From contig NZ_WJFC01000063.1 of assembly GCF_009725235.1 (NCBI RefSeq), forward strand, positions 1 through 63,375: DNA of 63,375 bases, written 5' to 3'. The notes beneath the pieces were generated by a model. The model was not told where the DNA came from and did no database searches. It saw only the letters and a list, made by a program, of their open reading frames with translations. Source of the DNA: Scytonema sp. UIC 10036. Lineage in GTDB: Bacteria > Cyanobacteriota > Cyanobacteriia > Cyanobacteriales > Nostocaceae. Below are positions 1-63,375 of the stretch, piece after piece. The number at the start of each line of letters is the position of its first letter. Positions within the stretch are counted from its first letter, which is position 1. A program made the position numbers and the translations under genes.

Positions 1-271
1 TTACAAATATCTCTGTAAATGCTGAGATTCATAATCACATCGATAACTTTGAGTTAACTAGGTTGCTGTTCTGTTTATAAAGAAAACTTCAAAAAATCCT
101 GACAAGATTTCAGCGTTTTCCTTCAGGCAAGAATGACTTGAGATCGGTCAATATAGTCTTGGCAAAATAGAGTTTTTTTATCAGTTGAGGGCTTCTACCC
201 GAAACTGTTTTTATTTCCGCATACTACCTACCTATCAACTGTCTGTCTTCACACTAAAATTTCCAATACTC
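1..271 (+). repeat. Upstream region duplicated at 9873-10169
   Basis: This leader of the first giant gene closely matches the leader of the second (9873-10169). Shared blocks include the TGAGTTAACTA segment, a TTGCTGTT...GTTTATAAAGAAA segment, TTTTCCTTCAGG and TCGGTCAATATA. The match shows that the promoter region was duplicated together with the gene. I cannot assign -35/-10 boxes with confidence. Confidence 0.7.
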
Positions 272-3200
272 ATGAACCTAAAACTAACTAATTTTGACGC
301 TCCCAATCAAAGTTCCGATCCTTCAAACATAATCAACGTCAATGGCACTATCTACTTTACTGCTAGCGATTCAACTTACGGTACAGAATTGTGGAAGCTA
401 TATAGTAATGGTATTCCCATCCGTGTATTCGATCTTTTCCCTGGTTCGACACCATCCAAACCATCAAATCTAACAATTTTTAACGGGACTCTTTATTTTA
501 CTGCTAGCGATTCAACTTCTGGTTCTCAACTATGGAAAATAGACAGCAATGGCTCTCCTATCCGTGTGGGTGGCTCTCATCCTAGTGCCTACAACTTTGG
601 TTCCAATCCAGCCAACTTGACTGTTATTAACAATACTCTCTATTTTACTGCTAGCGATCCAAATTACGGTACGGAACTCTGGGCAATGAACAGTGGGGGT
701 GCGATCGCTCGCATCAGCGACATCTACTTTGGTACTGGCTCCTCTAATCCGTCAAATCTGATAAATGTTAACGGGACTCTTTACTTTATAGCAGCTGATT
801 CTACCTCCAACAGAAAATTGTGGAAGCTAGATAATATTAGAGGTATTCCCGTTCTTGTCAGTAATGATTTCTACTTTAACAATAACTCTCCCACGCCAAA
901 CCTCACAAATATCAATGGCACTCTTTATTTCACCGCAACGAATAATGGATTGGGTACGGAACTGTGGAAAATAGACAGCAACGGTACTCCCATTTGCATT
1001 AAAGACATTTATGCTGGCTTCCAATCCTCGAACCCATCAAACTTAACCAATGTCAATGGGACTCTTTACTTCACTGCCAATGATGGTGCATCTGGCGTAG
1101 AACTTTGGAAGCTAGATAGTAACGGAGTTCCCACTCTCGTTAGCGATATTTTCCCCGGCGGTGCTTCATCAAACCCATCAAACCTGACAAATGTAAACGG
1201 TACTCTTTACTTCACTGTTACCGATTCAACTTATGGCTCGCAGTTGTGGACAATAGGCAGCAATGGCACTCCTGTTCGTCTGACTAATATCTATGCTAGC
1301 TACAACACACCACCCATATCAAATCTAACAAATGTTAATGGCACGCTCTTCTTTACAGCCCATGATGGATCTGGCTCAGAATTGTGGAAGCTCAATAGTA
1401 ACAACATTCCTCTGCGCGTGAGTGATATTTTCTCTGGTAGCGGCTCTTCTAACCCATCCAATCTAACTGTTATTAATGACACTCTTTACTTCAGTGCTAA
1501 TGATGGCATCTTGGGTACAGAACTTTGGAAACTCAACACTACTGGTACTCCTACTCTTGTTGGCGACATCAACAAAAAAGGGCTTCAACCTCCTGCTAAC
1601 CTGACAAATGTTAATGGCACCTTATATTTTACTGCTGACGATAAATCTTCCGGTAGAGAACTCTGGAAAATAGATAGCAATGGGACTCCCGTTCGTGTCG
1701 CCGATCTCTACCCTGGTAGTGCTTCATCCTTTGTGTCCAACCTGAAAGTTGTCAATGGCACTCTTTATTTCACTGCTACAAATGGACAATCCGGTATAGA
1801 ACTTTGGAAAATAGATAGTAACGGTTTTCCTGCTCTTGTCAAAGATATCAATCCCAATGGATCGTCAGATCCAGGTAATCTTGTTGATGTTAATGGTACT
1901 CTCTACTTTAGTGCTTACGACAGTACTTACGGTTCCGAATTATGGAAGCTAGACAGCAATGGTCATCCAGTGCGTGTGAGTGACATCAATCCTGGTAGTG
2001 GAAGTTCAGTTTCATCCAGTCAAAACCGCTACCTCACAAATGTCAACGGTACTCTTTATTTCACTGCTTACGAGCCAACATATGGATGGGAACTTTGGAA
2101 GCTAAATAGTGAAGGGATTCCTGTACGCCTGAGCGACATTGTCCCAGGAAATACTGTTTCCAACTCTCCATCCGACTTAATAAATGTGAATGGAACCCTT
2201 TACTTTACAGCTTACGATCAAACCACTGGTAGGGAACTGTGGAAACTAGATAGCAATGACACTCCAGTAAGCGTTCAAGACATTTACCCTGGTATCAACG
2301 GCTCAAATCCGTCCAACCTCACAAATTTTAACGGCTCTCTGTATTTTACTGCTTACGAACCAACTTACGGTGACGAACTTTGGAAGATTGGTAGTGATGG
2401 TACAGCAATGCGGGTTAGCGATCTTTACTCTGGAAGTAGTGGATCGTACCCAGGCAATTTGACTGTTGTTAATGATACTCTCTACTTCACTGCTGTTAGT
2501 TCTGGTTCAAACAGAGAGTTATGGAAATTAGACAGTAACGATATTCCTTTGCGTGTAAGTAACTTTACTGCTAACAGTAGATATTCAAGTTTGTCTAACT
2601 TGACCAATGTTAACGGTACTCTCTACTTTAATATTAACGATCCAACTTACGGCACTGAACTTTGGAAACTCGACAGCAATGAGACTCCTGTCCGGATGAC
2701 AGACATAGACCCCAGTCTTGGCTCGTCTAATCCATCCAACCTCACGTATATTGATGGCAAATTGTACTTTGTAGCGGATAACGGTTCCGATGGATCTGAA
2801 ATTTGGTCGTTAGATACTCATTCCTCAAGTACAACTCCCTCAGAAAATACGGCTCCCACTCTAACTAACACTTATGTAACTCTCAACTCAGTCAATGAAG
2901 ATGCTGGTGCGCCTTCTGGTGCAGTTGGTACTTTAGTGTCTTCTATAGTCAGCTTTGGCAAAAATGTCAATGACCTTGATAGTGACTCTGAAAATGGTGC
3001 GGTTACTGGGATTGCGATCGCCTCTGCAAACACGACTTACGGTAGTTGGTACTATACTACTAACAACGGTACCAACTGGAATCCTTTGGGTGAACTCTCT
3101 GGAAGCACCGCCCGTTTGTTAGCAGCTGATGCTAACACCCGCATTGACTTCCGCCCCAACTCCAACTACAACGGTACTATCAACAACGCCCTGATTTTTC

Positions 3201-6200
3201 ATGCTTGGGATCGAACCACGGGGATCAACGGTGGTACAGCTAGTACAACCTCTGTGGGCGGTTCTACAGCATTGAGTTATGCTACGAGCACGGCTTCGAT
3301 CTTTGTTTCTTCTGTCAATGATGCTCCGACGATCGCACCCAATCAAAGCTTTAACATTCCTAAAAACGCTACCTCCGGGACAGTTATTGGGACTGTAGCT
3401 GCAACTGACGTGGATGGCAATTCTACCTTATCTCAATGGAAGATCGCAGGAGGTAACATTGACCTCAATGGTAATGGTATTTCTGCTTTCAGTATTAATT
3501 CCAATACCGGACAAATTGTTATTAACGACATTAACGATCTCAAACCTAGTACATACCCAAGAATAAATTTGCAAGTTAATGTGAGTGATGGTTTTACCAC
3601 AAGTGCTAATGAAACTGTCACCGTTAAACTTCTGAACCCTGGAGATCCAGACCCCAGCTTTGGTATGGGTGGAAAAGTTTTTACCAACCTTGGTAATATT
3701 GACTCAGCGAATAGTGTTGCCATTCAATCTGATGGCAAGATAGTCGTTGCGGGGTCTAACGGAGACTTTGCTCTAGCACGTTACAACACTAACGGTACCT
3801 TAGACTCTAGCTTTGGTGCTGGTGGTAAAGTGGTGACTGACTTCAATGGTAGCACCGACCACGGCAATAGCGTTGCCATTCAGTCCGATGGCAAGATTAT
3901 AGTTGCGGGAGTCGCTTGGAGTAACAGCCAAACTGACTTTGCTCTAGCACGCTACAACACCAATGGTACCTTAGACACCAGTTTTGGAAATGGGGGTAAA
4001 GTCATCACTCCCATAGGCAGCTTGGGGGACTGGGGCAATTGTGTCACCATTCAGGCAGATGGCAAGATTATTGTGGGAGGACATACTAGCCTTAACTCAA
4101 GTTCCAGTGACCTTGACTTTGCTTTGGTACGTTATAACCCCAATGGTAGTTTGGACACTAGCTTTGGAAATGGGGGCAAAGTTGTTACATCCATAACCCT
4201 CGGTCAAGATTCTATCAGCAGTATCGTCATTCAGCCGGACAACAAGATAGTTGTCGGGGGGTCTGCGGCTGGTAAATTTGCCCTCAGTCGCTACAATCTT
4301 AACGGTACATTAGACACCAGTTTTGGCGTAAGTGGTAAAATTATTACCGATTTTGGTAACTTCTCCTCAGGCTACAGTATTGCCCTGCAGCCAGATGGCA
4401 AAATTGTCATGGCAGGGTCTAACAATGACTTTGTCTTAGCACGTTACAACACCAATGGTACATTAGATACCAGCTTTGGCAGCAATGGTAAGGTCATCAC
4501 CCCCGTTGGCAGTGGTGTAGACGCTGGCTTCAACCTTGCAATTCAAGCAAACGGCAAGATTGTGGTGACAGGGTTTGCTGAAAACGGCACTAACAGAGAC
4601 CTTGCTCTAGTAGCTTACAATCCCAATGGTACATTAGACACAAGCTTTGGTAGTAACGGTAAAGTCATTACACCTGTTGGCAGTGGTAGTGACGGAGGTA
4701 AAGGTATTGCCCTACAATCCGATAACAAAATTGTTGTGGTAGGAGGTGGCGGCGGGGATTTTGTTGTAACTCGTTATGAGGGGGTATCCGACGGCATAAT
4801 CTCTACCCCATCTCCTACAGCGCCTACTTTAATTGATACTACCGTCATTCTGAATTCCATAAACGAAGATGCTGGCATACCCTATGGAGTAGTCGGTACT
4901 CCACTCTCCTCACTGGTGAGCTTGGGTAAAAATGTTACCGACCAAAACAGTAAAGTGACAGGTATTGCTGTTACCGCGACTAATCCCTACTATAGTGGCA
5001 GTTGGTATTACAGTACAAACAATGGAGCAAGTTGGAGTTTTTTAAATTCAGTGTCCGCCAACAATGCTCGCCTCCTAGCAGCGGATGCTAACACAAGGCT
5101 TTATTTCCGCCCTGGTTCTGATTACAACGGTACGATCGCTGATGCTCTGACTTTCCGTGCTTGGAATCAAACCAATGGTTTCAACGGTGGTACTGCTGAC
5201 ACAACTATCAATGGAGGTAATACTGCTTTTAGTAGTACCACTGACACCGCCTCCATCACCGTAATTTCTGTTAACGATGCTCCTGTCGTTACACCCGGTT
5301 ACAGCTTCAGTATTCCTCAAAACCCAAGCAATGGGACAATAATTGGTGCTGTCACTGCTACAGATGTAGATACAGCCAACACGAAATTCAGTAACTGGGC
5401 GATCGCAGCTGGTAATCTTGACAAAGATGGTGATGGTCAGAACGCTTTCAGCATTAACAGCACCAATGGAGAGATTGCCATTAACGATATCGACGATCTC
5501 GATCCTCAAAGCAATTCCAGTATAAACCTGCAAGTCAACGTCAGTGATGGTACTGCTACAAGTGCCAATCAAACTGTGGCTGTCAAGCTGGCGCTGAAAG
5601 CTGGGGACCTCGATCCCAGTTTTGGGAATGGCGGTAAAGTCATTACCGATCTTGGAGGTTCTTCCGATGTTGCAAAAAGTGCTGCAATTCAAGCAGATGG
5701 CAAAATTGTAGTGCTGGGATATGCCTCTAATAACAAATTTGCTCTCACCCGTTATAACACTAATGGAAGTTTGGACAACAATTTTGGGAGTAGCGGTAAA
5801 GTCATCACTTCTATTACCAATAGCTCCAATTATGACGACAATAGCGTTGTCCTACAGGCAGACGGAAAGATTTTGATAGCAGGGGCTGCTTTAAATGGTA
5901 GTAATACTGACTTTGTAGTAGCACGTTACAACGCAGATGGTACCACAGACACCAGCTTTGGTACAAATGGTCAAGTTATGACTCCCATTGGTAGCAGCAG
6001 CGATAAGAGCTACAGCATTGCTCTTCAGTCGGATGGCAAAATTGTGACTGCAGGATATATTGAGTATAGTAATAGTCGCGATTATGCTGTAGTCCGCTAT
6101 AACCCTGATGGTAGCTTAGATACTAGTTTTGGTAGTGGCGGTAAAGTCATCACTCCCGTTGGCAATAGTTATGGCTACGATGTGTGTTTCGATATTGTCA

Positions 6201-9142
6201 TTCAATCAGACGGTAAAATTGTAGCTGGTGGTTACGCTTTTAGTGGTAGTAGTGAAGATTTTGCCTTAGTGCGTTACAACTCTGATGGCAGTTTAGATAC
6301 CAGCTTTGGCACTGGCGGGGTAATTCTTACACCTATTGGCAATCACACTGACAGAATTTACAGTCTTGCGATTCAGTCGGATGGCAAAATTATAGCAGCA
6401 GGAGAAGCTAACAGTGACTTCGCTTTAGCACGTTACAACAGTAATGGTAGCTTAGACACTAGCTTTGGTAGTGGCGGTAAAATTATCACCGCTTTGGATG
6501 GTTTCAGCAGCATTCAGAGCATTGCTGTTTTACCTGACGGGAAAATTGTTGCTAGCGGTGAATTCGCTCACAACAACTACTTGTCCTCCAACGACTTTGC
6601 CGTTGTACGCTACAATGCTGACGGCAGTTTAGATAACAGTTTTGGGAATGGTGGTGTAATTATCACACCCATAGGTAGCGATGCTGATATCGCTTATAGT
6701 CTTGCTCTTCAATCCGACGGGAAAGTTGTTGTTGTTGGTAGTTCCAACAATAATTTTGCAGTGGTTCGCTATGAAGGACTTGCCAGCAATATAGCTCCTT
6801 CGATCGCACTATCAGGAACTAACCCCAGCTACACCGAAAATGCACCTGCCATTGCGATCGCCTCCAGTGCAACTGTCACGGATTTTGATTCCGCAAACTT
6901 TGACATGGGTAAGCTGACAGTTAGCATCAGCGCTGGTGGTACTGCCGATGACTATCTTACCATTCGCCATCAAGGTATCGGTGAAGGTCTGATTGGTATC
7001 TCTGGAAATGAAGTTAATTATAACACCAGTTTAATTGGTACCTTTACTGGTGGTATGGGTACGGTTCCTCTAGTTATTACCTTTGGCGAGAAGGCAAATG
7101 CAGAAGCCATACAGGCATTGATGAGCAATATTACCTTTGCCAATGTTTCAGAACATCCCATTACAAATTTACGCAGTATTAGTTTTGTTCTTACCGACGG
7201 TGATGGTGGTACGAGTAAGACTGTTATTAAAAACGTTAGCGTTATTTCTGTTAACGATGCTCCCGTTATTACTTCCAATCAAAGTTTTAGTGTCAGTGAA
7301 AATACTCCTATTGGCACAGTTGTTGGGACTGTAATTGCGACTGATGTAGATAGCACAGTCTTATCTAACTGGGCGATCGCAAGTGGAAATCTTGACAAAG
7401 ATGGCGATGGGATTGCGGCTTTTACCATTAACTCTAATAGCGGACAAATTACAGTCAACGATCGCGATGAGCTAGACTTTGAGAGCAATCCTAGCTTCCA
7501 ATTGCAAGTCACTGTCAGCGATGGTGCGATCGCAAGCAATGCACAAACTGTGACAGTGAACCTCAAAGATGTCATAGAAAATACCCTAAATGGTACGCCT
7601 GCAAACGACAAGCTCACTGGAAGTGCAGCCAATGATAACATAAATGGTTATGAAGGCAACGATTACCTGTATGGCGGTGCGGGTAACGATACCATCAACG
7701 GCGGTATAGGTAACGATTACCTGTACGGACAAGACGGTAATGATATCATCAATGGTGGCACAGGTAATGACACCCTGTTTGGTGGTTTGGGCGACGACAC
7801 AATTGATGGTGGAGATGGTTTTGATGTACTGAATGAATCAGCAGATGTCAACTTTACCCTTACCAACACCCAACTCACAGGACTGGGTACTGATACCCTC
7901 AGCAATATTGAACGCATTAGCCTAACAGGTGGTGTTGGGAATAACACAATTGATGCATCAGCATTTAGTTTGGGTAACGTTTATCTTTACGGAGGTGCGG
8001 GTAACGATACCATTAACGGTAGTACAGCTATTGATTACCTCTACGGACAAGATGGTAACGACATCCTCAACGGTCATGCGAGTAATGACTACCTGTACGG
8101 TGCTACAGGAGATGACACCCTAAATGGCGATGCTGGCAATGATTACTTGTACGGGCAAGACGGAAATGACATTATCAAAGGTGGTATAGGCAATGACAAC
8201 GTGTTCGGCGGGTTGGGTGATGACACAATTGATGGTGGAGATGGTTTTGATGTCCTGAGTGAATCAGCAGATGTTAACTTTACCCTCACCAACACCCAAC
8301 TCACAGGGCTGGGTACTGACACCCTCAGCAACATTGAACGCATCACGTTAACAGGTGGTGTTGGTAACAACACTATTAACGCATCAGCATTCAGTTTGGG
8401 TAGCCTTTATCTTTACGGCGGTGCAGGTAACGATACCATCAATGGCGGTATAGGTAACGATTATCTCTACGGGCAAGATGGTAATGACATCATCAACGGT
8501 GGCACAGGCAATGACGCCATGTCCGGTGGCTTGGGTGATGATACCATTGACGGTGGAGATGGCTTTGATGTGCTGAGTGAATCAGCAGATGTCAACTTTA
8601 CCCTCACCAATACCCAACTCACAGGACTTGGTACTGATACCCTCAGCAGTATTGAACGCATTAGCCTAACAGGTGGTGTTGGGAACAATACGATCGATGC
8701 ATCAGCATTCAGTTTGAGTAGCGTTTATCTTTACGGTGGTGCAGGTAACGATACCATCAACGGAAGTACAAGCAATGATTACTTGTACGGACAAGACGGT
8801 AATGACATCGTGAATGGTAACGCAGGTAATGACATCTTATATGGTGGTGCTGGTAATGACTTGCTAAACGGTGACACAGGTAATGACAGACTTTATGGAG
8901 AACTCGGTGCAGATACTTTTGTTCTTACCTCTGGTAAAGGTACCGATACCATCTATAGCTTTGAAGATGGTATTGATAAACTCGGCTTATCTGGCGGATT
9001 AACTTATGGTGCTTTGACGATTTCTTACACTGGTGGTAGTACTTACATTCGGAATACCGCCACAACTGAAATCTTAGCGATTTTAAGTGGGATCAATTCC
9101 AGTGCGATCGCGGAAAACGATTTTACTGTTTTAAACAGCTAA
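272..9142 (+). CDS. Giant secreted ELWxxD / delta-60 / RTX repeat protein (2956 aa)
   Basis: Probably a surface or extracellular adhesin-like protein secreted by a type I (RTX) route. An open frame extends to a TTG at 185, but the ATG at 272 (MNLKLTNF) matches the start of the paralog at 10170, so I chose it. Approximate layout: 18 ELWKLDSNG-type repeats (residues 10-853), a NEDAG module (860-1017), a cadherin-like domain (1018-1123), seven delta-60 repeats (DTSFGNGGKVIT...DGKIVVAG...ALARYN; 1123-1503), a second NEDAG module and cadherin domain (1517-1777), seven more delta-60 repeats (1780-2170), a TENAPAI-type domain and cadherin (2173-2433), RTX GGAGNDTxxG repeats in three near-identical long units (2437-2877), and a tail (GADTFVLTSGKGTDTI...) typical of type I secreted cyanobacterial proteins. 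No Sec signal peptide is visible. No HlyB, HlyD or TolC gene dedicated to it lies nearby. The ligand is unknown. Confidence 0.93.
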   Translation: MNLKLTNFDAPNQSSDPSNIINVNGTIYFTASDSTYGTELWKLYSNGIPIRVFDLFPGSTPSKPSNLTIFNGTLYFTASDSTSGSQLWKIDSNGSPIRVGGSHPSAYNFGSNPANLTVINNTLYFTASDPNYGTELWAMNSGGAIARISDIYFGTGSSNPSNLINVNGTLYFIAADSTSNRKLWKLDNIRGIPVLVSNDFYFNNNSPTPNLTNINGTLYFTATNNGLGTELWKIDSNGTPICIKDIYAGFQSSNPSNLTNVNGTLYFTANDGASGVELWKLDSNGVPTLVSDIFPGGASSNPSNLTNVNGTLYFTVTDSTYGSQLWTIGSNGTPVRLTNIYASYNTPPISNLTNVNGTLFFTAHDGSGSELWKLNSNNIPLRVSDIFSGSGSSNPSNLTVINDTLYFSANDGILGTELWKLNTTGTPTLVGDINKKGLQPPANLTNVNGTLYFTADDKSSGRELWKIDSNGTPVRVADLYPGSASSFVSNLKVVNGTLYFTATNGQSGIELWKIDSNGFPALVKDINPNGSSDPGNLVDVNGTLYFSAYDSTYGSELWKLDSNGHPVRVSDINPGSGSSVSSSQNRYLTNVNGTLYFTAYEPTYGWELWKLNSEGIPVRLSDIVPGNTVSNSPSDLINVNGTLYFTAYDQTTGRELWKLDSNDTPVSVQDIYPGINGSNPSNLTNFNGSLYFTAYEPTYGDELWKIGSDGTAMRVSDLYSGSSGSYPGNLTVVNDTLYFTAVSSGSNRELWKLDSNDIPLRVSNFTANSRYSSLSNLTNVNGTLYFNINDPTYGTELWKLDSNETPVRMTDIDPSLGSSNPSNLTYIDGKLYFVADNGSDGSEIWSLDTHSSSTTPSENTAPTLTNTYVTLNSVNEDAGAPSGAVGTLVSSIVSFGKNVNDLDSDSENGAVTGIAIASANTTYGSWYYTTNNGTNWNPLGELSGSTARLLAADANTRIDFRPNSNYNGTINNALIFHAWDRTTGINGGTASTTSVGGSTALSYATSTASIFVSSVNDAPTIAPNQSFNIPKNATSGTVIGTVAATDVDGNSTLSQWKIAGGNIDLNGNGISAFSINSNTGQIVINDINDLKPSTYPRINLQVNVSDGFTTSANETVTVKLLNPGDPDPSFGMGGKVFTNLGNIDSANSVAIQSDGKIVVAGSNGDFALARYNTNGTLDSSFGAGGKVVTDFNGSTDHGNSVAIQSDGKIIVAGVAWSNSQTDFALARYNTNGTLDTSFGNGGKVITPIGSLGDWGNCVTIQADGKIIVGGHTSLNSSSSDLDFALVRYNPNGSLDTSFGNGGKVVTSITLGQDSISSIVIQPDNKIVVGGSAAGKFALSRYNLNGTLDTSFGVSGKIITDFGNFSSGYSIALQPDGKIVMAGSNNDFVLARYNTNGTLDTSFGSNGKVITPVGSGVDAGFNLAIQANGKIVVTGFAENGTNRDLALVAYNPNGTLDTSFGSNGKVITPVGSGSDGGKGIALQSDNKIVVVGGGGGDFVVTRYEGVSDGIISTPSPTAPTLIDTTVILNSINEDAGIPYGVVGTPLSSLVSLGKNVTDQNSKVTGIAVTATNPYYSGSWYYSTNNGASWSFLNSVSANNARLLAADANTRLYFRPGSDYNGTIADALTFRAWNQTNGFNGGTADTTINGGNTAFSSTTDTASITVISVNDAPVVTPGYSFSIPQNPSNGTIIGAVTATDVDTANTKFSNWAIAAGNLDKDGDGQNAFSINSTNGEIAINDIDDLDPQSNSSINLQVNVSDGTATSANQTVAVKLALKAGDLDPSFGNGGKVITDLGGSSDVAKSAAIQADGKIVVLGYASNNKFALTRYNTNGSLDNNFGSSGKVITSITNSSNYDDNSVVLQADGKILIAGAALNGSNTDFVVARYNADGTTDTSFGTNGQVMTPIGSSSDKSYSIALQSDGKIVTAGYIEYSNSRDYAVVRYNPDGSLDTSFGSGGKVITPVGNSYGYDVCFDIVIQSDGKIVAGGYAFSGSSEDFALVRYNSDGSLDTSFGTGGVILTPIGNHTDRIYSLAIQSDGKIIAAGEANSDFALARYNSNGSLDTSFGSGGKIITALDGFSSIQSIAVLPDGKIVASGEFAHNNYLSSNDFAVVRYNADGSLDNSFGNGGVIITPIGSDADIAYSLALQSDGKVVVVGSSNNNFAVVRYEGLASNIAPSIALSGTNPSYTENAPAIAIASSATVTDFDSANFDMGKLTVSISAGGTADDYLTIRHQGIGEGLIGISGNEVNYNTSLIGTFTGGMGTVPLVITFGEKANAEAIQALMSNITFANVSEHPITNLRSISFVLTDGDGGTSKTVIKNVSVISVNDAPVITSNQSFSVSENTPIGTVVGTVIATDVDSTVLSNWAIASGNLDKDGDGIAAFTINSNSGQITVNDRDELDFESNPSFQLQVTVSDGAIASNAQTVTVNLKDVIENTLNGTPANDKLTGSAANDNINGYEGNDYLYGGAGNDTINGGIGNDYLYGQDGNDIINGGTGNDTLFGGLGDDTIDGGDGFDVLNESADVNFTLTNTQLTGLGTDTLSNIERISLTGGVGNNTIDASAFSLGNVYLYGGAGNDTINGSTAIDYLYGQDGNDILNGHASNDYLYGATGDDTLNGDAGNDYLYGQDGNDIIKGGIGNDNVFGGLGDDTIDGGDGFDVLSESADVNFTLTNTQLTGLGTDTLSNIERITLTGGVGNNTINASAFSLGSLYLYGGAGNDTINGGIGNDYLYGQDGNDIINGGTGNDAMSGGLGDDTIDGGDGFDVLSESADVNFTLTNTQLTGLGTDTLSSIERISLTGGVGNNTIDASAFSLSSVYLYGGAGNDTINGSTSNDYLYGQDGNDIVNGNAGNDILYGGAGNDLLNGDTGNDRLYGELGADTFVLTSGKGTDTIYSFEDGIDKLGLSGGLTYGALTISYTGGSTYIRNTATTEILAILSGINSSAIAENDFTVLNS

Positions 9143-9162
9143 TATCATAACCTCATCTTTCT

Positions 9163-9235
9163 CCTCTGCGTACTCTGCGTCTCTGTGGTTAAATAAATTT
9201 TATTTTGAACCGCAGAGGCGCAGAGTACGCAGAGG
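9163..9235. terminator. 28-bp-arm inverted repeat, possible bidirectional terminator
   Basis: The arms CCTCTGCGTACTCTGCGTCT... (9163-9190) and their complement (9208-9235) pair with about two mismatches around a 17-nt AT-rich loop. It lies between the convergent ends of the first giant gene and the coiled-coil gene, so it could terminate both. The sequence also looks like a dispersed cyanobacterial repeat, so a terminator role is inferred. Confidence 0.55.
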
Positions 9236-9294
9236 TAAGAGGTGAGAGAGTTATTGATTTTTTGAAGTTTTTAATCATCTTGTTAGATATGAGT

Positions 9295-9657
9295 TTATTG
9301 TTGTTGTGGTGGACTTCCCCCGTTACGGTCACGTAAGTAATTTAGTATTTGATTGATTGAGTTGCGGAACTCTTGACGGTCTATAGCTGCTTGCTGGCGG
9401 TCTTGTGCTGCTTCTGCTGCTAGAGTGTCTACTCGTGCATTGGTAGCTGCTACGTTCTCAGTTAATTGCTGGACGTTTGCGGTAAGCGCGTCTATTCTTT
9501 GGTTTGTAGCTGCTACGTTTTCAGTTAGTTGCTGGATGTTGGCTACCAGTACATCAATGTTGCCGTCATGCTCTACAACTTTCTCACCTACGTTGACAAA
9601 GAAATTTTCTAAGCGGCTTAAGCGTTGCTCTATGGTTGGTGGTTGATTGGTTGTCAT
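9295..9657 (-). CDS. Small coiled-coil protein (120 aa), unknown function
   Basis: I do not recognise a named family. The protein is almost entirely a predicted coiled coil. It carries two tandem copies of a unit like NVQQLTENVAATNxRxDxL (about residues 39-78), then an Ala/Gln/Arg-rich stretch and a Q-rich end (SPPQQQ). There is no signal peptide or membrane segment, so it is probably cytosolic and oligomeric. Similar short coiled-coil proteins are common in filamentous cyanobacteria. It lies between the two giant paralogs on the opposite strand, so it was probably inserted at, or retained beside, the duplication junction. The ATG at 9657 has no obvious Shine-Dalgarno. A perfect palindrome sits 33 bp upstream. 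Confidence 0.75.
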   Translation of the reverse strand: MTTNQPPTIEQRLSRLENFFVNVGEKVVEHDGNIDVLVANIQQLTENVAATNQRIDALTANVQQLTENVAATNARVDTLAAEAAQDRQQAAIDRQEFRNSINQILNYLRDRNGGSPPQQQ

Positions 9658-9689
9658 AATAGTATCAATTGAATCGATTTTTAAATTGT

Positions 9690-9714
9690 ACCCACTAGAG
9701 CGCTTCTAGTGGGT
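9690..9714. promoter_or_regulatory. Perfect 10-bp-arm palindrome upstream of the coiled-coil gene
   Basis: ACCCACTAGA and TCTAGTGGGT flank a 5-nt GCGCT loop. It lies 33 bp upstream of the ATG at 9657 on the minus strand. It could be an operator, a 5'-UTR hairpin, or a terminator for upstream minus-strand transcription. The sequence alone does not decide. Confidence 0.5.
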
Positions 9715-9872
9715 CTCAATTTATTATTAATTCCTTCTACTACCCCATTAGTAGTTTTTCTTTCAAAATATCCTACTATTTCTCCATATCTATAGATCCG
9801 TGTTGCGGAACTCTTTCACTTTACAGAAAAAACATATTCTTTATCTTAGCAGAATTAATTTTTATCTTGGCT

Positions 9873-10169
9873 TTACAAACCTATCTGTAAATCCTGGGGA
9901 TCGCGATCGCATTGAAAACTTTGAGTTAACTACGTTGCTGTTATGTTTATAAAGAAACATTTAAAAATTGTTGTTAATATTTCAGCATTTTCCTTCAGGT
10001 AAGGATGACTCGCTCTCGGTCAATATAATTTTGGAACAATAAGTTTTTTATTTGGGGGATTTTGCCTAAAACTGTTTTTATCTCTGGTTAGTACAATCTT
10101 CCCTAACACCCGATAAATTAGGGGCTATGCTTAAGTCCTATTGTCTTTACACTAAAATTTCCAATAGTT
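9873..10169 (+). repeat. Second copy of the duplicated upstream region
   Basis: This leader of the 4730-aa gene aligns with 1-271 (TTACAAA...CTGTAAAT, TGAGTTAACTA, TTTATAAAGAAA, TTTTCCTTCAGG, TCGGTCAATATA). This copy has a GATCGCGATCGC stretch near 9900 that the first lacks, and it diverges just before the ATG. Confidence 0.7.
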
Positions 10170-13100
10170 ATGACCCTAAAGTTAACTAATTTTGACGCTT
10201 CCAATCAAAGTTCCGATCCTTCAAACATAATCAATGTCAACGGCACCATTTACTTTACTGCTAGCGATTCCACTCACGGTACAGAATTGTGGAAGCTAGA
10301 TAGTAATGGCATTCCCGTCCGTGTTTCCGATCTTTTCCCTAGCTTGACATCATCTAAACCATCAAATCTCACGGTTTTTAACGGGACTCTTTATTTCACA
10401 GCCAACGATTCTATTTCCGGTTCTCAACTATGGAAAATAGACAGTAATGGCTCTCCTATCCGTGTAGGTGGCTCTTATCCTAGTGCTTACAGCTTTGGTT
10501 CTAATCCAGCCAACTTGATTGTTGTTAACAATACTCTCTACTTCACTGCCATCGATCCAAATTACGGTACCGAACTCTGGGCAATGAACAGTGGGGGTGC
10601 GATCGCTCGCATCAGCGACATCTACTCTGGTTCTGGCTCCTCTAATCCGTCAAATTTGATAAATGTCAACGGGACTCTTTACTTTATAGCTGCTGATTCA
10701 ACCTCTAGCTCTAACAGAAAATTGTGGAAGCTAGATAATATTAAAGGTGTTCCCGTTCCTGTCAGTAACGATTTCTACTTTAACAGTAACTCTCCCACGC
10801 CAAACCTCACAAATATCAATGGCACTCTTTATTTTGCCGCAACGAATGGATTGGGTACAGAACTGTGGAAAATAGACAGTAACGGTCTTCCCGTTTGCAT
10901 TAAGGACATTTATACTGGCTATCAATCCTCGAATCCATCAAACTTGACAAATGTTAATGGAACTCTTTACTTCACTGCCAATGATGGCACATCTGGCGTA
11001 GAACTCTGGAAGCTAGATAGTAACGGAGTTCCTACCCACGTCAGCGATATTTTCTCTGGCGGTAGTTCATCACACCCATCAAACCTGACAAATGTTAATG
11101 GTATTCTTTACTTCACTGCTACAGATCCAGTGTTTGGTTTGCAGTTGTGGACAGTAGACAAAGATGGCGCTCCCCTTCGTCTGACTAACATCTACTCTTA
11201 CGGCGTACCACCTATATCAAATCTGACAAATGTTAATGGTACCCTCTTCTTTACAGCTAGTGATGGAGCAGGTTCGGAATTGTGGAAAATAAACAGCAAC
11301 GGCATTCCCGTGCGCGTGAGTGATATTTTCTCTGGTAGTGGCTCCTCTAACCCGTCAAATCTGACTGTTATCAATGACACTCTTTATTTCAGTGCTAATG
11401 ATGGCATCTTGGGTACAGAACTTTGGAAACTCAACACTACTGGTACTCCTACTCTTGTTGGCGACATCAACAAAAAAGGGCTTCAACCTCCTGCTAACCT
11501 GACAAATGTTAATGGCACCTTATATTTTACTGCTGACGATAAATCTTCCGGTAGAGAACTCTGGAAAATAGATAGCAACGGGACTCCCGTTCGTGTCGCC
11601 GATCTCTACCCTGGTAGTGCTTCATCCTTTGTGTCCAACTTAAAAGTTGTCAATGGCACTCTTTATTTCACTGCTAGAAATGGACAATCCGGTCTAAAAT
11701 TATGGAAAATAAATAATAACGGTCTTCCCGCTCTTGTCAAAGATATCAATACCGATGAACCGTCAGATCCAGGGAACCTCGTAGATGTCAACGGGACTCT
11801 CTACTTTTGTGCTTACGACAGTACTTACGGTTCTGAATTATGGAAGATAGATAGCAATGGTCATCCAGTGCGTGTGAGTGACATCAATCCTGGAAGTGGA
11901 ACGTCAATTTCATCCAGTCAAAACCACTACCTCACAAATGTCAACGGTACTCTTTATTTCATTGCTTACGAGCCAACATATGGTTGGGAACTCTGGAAGC
12001 TAAACAGTCAGGGGATTCCTGTACGCCTAAGCGACATTCTCCCAGGAAACACTATTTCCCACGGTCCATCTGACTTAATAAATGTGAATGGAACCCTCTA
12101 CTTCACGGCTTACGAGCAAACCACTGGTAGGGAACTGTGGAAACTCAACAGTAATGATACTCCGGTACGCGTTCAAGATATTTACCCTGGTATCAATGGC
12201 TCAAATCCGTCCAACCTCACGAATTTTAATGGCTCTCTGTATTTTACTGCTCATGAACCAACTTACGGTAACGAACTCTGGAAGATAAACACCAATGGTA
12301 GCGCTGTGCGCGTCAGCGATATCTACCCCGGTGGACATTCGTCAAGTCCCAACTTCTTAACTGTTGTTAATAACACTCTCTACTTTACTGCTTTTAGTCC
12401 TAACTTTGGCACACAATTGTGGAAGTTGGACAACCAAGGTATTCCCCTGCGTGTCAGTAACTTTACTGCTAGCGGTGGATATTCAAGTTTGTCTGACTTG
12501 ACCAATGTTAACGGTACTCTCTACTTTAATATTAACGATCCAACTTACGGCACTGAACTTTGGAAACTTGACAGCAATGAGACTCCTGTCCGGATGACAG
12601 ACATAGACTCCGGTTTTGGCTCGTCGAATCCATCTAACCTCACATATATTAATGGCAAATTGTACTTTGTAGCGGATAACGGTTCCGATGGATCTGAAAT
12701 TTGGTCGTTAGATACTCATTCCTCAAGTACAACTCCCTCAGAAAATAAGGCTCCTATTCTCACTAACACTTTTGTTACCCTCAACTCAGTCAATGAAGAT
12801 GCTGGCGCACCTTCCGGAGCGGTTGGTACTTTAGTGTCTTCTTTAGTCAGCTTTGGCAAAAATGTCAGTGATTCCAACACTGGCGCGGTTACTGGGATTG
12901 CGATCGCCTCTGCAAACACAACTTACGGTAGTTGGTATTACAGCACTAACAACGGTACTAACTGGAATCCTTTGGGTGAGCTTTCTGGAAGCACCGCTCG
13001 TTTGTTAGCAGCAGATGCTAACACCCGCATTTACTTCCGCCCCAACTCTAACTACAACGGTATTATCAATAACGCCCTGACTTTTCATGCTTGGGATCGA

Positions 13101-16100
13101 ACTACGGGAATCAATGGCGGTACTGCTAGCACAGTTTCTGTTGGCGGTTCTACAGCATTAAGTTATGCTACGAGCACGGCGGCGATCTCTGTCGATCCTG
13201 TCAATGATGCTCCGACGATCGCACCCAATCAAAGCTTCAACATTCCTCCCAGAAACGCCACTTCTGGGACAGTCATTGGGACTGTGGCTGCGACTGACGT
13301 GGATGACAACTCTACCTTATCTCAATGGAAAATCACAGGGGGTAACATTGACCTCAATGGTAATGGTATTGCTGCTTTCGGCATTAATTCCAATACCGGT
13401 CAAATTGTGATTAACGACGTTAACGATCTTAAACCTAGTATTTACCCGAAAATCAATTTGCAAGTGAATGTGAGTGATGGTTTTACCACAAGTGCAAATG
13501 AAACTGTCAGCGTTTCACTTCTTAACCCTGGAGATCTCGACCCTAGCTTTGGTATGGGTGGAAAAGTTTTTACCAACCTTGGCAATTTTGACTCAGCGAA
13601 TAGTGTTGCCATTCAGTCTGATGGCAAAATAGTCGTTGCGGGGTCTAACGGAGACTTTGCTCTAGCACGTTACAACACCAACGGTACCTTAGACTCTAGC
13701 TTTGGCTCTGGTGGTAAAGTGGTGACTGACTTCAATGGTAGCACCGACCACGGCAATAGTGTTGCAATTCAGTCCGATGGCAAGATTGTAGTTGCGGGAG
13801 TGGCTTGGAGTAACAGCCAAACTGACTTTGCTCTAGCACGCTACAACACCAATGGAAGCTTGGACACCAGCTTTGGGAATGGCGGTAAAGTTATCACTCC
13901 CATTAGCAGTTTGGGGGACTGGGCTAACTGTGTCACCATTCAGTCAGATGGCAAAATTGTTGTCGGCGGGTATATTAGCAATATCTCAACAAGTCACAGC
14001 GATCTTGACTTTGCTCTGGTACGTTATAACCCCAATGGTACCCCGGACAGTAGCTTTGGGAATGGAGGCAAAGTTGTTACCTCCATGACCACAGATCAAG
14101 ATGTTATCTACAGTATCGTCATTCAGCCAGATAGCAAGATAGTTGTCGGAGGGTCTGCGGCTGGCGACTTTGCCCTCAGCCGCTATAACCCGAACGGCAC
14201 ATTGGACACTAGCTTTGGCATGGGCGGTAAGGTTATTACTGATTTCGGTATCGAGCGGTACTCAGGCTATAGCATTGCCCTTCAGCCAGATGGAAAGATT
14301 GTCATGGCAGGGTCTAACAGGGACTTTGTTCTGGCACGTTACAACACCAATGGCACATTAGATACTAGCTTTGGCAGCAGTGGTAAGGTTACCACTCCCA
14401 TTGGCAGTGGTGTAGACGCTGGCTTTAGCCTTGCGATTCACCCAAACGGCAAGATTATAGTGACAGGGTTTGCCCAAAACAGCAATAACATGGACTTGGC
14501 TCTAGCAGCTTACAATCCTAATGGTACATTAGACACTACCTTTGGTAATAGCGGTAAAGTCATTACATCTGTTGGCAGTGGTAGCGACGGACATCACAGT
14601 CTTACCCTGCAATCTGATAACAAAATTGTTGTGGTAGGAAGCGGTGGCGGAGATTTTGTTGTAGCTCGTTATGAGGGGGTTTCCGACAGCATAACTTCTA
14701 CCCCATCTCCTAAAGCCCCTAATTTAATCGATACCACGGTCACCCTGAATTCCATAAACGAAGATGCTGGCACACCCTATGGAGCAGTGGGTACCTTAGT
14801 CTCCTCACTGGTCAGTTTGGGTAAAAATGTTACCGACGAAAATAATGGAGCAACGATCGGTATTGCTGTTACTGCTACTAATCTTAACTATGGTGGCAGT
14901 TGGTATTACAGTACAAACAATGGGGTAAGCTGGAATTTTTTAAGTTCGGTGTCTGCCAACAATGCTCGCCTCTTAGCAGCAGATACCAACACGAGGGTTT
15001 ATTTCCGTCCCGATTCTAATTACAACGGTGCGATCGCTGATGCTCTGACTTTCCGTGCTTGGAACCAAACGAGCGGTTTCAATGGTGGTACTGCTGACAC
15101 AAGTATAAATGGAGGTAATACCGCTTTTAGCAGTACCACTGACACCGCCTCAATCGCTGTGAATTCCGTTAACGATGCTCCTGTTGTTACACTCGGTTAC
15201 AGCTTCAGTGTTCCTCAAAACCCAAGTCATGGAACAATAATCGGTGTTGTCACTGCTACAGATGTAGATGCGGCAAATACGACATTCACTAACTGGGCGA
15301 TCGTATCTGGTAATCTTAACAAAGATGGTGATAGTCAGAACGCTTTCAGCATTAACAGTACCAGTGGAGACATTGCCATTAACGATATTGACGATCTAGA
15401 TTTTCAAACCTACCCCAGCGTAAATCTTCAAGTTAATGTCAGTGATGGTACTGCTACTAGTGCTAATGAAATAGTCTCTATAAAACTTTTACCTCAAGCA
15501 GGCGACCTCGACCCCAGCTTTGGCATTGGAGGTAAGGTCATTACAGATTTTGGCGGCGATAGAGATCGTGCCATCAGTGTTGCCATACAATCTGATGGCA
15601 AGATAGTGGTGCTAGGCTATGCTGAAAACAGCACTAGCTTCGGCTTTGAATATGCACTCGCACGCTACAACATTGATGGCAGTTTGGACAATAGTTTTGG
15701 CATTGGAGGTAAAATTATTACCAACATTAGCCGTAATAACAACAGTACTAATCAACTAGTCATTCAGCCTGATGGCAAAATCCTAGTGGCAGGTGCTTCC
15801 TACAGTGGAAATAATAGCAATGATTTTCTAGTTGCACGTTACAATCTCGACGGTACACCAGACAGTAGTTTTGGCAGTAATGGCAAGGTCACAACTCCCA
15901 TAGGTACTGATAATGATGAAGGGTACAGTGTTGCCATTCAAGCAGACGGTAAGATTGTTGTTGCGGGGTCTACCTACAATGGTAGCAGTCATGACTCTGC
16001 TTTGATACGCTACAACGTAAATGGCAGCTTAGATACGAGCTTTGGCAATGGTGGTAAAGTTATGACTTCTATTGCCGCCAATGGTTACGAGGTATTTAAG

Positions 16101-19100
16101 AGCATTGCCGTTCAGTCAGATGGCAAGATTGTGGTTACAGGTTCTGCTGATAATGGTAATGGTAGTAACTTCGACTTTACCTTAATACGCTACAATTCCA
16201 ACGGGAGTTTGGATAGCAGCTTTGGCAATGGAGGTAAGATTATTACTCCCATCAGTGGTGCCTCTGATTGGGTTTCTAGCATAGCCATTCAGCCAGATGG
16301 CAAAATTATCTTGGGAGGACAAGGCAACTCTGAATTTGCCCTAGTCCGCTACAACCCAGATGGTAGCTTGGACAATAGCTTTGGAAATAGCGGTAAGATA
16401 ATCACTGATATGGGTAGTTCCGTCAGTAAAATCGAAGGTATTTCCATTCAGTCTGATGGTAAGATTGTTGCAGCAGGGCATCTCTTCACAGGTAATAACA
16501 CCGAACTCACTGAATTTGCCCTAGTCCGCTACAACCCAGATGGTAGCCCGGACACAAGCTTTGGTAATGGTGGCAAAGTTATGACACCTATCAGTCATAC
16601 AACTGATATGGCATATGGTCTTGCACTTCAATCCGATGGCAATATAGTCGTGGTGGGGAATAGCAACAATAATTTTGCAGTTGTTCGCTACTTAGGAACA
16701 TCCAACAATATAGCTCCCTCTTTAATTGACACAACTGTTTCCCTTAACTCAATTAACGAAAACGCTAGCATACCTATTGGAGCGGTAGGTACCCCAGTTT
16801 CCTCTCTAGTCAGCTCGGGCAAAAACGTCATTGACAACAACAAAGGTGCTCTTGCGGGTATCGCTGTCACCTCTGTCAATCCCAACTTTGGCAACTGGTA
16901 TTACACTACAAACAATGGTGCGAACTGGAATCCTTTGGGTGAGGTTTCTAATGGTAGTGCTCGTCTCTTATCAGCAGATGTCAACACCCGTGTTTACTTT
17001 CAACCTAATGTTAATTTCAACGGTATCATCGACAGCGCGATCGCTTTTCGCGCTTGGGATAGAACTAGTGGTAGCAACGGTAACATAGCTGATACTACAA
17101 CTAACGGTGGCACAACTGCCTTTAGTCGTGCAACAGACACGGCTTCAATTAAAGTCAACCCCACGATCAATCCTGTTTATCATAAATTGGTTGATAGCCA
17201 CTTTAGCCAAGACTGGTCTAACTCCGATTTAATTAAAGTTGATGATGATTGGAGCGGTTTACCAAGTGTTAGGGGCTTCCGAGGCGATAATTTAGTCAAC
17301 AGTCTTGGTGTCGATCCACAATCAGTCAACGCTGACGGTTCTAGAACTGCTATTAACGTTATTGCCAATCAAGCTTATCCAAATACCAGTACGGGTAGTG
17401 GGATTGCTGAATTTGGCGGCGCGATCGCACTGCGAGGTTCCTCAGATGCAGATGCGCCTCACCTGGTGCTTTATCTTGATGCGACAGGGCGTCAGAGCAT
17501 TCAATTGAATTTTACACTCAAGGACATTGATACCTCAAGCCGCAACAGCATCCAACCTGTTGCCGTACAATATCGCATTGGTAACACAGGGACGTTTATC
17601 AATTTGCCAGCTGCTTTTGTTCCCGACGCTTCTAATGCTGCAACAACTGATGCTTCCTATGATATGCGCGAAGCACGCTTGAGAGTGGTTTTACCCAATG
17701 AAGTTCACAACCAAGCACAAGTACAGATCCGTTTTATAACCACTGACGCTCAGGGTGAAGATGAATGGATTGGCATAGATGATATTAAGGTAACAAGTCA
17801 AGCAATCAGTGCTAATCTTGCTCCCGCGATCGCAAATGATACTTATACTTTGGCAGCAAATACTTCCTTCGTCACGGGTGCTGCTATCACAGCGCTTACC
17901 TTGGATAGCGATCGCGGTAACTATGTCGGACAGAGCGATTACTATAGTTACACACCAGCCACAGGAACTTTCAGTGCTTCACGTGCTTACCCAACAAATA
18001 CTTCTAGCAACAATGCTGTCCGAATTAATTATTCTGACACAGACAGTAGTGGTACGTGGTGGCACTTGGAGTTTGCTGCAGCACTTAACGCACCACTGAC
18101 AGCAGGTACAACCTATACTGGTGCAACACGCTTTCCATTCCAAAGCAGCAACCAGCCCGGTTTAGATGTCGGTGGAGATGGGCGCGGCTACAACACCCTC
18201 ACGGGTCAATTTACCGTCAACCAAATTGTTTACAGTTCTGACAGTGAGATTATCAGCTTTGATGCCAATTTCTTAGAATATGGTGATGGTGACCCTGCTA
18301 ACGAAGCGTTCAAAGGTCGCATACAATACCGTGCTACAAACGATAATAGTCTTCCTGGTGTTTTAACAAATGACACCGACAGTGAGAAAAGCACACTGAG
18401 AGCCACTTTAGTTTCTGGTCCAAGCAAAGGTAGCTTAATTTTCAACCCTGACGGTTCCTTTCATTACACTCCCAATTCTGGGTTCAATGGTATTGATACC
18501 TTTACCTACCGCGCTAGCGATGGCATTGCTAGTTCTGATATTGCAACAGTCACCTTAAAAGTTGGCAATTTAGCACCGAGCTTAAAGGTGGGAACAAGCC
18601 CCGCCTCATACATAGAAAACATTTCTCCTATCAACATTGCTGATGATGCTACTGTCACAGACAACGGCTCTTCTGACTTTGATACAGGCAAACTGACTGT
18701 TAGTATCAGTAGTGGCGGAACCGTTGACGATCGCCTTGCCATCAAACACCAAGGTACAGGTACGGGTTTGATTGGTGTCTCTGGAAATACTGTTTTCTAT
18801 AGCACAACAGCAATTGGTACTTTTACAGGAGGAACTAGCAATATTCCTCTGGCGATCGCCTTTAACAGCAACGCAACTCTAGCAGCCGTTCAAGCATTGA
18901 TTCGCAACATTACCTTTGCCAATATCTCAGAGAATCCTTCCACGACTCCACGGACTGTCAGCTTTGTCCTGACTGACGGTGACGGCGCAACGAGTGCTAC
19001 TGTCAGCAAGACGGTTAACATCACCGCCATCAACGATGCTCCTGTTATAACTTTGTCAGGCAATTCCACTTACGTTGAAAATGCACCACCCGTATTCATA

Positions 19101-22100
19101 GCTCCCAATTCAAAGGTGGCAGATCCAGATTCACCCAACTTTAACATGGGCAAACTGATTGTCAGCATCAGTAGTGGCGGTACGACTAGCGATCGCCTTA
19201 GCATCAAACACCAAGGTACAGGAACGGGTTTAATTGGCATCTCTGGAAATACTGTTTTTTATAATGCACAGGAAATTGGTACTTTTAGTACAGGTAATAG
19301 TGTTGTTCCCTTGGAAGTTACCTTCAACGCCAACGCCTCCCAAGTAGCAGTACATGGATTGCTTAACAACATTACTTTTGCCAATGTCTCAGACAATCCC
19401 TCCACGACTCCACGGACTATCAGCTTTGTTCTAACGGATGATAAAGGTGCAACCAGTAACACTGTGACTACAACTGTTAACATCACTGCTGTCAATGATA
19501 CGCCTGTCATTACGCCCAATCAAAGTTTCTATGTCAAAGAAAACCTTTTTCAAGGAACAGCTATCGGCGCTGTGGTAGCCACTGACTTGGATGGAACCAC
19601 CTTCTCCAATTGGGCGATCGCAGGGGGTAACATTGACCGCGATAATGACAGCAAAGGTGCCTTTAGCATAAATAACAGTACTGGAGAGATTGTTATTAAT
19701 GACATTGACGACCTCAACCCCCAAACTAACCCCAGTATAAATTTACAAATTAACGTTAGCGATGGTACTAACACCAGTGCTAGTGAAACTGTGACTGTGA
19801 AGCTTGCTTTAAAACCCGGCGACTTCGATCCTAGCTTTGGTAATGGCGGGAAAGTCTTGACCGATTTGGGTAGCAACTCCGATGGTGCAAGAAGCGTAGC
19901 AATTCAACCAGATGGCAAGATTGTGGTACTTGGGTATACTGACAACAGTAGTACCTTTGGCTGGGAATTTGCCCTAACACGCTACAACGCTGACGGCAAT
20001 CTGGATACCAGTTTTGGGAACCTCGGTAAAGTCATAACTCCTATCAACCGCAGCAACACGAAAGAAAGTAGCGTTATTATTCAACCCGATGGCAAAATTG
20101 TGGTTGCAGGTGCTGCCTACAGTAACAATTCTTTGACGATCGATGACTTTGTTGTAGCACGTTACAATGCCAATGGCACGCCAGATACTAGTTTTGGTAG
20201 TGGCGGCAAAGTGATGACGCCCATCACGCGCACAGACTATAGTACTGATGAGGGCTACACTGTTGCGTTACAGCCAGATGGCAAAATTGTGGTTGCAGGA
20301 GCTACTTATAATGGCAGCAACTATGATATTGCTCTCACACGTTACAACATCAATGGCAGCTTAGATACTGGTTTTGGGAATGGTGGCAAAGTCATCACTG
20401 CTATTAGCAATGGCTCTGAAGTATCCCACAGTGTTGTGATTCAACCAGACGGGAGGATTCTTGTTGCTGGAGGTGTTGATAATGACACTAACTCCGACTT
20501 TGCCTTAGTTCGCTACAATCCTAATGGTAGCTTAGATACAAGTTTTGGCGTTGGTGGTAAGGTCATTACTGACTTGGGCAGCAGTAATGAGTTGGCTTAC
20601 GACGTTGCTATGCAGTCCAATGGCAAGATTGTTGTCGCAGGACAATCTAACTCTAAGTTTGCCCTGACACGTTACAACTCCAATGGGAGTTTGGACACTA
20701 GCTTTGGCAATGGGGGCAAAGTTATTACAGATATGGGTGGTACTGTCAGCAGTATCAAGAGTATGGCGATTCTGTCGGATGATAAGATTGTGGTGGGAGG
20801 TTCTTTCTTTAATGGTAGCGAACTATATACAGGTGACTTTGCCTTAGCTGCCTACAACCCTGATGGCAGCTTGGATACCAGTTTTGGCAATGGTGGTAAA
20901 GCGATCGCATCTCTCACCAGTACGAGTGATACAGCTTTTAGTCTTGCTGCTCAATCGGATCGCAAGATTGTTGTTGTAGGAACTTCTCGCAAGATTGATG
21001 CTACAGGAGCTACCAACAATGACTTTGCAGTCGCACGCTTCTTCGGACCTAGCAATAGCGGTGCAACACCGTTAAACGTGGTTTACCATAAATTAGCAAC
21101 AAGCGACCTCAGCCAAGATTGGTCGAATAGCACTCTCATCACCACTCATGATGATTGGAGTCGTATTCCTAGCATCAGAGGTTTCCAAGGTGATGGGTTG
21201 GTGAGTCACTCAGGTATCGATCCCCAATCTGTTCTCAGTCATGGCGCGGCGACAACTATCAATGTTCATGCAAATCAGACCAATCCAAGTACTTTTCTTG
21301 CTAGTGGTATTGCAGAATTTGCGTTAAGCAATCCCACCGTTGCTTTAAGGGCTTCATCAACAGCCAATGCTCCACACTTGGTACTTTATTTAGACGCCAC
21401 AAATCGTCAGAATATCCGACTCAATTACACGCTTCGGGATATCGATAGCTCAATTCGCAATGCGATCCAACCTGTGATTGTGCAATACCGTATTGGCGAT
21501 ACAGGTAACTTTACAAACTTGCCAACAACTTTTGTAGCGGATGCATCCAATTCTGCCGCCACTTTGTCTTCCTCTGATACTCGCGATCTCCGCATGAGTG
21601 TTGTATTGCCAACTGAAGCGAACAATCGATCGCAAGTACAAGTTCGCTTCATCACAACGGATGCTGTTGGTGATGATGAATGGATTGGCATTGATGATAT
21701 TAGGGTAACAAGTAAAGCTGTGAGTTCAAATGTGTTACCAGTCGTGATGAATGACACTTATATGGTGTCGGAGAATACCTCCTTGGTGACGGCGGCGGCG
21801 ACAACATCTCTGATTATAGATAGCGATCGCGGTAACTATATTGGTCAAAGCGATTACTTCAACTATGCTTTTGCTGATGGAACTTTTAACGCTGCACGCA
21901 ATTCTAACAATGGTGTCAGCATTAGCTTTAACGGTCTAAATTATGGTGAGTCTTGGTCTCTCGACTTTACCGCCCCAAATAAACAGATGCTATCACCTGG
22001 TACTTATACGGGTGCAATGCGTTATCCTTCCCAACCTACAATACCGAGTCTTAACGTCTCAGGTATGGGGCGAGCATACAGCCAATTAACCGGAGAGTTT

Positions 22101-24362
22101 ACTGTCAACCAAGTTGTTTACGGTTTTGGTAGCGAAATTGTGAGCTTTGATGCCAGTTTCCGTGCAAATGGCGACAGCGATCCCGCCTCAGAAAGTTTGC
22201 GCGGTCGCATACAATACCGTGCCACATCTTCTCATTTGCTTCCTGGGGTTTTGACTAATGACACTGATAGCGAAAAGACCAATCTTAAAGCAACTTTAGT
22301 TTCCGGTCCTGCTAATGGTAAGCTTGTCTTTGATTCGGATGGTTCTTTTAGTTACACACCCAATCTTGGCTTTAAAGGGATTGATACCTTTAAATACAAA
22401 GCCAACGACAGTATTGCTGATTCTAGCAATATTGCCACAGTCACCTTAAAAGTTGGTGTCAGCGATGCTCCGGTTATGAGTTTGCCAGGAACTTACTATT
22501 ACTACACGGAAAATGCTCCAGCAATACTTATAGCCCCCACTGCGACTGTCACAGATCCTGACTCTTTAAACTTTGCCAATGGTAAGCTCACAGTTGGTTT
22601 CAGTCATAATGGCACAACAAATGACCGTCTTGCTATCCGTCACCAAGGGACAGGCGCAAATCAAATTGGGATTTCTGGAAATACAGTCATTTACAATACG
22701 GTTGAAATTGGTAGTTTCACGGGTGGGATAGGTACGGAACCCCTTGCGATCGCATTGAATGACAAGGCTACTCCAATTGCTGTACAAGCACTCCTTGCCA
22801 ATATCACCTTCGCCAATGTCTCAGACAGCCCCACTACAACTCCACGCACTGTCAGCTTTGTTCTGACTGATGGTGATGGTGGAACGAGTGCTACTGTAAG
22901 CAAGACTGTTTATGTAACAGCCGTCAACGATACGCCTGCGATCGCACCCAATCAAACATTTAGTGTCAATAAAAACGCAGCAATCGGAACAGTTGTCGGT
23001 ACTGTAGTAGCCACTGACTTGGATAATACCAGCTTATCCAACTGGAGAATCATCAGTGGCAATTTGGACAAGAACGGTAATGGGAAAGCCGCTTTTACTA
23101 TCAAACCAACTACTGGAGAAATCGCAGTCAACGACAGCAACGACCTTAACTTTGATAACAACTCTAACTTCCAATTGCAAATTGCTGTGAGTGACGGCAT
23201 CATTAACAGTGCCACACAATCTGTCACAATTAAACGCAGTACCCCCGCCAATATCCTAAATGGCACATCAAGTCATAATAATATTACGGGAACTGCAGAC
23301 AATGACATAATTTTTGGCTACGAAGGATACGATACCCTGTACGGCGCTGGAGGAGATGATACTCTCTACGGCGGTGCAGACTTCGATAACCTATACGGTG
23401 GTGAAGGGAATGATATCCTTGACGGTGGTGATGGCAACGATGATGTTAATGAATCAGCAGATGTCAACTTCTCTCTAACGAACACACGATTGACTGGTCT
23501 AGGTACTGATACTTTGATTAATATTGAAGGGGCAAAACTGACTGGTGGAAATAGTAACAATACTATAGATGCTTCAGGTTTTACCTCAGGCACAGTTTAT
23601 TTAAACGGCGGTGCAGGTAATGATATCCTGACTGGTGGAAGTCGCAATGACGTTTTATCAGGGCAAGATGGAGATGATACTCTCTATGGTGGCGAAGGCG
23701 ATGATATTTTATCCGGCGGGACTGGCAATGACCACACATCTGTAAACAATGGCAACGATATGCTTATCGGTGGAGCTGGTAACGACCTTTTTATTGGTGG
23801 TAAAGGCAACGATTTCCTAGATGGTGGTGATGGTGTTGATACTCTAAGTGAAGTTGTTGATGGTAATATCCTGCTCACAAATACACAGCTTGTTGGCCCT
23901 GGGAATGATACTCTCAAAAGCATTGAACAGGTCAATTTATACACTGGTAATAGCGGTTACACCATAGACGCTTCAAGTTTCACCCTCGGTACTGTATCCC
24001 TCAGTGGCGGTACAGGTAACGATATCCTGAAAGGAGGTAGTGGTAGCGATCGGCTCTACAGTGGTATGGGTAATGACGTTCTCAATGGCGGTGCGGGTAA
24101 CGACAACCTCAATGGTGGTGGCGGTGCAGATACTTATGTTCTCGCCTCTGGTCAGGGTACTGATATTATCTACGGCTATGAAGATGGTGTTGATAAACTC
24201 GGTTTATCCAAGGGATTAACTTATGGGGCTTTGACTGTGACTAACAGCAGTGTTGGTACTTCCATTCGCATAACCTCTACAAATGAGGTCTTGGTTACTT
24301 TAAGTGGTGTCAATTCCGGCTGGATTGGAGAGAGCGATTTTATTACCATGAGTCGCGAATGA
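10170..24362 (+). CDS. Giant secreted ELWxxD / delta-60 / RTX repeat protein (4730 aa)
   Basis: Paralog of the gene at 272, expanded in the middle. Approximate layout in residues: 18 ELWxxD repeats (1-850); NEDAG module and cadherin (855-1117); seven delta-60 repeats (1120-1508); NEDAG and cadherin (1511-1777); seven delta-60 repeats (1778-2180); a third NEDAG module (2183-2330); a DDDWSG module (VYHKL...GIDDIKV; 2333-2548); an Ig-like domain interrupted by about 140 residues (2549-2800); two TENxxP-type domains (2805-3110); cadherin (3110-3215); a third block of seven delta-60 repeats (3217-3630); a second DDWS module and interrupted Ig domain (3633-4093); TENAPA domain and cadherin (4103-4358); RTX repeats (4360-4650); and a type I secretion-like tail. 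DDDWSG modules occur, from memory, in cyanobacterial secreted nuclease/phosphatase-like proteins, but no catalytic domain is visible here. Likely extracellular. Adhesion or matrix function is inferred. Confidence 0.93.
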   Translation: MTLKLTNFDASNQSSDPSNIINVNGTIYFTASDSTHGTELWKLDSNGIPVRVSDLFPSLTSSKPSNLTVFNGTLYFTANDSISGSQLWKIDSNGSPIRVGGSYPSAYSFGSNPANLIVVNNTLYFTAIDPNYGTELWAMNSGGAIARISDIYSGSGSSNPSNLINVNGTLYFIAADSTSSSNRKLWKLDNIKGVPVPVSNDFYFNSNSPTPNLTNINGTLYFAATNGLGTELWKIDSNGLPVCIKDIYTGYQSSNPSNLTNVNGTLYFTANDGTSGVELWKLDSNGVPTHVSDIFSGGSSSHPSNLTNVNGILYFTATDPVFGLQLWTVDKDGAPLRLTNIYSYGVPPISNLTNVNGTLFFTASDGAGSELWKINSNGIPVRVSDIFSGSGSSNPSNLTVINDTLYFSANDGILGTELWKLNTTGTPTLVGDINKKGLQPPANLTNVNGTLYFTADDKSSGRELWKIDSNGTPVRVADLYPGSASSFVSNLKVVNGTLYFTARNGQSGLKLWKINNNGLPALVKDINTDEPSDPGNLVDVNGTLYFCAYDSTYGSELWKIDSNGHPVRVSDINPGSGTSISSSQNHYLTNVNGTLYFIAYEPTYGWELWKLNSQGIPVRLSDILPGNTISHGPSDLINVNGTLYFTAYEQTTGRELWKLNSNDTPVRVQDIYPGINGSNPSNLTNFNGSLYFTAHEPTYGNELWKINTNGSAVRVSDIYPGGHSSSPNFLTVVNNTLYFTAFSPNFGTQLWKLDNQGIPLRVSNFTASGGYSSLSDLTNVNGTLYFNINDPTYGTELWKLDSNETPVRMTDIDSGFGSSNPSNLTYINGKLYFVADNGSDGSEIWSLDTHSSSTTPSENKAPILTNTFVTLNSVNEDAGAPSGAVGTLVSSLVSFGKNVSDSNTGAVTGIAIASANTTYGSWYYSTNNGTNWNPLGELSGSTARLLAADANTRIYFRPNSNYNGIINNALTFHAWDRTTGINGGTASTVSVGGSTALSYATSTAAISVDPVNDAPTIAPNQSFNIPPRNATSGTVIGTVAATDVDDNSTLSQWKITGGNIDLNGNGIAAFGINSNTGQIVINDVNDLKPSIYPKINLQVNVSDGFTTSANETVSVSLLNPGDLDPSFGMGGKVFTNLGNFDSANSVAIQSDGKIVVAGSNGDFALARYNTNGTLDSSFGSGGKVVTDFNGSTDHGNSVAIQSDGKIVVAGVAWSNSQTDFALARYNTNGSLDTSFGNGGKVITPISSLGDWANCVTIQSDGKIVVGGYISNISTSHSDLDFALVRYNPNGTPDSSFGNGGKVVTSMTTDQDVIYSIVIQPDSKIVVGGSAAGDFALSRYNPNGTLDTSFGMGGKVITDFGIERYSGYSIALQPDGKIVMAGSNRDFVLARYNTNGTLDTSFGSSGKVTTPIGSGVDAGFSLAIHPNGKIIVTGFAQNSNNMDLALAAYNPNGTLDTTFGNSGKVITSVGSGSDGHHSLTLQSDNKIVVVGSGGGDFVVARYEGVSDSITSTPSPKAPNLIDTTVTLNSINEDAGTPYGAVGTLVSSLVSLGKNVTDENNGATIGIAVTATNLNYGGSWYYSTNNGVSWNFLSSVSANNARLLAADTNTRVYFRPDSNYNGAIADALTFRAWNQTSGFNGGTADTSINGGNTAFSSTTDTASIAVNSVNDAPVVTLGYSFSVPQNPSHGTIIGVVTATDVDAANTTFTNWAIVSGNLNKDGDSQNAFSINSTSGDIAINDIDDLDFQTYPSVNLQVNVSDGTATSANEIVSIKLLPQAGDLDPSFGIGGKVITDFGGDRDRAISVAIQSDGKIVVLGYAENSTSFGFEYALARYNIDGSLDNSFGIGGKIITNISRNNNSTNQLVIQPDGKILVAGASYSGNNSNDFLVARYNLDGTPDSSFGSNGKVTTPIGTDNDEGYSVAIQADGKIVVAGSTYNGSSHDSALIRYNVNGSLDTSFGNGGKVMTSIAANGYEVFKSIAVQSDGKIVVTGSADNGNGSNFDFTLIRYNSNGSLDSSFGNGGKIITPISGASDWVSSIAIQPDGKIILGGQGNSEFALVRYNPDGSLDNSFGNSGKIITDMGSSVSKIEGISIQSDGKIVAAGHLFTGNNTELTEFALVRYNPDGSPDTSFGNGGKVMTPISHTTDMAYGLALQSDGNIVVVGNSNNNFAVVRYLGTSNNIAPSLIDTTVSLNSINENASIPIGAVGTPVSSLVSSGKNVIDNNKGALAGIAVTSVNPNFGNWYYTTNNGANWNPLGEVSNGSARLLSADVNTRVYFQPNVNFNGIIDSAIAFRAWDRTSGSNGNIADTTTNGGTTAFSRATDTASIKVNPTINPVYHKLVDSHFSQDWSNSDLIKVDDDWSGLPSVRGFRGDNLVNSLGVDPQSVNADGSRTAINVIANQAYPNTSTGSGIAEFGGAIALRGSSDADAPHLVLYLDATGRQSIQLNFTLKDIDTSSRNSIQPVAVQYRIGNTGTFINLPAAFVPDASNAATTDASYDMREARLRVVLPNEVHNQAQVQIRFITTDAQGEDEWIGIDDIKVTSQAISANLAPAIANDTYTLAANTSFVTGAAITALTLDSDRGNYVGQSDYYSYTPATGTFSASRAYPTNTSSNNAVRINYSDTDSSGTWWHLEFAAALNAPLTAGTTYTGATRFPFQSSNQPGLDVGGDGRGYNTLTGQFTVNQIVYSSDSEIISFDANFLEYGDGDPANEAFKGRIQYRATNDNSLPGVLTNDTDSEKSTLRATLVSGPSKGSLIFNPDGSFHYTPNSGFNGIDTFTYRASDGIASSDIATVTLKVGNLAPSLKVGTSPASYIENISPINIADDATVTDNGSSDFDTGKLTVSISSGGTVDDRLAIKHQGTGTGLIGVSGNTVFYSTTAIGTFTGGTSNIPLAIAFNSNATLAAVQALIRNITFANISENPSTTPRTVSFVLTDGDGATSATVSKTVNITAINDAPVITLSGNSTYVENAPPVFIAPNSKVADPDSPNFNMGKLIVSISSGGTTSDRLSIKHQGTGTGLIGISGNTVFYNAQEIGTFSTGNSVVPLEVTFNANASQVAVHGLLNNITFANVSDNPSTTPRTISFVLTDDKGATSNTVTTTVNITAVNDTPVITPNQSFYVKENLFQGTAIGAVVATDLDGTTFSNWAIAGGNIDRDNDSKGAFSINNSTGEIVINDIDDLNPQTNPSINLQINVSDGTNTSASETVTVKLALKPGDFDPSFGNGGKVLTDLGSNSDGARSVAIQPDGKIVVLGYTDNSSTFGWEFALTRYNADGNLDTSFGNLGKVITPINRSNTKESSVIIQPDGKIVVAGAAYSNNSLTIDDFVVARYNANGTPDTSFGSGGKVMTPITRTDYSTDEGYTVALQPDGKIVVAGATYNGSNYDIALTRYNINGSLDTGFGNGGKVITAISNGSEVSHSVVIQPDGRILVAGGVDNDTNSDFALVRYNPNGSLDTSFGVGGKVITDLGSSNELAYDVAMQSNGKIVVAGQSNSKFALTRYNSNGSLDTSFGNGGKVITDMGGTVSSIKSMAILSDDKIVVGGSFFNGSELYTGDFALAAYNPDGSLDTSFGNGGKAIASLTSTSDTAFSLAAQSDRKIVVVGTSRKIDATGATNNDFAVARFFGPSNSGATPLNVVYHKLATSDLSQDWSNSTLITTHDDWSRIPSIRGFQGDGLVSHSGIDPQSVLSHGAATTINVHANQTNPSTFLASGIAEFALSNPTVALRASSTANAPHLVLYLDATNRQNIRLNYTLRDIDSSIRNAIQPVIVQYRIGDTGNFTNLPTTFVADASNSAATLSSSDTRDLRMSVVLPTEANNRSQVQVRFITTDAVGDDEWIGIDDIRVTSKAVSSNVLPVVMNDTYMVSENTSLVTAAATTSLIIDSDRGNYIGQSDYFNYAFADGTFNAARNSNNGVSISFNGLNYGESWSLDFTAPNKQMLSPGTYTGAMRYPSQPTIPSLNVSGMGRAYSQLTGEFTVNQVVYGFGSEIVSFDASFRANGDSDPASESLRGRIQYRATSSHLLPGVLTNDTDSEKTNLKATLVSGPANGKLVFDSDGSFSYTPNLGFKGIDTFKYKANDSIADSSNIATVTLKVGVSDAPVMSLPGTYYYYTENAPAILIAPTATVTDPDSLNFANGKLTVGFSHNGTTNDRLAIRHQGTGANQIGISGNTVIYNTVEIGSFTGGIGTEPLAIALNDKATPIAVQALLANITFANVSDSPTTTPRTVSFVLTDGDGGTSATVSKTVYVTAVNDTPAIAPNQTFSVNKNAAIGTVVGTVVATDLDNTSLSNWRIISGNLDKNGNGKAAFTIKPTTGEIAVNDSNDLNFDNNSNFQLQIAVSDGIINSATQSVTIKRSTPANILNGTSSHNNITGTADNDIIFGYEGYDTLYGAGGDDTLYGGADFDNLYGGEGNDILDGGDGNDDVNESADVNFSLTNTRLTGLGTDTLINIEGAKLTGGNSNNTIDASGFTSGTVYLNGGAGNDILTGGSRNDVLSGQDGDDTLYGGEGDDILSGGTGNDHTSVNNGNDMLIGGAGNDLFIGGKGNDFLDGGDGVDTLSEVVDGNILLTNTQLVGPGNDTLKSIEQVNLYTGNSGYTIDASSFTLGTVSLSGGTGNDILKGGSGSDRLYSGMGNDVLNGGAGNDNLNGGGGADTYVLASGQGTDIIYGYEDGVDKLGLSKGLTYGALTVTNSSVGTSIRITSTNEVLVTLSGVNSGWIGESDFITMSRE

Positions 24363-24390
24363 GGGTTAACACCCCCCACCGTCCTCTCCC

Positions 24391-24486
24391 TCTCGTTCCC
24401 AGCTTTTAGCTGGGAATGCAGATCGCTCTGCTCCGCCGAGCGATCGCTAGTCGCACACTAGGGCGGAGCCTCTCCTAAGGTATTCA
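24391..24486. repeat. Dispersed CGTTCCCAGC / GGCGGAGCCTC element
   Basis: It contains the short hairpin TTCCCAGCTTTTAGCTGGGAA followed by a GGCGGAGCCTCTC segment. A relative lies at 54949-55049 and a shorter one at 57391-57450. It is non-coding. Confidence 0.65.
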
Positions 24487-24507
24487 TTTTCTTATGAAAA
24501 TTTGCTC

Positions 24508-25248
24508 CTACGGCAAAGTATTGGGATCGACACCTAAAGAGCGCAATTGCTCCTTTAACTGTTGTACCTGTAATTCTGCCTGTTCGGCGCGTTGACGTTC
24601 CTGTTCGGCGCGTTGACGTTCCTGTTCGGCGCGTTCCTCCGCTTGCTGTCTTGCTATGACTTCCTCATGTAACGCAGAAGCCAGCTCATCAGGTAACAGT
24701 AACTTTTCCCCTGTATCCTCACGATAAAAACCGATAAGCTTTTCTTCTACAAGCAAGCGTAACTGTAATGGTTCGCTACGGCTATCCTCAATCAATTCGT
24801 AAATTTCCCCTCGCAGGCGATATCCCCGTAGTTTTTCTTCTATCCACTCGCCTTTGGGATCGAATAACCAGTACTCCTTCACACCAAGCTGTTCGTATAA
24901 TGTTTTTTTCAAAATTTTGTCAGTGTCTTTTGTTCCTGGTGAGGTCATTTCAAAAATTACACTCGGTACCTGACCCTCTACCCATATCTTATAATTATCG
25001 CGACCACCGGGTGGCACATCAAAAATCACCATCACATCTGGTGCGATTCGTAGCTTGGGAAAACCTTGAGCGTAGTAGAGAAATTGATTTCCCAGTACAG
25101 TTGCTTGACGTGGCGCTAAATACTGTCGGAGTACTTCTAGGGTTGTTAATAAAGAATATAGGTGGTCGTAGGTCTCTGCCACGGGTTCTCCATCAGCACT
25201 GGGATAAAATGGCTCTGTTTGTTGAGCAATAGGTAGAATAGCTGTCAT
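24508..25248 (-). CDS. Uma2 family (DUF820) putative restriction-like endonuclease
   Basis: Uma2 proteins have a PD-(D/E)XK nuclease fold and are greatly expanded in cyanobacteria; their substrates are largely unknown. Visible here are the family's RIAPDVMVIFD stretch, VIFEMTSPGTKDTDKILKK with the acidic and lysine residues of the nuclease core, and YEQLGVKEYWLFDP. The C-terminal third (from about residue 190) is a charged coiled coil with three AEQERQR-type repeats encoded by a direct nucleotide repeat near 24590-24635. Length (246 aa) is normal for coil-tailed members. The gene stands alone, convergent with the giant gene and separated from it by a small repeat element. The start at 25248 places MTAILPIAQQ before the domain, as expected. 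Confidence 0.88.
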   Translation of the reverse strand: MTAILPIAQQTEPFYPSADGEPVAETYDHLYSLLTTLEVLRQYLAPRQATVLGNQFLYYAQGFPKLRIAPDVMVIFDVPPGGRDNYKIWVEGQVPSVIFEMTSPGTKDTDKILKKTLYEQLGVKEYWLFDPKGEWIEEKLRGYRLRGEIYELIEDSRSEPLQLRLLVEEKLIGFYREDTGEKLLLPDELASALHEEVIARQQAEERAEQERQRAEQERQRAEQAELQVQQLKEQLRSLGVDPNTLP

Positions 25249-25340
25249 GTCTCTCAGTTCGCGTTACCGAACTGTTCTAGATTTATCATCTAATTTAACT
25301 TTACATAAACAATATATCCTCTATCTAATAAATAAAAGTT

Positions 25341-25412
25341 GCTATAGCCAGCCTAAATTATTTATGAAAAGTCAGATCCCTGACTTCTCAAAGAAATCGG
25401 GAAACTGGACAC
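25341..25412 (+). repeat. Dispersed repeat, inverted copy at 59015-59091
   Basis: This segment (GCTATAGCC...CTGACTTCTCAAAGAAATCGGG...CTGGACAC) is matched in reverse complement by 59015-59091. It is non-coding, about 72-77 bp. Confidence 0.7.
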
Positions 25413-25904
25413 GGTAAATTTTTACCTATCAAATAGGATATTGATAGAACAGATACAAAAACTGAAGCCAACATTATGAGCGTTCCAATCACTCTCATGT
25501 CCATTCTCACTAAAGTCTAATCATGACATTGCTTGAAAGTGCAAAGTTATGATATCGTCACCAGTATTTTGCTCTCACATCACTATACATTCGTAAGATT
25601 CTACCAGCAACTCAGTCATAAGTCAGTAACGAATTAGTTAACTTTCAATCCTGTACTCAGTAATTACCAGGTTTAAATTAAGTTGTACAGCAGGTTACAG
25701 CCATTGTTTCAGATTATGTATTTATTACTTAAAATATAAAGCAAAAAAAACTTGCGATCGCAATCAAACCTCTGTATATTTACTGTAGAGCAACTGATGA
25801 TAATTTCCATTTTTAGTTTAAGCTTGTATCTTTGCTCTACCACAAACTCTTGAGGAAATAATCGCCCAGTATTGATTGTGGCTCTATAAGGATTCCCTAA
25901 ACAC

Positions 25905-25956
25905 GTAGGTAGGACTGTGCCGCACAACAGCAAATGTGTGGCATAGCCCCGCCTAC
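25905..25956. repeat. Imperfect inverted repeat with GTAGG ends
   Basis: The arms GTAGGTAGGACTGTGCC and GGCATAGCCCCGCCTAC (17 nt, about four mismatches) enclose 18 nt. Related GTAGG...GGCTGTCTTCCCTACCTAC segments occur near 47091-47309 and 53040-53130. Confidence 0.5.
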
Positions 25957-26032
25957 AAAATTCGGTAATTTTAGAGCGGAAAGAGAGTCATGGATTAATT
26001 GAGTCAAATATCAAGTCCTTTTACTATTAATT

Positions 26033-27694
26033 ATGAGTCAACCAAACAAATTTTTTTCCTTCAACCGTCGTTGGTTTTTACGCAGTCTTGGTTTAGCAGG
26101 AGGAGTTACATTAACTTCAGGATTAAGTCAAGTAAGAGATTTAAGTAGAGCAACAGCTTCAGAAAAATTTAAATATCAAAAAATCTTAAATGAATTTAAT
26201 ATTTACCCAGAATTAAAAAGTTTAACTAAAGCCAAGAGTAAGGCAGCGAGCAAGTCCAAGGGAATTTTAAGTGACCTAGATAACCTTCCCCAGTCAGGCA
26301 GACCATTAAAGGTTGTGATTTTGGGAGCAGGGATGGCTGGACTTTGTGCTGCTTGTGAATTAGAAAAACGCGGGCATACCTGCGTCATTCTGGAAGCCGA
26401 TCGCAGTCATATTGGGGGTCGCGTTCGCACTTTACGATTTGAAGATGGTTTGTATGGGGAAGCGGGCGCAATGCGAATTCCAAAAAGCCATGATTTAACG
26501 CATCATTACATCAAAGAATGTGGTTTGCAACTGCGTAACTTTGTGAGTGGCAATCCCAATGGATATTACTATATGCGAGGTGAGCGCTTGCGAGTCGCAG
26601 AGGTGACACGGCTTAGTTCCATCTATGAACTCAAGGGTAATGAGAAGCAGTTGACCCCTGATGATGTTTGGGCTACAGCTGTTGATAGTTATGTCAACAA
26701 CCTCAGCGAAAAAGAAAAAGAAGAGATATTTGCTACGTCAATTCAAAGCGCTGCTGTGCGCGAGTTGGATGAAAAATCATTGATGCAATTATGCCGTGCC
26801 GCAGGACTCTCAACTGATGCTATTGAGATGTTGTCAGCAGCTTACGGCTTACTAGGTTCGGAAATGTACTTCTCTGCCCTTGGTCACATACGTGATGCAG
26901 GAAATTATTCCAACTTAGAAGAGATTGTTGGCGGTTCAGACGTTTTACCCAAAGCACTAGCAGCTAAACTCAAGTCTCAACCAAAATTGGGCTGCGAAGT
27001 CATCGCCATAGAACGGGATGACGCAGGAAACAAAGCAACAGCAATTTATGTCGAAGATGGTCAAACCAAATCGGAAGAGGGAGATTTTGTAATCTGTACG
27101 ATTCCCTTTCCCGTGCTAGCGCGGCTTGAGACTCCTTTTTCTGGAGCTAAGAAAAGAGCTATTCGCGATTTGACGTATGATTCTTCGACAAAAGTGCTCG
27201 CGATCGCAAACCGTCGTTTCTGGGAAACAGACGATGGCATCTATGGCGGTGGTTCGTTTAGTGATTTGCCAATTTCTACTACCTACTATCCTTCAGACAA
27301 TGCACAGGCTAAAGACCCCAACATTTCAGCTAGTCCAGCCGTGATGTTGGCTTCTTATACTTGGGGAAGTCAGGCACGCCGTTTGGGGGATTTACCTCCT
27401 CAGGAACGACACTCCCAAACTCAGCAGTGGCTGAGCAAAATCCATCCTCAGATTAATCAGAATGGAGTGTTAGACAAAATGGTAAGTTGGTCTTGGGACA
27501 ACCACCCTTGGAGTGGTGGAGCATTCACATTCTTGTCGCCTTATCAGCAGACAAGTTTATACAAAGATGTCATTGCACCTGAAGGTCGCATTTATTTTGC
27601 TGGAGAACACGCTTCAACAGATCATGCTTGGATACAAGGTGCTTTGGAATCAGCGCTAACCTGTGTCAAAGAAATTTTGATTGCCGCTCAATGA
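26033..27694 (+). CDS. Tat-exported flavin-dependent amine / L-amino-acid oxidase family protein
   Basis: FAD enzyme of the amine oxidase family, which oxidises amines or L-amino acids to imino products with H2O2. The N-terminus has a twin-arginine signal (RRWFLRSLGLAGG at about residues 13-25), so export of the folded flavoprotein is likely. The Rossmann motif VVILGAGMAGLCAACELEKRG follows near residue 95, then an FAD-contact EADRSHIGGRVRT and GAMRIP. The C-terminus has GRIYFAGEHASTDHAWIQGALESA, the conserved FAD-binding end of the family. Length (553 aa) fits L-amino-acid oxidase-like members. The substrate cannot be read from the sequence. The gene stands alone between two repeat-rich gaps. 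Confidence 0.88.
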   Translation: MSQPNKFFSFNRRWFLRSLGLAGGVTLTSGLSQVRDLSRATASEKFKYQKILNEFNIYPELKSLTKAKSKAASKSKGILSDLDNLPQSGRPLKVVILGAGMAGLCAACELEKRGHTCVILEADRSHIGGRVRTLRFEDGLYGEAGAMRIPKSHDLTHHYIKECGLQLRNFVSGNPNGYYYMRGERLRVAEVTRLSSIYELKGNEKQLTPDDVWATAVDSYVNNLSEKEKEEIFATSIQSAAVRELDEKSLMQLCRAAGLSTDAIEMLSAAYGLLGSEMYFSALGHIRDAGNYSNLEEIVGGSDVLPKALAAKLKSQPKLGCEVIAIERDDAGNKATAIYVEDGQTKSEEGDFVICTIPFPVLARLETPFSGAKKRAIRDLTYDSSTKVLAIANRRFWETDDGIYGGGSFSDLPISTTYYPSDNAQAKDPNISASPAVMLASYTWGSQARRLGDLPPQERHSQTQQWLSKIHPQINQNGVLDKMVSWSWDNHPWSGGAFTFLSPYQQTSLYKDVIAPEGRIYFAGEHASTDHAWIQGALESALTCVKEILIAAQ

Positions 27695-27780
27695 GATTGA
27701 CACCCCACATCAAGTCGGAATTTTAAATAGCAGATATATCCGAAAGCTTGCGTTTACTCTCTAGAGATAGCAAAACGAAT

Positions 27781-27884
27781 ATAGCAGTTTTCAATTGGGT
27801 GCAATACATAAAAAAGTTATGAACCGCAGCCTGTAGCAGACAAACGCGGGTAAATCTGTACTGCATTCAAGTGAAAACCGCTAT
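27781..27884. mobile_element. MITE-like element with 28-bp terminal inverted repeats
   Basis: ATAGCAGTTTTCAATTGGGT... (27781-27808) is the imperfect inverse of 27857-27884 (...TTCAAGTGAAAACCGCTAT). They match at about 23 of 28 positions around a 48-bp centre. There is no coding content, which suits a non-autonomous mobile or repeat element. No target duplication is clear. Confidence 0.65.
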
Positions 27885-28088
27885 AATTATTGTTAGTAAA
27901 TAAATTTACAGCGCCAGACAAATATGTTAATTTATCCCTCAAATGGCTGAAAAACACTGTTTATATATTAGCTTTTTTTTATTTTTAAATAACGAGTAAA
28001 AAGCAATACTAAAGTTAACTTCTTCAGAAGAAAATAAGCGAAATAACTTTGGTGTTTATTATGCATATCTAGAAAAAATAGGAATTCA

Positions 28089-28232
28089 ATGAAAAACAAT
28101 CTGCGGAAATTTAGCACCAAGCCTTTCTCGACCTTTAGTCTGGCTATTTTACTAGACGCCTTATTGAATACGGCAGCTTTTGCAGCGATCGCCCCTATTA
28201 ATCGAGTCAATAACGAAACATCGGTAAGATAG
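28089..28232 (+). pseudogene. Signal-peptide part of a frameshifted PEP-CTERM gene
   Basis: This 47-codon frame encodes a basic start and a hydrophobic core ending in TAAFAAIA, a plausible signal-peptidase site. It then reads into a TAG at 28230. The adjacent frame continues without a stop from 28214 (KIGVEVDKFSEQ...) into the next entry. A one-base loss between about 28211 and 28230 would split an original signal-peptide protein into these two frames. A sequencing error is possible. Confidence 0.7.
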
Positions 28233-28261
28233 GAGTTGAGGTTGACAAATTTAGCGAGCAG

Positions 28262-28969
28262 GTGAATAATGAGGGGCTTACAGGAGGTTTCGAGGTCACT
28301 CAACCGAACAACAATGATAAGACAGCGACCCTAGAAGAACTAGAGACATTCCTTGGGGTGGATCACTTCAACTGGTTTCAAATCATCACAAGTGATAACA
28401 ATCCCCTGTCGGATGCTAATGGCAACCTACTCGCTGCACCATACATCGATTTTCCCAAAAATGGGTATAGCACCCACTGGTCAGATGATATACCTTGGCA
28501 CTGGGATGAAGTATCTCCTCCACCTACCAATACTAGGGATTGGGGTTCTGGTTTTCTGCTAAGCACCAGCTATGAGGGATCAACCCTCGTATTTGAAGAC
28601 TTTCCCAGCGATTCTGCAGGCACTAAAGTCGATTTCGCAACATTTCTCGTTGCTGACTTTGGGGATAAGACTTACGACATTCTTGGTGGTTTTTCCTGGT
28701 CGGTGGAGGTTGGTAGTAATGAATTGACGGAAGTAACCTACCTAAATACAGCAACAATCTTTTCCGACGCTTTTGCTCAACAAATTCAAAGGGAATTTGG
28801 GTATACTTTTGCCGATAGGCTTTCCGAAAATAATTCAGTAGTGCAACCAACTCCGATACCGACACCTTCCCCAGAAAAAATACCTGAACCAAGTACAGTA
28901 TTTGCGCTCTTACTGACTAGTCTTGCTGCCTGTAGTGACGCTAGAAGACAAAAGCAAATAAGGGCGTAA
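28262..28969 (+). CDS. PEP-CTERM sorting domain protein, 5' end frameshifted
   Basis: The C-terminus has the PEP-CTERM sorting signal: IPEPSTVFAL, a hydrophobic stretch and a basic tail (RRQKQ). Such signals direct proteins to exosortase for envelope anchoring or release. The body (about 190 residues) is acidic and Trp/Asp-rich with no domain I recognise. A Pro/Thr linker (QPTPIPTPSPEK) precedes the signal. The listed start is a GTG at 28262 with no convincing ribosome site. The natural N-terminus is probably the signal peptide at 28089 in another frame. If the frameshift is real, the product would lack a signal peptide and could not be exported, so this would be a pseudogene. No exosortase gene is in the window. 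Confidence 0.75.
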   Translation: MNNEGLTGGFEVTQPNNNDKTATLEELETFLGVDHFNWFQIITSDNNPLSDANGNLLAAPYIDFPKNGYSTHWSDDIPWHWDEVSPPPTNTRDWGSGFLLSTSYEGSTLVFEDFPSDSAGTKVDFATFLVADFGDKTYDILGGFSWSVEVGSNELTEVTYLNTATIFSDAFAQQIQREFGYTFADRLSENNSVVQPTPIPTPSPEKIPEPSTVFALLLTSLAACSDARRQKQIRA

Positions 28970-29432
28970 GCAGGGGTTGATCGTTATAGGCTATACACAT
29001 TTCGGTTAAATAGCAACAGATCGTTAAGTCAGACTTTGAGTAGCATATATAAATAAAAGTGAGAAAATTAACACTTACACTATTCAGCGGTTGACACCTC
29101 AGCATAATATAGGATAATATTAATTTTGTCAATCGAAATATTGCTGGAATCAAAGAATAATAAAGTATAAAAAAAAGATTAAATTGGAGGTTCCAGTGGA
29201 CAAGAGAATGATAATTGTAAGATTAAGCGATCGCTAACCTAAAAGCGATGTTTCCAGTTACTGTTCTTGGAATTTTTTCAGACTTTGAGGTAATTGACAA
29301 ACTCGTCGTCATATAAAGCAGCATCAATGAGCGTTTGATCGTAGCCATAAACGTCGATCCCAGGGCGCATCAAAAATTGTGATTGTTTATGGCATCAAAT
29401 GATACAAAAATAATAGAGAGGATGTACATTTT
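28970..29432. other. Gene-free stretch with a decayed minus-strand gene tail
   Basis: This 463-bp AT-rich gap holds no intact gene. A minus-strand coding remnant lies at 29278-29394. A GAGAGG about 10 bp before the ATG at 29433 is a likely ribosome site for the next gene. Confidence 0.5.
29278..29394 (-). pseudogene. Fragment of an unidentified gene (C-terminal about 38 codons)
   Basis: The minus strand reads a coding-like peptide containing RPGIDVYGYDQTLIDAALYD and then DDEFVNYLKV before a stop at 29278-29280. An in-frame stop lies upstream at 29395-29397 and there is no start. Its composition resembles a real protein tail more than random translation. I do not recognise the family. Confidence 0.45.
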
Positions 29433-29837
29433 ATGGAACTGGCATCACTGACAGCAGCAGCAATTGCTACTCTGGTCATCACCAAAGGCTTTGAAAGAAC
29501 AGGCGAAGTCATTGTAGACAAGTTAGTAGTGGAAAAAGGTGGTCAATTGATGCGACTGCTTTTGGACAAACATCCGCACATCGCAAGTGCTCTCCAGAGA
29601 GTACAAGATACACAGCAAGCCGTGGATGTTAGCAAAGATTTAGAAACTGTGGCAAGTATCAATCCAGAAGTAGCAAATATCATCAATGCTATTGCTCATG
29701 CTGTTCGCCAAACTAATCCTGAAAACACAAAAATAGATCGAAGAGTAATCCAAAAAGATAATAAGTATGCTGTCAATCAGGGCCAAGTTGATACTTCAAA
29801 TATAGGAGATACATACAATTATGGTAAAAATCATTAA
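29433..29837 (+). CDS. Small protein with C-terminal NKYAV...IGDTYNYG signature
   Basis: Unnamed family, 134 aa. The first about 100 residues are helical: an Ala-rich amphipathic start, then a GGQLMRLLLDK segment and an Asp/Glu/Ala-rich helix. The C-terminus (residues 109-131) reads DNKYAVNQGQVDTSNIGDTYNYG. The NKYAV-x2-G ... N-I-G-D-x3-Y-x-G pattern recurs in the next two genes (VQIGNKYAVSIG...INLGDNITYQG). From memory, such VQxGxYxVxxG...IGD linkers are frequent in cyanobacterial proteins that couple effector-associated domains to NTPases or proteases. This gene would then encode a stand-alone adaptor or regulator. It is followed by 218 bp without a gene. GAGAGG lies about 10 bp upstream of the ATG. 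Confidence 0.75.
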   Translation: MELASLTAAAIATLVITKGFERTGEVIVDKLVVEKGGQLMRLLLDKHPHIASALQRVQDTQQAVDVSKDLETVASINPEVANIINAIAHAVRQTNPENTKIDRRVIQKDNKYAVNQGQVDTSNIGDTYNYGKNH

Positions 29838-30055
29838 TCATTTCCTAGATGAATTTTGTATAGCATCTAGAAATTAGCAATCACACTTGGGTGTTTATCA
29901 GCTGTATGTAATACTATTTCACTGTTGTGCGGCTAAACATATTTTGTTAGGGACACAATCATCTTGTGTCCCTAAAACAACTGTGTTTATGGTATTAATA
30001 TCGTGATATATAAATAGGTCTGCATTCGTTAAATAGGCATTTCAATTAAACTAGC

Positions 30056-30730
30056 ATGACAAATCCTTATGACATAGAAGGTATTTTGGAACGTTTGACT
30101 ACAGGAAGTTTCACAGAAACGGACATTCAAATTTTACGAAATTCGATTGCTAGAAACACTAATCCAGATGTTGTTCAGATAGGCAATAAATATGCTGTCA
30201 GTATTGGTCATGCTACAGGTCCTATCAACCTTGGGGATAATATCACTTATCAAGGTGTAGATGCTGAAACAATTAGAGAAATATTGCGATCGCTACGAGA
30301 TATGCAGCGACAGCAACCTTTTGTATCTAATACAGAAGCATTACGCTACTTACAGCAACAATCCTTAGTTCGTAATCGACCCGGAGTTCCTTTTCAATGG
30401 CAAGTTTTAGTAAGTTGGTTAATTCTCAGCTTGCTTGGCTTAATTATCTTATTATTTACACAAACATCTAACTCATTAATCATTAAAAATTTAGCTGATT
30501 TTATATACTATTGGGTTATTTTATTTTTGGCTGCCACGATTTATGGTTTTTTAGGAATATTTTTGCAAGGTGTATTTCAATATCGTTGGCGATTTTCCGA
30601 AGTTCGCAACTATTGGATAGTTTGGTTCTTATACCCAATTATCGCTCCCTTTTTTATTGCTTTGTGGATGGTTTTTTATGGACTTAGATATGGAGATAGA
30701 ATATTTCCTAGATTTTTTAGATTTTGGTAG
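30056..30730 (+). CDS. Effector-associated-domain-like membrane protein (224 aa)
   Basis: Residues 5-36 form a short helical region (IEGILERLTTGSFTETDIQ...) resembling the helical effector-associated domains of bacterial conflict systems. This resemblance is from memory, not a search. Residues 39-67 hold the signature VVQIGNKYAVSIG...INLGDNITYQG, followed by a helix GVDAETIREILRSLRDMQ. The C-terminal half has three membrane segments (about 115-136, 147-172, 186-210) and ends in a basic/aromatic tail. The architecture suggests a soluble sensor/adaptor part joined to a membrane effector or anchor. The next gene, 32 bp downstream, encodes a paralog, so the two probably form an operon. Confidence 0.78.
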   Translation: MTNPYDIEGILERLTTGSFTETDIQILRNSIARNTNPDVVQIGNKYAVSIGHATGPINLGDNITYQGVDAETIREILRSLRDMQRQQPFVSNTEALRYLQQQSLVRNRPGVPFQWQVLVSWLILSLLGLIILLFTQTSNSLIIKNLADFIYYWVILFLAATIYGFLGIFLQGVFQYRWRFSEVRNYWIVWFLYPIIAPFFIALWMVFYGLRYGDRIFPRFFRFW

Positions 30731-30762
30731 TGAATTAACTCCATATGTAACAGAGGTAAAGG

Positions 30763-31605
30763 ATGATAAATTCCGATAATATCAAATCAATTTTTGAACG
30801 CCTTATTAAAGGTAGATTAACAAAAAAAGATGTTCATATTTTGAGAGATGCAATTGATAGTAACACGAATCAAGATGTTATCCAAATAGGTAATAAATAT
30901 GCCGTAAATATTGGAAATTCTACAGGCTCAATTAACCTTGGTGATAACATTACTTATCAGGGTGTAGATGCTGAAACAATTAGAGAAATATTGCGATCGC
31001 TACGAGACATACAGAAACAAAAACCTTTAGTTTCTAATGGAGAAATTTTAAGTATTTTACGACGTAAATATCCTTCTTTAGAGCTTGGTAGAGGGAGATT
31101 TTATTTACCAATTTTGGTTTTAGCTAGCTGGTTAATAATTAGCTTAATTATTTCAATTCTAATTTCTAAATATCAGCCTAACTCCACTGTAATTATTTTA
31201 AAAACATTTTTAGTTTTTTTGGGATATGGAATGCAGCTATATTATCCAATTATAGGATGTGTGTTAATGTTCAACTACCACATTAGATCGAAATTTGTAT
31301 TTTTATTAATATTTCCTGTCATTGTTTGGTTACTCTTAAACACTTATTGTACTTTAGTTGAATATATTCTGATTTCAGGACGTATATTCGCTACTGCAAA
31401 TTTTATCAATTTGGTGCTGATAGTGTTTATAGCTTATGCAGTTTTAGCCTATTTAGGAAATTTGTTAGCCGGAAGATTTCATATAAGTTTTACAGGTCTA
31501 ATGGATAGGTGGTTAATTTGGTCTTTTTCTCCATTCATAACTGTATTCCGCCTGCATTTTTATCTCTTCCTTCTTGTTGGTCACATATTTCGTTTTGGAG
31601 CATAA
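30763..31605 (+). CDS. Effector-associated-domain-like membrane protein, paralog (280 aa)
   Basis: Paralog of the preceding gene. The soluble part is closely similar (IxxIxERLxxGxxTxxDxxxLR, then QIGNKYAVNIG...INLGDNITYQG and an identical GVDAETIREILRSLRD). Forty-seven consecutive nucleotides around 30961-31007 equal those at 30251-30297. The membrane half differs: four or five hydrophobic segments (about 113-136, 142-171, 176-205, 212-236 and possibly 250-275), no similarity visible to the other tail. A conserved adaptor with swapped membrane modules is a hallmark of fast-evolving conflict or signalling proteins (inference). GAGGTAAAGG precedes the ATG. Confidence 0.78.
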   Translation: MINSDNIKSIFERLIKGRLTKKDVHILRDAIDSNTNQDVIQIGNKYAVNIGNSTGSINLGDNITYQGVDAETIREILRSLRDIQKQKPLVSNGEILSILRRKYPSLELGRGRFYLPILVLASWLIISLIISILISKYQPNSTVIILKTFLVFLGYGMQLYYPIIGCVLMFNYHIRSKFVFLLIFPVIVWLLLNTYCTLVEYILISGRIFATANFINLVLIVFIAYAVLAYLGNLLAGRFHISFTGLMDRWLIWSFSPFITVFRLHFYLFLLVGHIFRFGA

Positions 31606-31802
31606 AAGGGAAACTTTATGTACTTTGATAAGATTGGTTTTATTTAGGACTGATTTATCAGTATATGTATAGCATCAAACATTTTATATTAGTCAGAATT
31701 GCAGTCATCAGGTGATGGCAAAGACGATAGTAGCGAATACATCAGAGTAATAGGTTAATTGCACACCATTCATACATTGTTAAGACATAGCTGGAGAGAC
31801 AA

Positions 31803-32786
31803 GTGAGACAACAAATTGATAAAAATAACGTTCAACTAAGTGGAGATATGGAAGGCTCTTTTTATCCTTCTAGCCAAGCGGAGATAGTACGAAATGTAGT
31901 CTTACATACTCCTTTGTACCTCAACGGTGGATTATTTGCCCAGAACATAACCAATATTGGAGGTGGAACCGTTATCGGTCCGGTGCTGGCGACAGCAGAA
32001 ATTACCCTTTCTCATCCCCAGCCAGGAAGCCCACCGTTGAAGTTTCTTTCTGGGATGAATGCAACGCTATCAATTGCCATTACCGAATCTGGTAAAGCAA
32101 TTCAAGAAACTGTCGTCAGCCACACCAGTAAAGCCAGTGTTGTAGTGCGAGGTGATGTAGTGAGCGATAGTGTCAAATTGGACAATGCACTAATTTTTGG
32201 TAATGTACGAGCGCGAGAAGTGTCTTTGGTGAACTCCATCATTGTTGGTTCCATTTTTGCAGAAGAAACCCTACGACTGGAAAACAGTAACTTTGTGGCA
32301 CTCTCTGGGGGACGAGTGATTTTGAAAGGGCGCAATGGTTGCTGGTTACCTTATGCCACTTCGTTAGAACCAATTCAATTTGCAGACCTGATGCTGCCCA
32401 ATGGTGAAACAATACCAGCCGAACTGCGTTACCTTGCCCTATGCCGCTCAACTCAGTTGGGATGTGCTTTTCAGGAAGGGGGGATTGCCTGTGAACCTTT
32501 TGTTACTGGTCAGTGTGGTTATCATCAGGTGTGTTTGGGACCAGCCGATATCCATCCCCACCATACGGAAGATGGCCGAATTTTGTATGCACTTAACCTG
32601 GCTCAGCGTGCCCTTAACCTAGCACCCATTGAACGAGAAATTAGACAAGTGGAATTGTTTTTGAAAGAACTCCTGATGTATGAACACCTAGATAAATCCT
32701 CACAGCAACAAGCGCGAGAAGCATGGCCAGAAAAACTCCGACCGGAAGAAAAAGAGTTACTGGAAATGACCGTTGAGATGCTGTGA
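31803..32786 (+). CDS. Bactofilin-like beta-helix protein with C-terminal Cys cluster (327 aa)
   Basis: Not a family I can name. Residues about 105-180 have the short alternating repeats of bactofilin/polymer-forming proteins (VVRGDVVSDSVKLDNALIFG, NVRAREVSLVNSIIVGSI), suggesting a right-handed beta-helix. A region with five cysteines follows (C214, C221, C230, C238, C244, also with histidines), possibly a metal or Fe-S site. The last 80 residues are a charged helix. The start is a GTG at 31803 with GGAGAG about 8 bp upstream; an ATG at 31848 is possible but has a cramped ribosome site. First gene of a six-gene same-strand cluster; the next gene encodes a radical-SAM-type protein, which makes an Fe-S or maturation link attractive. 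Confidence 0.75.
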   Translation: MRQQIDKNNVQLSGDMEGSFYPSSQAEIVRNVVLHTPLYLNGGLFAQNITNIGGGTVIGPVLATAEITLSHPQPGSPPLKFLSGMNATLSIAITESGKAIQETVVSHTSKASVVVRGDVVSDSVKLDNALIFGNVRAREVSLVNSIIVGSIFAEETLRLENSNFVALSGGRVILKGRNGCWLPYATSLEPIQFADLMLPNGETIPAELRYLALCRSTQLGCAFQEGGIACEPFVTGQCGYHQVCLGPADIHPHHTEDGRILYALNLAQRALNLAPIEREIRQVELFLKELLMYEHLDKSSQQQAREAWPEKLRPEEKELLEMTVEML

Positions 32787-32879
32787 CTTGGAGAGCTTTG
32801 ATACTAAACTTCATCATGACTGACTTTCACAATCTAGCACCTAAAATCCAAAATCGGCATAACACTCAATGAGTTAGCG

Positions 32880-33500
32880 ATGAGTACATCATTTCAAATT
32901 CAAGTAGCAACCTATCTCCCTGAAAGCTACAGCAACGGTCCTGGCTGTCGGGCTGTACTGTGGGTGCAGGGATGTCCAAAGCGTTGTTCAGGCTGTTGGA
33001 ACCCTGATTTTCTCTCGTTTAAAGGCGGAACAGTGTGGACTGTGGCGCAGGCTTTAGAGAAGTTAACCCAGTCCGATGCTATCGAAGGGATAACTCTTTT
33101 AGGGGGAGAACCGTTTTCCCAAGCCGAACCTTTATCTAATTTATGTGCCGAAATCCGCCAACATGGATTAAGCGTGATGGCATACAGCGGTTGGACTTTA
33201 ACAGAGTTAACCCGCATGGGTTCTCCCCAAACAGATTTGCTTGCTTGCTGCGATTTGCTAGTAGACGGGGAATTTGTGGCGGAGTCAGAGGCTTCGTTGC
33301 TGTGGCGAGGTTCATACAACCAGCAGATTCACTTTTTGACTGAACGATATGCACAGTGGCGATCGCAAGTTAACAATTATCATCGGGACTTTGAAATCCT
33401 GATTCAGGATGAACAACTTATTCTTACTGGAGATCCACCCGCAGCCGTCTTGCAAATGTTACAAGGACTCTTGCCACAGGGAGAATGGCAAATGAGATGA
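32880..33500 (+). CDS. Small radical-SAM / 4Fe-4S single-cluster activase-like protein
   Basis: It resembles NrdG/PflA-type activating enzymes, which use a 4Fe-4S cluster and S-adenosylmethionine to generate a radical on a partner protein. The cluster motif CxxxCxxC is present (C32, C36, C39 in QGCPKRCSGC), followed by the GGEP motif (TLLGGEPFSQ) that binds the SAM amino group. Length (206 aa) is in the small-activase range. No glycyl-radical enzyme is encoded in the window, so it is not obviously an anaerobic ribonucleotide reductase activase. Its partner may instead be a neighbouring product. It is 93 bp after the beta-helix gene and 115 bp before the AAA+ gene, all on one strand. Confidence 0.85.
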   Translation: MSTSFQIQVATYLPESYSNGPGCRAVLWVQGCPKRCSGCWNPDFLSFKGGTVWTVAQALEKLTQSDAIEGITLLGGEPFSQAEPLSNLCAEIRQHGLSVMAYSGWTLTELTRMGSPQTDLLACCDLLVDGEFVAESEASLLWRGSYNQQIHFLTERYAQWRSQVNNYHRDFEILIQDEQLILTGDPPAAVLQMLQGLLPQGEWQMR

Positions 33501-33615
33501 AGTGTCAGTCCGAAAGTCAGATTCAGCTTTTTCTTTGCCTTCTCTCAACATAGCTGCTTGTCCTCCTAATTTTCTACTTCCTCGTGCCTAACTTAATTCA
33601 ATTAAATATGCTGCT

Positions 33616-35187
33616 ATGAAGTGTCATTTTCCTAAAGAATTATCAGAAATTATCCGCGCCCGATTTCCACTAATTTACCTGCAAACATTTGAAGAAGAAC
33701 GAGCATTGGTGATGTTGAAAGACCTTTGTGCTGACAGTGGGAAAAATGGTCTAAATCGCCCTTTATATGTTTGGTCGCACACCCAAGGATTAAAAAAATA
33801 TCCTGATGGGCAAATTGACTCCTCATTGCTATCACCTTATCAGCTACTTGACCATATTGAAAAATCTGCCAATAGTTCCCTCTACGTCCTGTTAGATTTC
33901 CACATCTATCTAGATGACCAACACCGTACCCCAGACAACGACAGGATTGTGCGACGACTACGGGAAGTAGGTATGTCGCTGCGAAATGCTAATTTAGCAC
34001 GTACACTTGTCATTACCTCACCTATTGTTAACCTACCACAGTCCTTACAAAAGGACGTGATGGTGATGGATTTTCCGCCACCTACACAGATGGAAATTCG
34101 CACAGCTTTGGATAGGTTGATTCTCAAGCAAAAAGGTGCTGGTGGAGTCCAAGTATTTTTAACAGAAGAAGACAAACAACAGCTATGTAAAGCTGCTTTA
34201 GGTTTAACACAGCAAGAAGCTGAAGGAACCTTTGCAAGGGCAATGGCAAGTAATGGTGTTTTGGAAGCTTCTGATGTAGATTTTATCCTGGCACAGAAAC
34301 AGCAAATTCTCAAGAAAAGTGGTGCTTTAGAATACGTCGGTTCGGACTTCAAGCTGGAAGATGTGGGAGGGTTAGAGAACTTGAAAAAATGGCTGGAGAA
34401 GCGCAACCGGACTTGGATGGATGAGGCAAAACGCTACAACTTACCAGCACTGAAAGGCGTGATGGTGACGGGTGTGCCTGGTTGCGGTAAAAGCTTGATT
34501 GCTAAAGCAATTTCTAGCTTGTGGAAGTTACCACTACTGCGCTTTGATATTAGTAGCGTTTTTGGTGTTTATGTAGGACAAAGTGAGGCCAATATGCGGC
34601 GAGCGCTACAAACGGCGGAAGCCATAGCGCCGTGCATTCTTTGGGTGGATGAGATTGAAAAAGGGTTAGGCGGTGCTTCTGGTGGTGAAGGCGACAGTGG
34701 TACAACCAGGCGTGTGTTTGGTAATTTTCTGACTTGGATGCAAGAAAAACAAGCTCTGGTATTTGTCTTTGCTACTGCTAACCAAATAGACCGCCTACCA
34801 CCGGAATTGTTGCGTAAAGGTCGATTTGACGAGATTTTCTTTGTCGATTTGCCCAGTAAAGAAGAGCGCAAACAAATCTTTAAGGTGCATCTGCGGCGAC
34901 GTTTAACCTCTCCTGAAGCCAGGGGGGACTTTCAGGAAACTGAACAGATTTTGGACGAACTGGCAAACCTGTCTGACAAATTTATTGGTGCAGAAATTGA
35001 AGATGCCATCACCAATGCACTGTACGAAGCTTTTTTTGACTCCCGTGCTTTTCGCCTTGATGACCTAAAACGCATCATTATAAACACACCCCGATTTGCT
35101 GATATGCAAGCAGATTACTTGCAATCTATTCGGACATGGGCAAAACAGCGAGCAGTTCCTGCTAGTCAAACCTTTGAAAATATCTAA
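33616..35187 (+). CDS. AAA+ ATPase of the Ycf46 type
   Basis: AAA+ ATPase close to the cyanobacterial/plastid Ycf46 family. The N-terminal part (residues 1-230) has the family's [20 protein letters not shown] start, which belongs to a degenerate first ATPase-like region. The active AAA module has Walker A GVPGCGKS (286-293), Walker B ILWVDE (341-346), a sensor/Arg-finger region [20 protein letters not shown] (about 390-409), and a C-terminal lid. Length 523 aa is normal for Ycf46. From memory, canonical ycf46 genes are often near DUF1257 (Ycf35) and DUF2997 genes; a DUF2997-like protein ends this cluster. This copy sits instead with a radical-SAM protein and coiled-coil proteins. It is 17 bp before the next gene. 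Confidence 0.88.
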
Positions 35188-35204
35188 ACATATAAATACA
35201 ACTT

Positions 35205-37133
35205 ATGAAAATACTTCCTTCTAGTATCATTCAGAACGATAAACCTGTTAACGATGGCATGGATTTGGCTCTGGCGTTTGCCCAGGCAAATCAACAATCA
35301 ATGGAAAGCTTTATAGCTAAACAAAAAGCAGATACGCAGCAGGTTGAATCCGACTTGCAAGCACTACGGGCGAAAAAAGCATATCTATCAGGAGCGATCG
35401 TGGCAGGTATTTCTGCCATTCTTTTACCCTTCTCCTTTCAAAACTCCATTTTCTTGCCGTTGGGATTGAGTGGTTTAGCAGGTGGTGGTGTTTGGGCATA
35501 TACCGCCCGTAAAAAACAGCAGCAAGAAATTTTGGAGTTAGAAGCCGAACAACAGGATATTCCCCGACGACAAATTCCCCAAGTCGTGTCACATTTAGGG
35601 AAGTTGCACTATGTTGTTGAGGTCATGCCGTTCGAGGATGGGAAATTGGTAGTTGATGCTACTGGTACTCGACTCAAGCAACCACTGGTGTATCCAGAAA
35701 TACCCAATAGCATCAATCGGTTGCAAGCTTTGAGCGACAAGCTGGCGGAAATTCCAGAAGAACTACCCATTTTGTTACCTGGAACTGGGGCAGCGGATCT
35801 TCAAGAGAGATCGCGACTGACAGGGATTGAGGCAGATATGGGCGAAGTGCTATCCATCACCAATCAAATCTTCACCGATACAGTTGATATACAAACAGAG
35901 CTACCCGCTTTTACTGCCAATAATGATGTGGTACACAGCTTGCGGATGCTTGCCCGCTACTTGCAAGATGGTCAGCCGGAACTGCATTTGGCACAAGATG
36001 ACCCCACTATTTCCCTAGCCGTGCAAAGTTTAACACAGACAAACGCAGAGGCAGCACAAGCGCAGGCAGTGGGAGCAACCAACGTGGAGTCAATGATGAA
36101 TCACGCTGTAGAGCGAATGGACTCCTGCGTTACTCAAGCTAAAGCAGCACGCGATCGCTCTCTAATGAATATTTTGAGTGACGGACTCGATAGCATTCGT
36201 GGCATTTACGACTATCCCCTGACACGGTTTTACTGCCCCAAATGCCATCAGGTGGAACAATACCGCGCCTCTCAGTTGCCTGTTGCCGTAGAACATCTCA
36301 CACAAGTACCACCCGATAGACTTGATACACTTCATCGCGGCGACGACCTGCGGCGACTGCGCGGCATTATAGACAGTATTCGGCGCTACCTCAAGCAGGC
36401 AAAACGGCAGGGGGAAGACCTCAATGCCGAACATTTTACGATTCTGCAAGACAGGCTAAAAACTTATGAAGAACTGATGCGGGGAATGGCTGTAGAAATT
36501 CCTGAATATGACCCTAAGATTGATTTACACAAGCGCAACGCGGTGTTGAAATACAACACAATCCGCCAAGAGTGGGTTTGTCAACTGTGCAGCGAAAGCT
36601 TTAATGATGAACAAGCACAGTGGGCAAGGATGCTCAAAGTCAAAGATGAATTAATTCTGCCAATTTGGGATGCCCTCTGGTTGGAAAAACACGATGAGCG
36701 CAACCGCATTATCCGCGAGAAGGAAGCAGAACTGCGTGCCAATGTAGAGCAAGAAGTAACCCTACTGCGAGACGAAGCAAAGCTTTTTACTGAAGAATTT
36801 CGCCCGGTGCGCGACCAACTGGAGAAGATGGGTAGTAGTTCCAGAGTTGCCCAGCAGCAAATTGAAATGATGCTCAACTTCTACATTGCACGTGGCATTC
36901 TCTCTGAGGAAACTGCTGATGCAATGCGCCAGTACATTAGTAGGGGACAGGGACTAACTACCAACGAAATTATTAATATCACACGCCAGCTAGAAAACCA
37001 ACTGTCTGAAGAAGCAGAGACAGCACAGATTCGCCGCAGCCAATTAGGCGATTATGCAGATGAAGTGCGTAATGCCACTAAATATTTCTTTACTCCTAAT
37101 TCCATCGAACAAAAATTCATTGACAAATTATAA
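35205..37133 (+). CDS. Membrane-anchored coiled-coil protein with split zinc ribbon (642 aa)
   Basis: No family name known to me. A short soluble N-terminus and coil (about 25-58) precede two adjacent membrane segments (about 60-78 and 82-100). A mixed region follows, with YVVEVMPFEDGKLVVDATG near 150. A CPKC knuckle (C344, C347) and a CQLC knuckle (C459, C462) are separated by about 110 residues of helix, which looks like a zinc ribbon split by a coiled-coil insert. The rest (about 480-640) is long charged coiled coil. It follows the AAA+ gene by 17 bp and precedes the next coiled-coil gene by 12 bp, so these three are almost certainly co-transcribed. It may be the membrane platform or substrate of the AAA+ protein (inference). 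Confidence 0.75.
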   Translation: MKILPSSIIQNDKPVNDGMDLALAFAQANQQSMESFIAKQKADTQQVESDLQALRAKKAYLSGAIVAGISAILLPFSFQNSIFLPLGLSGLAGGGVWAYTARKKQQQEILELEAEQQDIPRRQIPQVVSHLGKLHYVVEVMPFEDGKLVVDATGTRLKQPLVYPEIPNSINRLQALSDKLAEIPEELPILLPGTGAADLQERSRLTGIEADMGEVLSITNQIFTDTVDIQTELPAFTANNDVVHSLRMLARYLQDGQPELHLAQDDPTISLAVQSLTQTNAEAAQAQAVGATNVESMMNHAVERMDSCVTQAKAARDRSLMNILSDGLDSIRGIYDYPLTRFYCPKCHQVEQYRASQLPVAVEHLTQVPPDRLDTLHRGDDLRRLRGIIDSIRRYLKQAKRQGEDLNAEHFTILQDRLKTYEELMRGMAVEIPEYDPKIDLHKRNAVLKYNTIRQEWVCQLCSESFNDEQAQWARMLKVKDELILPIWDALWLEKHDERNRIIREKEAELRANVEQEVTLLRDEAKLFTEEFRPVRDQLEKMGSSSRVAQQQIEMMLNFYIARGILSEETADAMRQYISRGQGLTTNEIINITRQLENQLSEEAETAQIRRSQLGDYADEVRNATKYFFTPNSIEQKFIDKL

Positions 37134-37145
37134 GGAGAATCAAAG

Positions 37146-38165
37146 ATGTCAGAAGGAACGATCGTAGTTGACACAAGTGCAGTTGCTCATGAAGTGGCAA
37201 GACTCTCCAGAGATATTGACCGCTTGGGGGATCAGTTTCATAACGATAGCCGCGTTCTCCAACGAGAAATGGCGGAAGGGTTTAACGCGGCTGTAGCCCA
37301 AATGCAGGATAGTTTAGCTGTAACTGTAGAACAGATGCAGGCAGTACAGCTAGCAGTTAACCTAGTACAGCAAGAAGTCAATCGAGGGATTGAAGCTGAG
37401 GCGCAAACTAAGCTGTTTGAACAGTACGCGGCTATTGCTGAAGAAAACGATACCATTAGTACCGCATCCCAACGACTCCACGAGCGATATTCTAAGTCGG
37501 TGCAAGATACACAGCGAGTGGTGCGTCGGTACGACAATCTGAATCAAACCGTGAGACAAAGTTATCAGACAGATATTCGTCGATTAGGACAATATATTTT
37601 TGAAATCCTGGAAACCCATTTCCACAAAACTGTTGAGAGCCGTATTTCTAAACAGCACACCGGATTTCTTACTTCAGTACTTGATACCATTGAGCAAATT
37701 CGACAGACACGCGAGCAACAATTAGCCAAATTACTGGAAACGGCATCTACCCAGTTGACTGAGTTTCTAAAAAAGCGCCAGCAGTTTGCTGAATCCGTTG
37801 AATCGATTAAGACACAAAACCTGCCAGTCACTGGTAAAGTTGCTCTACCAATGGTTATCCTAAAACGTCAGGATGCTTCTAAAGCTACGATCTTGGCAGG
37901 GCATGAAGTTGTTAAGTCTTCAGGTGAGATGGTGAAGTACCAGCTACAAGAGAACGATATGTTCCGCACCTTGCGCTCTGACTTTACCAACGCTGACAAA
38001 CACATACAATGGCGAGCCATGACTCCAGAAGAAGTCAGCATGATGGAAAGCAATTTAAAGCAGCTGCTCGAGCAGAATTATTTCAGCCAAGAATACTACA
38101 AATACTTAATTCAAGCATTGCGAAACCAACCACCTATGGTTTCCGCACAAGTCAGACAACGTTAG
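37146..38165 (+). CDS. Coiled-coil protein (339 aa), unknown function
   Basis: No recognised domain. Residues 10-120 and 135-215 are heptad-rich coils (for example EVARLSRDIDRLGDQFHND and QTREQQLAKLLETASTQL). A short beta-like segment (NLPVTGKVALPMVILKRQD) follows near 225-243, then a mixed C-terminal domain ending in helices. No signal peptide or membrane segment. AAGGAG lies 8 bp upstream of the ATG, a strong ribosome site, and only 12 bp separate it from the membrane coiled-coil gene. Tight coupling suggests that the two proteins interact. Confidence 0.75.
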   Translation: MSEGTIVVDTSAVAHEVARLSRDIDRLGDQFHNDSRVLQREMAEGFNAAVAQMQDSLAVTVEQMQAVQLAVNLVQQEVNRGIEAEAQTKLFEQYAAIAEENDTISTASQRLHERYSKSVQDTQRVVRRYDNLNQTVRQSYQTDIRRLGQYIFEILETHFHKTVESRISKQHTGFLTSVLDTIEQIRQTREQQLAKLLETASTQLTEFLKKRQQFAESVESIKTQNLPVTGKVALPMVILKRQDASKATILAGHEVVKSSGEMVKYQLQENDMFRTLRSDFTNADKHIQWRAMTPEEVSMMESNLKQLLEQNYFSQEYYKYLIQALRNQPPMVSAQVRQR

Positions 38166-38306
38166 CTTTTGGAGCAGTTGTTGGGGAGAAGGGGAAAAGG
38201 ATCAAGATTATCAAAAAAACTTTTACTTCCTGATTTTTTCCCTGACCTTCAACTAAAAACTCTTTGGCAAAATTTCTCATCAAGAGCTTTTTTTGGAGTC
38301 AATAAT

Positions 38307-38789
38307 ATGTCTCACGTTTCTACTTACAGCATTGCCCATCTCCGTCCCATGATGCGCGATCGCTTAGCAGCACAGATGCAAGCCAATGCGTTACAGATGC
38401 AAGCCAATGCAGTTCACTTTCAGGCACAGCTGCAAGCGAACGCCCAAGAATGGGCAGCAGCCCGTCAACGGGTTGAAGAGATTGTCCTGTCTGAGTTACA
38501 CCGCAACTTTATGGAATTGGCTCAACGACAAGAAGATGCCGCAGGCAACCTGCGGCTGCTGCTGACAGTCAATTCCGTTGCTGCTCCTGGAAAAACAGGA
38601 GATGTGGAAATTTTAATTAAAGCAGACAATACCCTCAGTGTTGATGTCAGTAATGCTCCCGGTCAAGCGTGTAAAGAATTAACACAACCACTAGAAATGG
38701 CTCTAGGTACACCTATTTCCGTACATTACAAGCCCGAATATCACGATGGGAAGGTGCGTCTGATAGACCAACAGCAGAATTGGGGGTAA
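38307..38789 (+). CDS. DUF2997-like protein with Gln/Ala coiled coil (160 aa)
   Basis: The open frame extends upstream to 38169, but the ATG at 38307 with TTGGAG upstream gives a sensible start (MSHVSTYSIAHL). Residues 20-60 contain QMQANA-type repeats forming a coil. The C-terminal part (VEILIKADNTLSVDVSNAPG...CKELTQPLEMALG) resembles DUF2997, in which a short beta strand pair is followed by a helix with Cys. The MSH start is reminiscent of DUF1257 (Ycf35) proteins, which often accompany DUF2997 and Ycf46 genes; that is a weak similarity judged by eye. It lies 141 bp after the previous gene and closes the cluster. Confidence 0.65.
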   Translation: MSHVSTYSIAHLRPMMRDRLAAQMQANALQMQANAVHFQAQLQANAQEWAAARQRVEEIVLSELHRNFMELAQRQEDAAGNLRLLLTVNSVAAPGKTGDVEILIKADNTLSVDVSNAPGQACKELTQPLEMALGTPISVHYKPEYHDGKVRLIDQQQNWG

Positions 38790-38831
38790 GTGTTCTAGAT
38801 ATTAAAGAATTGTGGTCGCATTAACTTTAAT

Positions 38832-38962
38832 CTTAGGGATTTCCAAGAAATAAATTATCCATCTTGTGGGACGGACGTTCCCGCCCGTCCTAAGACTGGT
38901 GGCGGGCTGTGAGCACCGCACCACAAGAAATTTTAGGAGATTTTTTATTTGGAAGTCCTTAG
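38832..38962. mobile_element. MITE-like element abutting the TOPRIM gene end
   Basis: The ends CTTAGGGATTTCCAAGAAAT and ...ATTTGGAAGTCCTTAG are inverted repeats. The interior has nested complementary segments (CTTGTGGG...CCACAAG and GGACGG...CCGTCC). It is about 131 bp and non-coding. The TAA stop of the minus-strand TOPRIM gene lies in its right end. Confidence 0.65.
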
Positions 38963-39810
38963 GTGGGTGAGGTAGTTGAAAAATCTGTGTTAATAATCAG
39001 TTCACGTAACATCCGCCACTCTTCCAGCCAAATCCAAACTTCTTGTTTCCTTTCCATACCTTTGATGATTCGTTCTAAAAACACATCTCTTGGACTAATT
39101 TGAGAATTACTAGATTCAAATCCAAATACCCTAAGCTTTTCAGTCATAATACATAGCAAATCTTTGCCTGCAAAGAAAGTTAGAAAGTTTTCAAATCTAT
39201 TGCCCCCAGGTTGAAAAAGTGGAACTAATCGTCTAAATTTATCTAAAACATTTTCTGGTGTAACTATACGATCGCCTCTTAATTGTTGAACAATTGTCTG
39301 TATGTTCTGCTCGCAAGCTTCTCTACCCAGTCTTCGGGGAAAACAATGTGATGTATTACTAACTTTCTCTCCCCAAAAATTCTTGAAGCCGTAACATGAC
39401 AAAGCAGTTCTAGCTGCTGTATAGTTTGAAATAGATTTTGCTGCTTCCATAAGAGCAGATTGATACTCATTAATTGGTGGTGCTTTACGTTCCAAAGCTC
39501 GTTGAACCACTTCTGGGTCGAGCAAATAGTTCTCAATTTCTTTTCTTTCCCAAGACCAACCTACTTGTATATTATTGCTTGTAAAGATTGGACAAGGGCT
39601 TCGTTTAAGAGTCATATTTTGACAGTCAAAATCACGATCTAAAAGACCAGCCAAATTTGGATTAATTGCACGATCTCCTAGAATACTTGATACGAAAAGC
39701 TGTTTTCCACCAATCGGTCGAATCTCACAATTTTTTGGTAATATTTCCCGAATTATCTGTATATCAATACTTTTATAATTTCCCTCACAATACAGAACAT
39801 TTACAGGCAC
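38959..39810 (-). CDS. TOPRIM / DUF4435-like nuclease, PARIS AriB-like
   Basis: Putative effector nuclease. It has the TOPRIM acidic residues: E9 in NVLYCEGNYK, and D58/D60 in GLLDRDFD, followed by WERKEIENYLLDPE (about 87-100), a motif I associate with DUF4435/OLD-type TOPRIM proteins. Length 283 aa is close to that of AriB, the DUF4435 effector of the PARIS anti-phage system. It overlaps the upstream ATPase gene by 10 bp (39801-39810), which indicates translational coupling, as in ATPase-TOPRIM defence pairs. The rest of the protein is helical with no clear extra domain. The stop codon lies inside a MITE-like repeat. The family call is by eye; a generic OLD-like nuclease is the alternative. 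Confidence 0.7.
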   Translation of the reverse strand: MPVNVLYCEGNYKSIDIQIIREILPKNCEIRPIGGKQLFVSSILGDRAINPNLAGLLDRDFDCQNMTLKRSPCPIFTSNNIQVGWSWERKEIENYLLDPEVVQRALERKAPPINEYQSALMEAAKSISNYTAARTALSCYGFKNFWGEKVSNTSHCFPRRLGREACEQNIQTIVQQLRGDRIVTPENVLDKFRRLVPLFQPGGNRFENFLTFFAGKDLLCIMTEKLRVFGFESSNSQISPRDVFLERIIKGMERKQEVWIWLEEWRMLRELIINTDFSTTSPT

Positions 39811-40910
39811 AATGCCCCTCCTAACAGACGATAAGTGTCGCTTTCACTCACTACATCACTAACTGCTTTAGAGTGAGTGGTGAAGATAAATTGACAGGTG
39901 GGAGCAATTTTGTTAAGCTGACTAACTAGAAATTGTGCTGCTGATGGATGTAAATTGAATTCGATTTCATCAATAAGTACAACCGAATAAGCAATTTGCT
40001 GCCTAACAAATTCATAGAGGAAAAGAAAAACAGTTTGCTCTCCTGCTGACATTTCTACAATGTCGTATCTTCGATGTCCATCATCTATGAGAAAATATGT
40101 AGTTTCTTCTGTAGGCGAATCAGGACTAGGGAGATTTTCTAGTCCCCAAAAGGAACGATTGGGAAAGATTTTTTGGTAAAGAGTTTCTAATTGACCCAAA
40201 TAATCTACTGAATAATTTCTGCCAGATTCTTGTCGGCGTCTCCAATCAACTAAAAACTGACGCAAACGACCTACACCAAATTCAAAAGAAATACCAGTAC
40301 TACGCTCTTTTATACTATCTCCTACAGATTCCTGATTAGAATTTGAACCAAGATTGCGAAATTGATCGAACCAGAAAACTCCTGGCAATTGAGAAAACAA
40401 AGAACGGACAGATTGATCCCCTTTATTAATAAACCACTGAGCATAGTATCGACCCCGAAACTGCTCTGATTCAGCCTTAGAGTTTCCAATTTTACAAAAA
40501 TCTCCATCAAGAATGACTCGAACAAGAGGGCTGTTACCTGGTTCAACAAATTCTTTTGAGTCTGACTTGCGTTCAAGCGGCTGAGCTTCGTACCATTTCC
40601 TTGCTATTTCACGGGTAGCAAGCAATTCTTTTTCTTCAAAAGAAACCTCTAACTCAATCCGTGGTGTCCCCCATCGCCAGTATCGTCCCGGCAAAAACCC
40701 CGTCCAATCAAAATCAGCAATATTCCGAATACGTCCAGTTGCAAGAGCTAAAGGTAGGGCAACTGCTTGTAAGAGAGTTGTTTTACCACTACCATTGTCG
40801 CCTAAAATCAGGAAGCGATCGCTTACCTCTTCTAAGGTTTTGTTTTTAAATGAGACTTCTAGCCTATCAAACTGCTTGAAGTTTTGAATACAGATGGACT
40901 CAACTTTCAC
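39801..40910 (-). CDS. ABC-type AAA ATPase, PARIS AriA-like
   Basis: SMC/ABC-like ATPase of the AAA_15/AAA_21 type. Walker A is GDNGSGKT (37-44), an ABC signature-like EMSAGEQ lies near 287, Walker B SVVLIDEIEFNLHP is near 306-319, and the switch histidine is in FIFTTHSKAVSD near 345. The start is a GTG at 40910 with GGGAGAA about 8 bp upstream; no better ATG exists. Length 369 aa fits the ATPase half of two-gene ATPase + TOPRIM systems. In PARIS (known system), the ATPase sequesters the TOPRIM effector until a phage protein triggers release. That this pair acts likewise is inferred. Its 5' end and leader are duplicated at 41124-41431. Confidence 0.78.
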   Translation of the reverse strand: MKVESICIQNFKQFDRLEVSFKNKTLEEVSDRFLILGDNGSGKTTLLQAVALPLALATGRIRNIADFDWTGFLPGRYWRWGTPRIELEVSFEEKELLATREIARKWYEAQPLERKSDSKEFVEPGNSPLVRVILDGDFCKIGNSKAESEQFRGRYYAQWFINKGDQSVRSLFSQLPGVFWFDQFRNLGSNSNQESVGDSIKERSTGISFEFGVGRLRQFLVDWRRRQESGRNYSVDYLGQLETLYQKIFPNRSFWGLENLPSPDSPTEETTYFLIDDGHRRYDIVEMSAGEQTVFLFLYEFVRQQIAYSVVLIDEIEFNLHPSAAQFLVSQLNKIAPTCQFIFTTHSKAVSDVVSESDTYRLLGGALCL

Positions 40911-41116
40911 CTGACTAATTCTCCCATTTTGTATGCCTGTCTTTATTTGATGTTAGAAATTTTCAAGAGTAAAGACGCAATTACTCCCTTCCCACTATAA
41001 TATTACCTATCTTCTTTTTCTCTTTCTTCGTGTCCTTTGCGACGTCAGTTGCTATAACTCTGGGAACCAGAGCAACGCACTGGCTCCAAAATGCGGTTCA
41101 TTTAATTAGGTAATCC

Positions 41117-41350
41117 TTAGGTGAGTCCCAGCAAAAATCCCGTCCAATCAAAATCAGCTATATTCCGACTACGTCCAGTTGCAAGAGCTAGAGGTAGGGC
41201 AACTGCTTGTAAGAGAGTTGTTTTACCACTACCATTGTCGCCTAAAATCAGGAAGCGATCGCTTACCTCTTCTAAGGTTTTGTTTTTAAATGAGACTTTT
41301 AGCCTATCAAATTGCTTGAAGTTTTGAATACAGATGGGATCTACTTTCAC
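41117..41350 (-). pseudogene. Truncated duplicate of the ATPase gene 5' end
   Basis: This 77-codon frame, also starting with GTG, matches the first about 75 residues of the ATPase at 40910 nearly exactly (ICIQNFKQFDRL, GDNGSGKTTLLQ, ADFDWTGFL). It then ends in GLT and a stop where similarity stops. Only the Walker A half survives, so it cannot be a working ATPase. Confidence 0.85.
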
Positions 41351-41431
41351 TTAATTAATTCTACCATTTTGCTAATCTGTGTTTATTTGATATTAGAAAT
41401 TTGCCAGAGTAAAGACGCAATTACTCCCTTC
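41124..41431 (-). repeat. 308-bp direct repeat of the ATPase 5' end and leader (copy of 40684-40991)
   Basis: It aligns collinearly, without gaps, to 40684-40991 at a constant offset of 440 bp. The match covers about 75 codons and about 80 bp of leader. Differences are scattered point changes. The repeat is non-dispersed in this window. Confidence 0.85.
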
Positions 41432-41498
41432 TCAATACTACTCGGATAAAAATTTTTGTGGGTTGGGATCGCCCTGGAGGAACTTAATAAATGCCTGT

Positions 41499-41747
41499 AA
41501 ATGTTGGGTTTCGTTCCTCAACCCAACCTACCTACCAATGGCTTTTTACGCGTAAATGTTGGGTTTCGTTCCTCAACCCAACCTACCTACTAATATAATG
41601 TCCGTTAGCATAACCATAATAAAAATTTCTTCATTTCTTAGCGCCTTTGCGTCTTTGCGTGAGTTTTATTTAGGGTATATAAGCGGACATGATATAACGG
41701 ATTTTTACGCGTAAATGTTGGGTTTCGTTCCTCAACCCAACCTACGT
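41499..41747. repeat. Cluster of GTTGGGTTTCGTTCCTCAACCCAAC palindromes
   Basis: Three copies of a near-palindrome (GTTGGGTTTCGTTC / CTCAACCCAACCTAC) lie at about 41500-41535, 41555-41590 and 41715-41747, two of them preceded by TTTTTACGCGTAAAT. Related copies occur near 47190, 52770, 57190-57340 and 58720. The middle (41591-41670) is a different repeat (TTAGCGCCTTTGCGTCTTTGCGTG) with an inverted relative at 58888-58970. Confidence 0.75.
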
Positions 41748-41759
41748 ACCAACGGATTT

Positions 41760-44700
41760 TTACACAATAGCCACTTCTGGAACTGCACCCTGCATCTTAT
41801 TTAAAGAATCAATCAACATTTGCAATTGTTGATCTGCCTTAACAACTGCCAGTCCGCGTACTGTGACTTTTCCAGGAGAATAGACAAATCTCGTTCTTAG
41901 GTTTTCTGGCAAATTATCGGCTAATAAATTCCAACCGGGTTCTTCCATTTGTGTTTCTAAAACAATATGCTGTTTATTTTCTGGTTTAATACGGCTAAAC
42001 CCTAAGTTTTTCGCTAATTGTTTCAATTCCATCACTCGCAATAACTGAGTTGCTGGAGTAGGAACTGCTCCAAATCGATCGCTCCATTCAGCAGCAATTT
42101 GCATCAACTCTTCTTGATTTTTTGCCGATGCAACTGCACGGTAAGCACTCATCTTTTGGTCTAGATCGGTTATGTAATCTGCAGGAATAAACGCAGTGAG
42201 GTTGAGGTCAATTTGCGTATCGTCAACTTTAGGAATTTCTTGACCTCTGATTTCACGGATTGCTTCTTCTAGCATTTCCATATACAAATCAAAACCAATT
42301 GCTTCCATTTGTCCCGATTGTTCTGCACCTAGCAAGTTACCTACACCGCGAATTTCCATGTCGCGCATTGCTAACTGATAACCAGAACCCAATTGAGCAA
42401 ATTCCTGTATGGCTCGCAACCTTTGACGAGCGGCATCAGATAATGTTTTCTGCCTGGGATAAAATAACCATGCATGAGCCTGAATTCCCGCACGACCAAC
42501 ACGACCCCGTAATTGGTAAAGCTGTGATAACCCGAAGCGATGAGCATCTTCAATCAAAATAGTATTGACTCGCGGGATATCCAAACCCGATTCAATAATG
42601 GTTGTACAAACCAGAATATCTGCTTCGGCATTGCTAAAAGAAAGCATGGTTGATTCTAAGTCACTTTCTTCCATTTGACCGTGGGCAATAGCAACTCTCG
42701 CTCCCGGTATCATTTCGCGCAAACTTCCTGCTATTTCCTCAATTCCCTCAACTCGTGGAACTACGTAAAACACCTGTCCGCCTCGGTCAAGTTCTTGACG
42801 AATAGCACTGCGGACACTTTCTGGGTTCATGGGAGAAAGGTGAGTTTGAATCGGTCGCCGGGATGGGGGAGGCGTTGTAATCAAACTCATTTCCCGAATT
42901 CCCGATAGGGACATATACAGAGTGCGGGGAATAGGTGTTGCAGAGAGGGTTAACACGTCAACTTGGGTTTTGAGTGATTTGATTTTCTCCTTTTGGTTTA
43001 CCCCAAAGCGCTGTTCTTCATCGACCACTAACAGTCCCAAGTCGCGGAAAGCAACGCCCTTTCCTAAAAGTTGGTGTGTTCCAACAACCACGTCTAATTC
43101 ACCAGTTGCCAATCGTTTCAAAATATCGCGACGTTCTTCAGCAGTGCGGAAACGGTTCAGTAAACCTACGTTAATAGGATAAGGTGCAAACCGTTCTTTG
43201 AGAGTATGGTAGTGTTGCTGAGTCAGGATGGTCGTCGGTGCAAGCAATGCTACTTGTTTTCCTGCAGCGGTAACGGCTTTGAAAATTGCCCGAATTGCCA
43301 CTTCTGTTTTACCAAAACCAACATCTCCACAGACCAATCGATCCATTGGTCGTTCGCTTTCCATATCCCGTTTGACATCTTGTGTCGCTTTCAGCTGGTC
43401 GGTAGTGGGTTGGTAGGGGAAAGAGTCTTCCATTTCCTCCTGCCAAGGCGTATCTAATGGATAAGCATATCCTGTCTGTTGCGATCGCGCTGCGTACAAT
43501 TTCAACAAGTCCACTGCCAATTTTTTGATAGCTTTGCGGACTTTGTTCTTCGTATTTTCCCAAGCCTTACCAGTCATTTTATTCAGTTCTGGTGGCTTAT
43601 CGCTTGTTGTACGCAACCGTGACAAAACACCAACTTGGTCGGCTGCGACTCTTAACAAACCGTCAGCGTACTGCACTACCAAATATTCGCGTGTTTCCTC
43701 ATTCAGTGTCAAACTCTCTAATTTGAGGAATTTACCGACCCCATGGTTTTTATGAACAACAAAATCTCCCGGACGTAGTTTGTTGGGATCGACTTGTTTT
43801 GAAGCAGCTTTTCGCCGCTTGCGAACATAACTGGGAGTCGCAAGAGTGTGTTGACCGTAGAATTCGCGGTCAGTGACAACAACTATGCGAAAAGTCGGAA
43901 GAATAAATCCTTCTAATTCAGCCAGCCCCGAATACTTAAGAGCAACAGGTGTGTGATTGATCTGTAACTTGTCAATGGCTTGGTAGTCGCGGGGGTTGGG
44001 AATAAACTGTGCGGGACAGTCGTGTTCTTGTAATAGGGAGACCGAACGGGAAGGCTGGGCGGAAAGCAGCCAAATAGAGAACTTGCGCTCGCGTTCTTGT
44101 CGCAGTGTCTCCGCGATTTTAGCAAATTGGTGTGGCGTGACCGGTACTCTGCGACTGGCAAGATTGATAATCCCAGAGCCTTCTTCTACCAGTTCCGATA
44201 AAACTAATTTATGAAATCTTGCCAAATCAGCCAGACATTCATCAAACCAACGATGAATTTTGGGGATTGGGGGATTGGGGACTGGCGATTGGGGACTGGG
44301 ATCTGAGGATTCCCCATGCCCCATACCCCATTGTTCTTCCGCATTTTCTACCCAGCGATCGCTATGAGCATGGCACTGTTCTGGTTCATCAATAGTAATT
44401 AAAGTATTGAACGGCAAATAATCTAGCAGGGAAGCTGGTTTGTCAAAAGCTAAGCCCAAAAAGCGACGGCTACCTTCCAACAGTTGTGAATCCTCAGTTG
44501 TGAATTCTGAATTCTCTTCTAACTGAGCGCTTAGCGTTTGAAATTCAGCACTATCTTTTAGTGCTTCCGTCACAATGGGAGCAAAGCTAGTGGGTGTCAG
44601 CACAATCTGGTCTATTTTGTCAAGGGCTGCCGAACGTTGAGTGGCTGGGTCAAATTCTCGTAGTTGCTCAATTTCATCTCCGAACCATTCCAGTCGTACT

Positions 44701-45386
44701 GGTAACTCAGAAGACACGGGAAATACGTCAACAATATCACCTCGCCTGCTCCATTGACCCTCTGTTTCCACCATTGGAACTCGTTCATATCCCAGCTTTG
44801 TGATTTCTTCACTGAAATTATCTAAGTCAAATTCCATACCACGTTTTAGGGTGATACAGAAGGGTATAAAGGCGGATGCTGGTGGCAAATGCGGTTGTAG
44901 TGCTGCGACAGTGGCGACAATTGCCCATTGGGATTTTGGATTTTGGATTTTGGATTTTGGATTTTGATTGTTTGCTTGGTCTTCGGAAACCACACTCTCT
45001 TGTGCTTTAAGAGCATTCTCTAATCCAAAATCTAAAATCGGCAATCCAAAATTGACTAAATCCGCCAATACCTGCATCTGTCCCCAAGTCATTTCCGTTT
45101 CCGGATCGAAGGGTTCATATGGGGATGCTTCAGAAGTGGGGTAGAAGTGTACTGTTTGCCACCCCATTGCTTCGAGTTGTGTTGTCCAGCGTCCGGCTTC
45201 CTCCAGAGTCGCACAAACCACGAACAAATTCCGTCCCTCAGTTTGAGCCAATGCCGATGCTACCAAGCCTTTAGGCAAGCGCGGAATGCCACTTAACAGC
45301 AATTCTTGTTGCCGATTGAGCTTGGATAAAAGTTCAGTGGTGAGCGAAGATCGCCCTAAAGCACGCACAATGGAAGAAAATGCCAT
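41760..45386 (-). CDS. mfd: Transcription-repair coupling factor Mfd
   Basis: Mfd removes RNA polymerase stalled at DNA damage and recruits UvrA. The UvrB-like N-terminal region ([31 protein letters not shown]) is followed by the CarD-like RNA polymerase interaction domain ([17 protein letters not shown]; about 540-600), Walker [10 protein letters not shown] (about 684), the DEEQ box [11 protein letters not shown] (about 790), [12 protein letters not shown], helicase motif VI with the GRVGRAG segment, and the C-terminal TRCF domain. At 1208 aa it is somewhat long. Two spans, about residues 110-150 (repeats of NPKSKIQ) and about 350-375 ([14 protein letters not shown]), are translations of tandem intergenic-type repeats lying in frame in the N-terminal region. 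The core motifs are intact, so the protein is expected to work. A 9-bp hairpin lies in its leader. Confidence 0.96.
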
Positions 45387-45738
45387 AAGTGTTTAAATAT
45401 ATGATTTTTCAAGGTAGGTAAGTACAATACACCTACCTTCACCATTTTAAAAGTCCCAACAAGGGAAGAGGTGAATGTAGTACGCCTTGTGACATGATAA
45501 TGGAGATCGCAATCTTGCTTATATTTAGGTAGAAGCAATAAAAAACTAGTACAATATCCACTGACCAATCGCTAAGATACGGATCGGTGTGACTTATTTT
45601 TACTGACTTATGACTGACCTATAGTTCTCGATGAATTGCTTTTTCTGTATTTAGAGTGTTTCATGATATCTCCTTGGATACTAGATACTAAGAGGTTAAG
45701 GTTAAGCAGAGGTAGCCGATGGTATCGGCATTATTCAA
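45387..45738. other. Divergent promoter region between mfd and the CNNM-like gene
   Basis: No gene is seen in 352 bp. A 9-bp perfect hairpin (AAGGTAGGT/ACCTACCTT, 45411-45439) lies 25 bp upstream of the mfd start, in its likely leader. Otherwise nothing stands out. Confidence 0.5.
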
Positions 45739-47067
45739 ATGTCCCCAACAATCGAAATTCTATTCATTCTTCTTCTAATTCTCGCCAATGGTTTGTTTGT
45801 CATGTCTGAACTGGCGATCGTCTCATCCCGAAAGGCACGCTTACAACAGCTTGCCAACCAAGGTGATGCTAAAGCGCGGTTTGCCTTAGAACTAGCTTCT
45901 TCTCCCAATCAATTCTTGGGAACAGTTCAGATTGGAATTACACTCCTCACGATTTTGTCTGGTGCTTTTGGCGAAGAAACCATTGCCAGAAGACTGTTGC
46001 CTATTTTAAGTCTTATGCCTTTTTTAGACAATTACAAGGGACAGCTAGCTCAAGGCATAGCAATTCTAATTATTACCTATTTAACACTGATTCTTGGGGA
46101 ACTAGTCCCAAAACGGCTAGCTTTAAACAATCCGGAATCCATAGCTTCGACTGTGTCTATCCCCATGCGGATGTTAGCTACATTTGGCGCACCCATTGTC
46201 TCTTTGCTCAGTCTTTCTACTGAGACAGTACTGAGAATCCTAGGTATAAGACCATCCACAGAACCGCAAGTGACAGAAGAAGAAATTAGAGTTCTCATTG
46301 AGCAAGGAACGGAGGAAGGAACCTTTGAGGAAGCAGAGCAAGATATGGTCGAACGGGTATTTCGTTTGGGCGATCGCCCTGCGAGTTCCTTCATGACCCC
46401 CCGTCCGGATATTGTTTGGTTGGACTTGGAAGACACTCCCCAAGAAAACCGTAAAAAAATCATTGACAGTGGTTATTCCCGGTATCCAGTTTGTCAGGGT
46501 GGGCTTGACAACGTACTCGGTATTATTCGAGTCACTGACTTGTTAGCTCGGAGTTTTTGCGGCGAACAGTTAGATTTGACAGTCGGTTTGCTACAGCCAA
46601 CATATGTGCCAGAAAGCACTCGCGGTTTAAAAGTTTTGGAATTATTCAAGCAAACAGTGACTCACATGGCACTGGTGGTTGATGAATACGGCGTGATTCA
46701 AGGACTTGTAACTCTTAACGACGTTATGATAGAAATAGTTGGCGATGTTCCTTCCATTGACGATCAAGAAGACCCGCAAATCGTACAACGGGAGGATGGG
46801 TCGTGGCTGTTGGATGGAATGTTATCTGTAGAAGAATTTTTCGATCTTTTTGAAATCGAGCATTTACCTCTTGAAGATCGGGGTAGCTATCAAACATTGG
46901 GTGGTTTTGTGATGTCCCATTTAGGTCGTATTCCCACAGCAGCCGATCATTTTGAATGGCAAGGTATGCGGCTTGAGGTAGTAGACATGGATGGGAATCG
47001 TGTTGACAAAGTGCTAGTGATACCGCCTGTAGATCGAGCGGATGAGAATAACAGCCGAGCTAACTAG
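45739..47067 (+). CDS. CNNM/CorC-type (HlyC/TlyC family) membrane protein with CBS pair
   Basis: Membrane protein of the family that includes CorB/CorC Mg2+ and Co2+ exporters and the so-called hemolysin TlyC. A CNNM (DUF21) domain with about four hydrophobic segments occupies residues 1-180 (LANGLFVMSELAIVSSRKAR; LILGELVPKRLALNNPE). A CBS pair follows at about 205-330 (ASSFMTPRPDIVWLD; VVDEYGVIQGLVTLNDVMIE), then a CorC_HlyC domain (DGSWLLDGMLSVEEF... to the end). Length 442 aa is standard. The transported ion cannot be told; the haemolysin name is historical. The gene stands alone, divergent from mfd. Confidence 0.92.
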   Translation: MSPTIEILFILLLILANGLFVMSELAIVSSRKARLQQLANQGDAKARFALELASSPNQFLGTVQIGITLLTILSGAFGEETIARRLLPILSLMPFLDNYKGQLAQGIAILIITYLTLILGELVPKRLALNNPESIASTVSIPMRMLATFGAPIVSLLSLSTETVLRILGIRPSTEPQVTEEEIRVLIEQGTEEGTFEEAEQDMVERVFRLGDRPASSFMTPRPDIVWLDLEDTPQENRKKIIDSGYSRYPVCQGGLDNVLGIIRVTDLLARSFCGEQLDLTVGLLQPTYVPESTRGLKVLELFKQTVTHMALVVDEYGVIQGLVTLNDVMIEIVGDVPSIDDQEDPQIVQREDGSWLLDGMLSVEEFFDLFEIEHLPLEDRGSYQTLGGFVMSHLGRIPTAADHFEWQGMRLEVVDMDGNRVDKVLVIPPVDRADENNSRAN

Positions 47068-47157
47068 AGGAAAAAGGCAGAAGTAACCAGTAGGTAGGGC
47101 TATGTGGCACAACATCGAATGGTGGACAATGCCCAATACTGGAAGGGATAAGAATTT

Positions 47158-47240
47158 TTGTAGGTTGGGTTTCCCTAACAAATGCCTGTAAATGTTGGGT
47201 TTCGTTCCTCAACCCAACCTACATATTTTCGGATTTTTAA
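47158..47240. repeat. GTTGGGTT / AACCCAACCTAC repeat element
   Basis: It contains GTAGGTTGGGTTTCCCTAAC, then AATGCCTGTAAATGTTGGGT and its complement AACCCAACCTAC. It is the same family as 41499-41747. Beyond it, 47250-47309 holds a GGTGGGCTGTCTTCCCTACC segment also seen near 53110. Confidence 0.7.
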
Positions 47241-47303
47241 GCAAAACCTACGCAGTATTGGGACAATGCCTACCAATATCAAATGGTGGGCTGTCTTCCC
47301 TAC

Positions 47304-48083
47304 CTACGCTTTTATTGTCAAGATAGAAACCAATTCACAAAAACCTTCACCCTCCGTGGCTGAGGTTATATAAGTGGGATGGTGCTTGAGTTGATTTGTA
47401 TACTCCAGCACATTTGCTACACCTACAGATATTGGAAAATAACGCTCATCAAATAAACTTTCATCGTTGGGGCTGTCACCAACGGTGATAACTTGTTCTG
47501 GGCTGTACTCGGGAAAGTACTCTCGCAGTACTTTTAACAATCCCGGTGCTTTATCTTGCAGCTTTGGCTTGATATGGCACTGCACGTTGCTGTAAGTAAA
47601 TCCCCAACCCATTTCCTGGCAAAGTTGGCTTAGGGTTTTCAGTTCAGTTGTATTTAAACCTTTGACATCAAAAGTCCAGTCCGTGATGCGAAAGCGATTA
47701 TCTGTGGATTCTTCAAGTAGGGGGAATTGAGTTTTTAACTGCTGAAAAGCAGCAGCAAGTTGTTGACGATGGATGTAATGGTCGTCTATAGGTATTAACG
47801 GGACTGGTCGATCGCTTCCATTCGGGAAAAACAAACCGCCATTTTCTGCTATGGCACCAAAAATTGGCAAGTAGTAAGCTAAACCACTCACCCAGCCTGC
47901 ACTTCTTCCAGTCACGATCGCAACTTGAATGCCAGCCGCCGCTAAATCCTGCAACCCTTGTAACAAAGCACTGGTAAATTTTCCTCCCTTAGTTAGAGTA
48001 CCATCCATATCAGTAGCAACCAAGCGAATGTTGGTAAAGACTTTATTCGATAAAGCATCGCGTAGGGGGAGGAGTCTTGGCAT
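47304..48083 (-). CDS. HAD superfamily hydrolase, Cof/SPP-like phosphatase
   Basis: Haloacid-dehalogenase phosphatase of the type IIB cap class, similar to mannosyl-3-phosphoglycerate or sucrose phosphatases and Cof proteins. Motif I is VATDMDGTLTK near the N-terminus, motif II IVTGRS (about residue 65), and motif IV VITVGDSPNDESLFD (about 212), where the aspartates bind Mg2+. The ATG at 48083 (MPRLLPLRDAL) is preferred; the frame continues to a GTG at 48122 whose extra residues are hydrophobic and unlike the family. About 259 aa from this start. The substrate is unknown. The stop codon TAG lies within a GTAGGTAGGG repeat segment. Confidence 0.87.
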   Translation of the reverse strand: MPRLLPLRDALSNKVFTNIRLVATDMDGTLTKGGKFTSALLQGLQDLAAAGIQVAIVTGRSAGWVSGLAYYLPIFGAIAENGGLFFPNGSDRPVPLIPIDDHYIHRQQLAAAFQQLKTQFPLLEESTDNRFRITDWTFDVKGLNTTELKTLSQLCQEMGWGFTYSNVQCHIKPKLQDKAPGLLKVLREYFPEYSPEQVITVGDSPNDESLFDERYFPISVGVANVLEYTNQLKHHPTYITSATEGEGFCELVSILTIKA

Positions 48084-48187
48084 ATGCGGTAAAAGAAAAG
48101 CTACAAAAAATATAAACAACACCGCAATTTAGGATAGACGATTTGGGCATCCTAAGCATAAGGAATCTATTTCTATGTTTGTGAATC

Positions 48188-49081
48188 ATGTCCACCCTAG
48201 TGAGTGTTGCCCAATCCGCAAAGCCAAAACCAACAACAACAAAGCCCGCACCAACCAAAACTTCCCAAGAAGTTCAAACCAATGAGACTCAATTACTTAC
48301 CCCCATCTTGGGGATCGCCTCGTTAGGACTGACTTTGGTTGTTGTTGCTTTGGTTGTGTATGGCAAAATCCAGATCAAAAAACTGGAGAAAAAGATTAAG
48401 TTTGAACAGTTCCGCTCGCGAGAACTAGACAAAAAGTTTAAGCTTGCCTTAGAAACTATTCGTAAAATGGAAACAAATCCCGATTTGATTAACTCACGGG
48501 AGTTTAACCTGGATTATCTGCGGATGCGGATGTCAGAAGAAGTGTTCCATTTTGCGATCGTTAACCAAATTAAAATCCAAGTTAAAGATAAAATTTCTCA
48601 AGCACTCCGTCCGGGGCAAGCCAATCAGGGTGTTGTGGGTATAGCAAGTAGCAACGGACGGCAAGTGGATGAAATGTTTGATGTAGAGTATGAAACTGGC
48701 AATCCACCAAATGTCGTCAAACGCGTCCTGTTCCGCATCCAAATCCGGATGATGAAGTTACCCACTCAACCAACTTCTGCCACTATCAGCCAAATCATTG
48801 ACTGTGTTGAAAATTTCCTCAGCCCAGCTGATGACAATGATACCTGGCAACCAACCATTCAAGGACGCATTGCCTATATGCATTGGGATCAAAAAGCTAA
48901 ACCCACTCCCATGTTAGTTTTAGAACAATCAAATGAAGGTGTGAATGTGTCTTTCCGAACCAGCCGTCAGCCCAATGCTAATACTCCAGGACAGCAGCCC
49001 GGACAGCCAGATCTCCCAAGTGAACCAAACCCACCAAGTCCCTCAGGAAAGAAAAAATCAGCAAAAAGTCAAAAAGTTTAG
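48188..49081 (+). CDS. Single-pass membrane protein with Pro/Thr-rich N-terminus, unknown function
   Basis: I do not recognise a named family. The first 35 residues are Lys/Pro/Thr-rich (AKPKPTTTKPAPTKTSQ), followed by one membrane helix at about 38-62 (ILGIASLGLTLVVVALVVYG), a basic coiled coil (KIQIKKLEKKIKFEQFRSRE), and a globular domain of about 150 residues (NSREFNLDYLRMRMSEEVFHF ... IAYMHWDQKAKPTPMLVLE). The C-terminal tail is Pro/Gln/Ser/Lys-rich and disordered. The globular part is compositionally ordinary and looks conserved. It is divergent from the HAD gene, 104 bp away. Confidence 0.8.
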   Translation: MSTLVSVAQSAKPKPTTTKPAPTKTSQEVQTNETQLLTPILGIASLGLTLVVVALVVYGKIQIKKLEKKIKFEQFRSRELDKKFKLALETIRKMETNPDLINSREFNLDYLRMRMSEEVFHFAIVNQIKIQVKDKISQALRPGQANQGVVGIASSNGRQVDEMFDVEYETGNPPNVVKRVLFRIQIRMMKLPTQPTSATISQIIDCVENFLSPADDNDTWQPTIQGRIAYMHWDQKAKPTPMLVLEQSNEGVNVSFRTSRQPNANTPGQQPGQPDLPSEPNPPSPSGKKKSAKSQKV

Positions 49082-49162
49082 AGGCACCCTGTTTAAAGCG
49101 TGTGTAGCTTAATAAGGTTAAAACAGCCCACAGGAAATTCTTTCTTCCCTAACCCCTACTCT

Positions 49163-49876
49163 CTACTCCCTACTCCCTACTTTTCCCTGAGAATCACGGG
49201 CTAAAAGACCATCTTCCATTTCTACAATACGGTCTGCTATGTCTAAAATGCGATTGTCGTGGGTTACTAATAATATCGACGTTCCCTGTTCTTTTGCTAG
49301 GCGCTGCATCAACTCCACGACATCTCGTCCTGATTGTTTATCCAATGCTGCTGTCGGTTCGTCGGCTAACACTAGTGATGGATTATTAACCAATGCGCGG
49401 GCGATCGCAATCCTTTGTTTTTGTCCTCCCGAAAGATGTTCTGGATAGTAATTAATTCTTTCCCCCAAACCCACTGCTCTCAACATTGCTTCTGATTTAG
49501 TAATGGCGTTTTGGGGAGAAACGCGCTGATTTAACTCCACTGCCATTTGCACGTTTTGCCTTGCCGTTAAAAATTCTAGCAAATTATGAGCTTGAAAAAT
49601 ATAGCCAATCTTACGCCGAATATTGACTAATTTTTTTTGACTGGCTCTAAAAAGTTCTACATCTAAAAATTTTAGACTTCCTTCTTGTACCGAGCGCAAA
49701 CCACCAATCAAACTCAGCAATGTTGTTTTTCCAGAACCTGATGGTCCAGTCATAATGACAATTTCACCTGGAAAAATTTCCAAATTTATATCAAATAAAA
49801 TTTGTCTTTTTAAAGAACCTCTTCCATAATAATGGTTCAGATTTTTGATAGAAATAACTGGTCCTGGATACATCAT
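49163..49876 (-). CDS. devA: DevA-family ABC exporter ATP-binding subunit
   Basis: ATPase of the DevBCA exporter. In Anabaena this exporter, with a TolC-like channel, exports heterocyst glycolipids; paralogs export other compounds. Walker A MTGPSGSGKTTLLSLIGGL (about residues 42-60), signature LSGGQKQRIAIARALV (about 143-158), Walker B LVLADEPTAALD, and H-loop LLVTHDNRI are all present. It is the last gene of the order devB-devC-devA on the minus strand. The final five codons (VGSRE and TAG) are read from an intergenic repeat (TAGGGAGTAGGGAGTAG on the minus strand), so its C-terminus is repeat-derived. Which DevBCA paralog this is cannot be told. Confidence 0.9.
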   Translation of the reverse strand: MMYPGPVISIKNLNHYYGRGSLKRQILFDINLEIFPGEIVIMTGPSGSGKTTLLSLIGGLRSVQEGSLKFLDVELFRASQKKLVNIRRKIGYIFQAHNLLEFLTARQNVQMAVELNQRVSPQNAITKSEAMLRAVGLGERINYYPEHLSGGQKQRIAIARALVNNPSLVLADEPTAALDKQSGRDVVELMQRLAKEQGTSILLVTHDNRILDIADRIVEMEDGLLARDSQGKVGSRE

Positions 49877-49879
49877 ATT

Positions 49880-49996
49880 AAATGTTAGTGGTTAGTGGTT
49901 AGTGGTTAGTGGTTGGTGGTTGGTGGTTGGTGGTTGGTGGTTAGTGGTTAGTAACTATTTTTTACAACTAACAATCAACAACTAACCACTATCCAC
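49880..49996. repeat. Heptamer tandem repeats forming a large hairpin (devA-devC gap)
   Basis: About ten units of GTTAGTG or GTTGGTG are followed, after a TTTTTTAC spacer, by complementary CAACTAACCACTA-type units. It corresponds to the short tandemly repeated sequences known in heterocystous cyanobacteria. The hairpin lies between two co-transcribed genes and could affect mRNA processing. Confidence 0.8.
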
Positions 49997-50011
49997 CAAC
50001 TAACTCTTCAC

Positions 50012-51175
50012 TTAGAAAATGTCTGCTGGATCTGCGGAGCGTAATTTCCGAACAGCGATCGCGCCAGAAATAAAGCACATTACGATTGTCAAAATCATTA
50101 CTATAATTGCTCTTTCGCCACTCATGAAAACAGGGAGAAGAGTAGCAGCCCTGGCTCTGTCATATAAAAATAGAGCGATCGCTATTCCAGGCATATATCC
50201 TAAGATTGCTAAAATTAAAGCTTCTTGTAAAATAACAGATAATAAATAATTTTGTGTATAACCTATTGCTTTCAGAGTGGCATATTCAGATAAATGGTCT
50301 GTCACTTCAGTATAAAGAATTTGATAGACAATCACAGTTCCCACAATGAAACCCATAACTGTTCCTAAGGAAAAAATGAAACCAATTGCTGTACTGCTTG
50401 CCCAATAATTTCTCTCAAAGTCAACAAATTCTTGCTTGGTGAAAACCTGAATATCTTTAGGCAAATAATTTTTCAAATTTTGAGCAACAGCAATTGCATC
50501 TGCTCCCGGCTTTAATTTTATCAAACCTATATCAATCAATCCCGAACGGCGATGGGGAAAAATGCGTAGAAAATTCAGATCGCTTGTGACTAAATTACCA
50601 TCTGCTCCAAAAGATGCACCTAATGTAAATAATCCTCCTACCCTAATCTTCCGATTTCTCACTTCTGCTGTCACAGTTTTATTTTGTTCAAATTCAGCAA
50701 CAATTGGACCATATTCTTGACGGGAGGAGCGATCGTATAAAACAACATCAGATAATTTAAGTTTATCTAAGTTTTCCTGAATTCCAGGTAAGTTCAGCAC
50801 GTTAAACTCAGGATTAATGCCAACAATCAAAAGATTGCGAAATCGACCCGTCACAGGATTTTTCCAAGGAGCATAATCCAGGTAAATAGGATGAACCGAT
50901 TCAACGGCTGGAAAATCTAAAGCTTTATAGAGTCGCCGTTGAGAAAAAGTTTTTAATGACAGTACAGCATTGGATTGATTGTTAATTAAAACAATATCTC
51001 CTTGCAAACTCATATGGAGACGAACGTTACTGTAATACAAAGAATCCCGGAAGCCCAGCTGCATAAACATAAGAATGTCAGCAAAAGCAATTCCTGCAAG
51101 CGCCACAGCAAGACGTGTTTTTTCCCGCTTCAGCTGCAACCAAGCTAAAGGTATTTTGTCAAACAATTTGTTCAT
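50012..51175 (-). CDS. devC: DevC-family ABC exporter permease (FtsX-like)
   Basis: Membrane subunit of the DevBCA exporter. A first membrane helix at about residues 20-42 (RLAVALAGIAFADILMFMQL), a large periplasmic domain (about 45-250), and three further helices (about 265-290, 310-340, 350-372) give the FtsX/MacB-like arrangement typical of DevC. Length 387 aa is normal. Motif YEYATLKAIG-type (SEYATLKAIGYTQNYLLSVI) is present at the coupling region. The start ATG is directly preceded by heptamer repeats, so the usual ribosome site is missing. Upstream devB and downstream devA complete the operon. Confidence 0.92.
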   Translation of the reverse strand: MNKLFDKIPLAWLQLKREKTRLAVALAGIAFADILMFMQLGFRDSLYYSNVRLHMSLQGDIVLINNQSNAVLSLKTFSQRRLYKALDFPAVESVHPIYLDYAPWKNPVTGRFRNLLIVGINPEFNVLNLPGIQENLDKLKLSDVVLYDRSSRQEYGPIVAEFEQNKTVTAEVRNRKIRVGGLFTLGASFGADGNLVTSDLNFLRIFPHRRSGLIDIGLIKLKPGADAIAVAQNLKNYLPKDIQVFTKQEFVDFERNYWASSTAIGFIFSLGTVMGFIVGTVIVYQILYTEVTDHLSEYATLKAIGYTQNYLLSVILQEALILAILGYMPGIAIALFLYDRARAATLLPVFMSGERAIIVMILTIVMCFISGAIAVRKLRSADPADIF

Positions 51176-51290
51176 TGTTAGTTGTTAGTTGTTAGTTGTT
51201 AGTTGTTAGTTGTTAGTTGTTAGTTGTTATTAGCCATTAGCCATTAGCCATTAGCCATTAGCCATTAGCCATTAGCCATTAGCTATATAT
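51176..51290. repeat. Heptamer tandem repeats GTTAGTT and CCATTAG (devB-devC gap)
   Basis: About eight units of GTTAGTT are followed by about seven units of AGCCATT. The repeat block begins right at the devC start codon on the minus strand and reaches the devB stop codon, so the whole intergenic space is repeat. Confidence 0.85.
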
Positions 51291-52731
51291 TTATTTCTAC
51301 AACCACTTTTGCATTAGTCAGGTTAGCAACTCGTTTGGTATCTTGTGGGGAGAGAGCGATTTTCACTTCTACGACTCTGGCATCAATGTCGGCTGCTGGA
51401 TCGGTATTCAAAACGTCTTTTTTGCCAATTTTTCTACCAATTTCGGAGACTGTTCCTTGTAATTCTCCATCAAAAGCTCCATTATCACTAGTGACTATAA
51501 CTTGTTGTCCGAGACGCACTTTGCCAATACCGTCTTCTGGAACTTCCGCAACCACAACCATTTGATCGGTTCGTCCCATCTCAGCAATACCGTATTGGCT
51601 CATGCTTTCTCCTGCTTTGGTATGGATTTTTAAAATTTCTCCAGCAATTGGTGCTTTGATGTAGCTCAAACTTAATTGTGCTTCTGCTTTCCTCAAAGAT
51701 GCGATCGCATTACCAACTTGCGCCTGTGCTATCTGTACATCAATGGGACGAACTTCCTGAATTCTATTAAATCTAGCTCTTTCTTCATCAATTTGCCTTT
51801 GCAAAGTTGCTACAGTTTTGTCCCGCGTGACTCTAGCTTCAATGAGTTGCTGTTGCAAAGTTGCTACAGTTTTTAGCTGATTAGCTCTAGCTTCAGCAAG
51901 TTGCTGTCTTAAAGTAGCGATAACTTGCTTTTGGTTAGCCTTAATTTCAGCAAGTGAAGAATTACTCGTTTCCAAACTTAACCGTCGTCTGTCTCGTTCT
52001 TGTTGGGAAATTGCACCTTCTCTATACAACATTTCATACCGTTGGGCATCAACTTGAGCATTGCGTTGTTCAGCTCTTACACGCGCAACCGATGCTATCA
52101 AAGCATCTTTTTGCCCTTCTATTTCAGCTTGAATACGATTGATTGTTGCTTGCAGGGCAATTTTTTCCCCATTTAACTGTGCTGTTATCCGAGCAATTGT
52201 TGCTTGCTGAGCATCTCTTTCCCCAGCTAACTGAGCTTGCAAACGACCAATAACCGCCTTTTGCGCTTGAATATCTCTAGGCGAACCAGCTTTGACATTT
52301 GCTAAATTTGCACGGGCTTCTTGCAGTTTAGCTCTGGCTTCTTCCACGGTTGCTTGAGAACTAGTGAAGTTATCCAAAATGGCAATGACTTGATCTCTTT
52401 GAACCCGTTCTCCTTCTTTCACATAAACTTGTTCAATCCGCGATGAACCCTGCAAACCCGCAGGTGCAGACAATTTAATCACTTCCCCTCGTGGTTCCAA
52501 ACGACCCACAGCATTAATAGTGGTAGGAACTGGCGCACTGGGTACAGGTGTGTTTGCTTGTTTGATTTGCTCGACTTTAGCTATAGTAAGAGCACCAAAG
52601 GAAACCACTAATGGTAAGGAGACAGCAATTAACCACCAAACTTTTGATTTTTCATCCTCAAAAAAGAGCTGCTCCCTTAAATTTGATTTCTCACTCAACC
52701 TAGATATAGGTGGTTGTTCGTTAGATTGCAT
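51283..52731 (-). CDS. devB: DevB-family membrane fusion protein (HlyD-like)
   Basis: Periplasmic adaptor of the DevBCA exporter. One membrane helix near residues 33-52 (WWLIAVSLPLVVSFGALTIA), a lipoyl-type beta half-motif (AVGRLEPRGEVIKLSAPAG), a long coiled coil (about 120-345) with repeated ATLQQQLxEAR units, then the second lipoyl half (SYIKAPIAGEILKIHTKAGE) and a beta-barrel (VVVAEVPEDGIGKV). The sequence AVGRLEPRGE is typical of DevB. GAGGGGA lies 4 bp upstream of the ATG, a good ribosome site, so it is the first gene of the operon. I saw no clear NtcA site (GTA-N8-TAC) upstream by eye. Confidence 0.93.
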   Translation of the reverse strand: MQSNEQPPISRLSEKSNLREQLFFEDEKSKVWWLIAVSLPLVVSFGALTIAKVEQIKQANTPVPSAPVPTTINAVGRLEPRGEVIKLSAPAGLQGSSRIEQVYVKEGERVQRDQVIAILDNFTSSQATVEEARAKLQEARANLANVKAGSPRDIQAQKAVIGRLQAQLAGERDAQQATIARITAQLNGEKIALQATINRIQAEIEGQKDALIASVARVRAEQRNAQVDAQRYEMLYREGAISQQERDRRRLSLETSNSSLAEIKANQKQVIATLRQQLAEARANQLKTVATLQQQLIEARVTRDKTVATLQRQIDEERARFNRIQEVRPIDVQIAQAQVGNAIASLRKAEAQLSLSYIKAPIAGEILKIHTKAGESMSQYGIAEMGRTDQMVVVAEVPEDGIGKVRLGQQVIVTSDNGAFDGELQGTVSEIGRKIGKKDVLNTDPAADIDARVVEVKIALSPQDTKRVANLTNAKVVVEINI

Positions 52732-52759
52732 TTTCCCCTCTTTGGATAAAAAGCACGCT

Positions 52760-52843
52760 TAGGCGTAGGTTGGGTTAATCGTGGCGCAACCCAACAAATA
52801 TGCGAGTATGTTGGGTTTTGTTACCACCCAACCTACGATAAAT
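52760..52843. repeat. GTTGGGTT palindromic repeat element
   Basis: GTAGGTTGGGTTAATCGTGG...CAACCCAAC, then GTTGGGTTTTGTTACCACCC-AACCTAC. It belongs to the same family as 41499-41747 with a different middle. Confidence 0.7.
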
Positions 52844-53007
52844 GCTTTAAAAAAGCTCTTTTCTAGAAAGCATATTATTGCGAACAAGAACTTATACCAT
52901 TTTGGATTTTAGATTTTAGATTTTGGATTCAGAAAGCCTTACTTGCGCTTAATTTTATCCAACAATATGTCTCATTTATTTTCCAATTGGTATTATCTAT
53001 AGCAATC

Positions 53008-53095
53008 CTATTTGATTTATGGCATCCACGTAGGTCGGCTAAAGCTCACCACTATTTGATTTGTGGCATCCACGTAGGGTGGGTAATGCTCGGCA
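53008..53095. repeat. 45-bp tandem duplication
   Basis: Two units begin with TATTTGATTTATGGCATCCA and TATTTGATTTGTGGCATCCA, each followed by CGTAGG, 45 bp apart, diverging at their 3' parts. Confidence 0.6.
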
Positions 53096-53397
53096 TATCA
53101 TGCTTTTAGTGGGCTGTCTTCCCTACCTACAGTACTTAAAACTTGCCATGAATGAATTAGGATTGCTATATGGTACTGAAATCATTACGGTTCTAAGATG
53201 CAATAAATATGGCTCAATACGATAAATTCTTTGCCTTTATATTAATATTGGCAAATCTTGACTTAAGCAATAAGTTCATAGACAAACTATTTATTGATAA
53301 AGGTAATGCCATACAGCTATAAGTTGTATGGCTTCATCTTCTCTTGTTAATTGAATTCTACATTTAGAAGTTACTGGAAAACGTAACCAACTCTACA

Positions 53398-53497
53398 GAA
53401 TGGCTGATGGCTAATGGCTAATGGCTAATGGCTACTAACAACTAACAACTAACCACTAACCACTAACCACTAACCACTAACCACTAACCACTAACTA
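53398..53497. repeat. Heptamer repeats overlapping the pcyA stop codon
   Basis: Units of GGCTAAT are followed by AACTAAC and then about seven units of CCACTAA. The last CTA (53495-53497) is the complement of the pcyA stop codon, so the repeat abuts the gene exactly. Confidence 0.85.
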
Positions 53498-54232
53498 ATC
53501 AGGCATATCAAATAAAACTGTAGTCATATAACATTCTGCCCAATCTGCACCAAAAGCTTTTTCCAGTACGCGACGAGTTTTGTCATTTTGTTGTTGTTGA
53601 GTGCAGTAATTTCTTTGTCCGGCAAGAATGTTTAGCCTGTGTTCCGATGAAACTGGTTTAGATACAACAGCTTGCGTACAGTGAATGTCTAAAAACTCTT
53701 GTACGCGAGTGAGAAACATACTTTCTTCTTCAGATGAATTGGGACGAACAAAGACACAAAATTCTGAAAATATATGTCCCCACTCCGGTAATTCACGCGG
53801 TTGAGAAAAGTTCAGGTTGGGTAGTACCTCAAGTGCAGAAGTATAGGATTGAGGTAATTTATATTCCACGTCAACTGGAGAAAGGTCTGCGATCGCTGCA
53901 CTAATTTGACCTCTTCCTCCAACTAAATCGCACCCAAACATCGGTATGTTGTATTCTGGGCGGGGAAACATAACACAGTGCAAAATATCTAGCATATTTC
54001 CCACCTTTGCCAGTTCCAAATGCATTTTCCGGAACTGGGGTGTTTGATAGCATCGGTTTTCAATGGTCAGTTTTTCTCCTTCGAGCCGACCTTCTACATA
54101 ACCAAACTCAGCAGGCAAATGATAAGGCGACAAATCAAGGTATTTGTGCCAAGTTTGTTCTATACAATCTGCTAATTGACGAATTAAAGGATGCTGTTGC
54201 TCGCGCAGTGATGGGAAAGAAGTGGTTGTCAT
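53495..54232 (-). CDS. pcyA: Phycocyanobilin:ferredoxin oxidoreductase
   Basis: PcyA reduces biliverdin IXalpha with ferredoxin electrons to phycocyanobilin, the chromophore of phycobiliproteins and cyanobacteriochromes. The sequence is clearly PcyA ([35 protein letters not shown]). Counting from the ATG at 54232, the catalytic residues fall at E73, H85 and D102, each three below Synechocystis E76, H88 and D105. The start at 54232 gives 245 aa, the family length. An ATG at 54250 would add MGIKLN and is less likely. The gene stands alone and is minus-strand; a G-rich tract lies about 220 bp upstream. Its stop codon is at the edge of a heptamer repeat. Confidence 0.96.
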
Positions 54233-54250
54233 GTTTAATTTTATACCCAT

Positions 54251-54639
54251 CCCTACCAGGGATTAATGATGTTAACTGTCATTTGTCCTTTGTCATTTGT
54301 CATTTGTTCACATTACTTAACTAATGACTGGTGACAAAGCAAAGAACGGTCTTCACAGCTTTTTGCTTTGTTTGTGCTGACCTATCTATTTTTCAGCCTA
54401 GCGCCATCAAGACCCAACAGAACTCACTCGCAACACAACTCAACACTTAGGGGGGGGTAGGGTAGGGGTAGGGGGTAGCAAGCAAGTCTTTACAAGTACC
54501 TATGAAGGATGCTTTGCAAAAGCGTAAAGTTATAAAACATTTTCTTTTCAAAATTCTTAGTTATTTTGTAGTCTTAGTTACAGAAATAATTTTTTATTAG
54601 CCCATGAGATGAAGCTCTAACACGAGCTAAGTATGAAGT
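54251..54639. other. Divergent intergenic region with G-rich tract and CATTTGT repeats
   Basis: No gene in about 390 bp. It contains TGTCATTTGTCATTTG repeats (about 54281-54310) close to pcyA, and a four-run G tract at 54450-54475. Leaders of pcyA and the small gene at 54640 lie here. Confidence 0.5.
54450..54475 (+). promoter_or_regulatory. Possible G-quadruplex tract
   Basis: The run GGGGGGGG-TA-GGG-TA-GGGG-TA-GGGGG meets the simple quadruplex pattern of four G runs of three or more with short loops. It lies upstream of both pcyA (minus) and the gene at 54640. It may instead be just a variant of the local tandem repeats. Confidence 0.45.
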
Positions 54640-54909
54640 ATGAAATATGAACTCTCAAGTAAAAACTTGCTTATAGCTTCTCCAGACAACACACCTGCTA
54701 CGAAGGATAAAGAACTCATACCTTTATCCTCGATCCTTTATCCTTCATACTCTATTGACTCCAATAATTGGGTAAAACTGGTAGAACTGCCTAGTCTCTA
54801 CAGTTGTGATGAAGCTTTGCTGTTGTGTCAAATTTCAGAAGATGAGTGGTCAGCGTGGATTCCAGACCACGGGGAAGCCGTCCTCAATAGCAAGCAATTT
54901 TGTTACTAG
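54640..54909 (+). CDS. Small conserved cyanobacterial protein with repeat-derived N-terminal half
   Basis: 89 aa, no function known. The C-terminal half (NWVKLVELPSLYSCDEALLL ... ISEDEWSAWIPDHGEAVLN) looks like a compact conserved domain that I associate with short cyanobacterial hypothetical proteins. The first 40 residues include KDKELIPLSSILYPSYS, encoded by CTTTATCCTCGATCCTTTATCC-type repeats that resemble intergenic tandem repeats. The native start may therefore be further downstream, or the repeat may have been absorbed into the gene. No membrane segment or signal. No strong ribosome site at the ATG. Confidence 0.65.
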   Translation: MKYELSSKNLLIASPDNTPATKDKELIPLSSILYPSYSIDSNNWVKLVELPSLYSCDEALLLCQISEDEWSAWIPDHGEAVLNSKQFCY

Positions 54910-54948
54910 TAGTCCACCACATTAATTCTGATGGGTAGATCCCCCACT

Positions 54949-55049
54949 CTCGTTCCCAGCCTCAGGCTGGGAACGCAGACAGCGAGGCTCCGCCTCGCAC
55001 TCTATGGTAGAGTACAGGAGGCGGAGCCTCCCGTGAGGCATTCTGTGCC
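54949..55049. repeat. Dispersed CGTTCCCAGC / GGCGGAGCCTC element
   Basis: Relative of 24391-24486: a TTCCCAGCCTCAGGCTGGGAA hairpin, GCGAGGCTCCGCCTCGC palindrome, and GGCGGAGCCTCCCGTGAGGC. It is about 100 bp and non-coding. Heptamer repeats follow up to 55180. Confidence 0.7.
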
Positions 55050-55175
55050 AGAGACTGGGAAAGAGGTGACAGACCGTCATAAATTAATGTGGTAAACCAA
55101 TAGCTGTAAAAGGCGCAGAGCCTTGCGCCCCTACTAACCACCAACCACCAACAACTAACAACTAACCACCAACCC

Positions 55176-55844
55176 CTAACTAACGACCAACCTCTCCTTT
55201 GATACCAGTGTCATGGGGTCAGCTTCTTGCAGTTCACCATGCTTGAGAGTCCAACAATGGTCTGCGATCGCTAACAAATCACCCGCATCATGTGTGACAA
55301 TCAGTAGAGTCCAATCCTTTTTCAACTTTGCCAGCAAACTAACCAATTGTCGCCGCATTGACCAATCCAATCCTGCGGTTGGTTCATCAAGCAGTAGTAA
55401 ATGGGGCTGACGAATCAACTGTACAGCGAGAGCCAAACGCCTTTGCTGACCTCCACTTAAAGCATGAGGCGGTGTACTTAAAGATAAATGCTCCAATCCG
55501 ACTTCACTCAGTGCTTGCTTAACTCGCTCTGTTCCTAACTCTGGATGTCCCAAGCGCAATTCCTCTAAAATAGTACCGCCACAAAAATGTCGTTCGGGAA
55601 ACTGAAAAACTAAACCAGCCAATTGTTGCATCTGTTCCGCAAGCAGTTCTTGTTCTCGCCAAAAGATAGATCCTGAGGTCGGTTCGGCTAATCCAGACAG
55701 AATTTCAAGTAAAGTAGTTTTACCAGAACCGCTCGGTCCAATGATAAGACCAAGTTGTTGGGGTGCTAATTCTAGATTAATTGATTTGAGGATTGCAGTT
55801 GGGCAGGCAGTCGGATGATAAATTATACTTCTGAGATAGAGCAT
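55176..55844 (-). CDS. ECF/CbiO-like ABC transporter ATP-binding protein
   Basis: Stand-alone ABC ATPase resembling energy-coupling-factor (CbiO-type) ATPases that power uptake of metals or vitamins. Walker A IIGPSGSGKTTLLEILSG (about 34-51), Q-loop GLVFQFPERHFCGGTI with the FPE motif typical of ECF ATPases (about 77-92), signature LSGGQQRRLALAVQLI (about 128-143), Walker B LLLLDEPTAGLDW, H-loop LIVTHDAGDLL. Length 222 aa is on the short side. No membrane partner gene is adjacent. The last residues (ERLVVS and stop) are encoded by GTTGGTCGTTAG-type heptamer sequence, so the C-terminus is repeat-derived. The transported substrate cannot be told. Confidence 0.87.
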   Translation of the reverse strand: MLYLRSIIYHPTACPTAILKSINLELAPQQLGLIIGPSGSGKTTLLEILSGLAEPTSGSIFWREQELLAEQMQQLAGLVFQFPERHFCGGTILEELRLGHPELGTERVKQALSEVGLEHLSLSTPPHALSGGQQRRLALAVQLIRQPHLLLLDEPTAGLDWSMRRQLVSLLAKLKKDWTLLIVTHDAGDLLAIADHCWTLKHGELQEADPMTLVSKERLVVS

Positions 55845-56222
55845 TTGTTAAGAGTAATAAAGAGTCAGCAACTTACTTATTAATTACACGGCAACGAACA
55901 CTAGTTCCCTGGAAAATTTATAGCGCATTATCTGCCTCGCTAACTGTGACTTCTAGCAGCAAAAGCTATCTTGCTTCCTGATTGAAGTTACAAGTCTCTC
56001 CCTGAGAGAGTTGCGCCGACCGTTGTTTTCGCGCTTTTATTTCCATTTTGGCAAATTCTTGTTGAAAAAATAGTTACAGCAATTATGGGAACTCGAAAAA
56101 ATTACCCAAGTCAACCTTTACAGAAACTTTTGACAAAAACAGACACGGATTAGAACAAGTTCTCTTTGGAATTATAAGTAATATAGACAACATTTACAAC
56201 AGTAATTTTCCTGAGGTTACCC
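55845..56222. other. Divergent intergenic region, no feature seen
   Basis: 378 bp without a gene or recognisable repeat. A GAGG about 6 bp before the ATG at 56223 is the only feature I can point to. Confidence 0.4.
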
Positions 56223-57161
56223 ATGACTGAACAATTGCCCATGCTGCCAAAAATTGTAACGGCTAGACTTTCTACCCTAGCTAAAGTCGCTTTTGCCGCA
56301 ACTCTAATATTGAGTATCTGTGTCAATTCCTCTCTAGCCGCAGATCCGTTTCGAGCTAAAGAACCTCGCAAGATTGGTGACAAAACTGAAGCAGCTTTCA
56401 AAGCAATTTTCGAGCAGGGGAATTATCAAGCAGCCGAGAATCAAGTGCAAGAAGCACTCACCAAAGAGTCCGATGAACCTTTAGCGTATGCTATAAAAGC
56501 ATCCTTAGCATATACGAATCAAGATTGGAATACACTAGAGACATATAGCAAAAAAACCTTAGAAACATCACAAAAACTTGTTTCTAGCGACCCGCTACGT
56601 GGCAATTTATATAGTGCTGTCGGACATTTTTTAGAAGGGGCTGTGATTCTGCAGCGTGAAGGGACACTCAGTGGTGCGCCCAAAGCCCTAAGCCGATTGC
56701 GAGAAGTATATAAGTTTTTAGATCAAGCTGAAGCTATTTCTGCAACCGATCCTGAATTGAATTTGGTTAAAGGCTACATGGATTTAATGCTAGCGGTTAA
56801 TTTGCCTTTTTCCAATCCAGAACAAGCGATCGAAAAATTTGAAAAAAATGCTGCCCCTCAGTATTTAGTCGATCGCGGAATTGCTCTTGCTTATCGGGAT
56901 ATGAAACAGTACTCGCAAGCCTTAGATTATACTAATCGTGCTCTAAAAGTGACCTCAGAAAATCCCGAATTGTATTATCTTAAAGCTCAAATTCTTAGAG
57001 AACAAGGCAAGAAAGATAAAAATACAAAACTGATTCAGGAAGCTGTTGATAACTTTGACAAAGCCTTGAGTAAAAAAGAGTTTCTTCCTGCAAGCGTGGT
57101 TAAGCAAATTGAACGCGAACGAGGTAAAGCTGCAAAAGAACTAACTTCAGCCAGTAGATAG
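56223..57161 (+). CDS. Secreted TPR-repeat protein (Sll0314/Alr1548-like)
   Basis: 312 aa with an N-terminal signal peptide (hydrophobic VAFAATLILSICVNSSLA at about residues 22-39, cut likely before ADPF). The rest is helical with TPR-like units (GNYQAAENQVQEALTKESDE; YSQALDYTNRALKVTSENPE; AVDNFDKALSKK), suggesting a periplasmic scaffold. The resemblance to the conserved cyanobacterial Sll0314 family is from memory. GAGG precedes the ATG by 6 bp; a second in-frame ATG follows at codon 7. The gene is alone. Downstream are nested repeats. Confidence 0.85.
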   Translation: MTEQLPMLPKIVTARLSTLAKVAFAATLILSICVNSSLAADPFRAKEPRKIGDKTEAAFKAIFEQGNYQAAENQVQEALTKESDEPLAYAIKASLAYTNQDWNTLETYSKKTLETSQKLVSSDPLRGNLYSAVGHFLEGAVILQREGTLSGAPKALSRLREVYKFLDQAEAISATDPELNLVKGYMDLMLAVNLPFSNPEQAIEKFEKNAAPQYLVDRGIALAYRDMKQYSQALDYTNRALKVTSENPELYYLKAQILREQGKKDKNTKLIQEAVDNFDKALSKKEFLPASVVKQIERERGKAAKELTSASR

Positions 57162-57171
57162 ATCTGACCCC

Positions 57172-57380
57172 AATACTGCAAGGGCTGAGAGAAATTGTAG
57201 GTTGGGTTGAGCACAAGCGTTACCCAACAAATGCCGATAAATGTTGGGTTTCGTTCCTCAAACGCCAGTCCCCTACGCCGGTAAACCCGGCTATGGCGCA
57301 TTCGCGCCACGCACACGGTTCAGGGCTGGCTCCCCAACCTACGTAATTGCGTGTTTTTATGCAAAACCTACGCAGTATTG
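57172..57380. repeat. Nested palindromic repeats
   Basis: A GTAGGTTGGGTTGAG...GTTACCCAACAAATG part precedes TGTTGGGTTTCGTTCCTCA. The expected ACCCAACCTAC partner appears only at 57333-57343, after about 72 bp of a second element (CCCTACGCCGGTAAACCCGG ... GGTTCAGGGCTGGC) inserted inside the palindrome. Confidence 0.7.
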
Positions 57381-57390
57381 GATCTGACCC

Positions 57391-57450
57391 CACCTCGATC
57401 CGGTGGCTCCGCCTGGGAATGCCTAAGTGGAGGCTCCGCCTCTCGTCATA
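57391..57450. repeat. Short GGCTCCGCCT repeat element
   Basis: CGGTGGCTCCGCCTGGGAAT followed by GGAGGCTCCGCCTCTCGTC, related to 24391-24486 and 54949-55049. Confidence 0.55.
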
Positions 57451-57504
57451 TTATCAAATAGCCCTAAATTATTGTAGTAAATCGGAGTGAATCGTAGTAA
57501 AACT

Positions 57505-57609
57505 CTATTCGTAGCCATCAGACTGATGAATAGGTTTAATGTACTGTAGACCAATTTCAATCCGATGACTGTTAATTACCACTTCTACCAAGGGTGTGCT
57601 GCTAACAGT
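57505..57609 (-). pseudogene. Unidentified gene-tail fragment (34 codons)
   Basis: The minus strand reads a coding-like peptide with PLVEVVINSHRIEIGLQYIK and then PIHQSDGYE and a stop. An in-frame TAA lies just upstream and there is no start. I do not recognise it. It could be a decayed gene end or a chance frame. Confidence 0.35.
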
Positions 57610-57793
57610 TTAATCAACAGTGCTCCGGGCTGAAATACGATAAAAGCATTATACGAATTTTCCAAAAATAGAGTATCTTGATAAAGACGACTTTTATCGC
57701 ACGGGTTTTAAAATTAAAACAGTTTAGAATCCTCCTTCTTCAGATGGGGGAGAGGTTAAAATTAGGTATAAATCTCTTGAAAACAAAACAGCA

Positions 57794-58246
57794 ATGGAAA
57801 TACAGTTTCGCGAAGTAGACACTTTTAATGTCTGGATTTGGCTAAAATTTACTACAATCCCATCTAGGCAAGAAAGACAGTATATAGAAGAAGTTTTTGA
57901 CTCCTGGTTTTACTTAGGCAAGCTGGGGGCGTTTAATGCCGAAAATCTCCAAGTACAAGAAACTGGGTTAGATCTCAGTTATATTAATTATGACTCAGAA
58001 GGTTATGACAAAAGCATGCTAGCACTGATGCATAACATGGGTGAGGTGGAATATGAGGGAACCTGGGCGCGTTGCTGGTTTGATTTGGGAACGGCAGATG
58101 CGATCGCTCTTGATATTCTCATAAATGCTATCAAGCAACTTAGTGCCGAATACGTCACCATTGAGCAATTGTATATTGGCGGAGAAAATGAAGACTGGCC
58201 CGTTGAAAATAGTGATAATCTTAACTCGTTTGTTTACGATAATTAG
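57794..58246 (+). CDS. DUF3531 protein
   Basis: 150 aa, matching DUF3531, a family of cyanobacteria and plastid-bearing eukaryotes with no established function. Family-like features: start MEIQFREVDTFNVWIWLKF, EEVFDSWFYLGKLGAFNAEN (about 35-54), and a C-terminal YVTIEQLYIGGENEDWP. No signal or membrane segment; probably cytosolic. Only 2 bp separate its stop from the next gene (NUDIX), so they are likely co-transcribed and translationally coupled. Confidence 0.88.
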   Translation: MEIQFREVDTFNVWIWLKFTTIPSRQERQYIEEVFDSWFYLGKLGAFNAENLQVQETGLDLSYINYDSEGYDKSMLALMHNMGEVEYEGTWARCWFDLGTADAIALDILINAIKQLSAEYVTIEQLYIGGENEDWPVENSDNLNSFVYDN

Positions 58247-58248
58247 CG

Positions 58249-58683
58249 ATGGCAATACATAAACCAGGGGAAATTCGTGTCTTAGCTTTGGCGCTAATTC
58301 AAGATGGAGAACGCATCTTCATGTCTCAAGGTTATGACCAAAAGAAGCAGCAAACTTTTTATCGTGCCATGGGCGGTGGTGTTGATTTTGGCGAAACAAG
58401 TTTGGTAGCTCTCCAAAGGGAATTTCAAGAAGAAATTCAAGCGGAATTAACAAATATTCAATACTTGGGTTGTTTGGAAAACATCTTTACTTATAACGAG
58501 CAGCACGGTCACGAAATCATTCAACTTTACAAATGTGACTTTGTTGACCCCAAGTTCTACCAGCTTGAGCAGCTAGAATTTAATGAAGGCGATCGTCAGA
58601 AGACTGCCTTATGGGTAGAGATTAACCGTTTTAAGTCAGGAGAATTACAATTAGTACCACAGCAATTCATAGATTATTTGTAA
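58249..58683 (+). CDS. NUDIX hydrolase
   Basis: 144 aa pyrophosphohydrolase. The Nudix box GX5EX7REUXEEXGU is nearly complete: G43, E49, R57, E58, E61 and E62 (GGVDFGETSLVALQREFQEE), with the usual glycine after the acidic pair replaced by Gln. The box's acidic residues bind Mg2+ or Mn2+. The substrate (nucleotide sugar, dNTP, or other) cannot be told. The ATG is 2 bp after the DUF3531 gene, implying translational coupling. Confidence 0.92.
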   Translation: MAIHKPGEIRVLALALIQDGERIFMSQGYDQKKQQTFYRAMGGGVDFGETSLVALQREFQEEIQAELTNIQYLGCLENIFTYNEQHGHEIIQLYKCDFVDPKFYQLEQLEFNEGDRQKTALWVEINRFKSGELQLVPQQFIDYL

Positions 58684-58716
58684 ACAGGCAGGGGTAAGGT
58701 AAAAAAATACAAATGT

Positions 58717-58792
58717 GTAGGTTGGGTTGAGGAACGAAACCCAACATCTACAGACATTTGTTGGGTTTCTCCACGGGTTTACCCAATTTTAA
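58717..58792. repeat. GTTGGGTT palindromic repeat element
   Basis: GTAGGTTGGGTTGAGGAACG-AAACCCAAC followed by TTGTTGGGTTTC and GGGTTTACCCA. Inverse orientation of the 41499-41747 family. Confidence 0.7.
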
Positions 58793-58887
58793 AAAATTCT
58801 CAGCCCTACAGTATTGCCTTCACTCTTTGTTACTAGTATTTTAAAACAAGAAAGATAACTTATATCATGTCAGGTTAAACAATTATG

Positions 58888-58970
58888 ATTTACCTCACGC
58901 AAAGGCGCTAAGACGCAAAGAGGACTGCCGAGGTTTTATGATAACTAATTTGCCGAACATAATATTACTG
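58888..58970 (-). repeat. Dispersed CTTTGCGTC repeat, inverted relative of 41591-41670
   Basis: CCTCACGCAAAGGCGCTAAG followed by ACGCAAAGAGG, then GAACATAATATTA. Its reverse complement resembles 41591-41670 (TAATATAATGTCC ... TTAGCGCCTTTGCGTCTTTG). Confidence 0.6.
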
Positions 58971-59014
58971 AAATTCTCAATAAGCTAACTAAATAAACTA
59001 TACGAGAATTTATG

Positions 59015-59091
59015 GTGTCCAGATCCCCGATCTCTTTGAGAAGTCAGGGAGCGAGGGATCTAATTTTTCATGAATGATTTAGAATTGCTAT
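59015..59091 (-). repeat. Dispersed repeat, inverted copy of 25341-25412
   Basis: Reverse complement reads ...CTCCCTGACTTCTCAAAGAG...CTGGACAC, matching the copy near 25341 with a small insertion. It overlaps the start of the following coding remnant. Confidence 0.7.
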
Positions 59092-59169
59092 GGCGGCTTT
59101 GATAAGTCAGTCATCACAGGCGCTCCATATTTTATGGAAATTATCAAAGAAATCAGAGAAGAACGCTAG
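59083..59169 (+). pseudogene. C-terminal remnant of an unidentified gene
   Basis: The frame reads YGGFDKSVITGAPYFMEIIK-EIREER and a stop at 59167-59169. It has protein-like composition but no start, because a dispersed repeat adjoins it immediately upstream. A strong terminator-like hairpin follows 10 bp later, as expected at a real gene end. I do not recognise the family. Confidence 0.5.
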
Positions 59170-59178
59170 GATAACAGC

Positions 59179-59234
59179 AACACAAGAACTAAACCTTGGA
59201 TCGAAAATTCAAGCCTAGGTTTAGTTCTTGTGTT
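59179..59234 (+). terminator. Strong hairpin, 17-bp perfect arms
   Basis: AACACAAGAACTAAACC and GGTTTAGTTCTTGTGTT pair perfectly, with four more pairs after one mismatch, leaving about a 14-nt loop. No long T run follows, so if a terminator it is not a classic one; it may serve as the end signal of the decayed gene upstream. Confidence 0.65.
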
Positions 59235-59280
59235 TGCGCCCTAATGCCATTTGCCAGCTTATAGCCTTTCTCAGTCTCAT

Positions 59281-59345
59281 GAGGTACACCCCCCTTTCAT
59301 CCCCCCTTTGTAAGGGGGGACAGAGGGGGGTAATTTTTGTACCTC
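59281..59345. repeat. CCCCCCTTTG / AAGGGGGG palindromic element
   Basis: GAGGTACACCCCCCTTTCAT...CCCCCCTTTG-TAAGGGGGGACAGAGGGGGG...TGTACCTC. The outer 8-bp arms GAGGTACA/TGTACCTC and inner C/G arms are complementary. Confidence 0.65.
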
Positions 59346-59621
59346 ACCAGGTTGAAATTTGCTGTAAACATTTCTTCTTTGTTTTCGTCTGCCCTACAAA
59401 TTGATATATCAATTGCAGGTGACTACCTGAATCATCCTCACACCTGATACAGTTTCCTTGCCTGACAATGGAACATAACTACACAACTTTTCCACTCCGA
59501 AAGATTTATATCTCTCATGTGTTTCAAAATAAACAATTGTATCTTTATGGTGAATCGTACTTTAGATGTAAATAAACTCAAAAATTCTCAAACTTAAGAC
59601 ATAATTAAATTTATACATAAG

Positions 59622-59663
59622 GTTAGTAGTTAGTAGTTAGTGGTTAGTGGTTGGTAGTTAGTG
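59622..59663. repeat. Heptamer repeats upstream of the PGM1-like gene
   Basis: About six units of GTTAGTAGTTAGTGG type, ending about 50 bp before the GTG start used here. Confidence 0.75.
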
Positions 59664-59716
59664 GAACTTTCCTATCTGTGTCACGATCGCTACTCTTCAT
59701 TTCGAGTGAGATATGA

Positions 59717-61453
59717 GTGTTAAATCTTACTTCTTTAGATAGTATAAATCATGAGAGGAAAAAGCGTAAGAATGAAGAAGTGTACACAGTCTTCGCATCT
59801 ATTGGTTCTGTAGGATATACCAGAATTAGCAATGCTTGGATGGAACCAAGTAAAATTACTACTATGCAAACACTCAATCGTATTTCTTCGTATTTAGAAC
59901 AACCCGATCGATTTCGAGATCTTCAACAAACTTTACGCGATCGCTGGCAAACAGTAGAGTTATTTGATAGCAGTGATGCCGATATTTTGATCGTTCCTTC
60001 TATTAGTATCGATCAACGAGAATTGAGAAAAATTGACGGTTGCGAGCATTACGAAGAAAGATTATTATTTTCATTAATCCGTTTGCAGAATCCACGCACT
60101 CGCTTAATCTACGTTACGTCCCTACCGCTACACCCCAGTGTAATTGACTATTATTTACAATTATTACCTGGAATTCCCTTTTCTCATGCTCGCAATCGCC
60201 TGCTATTACTTTCTACTTACGATGCGTCTGTCAAACCTTTAACTCAAAAAATACTAGATCGCCCCCGCCTCATAGAAAGAATACGTCAAGCTTTAAGGCA
60301 TGATAAAGCATTTATGGTATGCTACAACGCGACAGAAATAGAAGCAGAACTGTCTCTAAAATTGGGTGTACCACTTTACGCTGCAGCACCAGATTTGCAA
60401 ATTTGGGGAACAAAAAGTGGCAGTCGGCAAATTTTTGCCGAATGTGAAATTCCCCATCCTGATGGAAGCCAGAGAGTTTGGACTTCCACAGATTTAGCAG
60501 AAGCTGCTGCCGATTTGTGGGAACGCCAACCGACATTAAAACGGATGGTTGTTAAGTTAAATGAAGGATTTTCAGGGGAAGGAAATGCCCTTCTAGATTT
60601 AAGACCAATTCAACATTTAGCGCCCCCCAATGCAAACTATGCTCAACGGGTAGAAGCTTTGGGAAAAAGCTTTAATACCATGCGCTTTCAAGCGAAAAAT
60701 GAAACCTGGGAGAATTTTTCTGGAAGAATTCCCGAATTAGGAGCCATAGTAGAAGCTTTTGTGGAAGGAGAAATCAAGCGTTCTCCCAGCGTCCAGGGGC
60801 GCATTACTCCTAATGGAGATGTAGAAATTCTTTCAACCCACGACCAAATTTTAGGAGGTTCGGACGGGCAAATATACTTAGGCTGTCGGTTTCCTGCGGA
60901 TGAAGCTTATAGACTGCAATTGCAGCAAATAGGGTTGAAAATTGGTAGAAGATTGGCAGAAAAAGGAGCCTTGGAAAGATTTGGGGTAGATTTTATTGTT
61001 GTTGACCGAGGTGATGGACAATGGGATATGCAAGCCATCGAAATTAACCTGCGGAAAGGCGGTACAACCCATCCACTTATGACCCTAAAATTGCTAACTA
61101 ACGGACGGTACGATCTTTCAACTGGTTTATTTTACAGTCAGCAAGGGCGTCCCAAATACTACGTTGCAACAGACAACCTACAGAAAGATCGCTATCAGGG
61201 TCTAATGCCAAACGATCTAATGGATATTGTCGCCCATCACAGATTGCATTTTGATACAGGAACTGAAACAGGAACGGTTTTTCATTTGATGGGATGTCTT
61301 TCGCAGTTCGGGAAATTAGGGTTAACCAGTATTGGGGATTCACCGCAACAGGCGGAAGAAATTTATAACAAAGTCGCCAAAGTCTTAGACGAAGAAAGTG
61401 GGCGTCAGAAGTGGGACAGTTTTATGAATTTACCAGAGATAGCTTTTTGGTAA
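59717..61453 (+). CDS. ATP-grasp peptide ligase PGM1-related protein
   Basis: 578 aa if the GTG at 59717 is used; conserved-looking sequence begins near an ATG at 59864 (MQTLNRISSYLEQPDRFRDL), which may be the true start (529 aa). The C-terminal half has ATP-grasp features: KRMVVKLNEGFSGEGNALLD (about 275-294) and the metal-site segment WDMQAIEINLRKGGTTHP (about 437-454). PGM1 proteins form peptide bonds in peptidyl nucleoside antibiotics such as pheganomycin; the substrate of the cyanobacterial members is unknown to me. The gene stands alone between two heptamer repeat blocks, not in a recognisable biosynthetic cluster. Confidence 0.83.
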   Translation: MLNLTSLDSINHERKKRKNEEVYTVFASIGSVGYTRISNAWMEPSKITTMQTLNRISSYLEQPDRFRDLQQTLRDRWQTVELFDSSDADILIVPSISIDQRELRKIDGCEHYEERLLFSLIRLQNPRTRLIYVTSLPLHPSVIDYYLQLLPGIPFSHARNRLLLLSTYDASVKPLTQKILDRPRLIERIRQALRHDKAFMVCYNATEIEAELSLKLGVPLYAAAPDLQIWGTKSGSRQIFAECEIPHPDGSQRVWTSTDLAEAAADLWERQPTLKRMVVKLNEGFSGEGNALLDLRPIQHLAPPNANYAQRVEALGKSFNTMRFQAKNETWENFSGRIPELGAIVEAFVEGEIKRSPSVQGRITPNGDVEILSTHDQILGGSDGQIYLGCRFPADEAYRLQLQQIGLKIGRRLAEKGALERFGVDFIVVDRGDGQWDMQAIEINLRKGGTTHPLMTLKLLTNGRYDLSTGLFYSQQGRPKYYVATDNLQKDRYQGLMPNDLMDIVAHHRLHFDTGTETGTVFHLMGCLSQFGKLGLTSIGDSPQQAEEIYNKVAKVLDEESGRQKWDSFMNLPEIAFW

Positions 61454-61455
61454 GA

Positions 61456-61559
61456 GTTAGTTGTTAGTTGTTAGTTGTTAGTTGTTAGTTGTTAGTTGGA
61501 AAAATAACTACCAACCACCAACCACTAACCACTAACCACCAACCACTAACCACCAACCA
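61456..61559. repeat. Heptamer repeats forming a large hairpin
   Basis: GTTAGTT units (about six) are followed by an AAAAATAACTA spacer and AACCACTAACCACCA-type units in the opposite sense. The block starts about 3 bp after the stop codon of the ligase gene. Confidence 0.8.
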
Positions 61560-61605
61560 AGCGCCAATTGTGTACAATCGTGTCAGGCTGTGTCTTTGAG
61601 CGCTT

Positions 61606-63363
61606 GTGTCCCACCTAAATCAAAATGCAATTCATTGCATTAACCCTGAATGTCCTCGCCCTTATCCCCAGCTTTGGGGAAACAAGTTCTGCAATAGCTG
61701 TGGCTCACCGCTACAGCTATTAGACCGCTATATTCCTTTACAGCCTTTGGGATCTGGTGGCTTTGCCCAGATTTATACTGTTTGGGATTGCAAAACTCAA
61801 ACAGAAAAGGTGTTGAAGGTTTTGATAGAATCCTCGCCAAAGGCGCTAGAATTGTTCTCCCAAGAAGCAGCAGTTTTAGCCCGGTTGAGACATCCCGGTG
61901 TGCCAAAAGTTGAGGCTGATGGTTTTTTCCATATTGAGACTGTGCAGGCAACTTCTGTGCAATCAAAACCTTGTCAGCTCCATTGTTTGGTGATGGAAAA
62001 AATTTCCGGTCAAACGCTGGAGGAATTGTTTCAGCAGCATTCTTATGGATGTCCGCAAGATTTGGTGTTAAACTGGCTGGCTCAAGCTGTGGATATTCTA
62101 CAGGAGTTGCACAGTCGCAAGATTATCCATCGCGATATCAAGCCTTCTAATTTAATGCTGAGGTCATCCCATAGCAAAGGGGGGACTAAGGGAGATCGAC
62201 TGGTGCTGATTGATTTTGGTGGAGCAAAACAGGTGAGTTCCAACCCATTTCGCAATCAGTCTTCTTCTACTAGATTGTATTCTACAGGCTACAGTCCTCC
62301 AGAGCAAATTGCTGGCGGTGTTGTTGGTCCACCTGCTGATTTTTATGCCCTAGGTCGAACAATGATTGAGATGTTGACGGGCAAATCTCTCACAGAATTG
62401 GCGAATCCAGCCACGGGAGAACTTTTTTGGCGTAGTGGAGTTAATGTTAGCCCGCAACTTGCAGATTTGCTGGATGATATGATTCAGGAGGATGTGCGAT
62501 CGCGTCCGGTAAATGCGGCAATTGTTAAAAAGCGACTGTCAAAGATTTCCCAATTACCCCAGCCTAGTGTTTTATCTCAAATTGGGAATTCTGTTCACCA
62601 AGGCTTGGGTCAAGCAGGAAGTGTGCTGTCTCAAATTGAGGATTCTCTGGGAAAAGCCCTCAGTCGTTCGACTCAAGCTGCGGGCAAAACGACTCTTTTT
62701 ATAGTCAAAACAATTGTTTCAGTTATACTAGCCTGTTTGGATACACTATGGACAATGATTTTAACTGGAGTCGGTGCTAGCTTGGGCGCGATCGCAGGGT
62801 TTATCTTAGCATCTCAAATTACTCTAGATGACTACTTAGCCCAATTTTTATCAGAACGGTTATTTGAAGCAACAGGAATTTCTTATACGATTTTTGGCTC
62901 GGAGGTTCTTTTATTTGTTGGTGCTGGATTGGGAACTGCATGGGGGTTAACTATCGCCGGTGGGTTTGGTCAGCGACGAAGATTTGTTGTAGCGTCAGTG
63001 ATGAGCATTATTAGCTACGGTTTCGGTTGGTTAGTTCTACAACTGACTATCCCTCAAGGGATACCAGAGGGATTGGTAGGATTAGTTTTAGGCACCGTTT
63101 CCCTGCTGACTTTGGGCTTGGGGCTTCGCAGCCATCATATAGTGTACGCTATTATTGCTGCCTTTGGTAGTGCGATCGTCTTCGCCTTCTTAGTGATGTT
63201 GGGGTTTCCCACAAATATCTTTAATTTCTCTAGCTCACCTACCCCAGCCGAGATATTGCTACCAGTCATCTTTTTTAGTTTTATGGGTGCTTTGCAGAGT
63301 TTTTGGTTGGGAATTAGCCATTACTTAATTGTACCTGGGTTGCGCTTTTTGGGATGGAAATGA
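61606..63363 (+). CDS. Membrane Ser/Thr protein kinase with N-terminal zinc ribbon
   Basis: 585 aa. An N-terminal zinc ribbon (C11, C16, C29, C32) precedes a Hanks-type kinase domain: glycine loop LGSGGFAQIY (48-57), catalytic HRDIKPSN with D177, DFG-like DFGG (D203), and a segment STGYSPPEQIAGG. The C-terminal 200 residues include several hydrophobic segments (GVGASLGAIAGFILASQI; LLFVGAGLGTAWGLTIAGGF; LVGLVLGTVSLLTLGLGL), so the kinase is membrane-anchored. The start is the GTG at 61606; it sits just before the ribbon, and no ATG fits between. Substrates and signals are unknown; this architecture is common in filamentous cyanobacteria. Confidence 0.92.
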   Translation: MSHLNQNAIHCINPECPRPYPQLWGNKFCNSCGSPLQLLDRYIPLQPLGSGGFAQIYTVWDCKTQTEKVLKVLIESSPKALELFSQEAAVLARLRHPGVPKVEADGFFHIETVQATSVQSKPCQLHCLVMEKISGQTLEELFQQHSYGCPQDLVLNWLAQAVDILQELHSRKIIHRDIKPSNLMLRSSHSKGGTKGDRLVLIDFGGAKQVSSNPFRNQSSSTRLYSTGYSPPEQIAGGVVGPPADFYALGRTMIEMLTGKSLTELANPATGELFWRSGVNVSPQLADLLDDMIQEDVRSRPVNAAIVKKRLSKISQLPQPSVLSQIGNSVHQGLGQAGSVLSQIEDSLGKALSRSTQAAGKTTLFIVKTIVSVILACLDTLWTMILTGVGASLGAIAGFILASQITLDDYLAQFLSERLFEATGISYTIFGSEVLLFVGAGLGTAWGLTIAGGFGQRRRFVVASVMSIISYGFGWLVLQLTIPQGIPEGLVGLVLGTVSLLTLGLGLRSHHIVYAIIAAFGSAIVFAFLVMLGFPTNIFNFSSSPTPAEILLPVIFFSFMGALQSFWLGISHYLIVPGLRFLGWK

Positions 63364-63375
63364 GGGGGTAGGGGG

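Follow-up and report, generated by a model that had tools for sequence, protein, structure and literature searches.

A set of genes for Ycf46, Ycf35 (DUF1257) and DUF2997 proteins occurs in cyanobacteria and in the plastids of red algae. In both, ycf35 and ycf46 are still uncharacterised reading frames. If relatives of these genes are tied to radical-SAM and DUF2997 proteins in other bacteria, a concrete and testable biochemical direction is gained. Within the window (the whole stretch of 63,375 nucleotides of Scytonema sp. UIC 10036 DNA analysed here) a cluster of six genes, g1 to g6, resembles this set in two respects: g3 is related over its full extent (identity of about 41-46% for the lower-scoring matches listed) and g6 contains a DUF2997 domain with the motif GxxC. 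It differs in that DUF2997 forms the end of a longer protein and that radical-SAM, TM/long-helix and beta-helix genes are added. The sequence-only reading had named both DUF1257 and DUF2997 as frequent partners of Ycf46-like ATPases. DUF2997 does lie inside g6, whereas no Pfam match to DUF1257 was found in g1-g6, and since a recognisable DUF1257 is lacking we regard the cluster as a variant, not a member, of the Ycf46-DUF1257-DUF2997 module. In literature without most subscription journals, no description was found of a bactofilin, a radical-SAM protein and an AAA+ ATPase together, nor of a '4Fe-4S single cluster domain' combined with defense and an AAA family ATPase.

The six same-strand ORFs predicted from the letters alone were found again by ORF calling. 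The cluster and its upstream neighbours comprise the following features.

30056..30730, + strand: u2, EAD10 and TM protein, upstream neighbour, putative unit member (PF19954, E 1.3e-18)
30763..31605, + strand: u3, EAD10 and TM protein, upstream neighbour, putative unit member (PF19954, E 3e-20)
31803..32786, + strand: g1, 327-aa protein with a predicted beta-helix and three helices at its C-terminal end, start codon GTG (ORF, AlphaFold model)
32880..33500, + strand: g2, radical-SAM activase-like protein, 206 aa (PF13353, E 3.1e-35)
32973..32996, + strand: g2 CxxxCxxC motif, C32, C36, C39 (sequence)
33616..35187, + strand: g3, AAA+ ATPase, presumably of Ycf46 type, 523 aa (PF00004, E 2.6e-29)
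34471..34494, + strand: g3 Walker A, GVPGCGKS (sequence and alignment)
35205..37133, + strand: g4, 642-aa protein with a TM-like N-terminal segment, a long helix and a split ribbon of two CxxC pairs (21-sequence alignment, model)
36234..36245, + strand: g4 first CxxC, C344 and C347 (invariant, 21/21)
36579..36590, + strand: g4 second CxxC, C459 and C462 (invariant, 21/21)
37146..38165, + strand: g5, probably a coiled-coil protein, 339 aa (sub-threshold domain matches, alignment)
38307..38789, + strand: g6, 160 aa, ending in DUF2997 (start by Limnofasciculus homology; PF11211, E 3.9e-9)
38604..38744, + strand: g6 DUF2997 domain with GxxC, here GQAC (PF11211)

Products of the six genes

The AlphaFold model of g1 (pLDDT 84.4) predicts the proposed beta-helix, with strands within residues 9-264, followed by helices at 267-326. 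Twenty-eight relatives were among the matches listed; comparison of the g1 profile with solved structures gave no match. The predicted beta-helix is what g1 shares with bactofilins (PF04519), from which it differs by its C-terminal helical part and by the lack of a significant profile match. The best PF04519 hit had an E of 0.047, was seen in 3 of 17 sequences and did not include g1 itself; the bactofilin assignment was therefore rejected at the profile level. Likewise, the cluster of five cysteines was dropped as a hallmark of g1, as it is not conserved: in an alignment of 17 sequences that includes the window's, all five are present in three and four of the five in eight, and the patch is absent from nine.

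Assignment of g2 as an activase-type protein of the Fer4_12 radical-SAM family (PF13353) was borne out, and its CxxxCxxC motif is intact in all 24 other g2-type proteins checked. Family and motif are shared with NrdG and pyruvate formate-lyase activating enzymes. Unlike these, g2 stays below the equivalog cut-offs and lies in a cluster without a glycyl-radical partner. The NrdG model matches with E 9.3e-32 and 110.1 bits, under its cut-off of 126.1; g2 is under every curated cut-off listed, and the non-NrdG models fall further below theirs. An activase without a glycyl-radical enzyme had been taken as new. The window's six genes indeed encode no such enzyme, but this trait is common to the whole module family.

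The g3 protein, presumably of the Ycf46 type, is a full-length AAA+ ATPase with Walker A, Walker B and arginine-finger region, in agreement with the initial assignment. Compared for a possible second, inactive AAA+ copy at the N-terminus, N-terminal and C-terminal parts of the family align by hhalign with a probability of 29 (E 6e-4). Of the 292 genomes sampled from the phylum, 186 contain relatives (E<=1e-70), which also occur in 1270 plasmid records and in 132 phage records. In the AAA+ tree, the window's g3 sits on a long branch whose place is not fixed, the backbone being poorly resolved with long branches meeting.

Concerning g4, the prediction of a membrane protein with a split cysteine ribbon holds: there is one TM-like stretch at residue 60, and both CxxC pairs are invariant in the 21 aligned sequences, window included. 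The structure model is poor (pLDDT 62) and contains a helix at 468-562; a fold search with it reached a best E of 0.76, and the profile search against solved structures one of 0.3. The gene is very rare (1/386 and 1/388 sampled genomes, Limnofasciculus both times) and had no match in the plasmid search. A viral origin was discarded for both g4 and g1, as no relative was confirmed among viral contigs; the phage records mentioned above concern g3 alone. The g5 product is probably a coiled-coil protein, to judge from domain matches below threshold, such as BAR (E 9e-5), that include coiled-coil proteins; eight proteins, itself included, were among the matches listed.

A reading of g6 as 206 aa from TTG 38169 proved too long, as the Limnofasciculus homologue fits ATG 38307 and 160 aa. 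Its DUF2997 domain scores 36.7 bits (cut-off 24.1), and G and C of GxxC are invariant in 59/59 other DUF2997-type matches. A DUF1257-DUF2997 fusion was rejected for g6, since hhalign of the N-terminus against DUF1257 gave a probability of 0.1. The g6 N-terminus starts with MSH, like DUF1257 proteins.

Recurrence of the cluster

The sequence-only reading had staked its case on the six genes occurring together outside their source genome. Limnofasciculus baicalensis carries g1-g6 and three upstream genes in an order identical to that of the window. It is the sole named relative with all six genes and belongs to the family Coleofasciculaceae, not to Nostocales. Since dN/dS between window and Limnofasciculus is 0.055-0.164 across g1-g6 (purifying selection), these are not chance ORFs. 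Relatives of g1 and g4 on contigs of exactly equal size form ten pairs (nine without Limnofasciculus), those of g5 and g4 five (three without Limnofasciculus and the window itself) and those of g5 and g1 four (three without Limnofasciculus), as judged from protein listings giving only the size of the longest contig. A contig scan with a single g4 sequence as query returned one locus. On the strength of the Limnofasciculus synteny and the nine further g1/g4 pairs, the grouping is not peculiar to its source genome, which supports g1-g6 as a conserved multi-gene unit.

Intergenic gaps from g1 to g6 measure 93, 115, 17, 12 and 141 bp. The tight spacing of 12-17 bp described around the three central genes applies to the two gaps flanking g4, but not to the others; in Limnofasciculus, the gaps flanking g4 are 85 and 20 bp. 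Promoter and terminator scans gave counts near the shuffle mean (26 versus 21.7 and 13 versus 8.9).

The wider module in small genomes and on plasmids

Among the 38 best g3 matches (292 genomes sampled), 32 have a co-oriented g2-type gene no more than 3 kb upstream, at a match-to-match distance of 82-167 bp in 30 of the 32. The 111 lower-scoring matches listed have none upstream and one downstream. This comparison covers the g3 matches listed (more exist) and 107 of 115 g2 matches, with Limnofasciculus left out of both and the seven weakest g2 matches (E 5.7e-18 and above) also left out.

In 20 small-genome loci, profile search found g3 in 20, DUF2997 in 19 (17 by blast clustering), g2 in 18 and all three in 18. 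By blast clustering, a DUF1257-like family (c0) is present in 19 and a helix-hairpin-helix family (c4) in 14. The loci were hand-picked from the 38 best g3 matches and 18 already had a nearby g2 match, so that the g2 count is biased; DUF2997, c0 and c4 were not selected for. When aligned with two actinobacterial 141-aa proteins, c0 shows a relationship to DUF1257 in profile comparison (E 3e-9, probability 96), although Pfam assigns no family to its member from L024. The c4 protein has a hydrophobic N-terminus. Profile comparison revealed no relation of c4 to g1, g4 or g5, and c4 was dropped as a homologous counterpart of g4. The window's cluster resembles this five-part radical-SAM/AAA+/DUF1257-like/DUF2997/helix-hairpin-helix module, in which small-genome g2 lies directly upstream of g3 and DUF2997 is part of the unit, but has g1, g4 and g5 instead of recognised helix-hairpin-helix and DUF1257-like proteins. 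As the g1, g4 and g5 profiles match none of the 20 small-genome loci nor the plasmid loci tested, these genes are tied to the wider module solely via window-type clusters.

On Paenarthrobacter, Arthrobacter and Rhodococcus plasmids, the parts occur in different order, with DUF2997 in each. In YJN-5 and Rhodococcus, an annotation or a match identifies the helix-hairpin-helix gene; in the other two it was assigned by position. Twelve plasmid loci around a g3 match contained DUF2997 in nine and a g2-type gene in six cases; chosen by rank and diversity, they yield no rates. DUF1257 and DUF2997 are annotated without g2 in four (L003, L004, L007, L010), two (L008, L009) have neither DUF2997 nor g2, and in a Treponema locus g2 and g3 occur together, with no DUF2997 across its 15-kb stretch but an annotated one about 20 kb away. 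The g2-type gene adjoins a different ATPase in L013, L014 and L016-L018, and in L015 and L019 it occurs without a g3-type match.

The 30 DUF2997 loci with the best scores in the phylum (L044-L073) have DUF1257 alongside and keep GxxC, and none has g2 or g3 within about 1.5 kb. GxxC is hence not a mark of radical-SAM substrates. In genome G077 a DUF2997 match lies about 0.2 kb from a g3 match, and in G017 (contig C14) one adjoins a g2 match.

Interpretation and alternatives

We give an even chance to the reading that the cluster, with the scaffold mechanism set out here, elaborates on a Ycf46-type module that is widespread, uncharacterised and built around the core g2, g3 and DUF2997. The window's form looks rare, apparently keeping this core and adding g1, g4 and g5. 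From the genes, domains, gene order, recurrence and invariant motifs observed we infer that the products may form a complex with a putative substrate, chemistry and bound metal. In it, g3 would be an ATP-driven ring remodelling a substrate that g6 presents through its DUF2997 part, and g2 would carry out a radical or Fe-S-dependent modification or activation of that substrate or of a partner. A membrane-side scaffold would consist of g4, contributing a TM anchor, a long helix and a split metal ribbon, together with g5 and the beta-helix protein g1, and might replace the usual helix-hairpin-helix and DUF1257 partners. The original idea of AAA+ and Fe-S steps acting on a membrane-anchored coiled-coil complex stays plausible. 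Its AAA+/radical-SAM/DUF2997 link has become stronger, because the wider module keeps these parts together; the bactofilin label and the g1 cysteine cluster did not survive.

Among the alternatives, a biological conflict (defence) system is somewhat unlikely, although several observations suit it. Here the AAA+ protein would be a threshold switch, g2 an effector or effector-maturase, and the upstream EAD10 membrane proteins recruited effectors. The EAD10 genes keep synteny between the two genomes, account for all EAD10 matches (two) of the Limnofasciculus genome, and are 68% (u2) and 57% (u3) identical to the syntenic genes in L001. They evolve faster than the cluster, however (dN/dS 0.25 and 0.39 versus 0.06-0.16), have a GC of 33% versus 45%, and are separated from g1 by gaps of 197 and 345 bp. 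To the right of the cluster, the window has genes with a resemblance to PtuA/AriA ATPases and a weak one to AriB, but they are known from the window alone, as the Limnofasciculus contig ends about 1 kb past g6. One of the 1270 plasmid records with g3 relatives has it near AbiL-like genes. PADLOC matches g3 to IetA, TRIP13 and mad8 ATPases, g2 to pVip (E 0.004) and g5 to coiled-coil proteins, yet calls no system in the window. FtsH-type ternary conflict systems, as described in Kaur 2020 (PMC7159879), cluster a double AAA+ protein with a radical-SAM effector. In contrast, g3 has one clear AAA+ domain, none of ten products scanned matched MoxR or vWA, and no MoxR, vWA, STAND or EAD match above cut-off was found in the six products.

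A unit for stress or metabolism, comparable to canonical Ycf46 and serving inorganic-carbon use or iron, with Fe-S proteins that give electrons instead of performing radical modification, is decidedly unlikely. According to PMC7496141, EcaB carbonic anhydrase activity falls when Ycf46 (slr0374) is lost (Jiang 2015 is cited for this) and the slr0374 operon responds to iron and other stresses. Two further sources record a DUF2997-ycf35-fed7 cluster (PMC4284462) and a presence of pbsA, ycf34, ycf35 and ycf46 that tracks habitat in 127 red-algal plastids (PMC5940233). Against this, Limnofasciculus has, besides the cluster's g3, a second g3-type copy in the canonical clade (G001:C159), so that the cluster's g3 is not simply housekeeping Ycf46. 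It is highly improbable that g2 is a conventional activase acting on a glycyl-radical enzyme whose gene lies elsewhere, its own place in the cluster being incidental. NrdG and PFL-activase models are those closest to g2, but its scores beneath the curated cut-offs and its recurrence upstream of g3 speak against it. Moreover, NrdD was not found in the Limnofasciculus genome, which together with the score below the NrdG cut-off led us to reject g2 as the host's NrdG, and the one glycyl-radical protein found there adjoins its own 247-aa activase-like protein (CPLRCLYC).

Returning to the Ycf46-type module, a further, rather unlikely extension is that the DUF2997 GxxC provides a radical, thiol or Fe-S site that the radical-SAM enzyme or Fed7 services and that DUF1257 presents to the Ycf46 ring. 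If so, plastid ycf35 and ycf46 would be what is left of an AAA+-driven machine for redox maturation, and the window would hold its membrane-scaffolded form. In oxygenic cyanobacteria, the Fed7 ferredoxin would stand in the radical-SAM enzyme's stead.

Recurrence of the six-gene unit

The six ORFs of the cluster, encoding a beta-helix protein (g1), a radical-SAM activase-like protein (g2), a Ycf46-type AAA+ ATPase (g3), a TM-like protein with a split CxxC/CxxC (g4), a probable coiled-coil protein (g5) and a protein ending in DUF2997 (g6), are all present on the forward strand at the positions assigned by the sequence-only reading. Its claim of gaps of 12-17 bp holds for two of them; the intergenic gaps from g1-g2 through g5-g6 are 93, 115, 17, 12 and 141 bp, with the start of g6 corrected. 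The 206-aa reading of g6 from TTG 38169 is replaced, since the Limnofasciculus baicalensis homologue aligns instead with the reading from ATG 38307, beginning at its residue 1.

Co-occurrence outside this genome, on which the earlier proposal depended, was found in Limnofasciculus baicalensis, where all six genes lie in the same order, preceded as in the window by homologues of three small upstream genes (u1-u3). Between the two genomes dN/dS is 0.055 (g1), 0.164 (g2), 0.070 (g3), 0.110 (g4), 0.102 (g5) and 0.109 (g6), which indicates purifying selection on all six genes. The protein database lists 28 relatives of g1, 32 of g4 and 8 of g5, the latter two counts including the query. Identical longest-contig sizes join 10 g1/g4 (up to 107,062), 5 g5/g4 and 4 g5/g1 pairs of these, and 9, 3 and 3 after removal of Limnofasciculus and the window; we infer that such pairs sit on one contig, a pairing which covers g1, g4 and g5. 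As one g4 relative has the source name Candidatus Deferrimicrobium and one g1 relative that of Candidatus Aminicenantes, single genes at least extend past the cyanobacteria. In sampled genomes g4 occurs in 1/386 (phylum) and 1/388 (order), each time Limnofasciculus; g4 had no match among plasmids, and among viral contigs neither g4 nor g1 had a confirmed relative. The six-gene unit is real and rare. One g4 relative (P0009) ends in a ribosomal L7/L12-like domain (PF00542).

A wider AAA+/radical-SAM/DUF2997 module

We read the cluster as an elaborated form of an AAA+/radical-SAM/DUF2997 module, less as a stand-alone oddity, and it deserves attention chiefly as such; no description of this module was found in the literature searched. 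Among 292 sampled genomes of the phylum, 186 carry g3 relatives (E<=1e-70) and 102 carry g2 relatives (E<=1e-15). The 38 best g3 matches after Limnofasciculus come from genomes of 1.7-2.3 Mb, which we suspect to be non-photosynthetic relatives. In 32 of these 38 a g2-type match lies upstream of g3, co-oriented with it and no more than 3 kb away, at 82-167 bp in 30 of the 32; among the other 111 g3 matches listed, it was upstream in none and downstream in one. Twenty loci fetched around the top matches contained g3 (20/20), DUF2997 (19/20) and g2 (18/20), all three together in 18, besides two further families, c0 (~180 aa, 19/20) and c4 (~275 aa, 14/20); searched with g1, g4 and g5 profiles, the 20 loci gave no hit. 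The one c4 member scanned has a helix-hairpin-helix domain (E 4.4e-14) after a hydrophobic N-terminus. The c0 member of locus L024 matched no Pfam family; the c0 alignment, with two actinobacterial 141-aa proteins added, matches DUF1257 (profile comparison, E 3e-9). The Ycf46 set is defined in part by DUF1257, which was sought in the cluster and not found, so the cluster is called a variant of that set.

Plasmids of Paenarthrobacter YJN-5 and Rhodococcus carry the order AAA+, 141-aa protein, DUF2997, HhH and 4Fe-4S protein, and Arthrobacter ZXY-2 and Paenarthrobacter AT5 show a parallel arrangement. Paenibacillus has AAA+, DUF1257, DUF2997 and 4Fe-4S, and several cyanobacterial plasmids have AAA+, DUF1257 and DUF2997, with no g2 among their annotations. 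The activase family of g2 also stands beside another ATPase in a recurrent proteobacterial plasmid cassette (L013, L014, L016, L017, L018) of AAA domain protein, PIN protein, unknown protein, AAA family ATPase and 4Fe-4S protein. For L014, the single copy that was scanned, matches were the PADLOC candidate PDC-M37B at E 9e-29 and DolB at E 1.5e-19 for the AAA family ATPase and pVip at E 6e-6 for the 4Fe-4S protein; the PIN and unknown proteins gave none.

Motifs and proposed mechanism

CxxxCxxC and a GGE-like motif are kept in 24/24 g2-type proteins checked. Across 59 DUF2997-type hits taken from 59 loci (58 distinct), the G and C of GxxC (GQAC in g6) are the sole 100% columns. Around the 30 best-scoring DUF2997 loci DUF1257 lies alongside in 30/30 and neither g2 nor g3 was found within ~1.5 kb, which argues that the role of the GxxC cysteine is broader than serving a neighbouring radical-SAM enzyme. 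The single DUF2997 match in Limnofasciculus (E<=0.01) is that in g6; no free-standing one was found at this threshold, for which an incomplete assembly may be the cause. A glycyl-radical partner for g2 was sought in this genome: NrdD was not found (0/1), versus 6/14 control genomes positive, and the one glycyl-radical protein found is adjoined by a 247-aa protein with CPLRCLYC. A pattern search for the glycyl-radical C-terminal motif in ORFs >400 aa of the 20 small-genome loci found none.

As the most likely mechanism we propose a machine in which AAA+ remodelling is joined to a radical-SAM or Fe-S step, acting via DUF2997, and which in the window would work on a membrane scaffold of g1, g4 and g5 (related literature: PMC7496141, PMC7283877, PMC4284462, PMC5940233, PMC8195603, PMC7159879). 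Gene content, linkage and intact motifs are observed; ring assembly, a g6-g3 contact and the target of g2 are predicted, as are a metal in g4 and the scaffold role.

Conflict-system reading and flanking genes

The main rival, that the cluster is a conflict (defence) system, is retained as a less likely reading. It draws on u2 and u3, EAD10 proteins with TM-like segments whose homologues are the sole EAD10 matches in the Limnofasciculus genome; however, u2/u3 differ from the six genes in GC (33% versus 45%) and in rate of evolution, and none of the six products has an EAD match. A VQIGNKYAVxIG-like stretch of the u1-u3 genes is reminiscent of amyloid signalling motifs. The flanks contain:

185-9142 and 10170-24362, forward strand: two giant proteins, of 2985 and 4730 aa, that carry DUF5122, cadherin and RTX repeats
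29433-31605, forward strand: u1-u3, all three with syntenic homologues in Limnofasciculus
38959-40910, reverse strand: opposite-strand pair in which a weakly AriB-like protein, its DUF4435 match falling below the cut-off, accompanies a PtuA/AriA-type ATPase
41117-41350, reverse strand: ORF resembling the beginning of that ATPase
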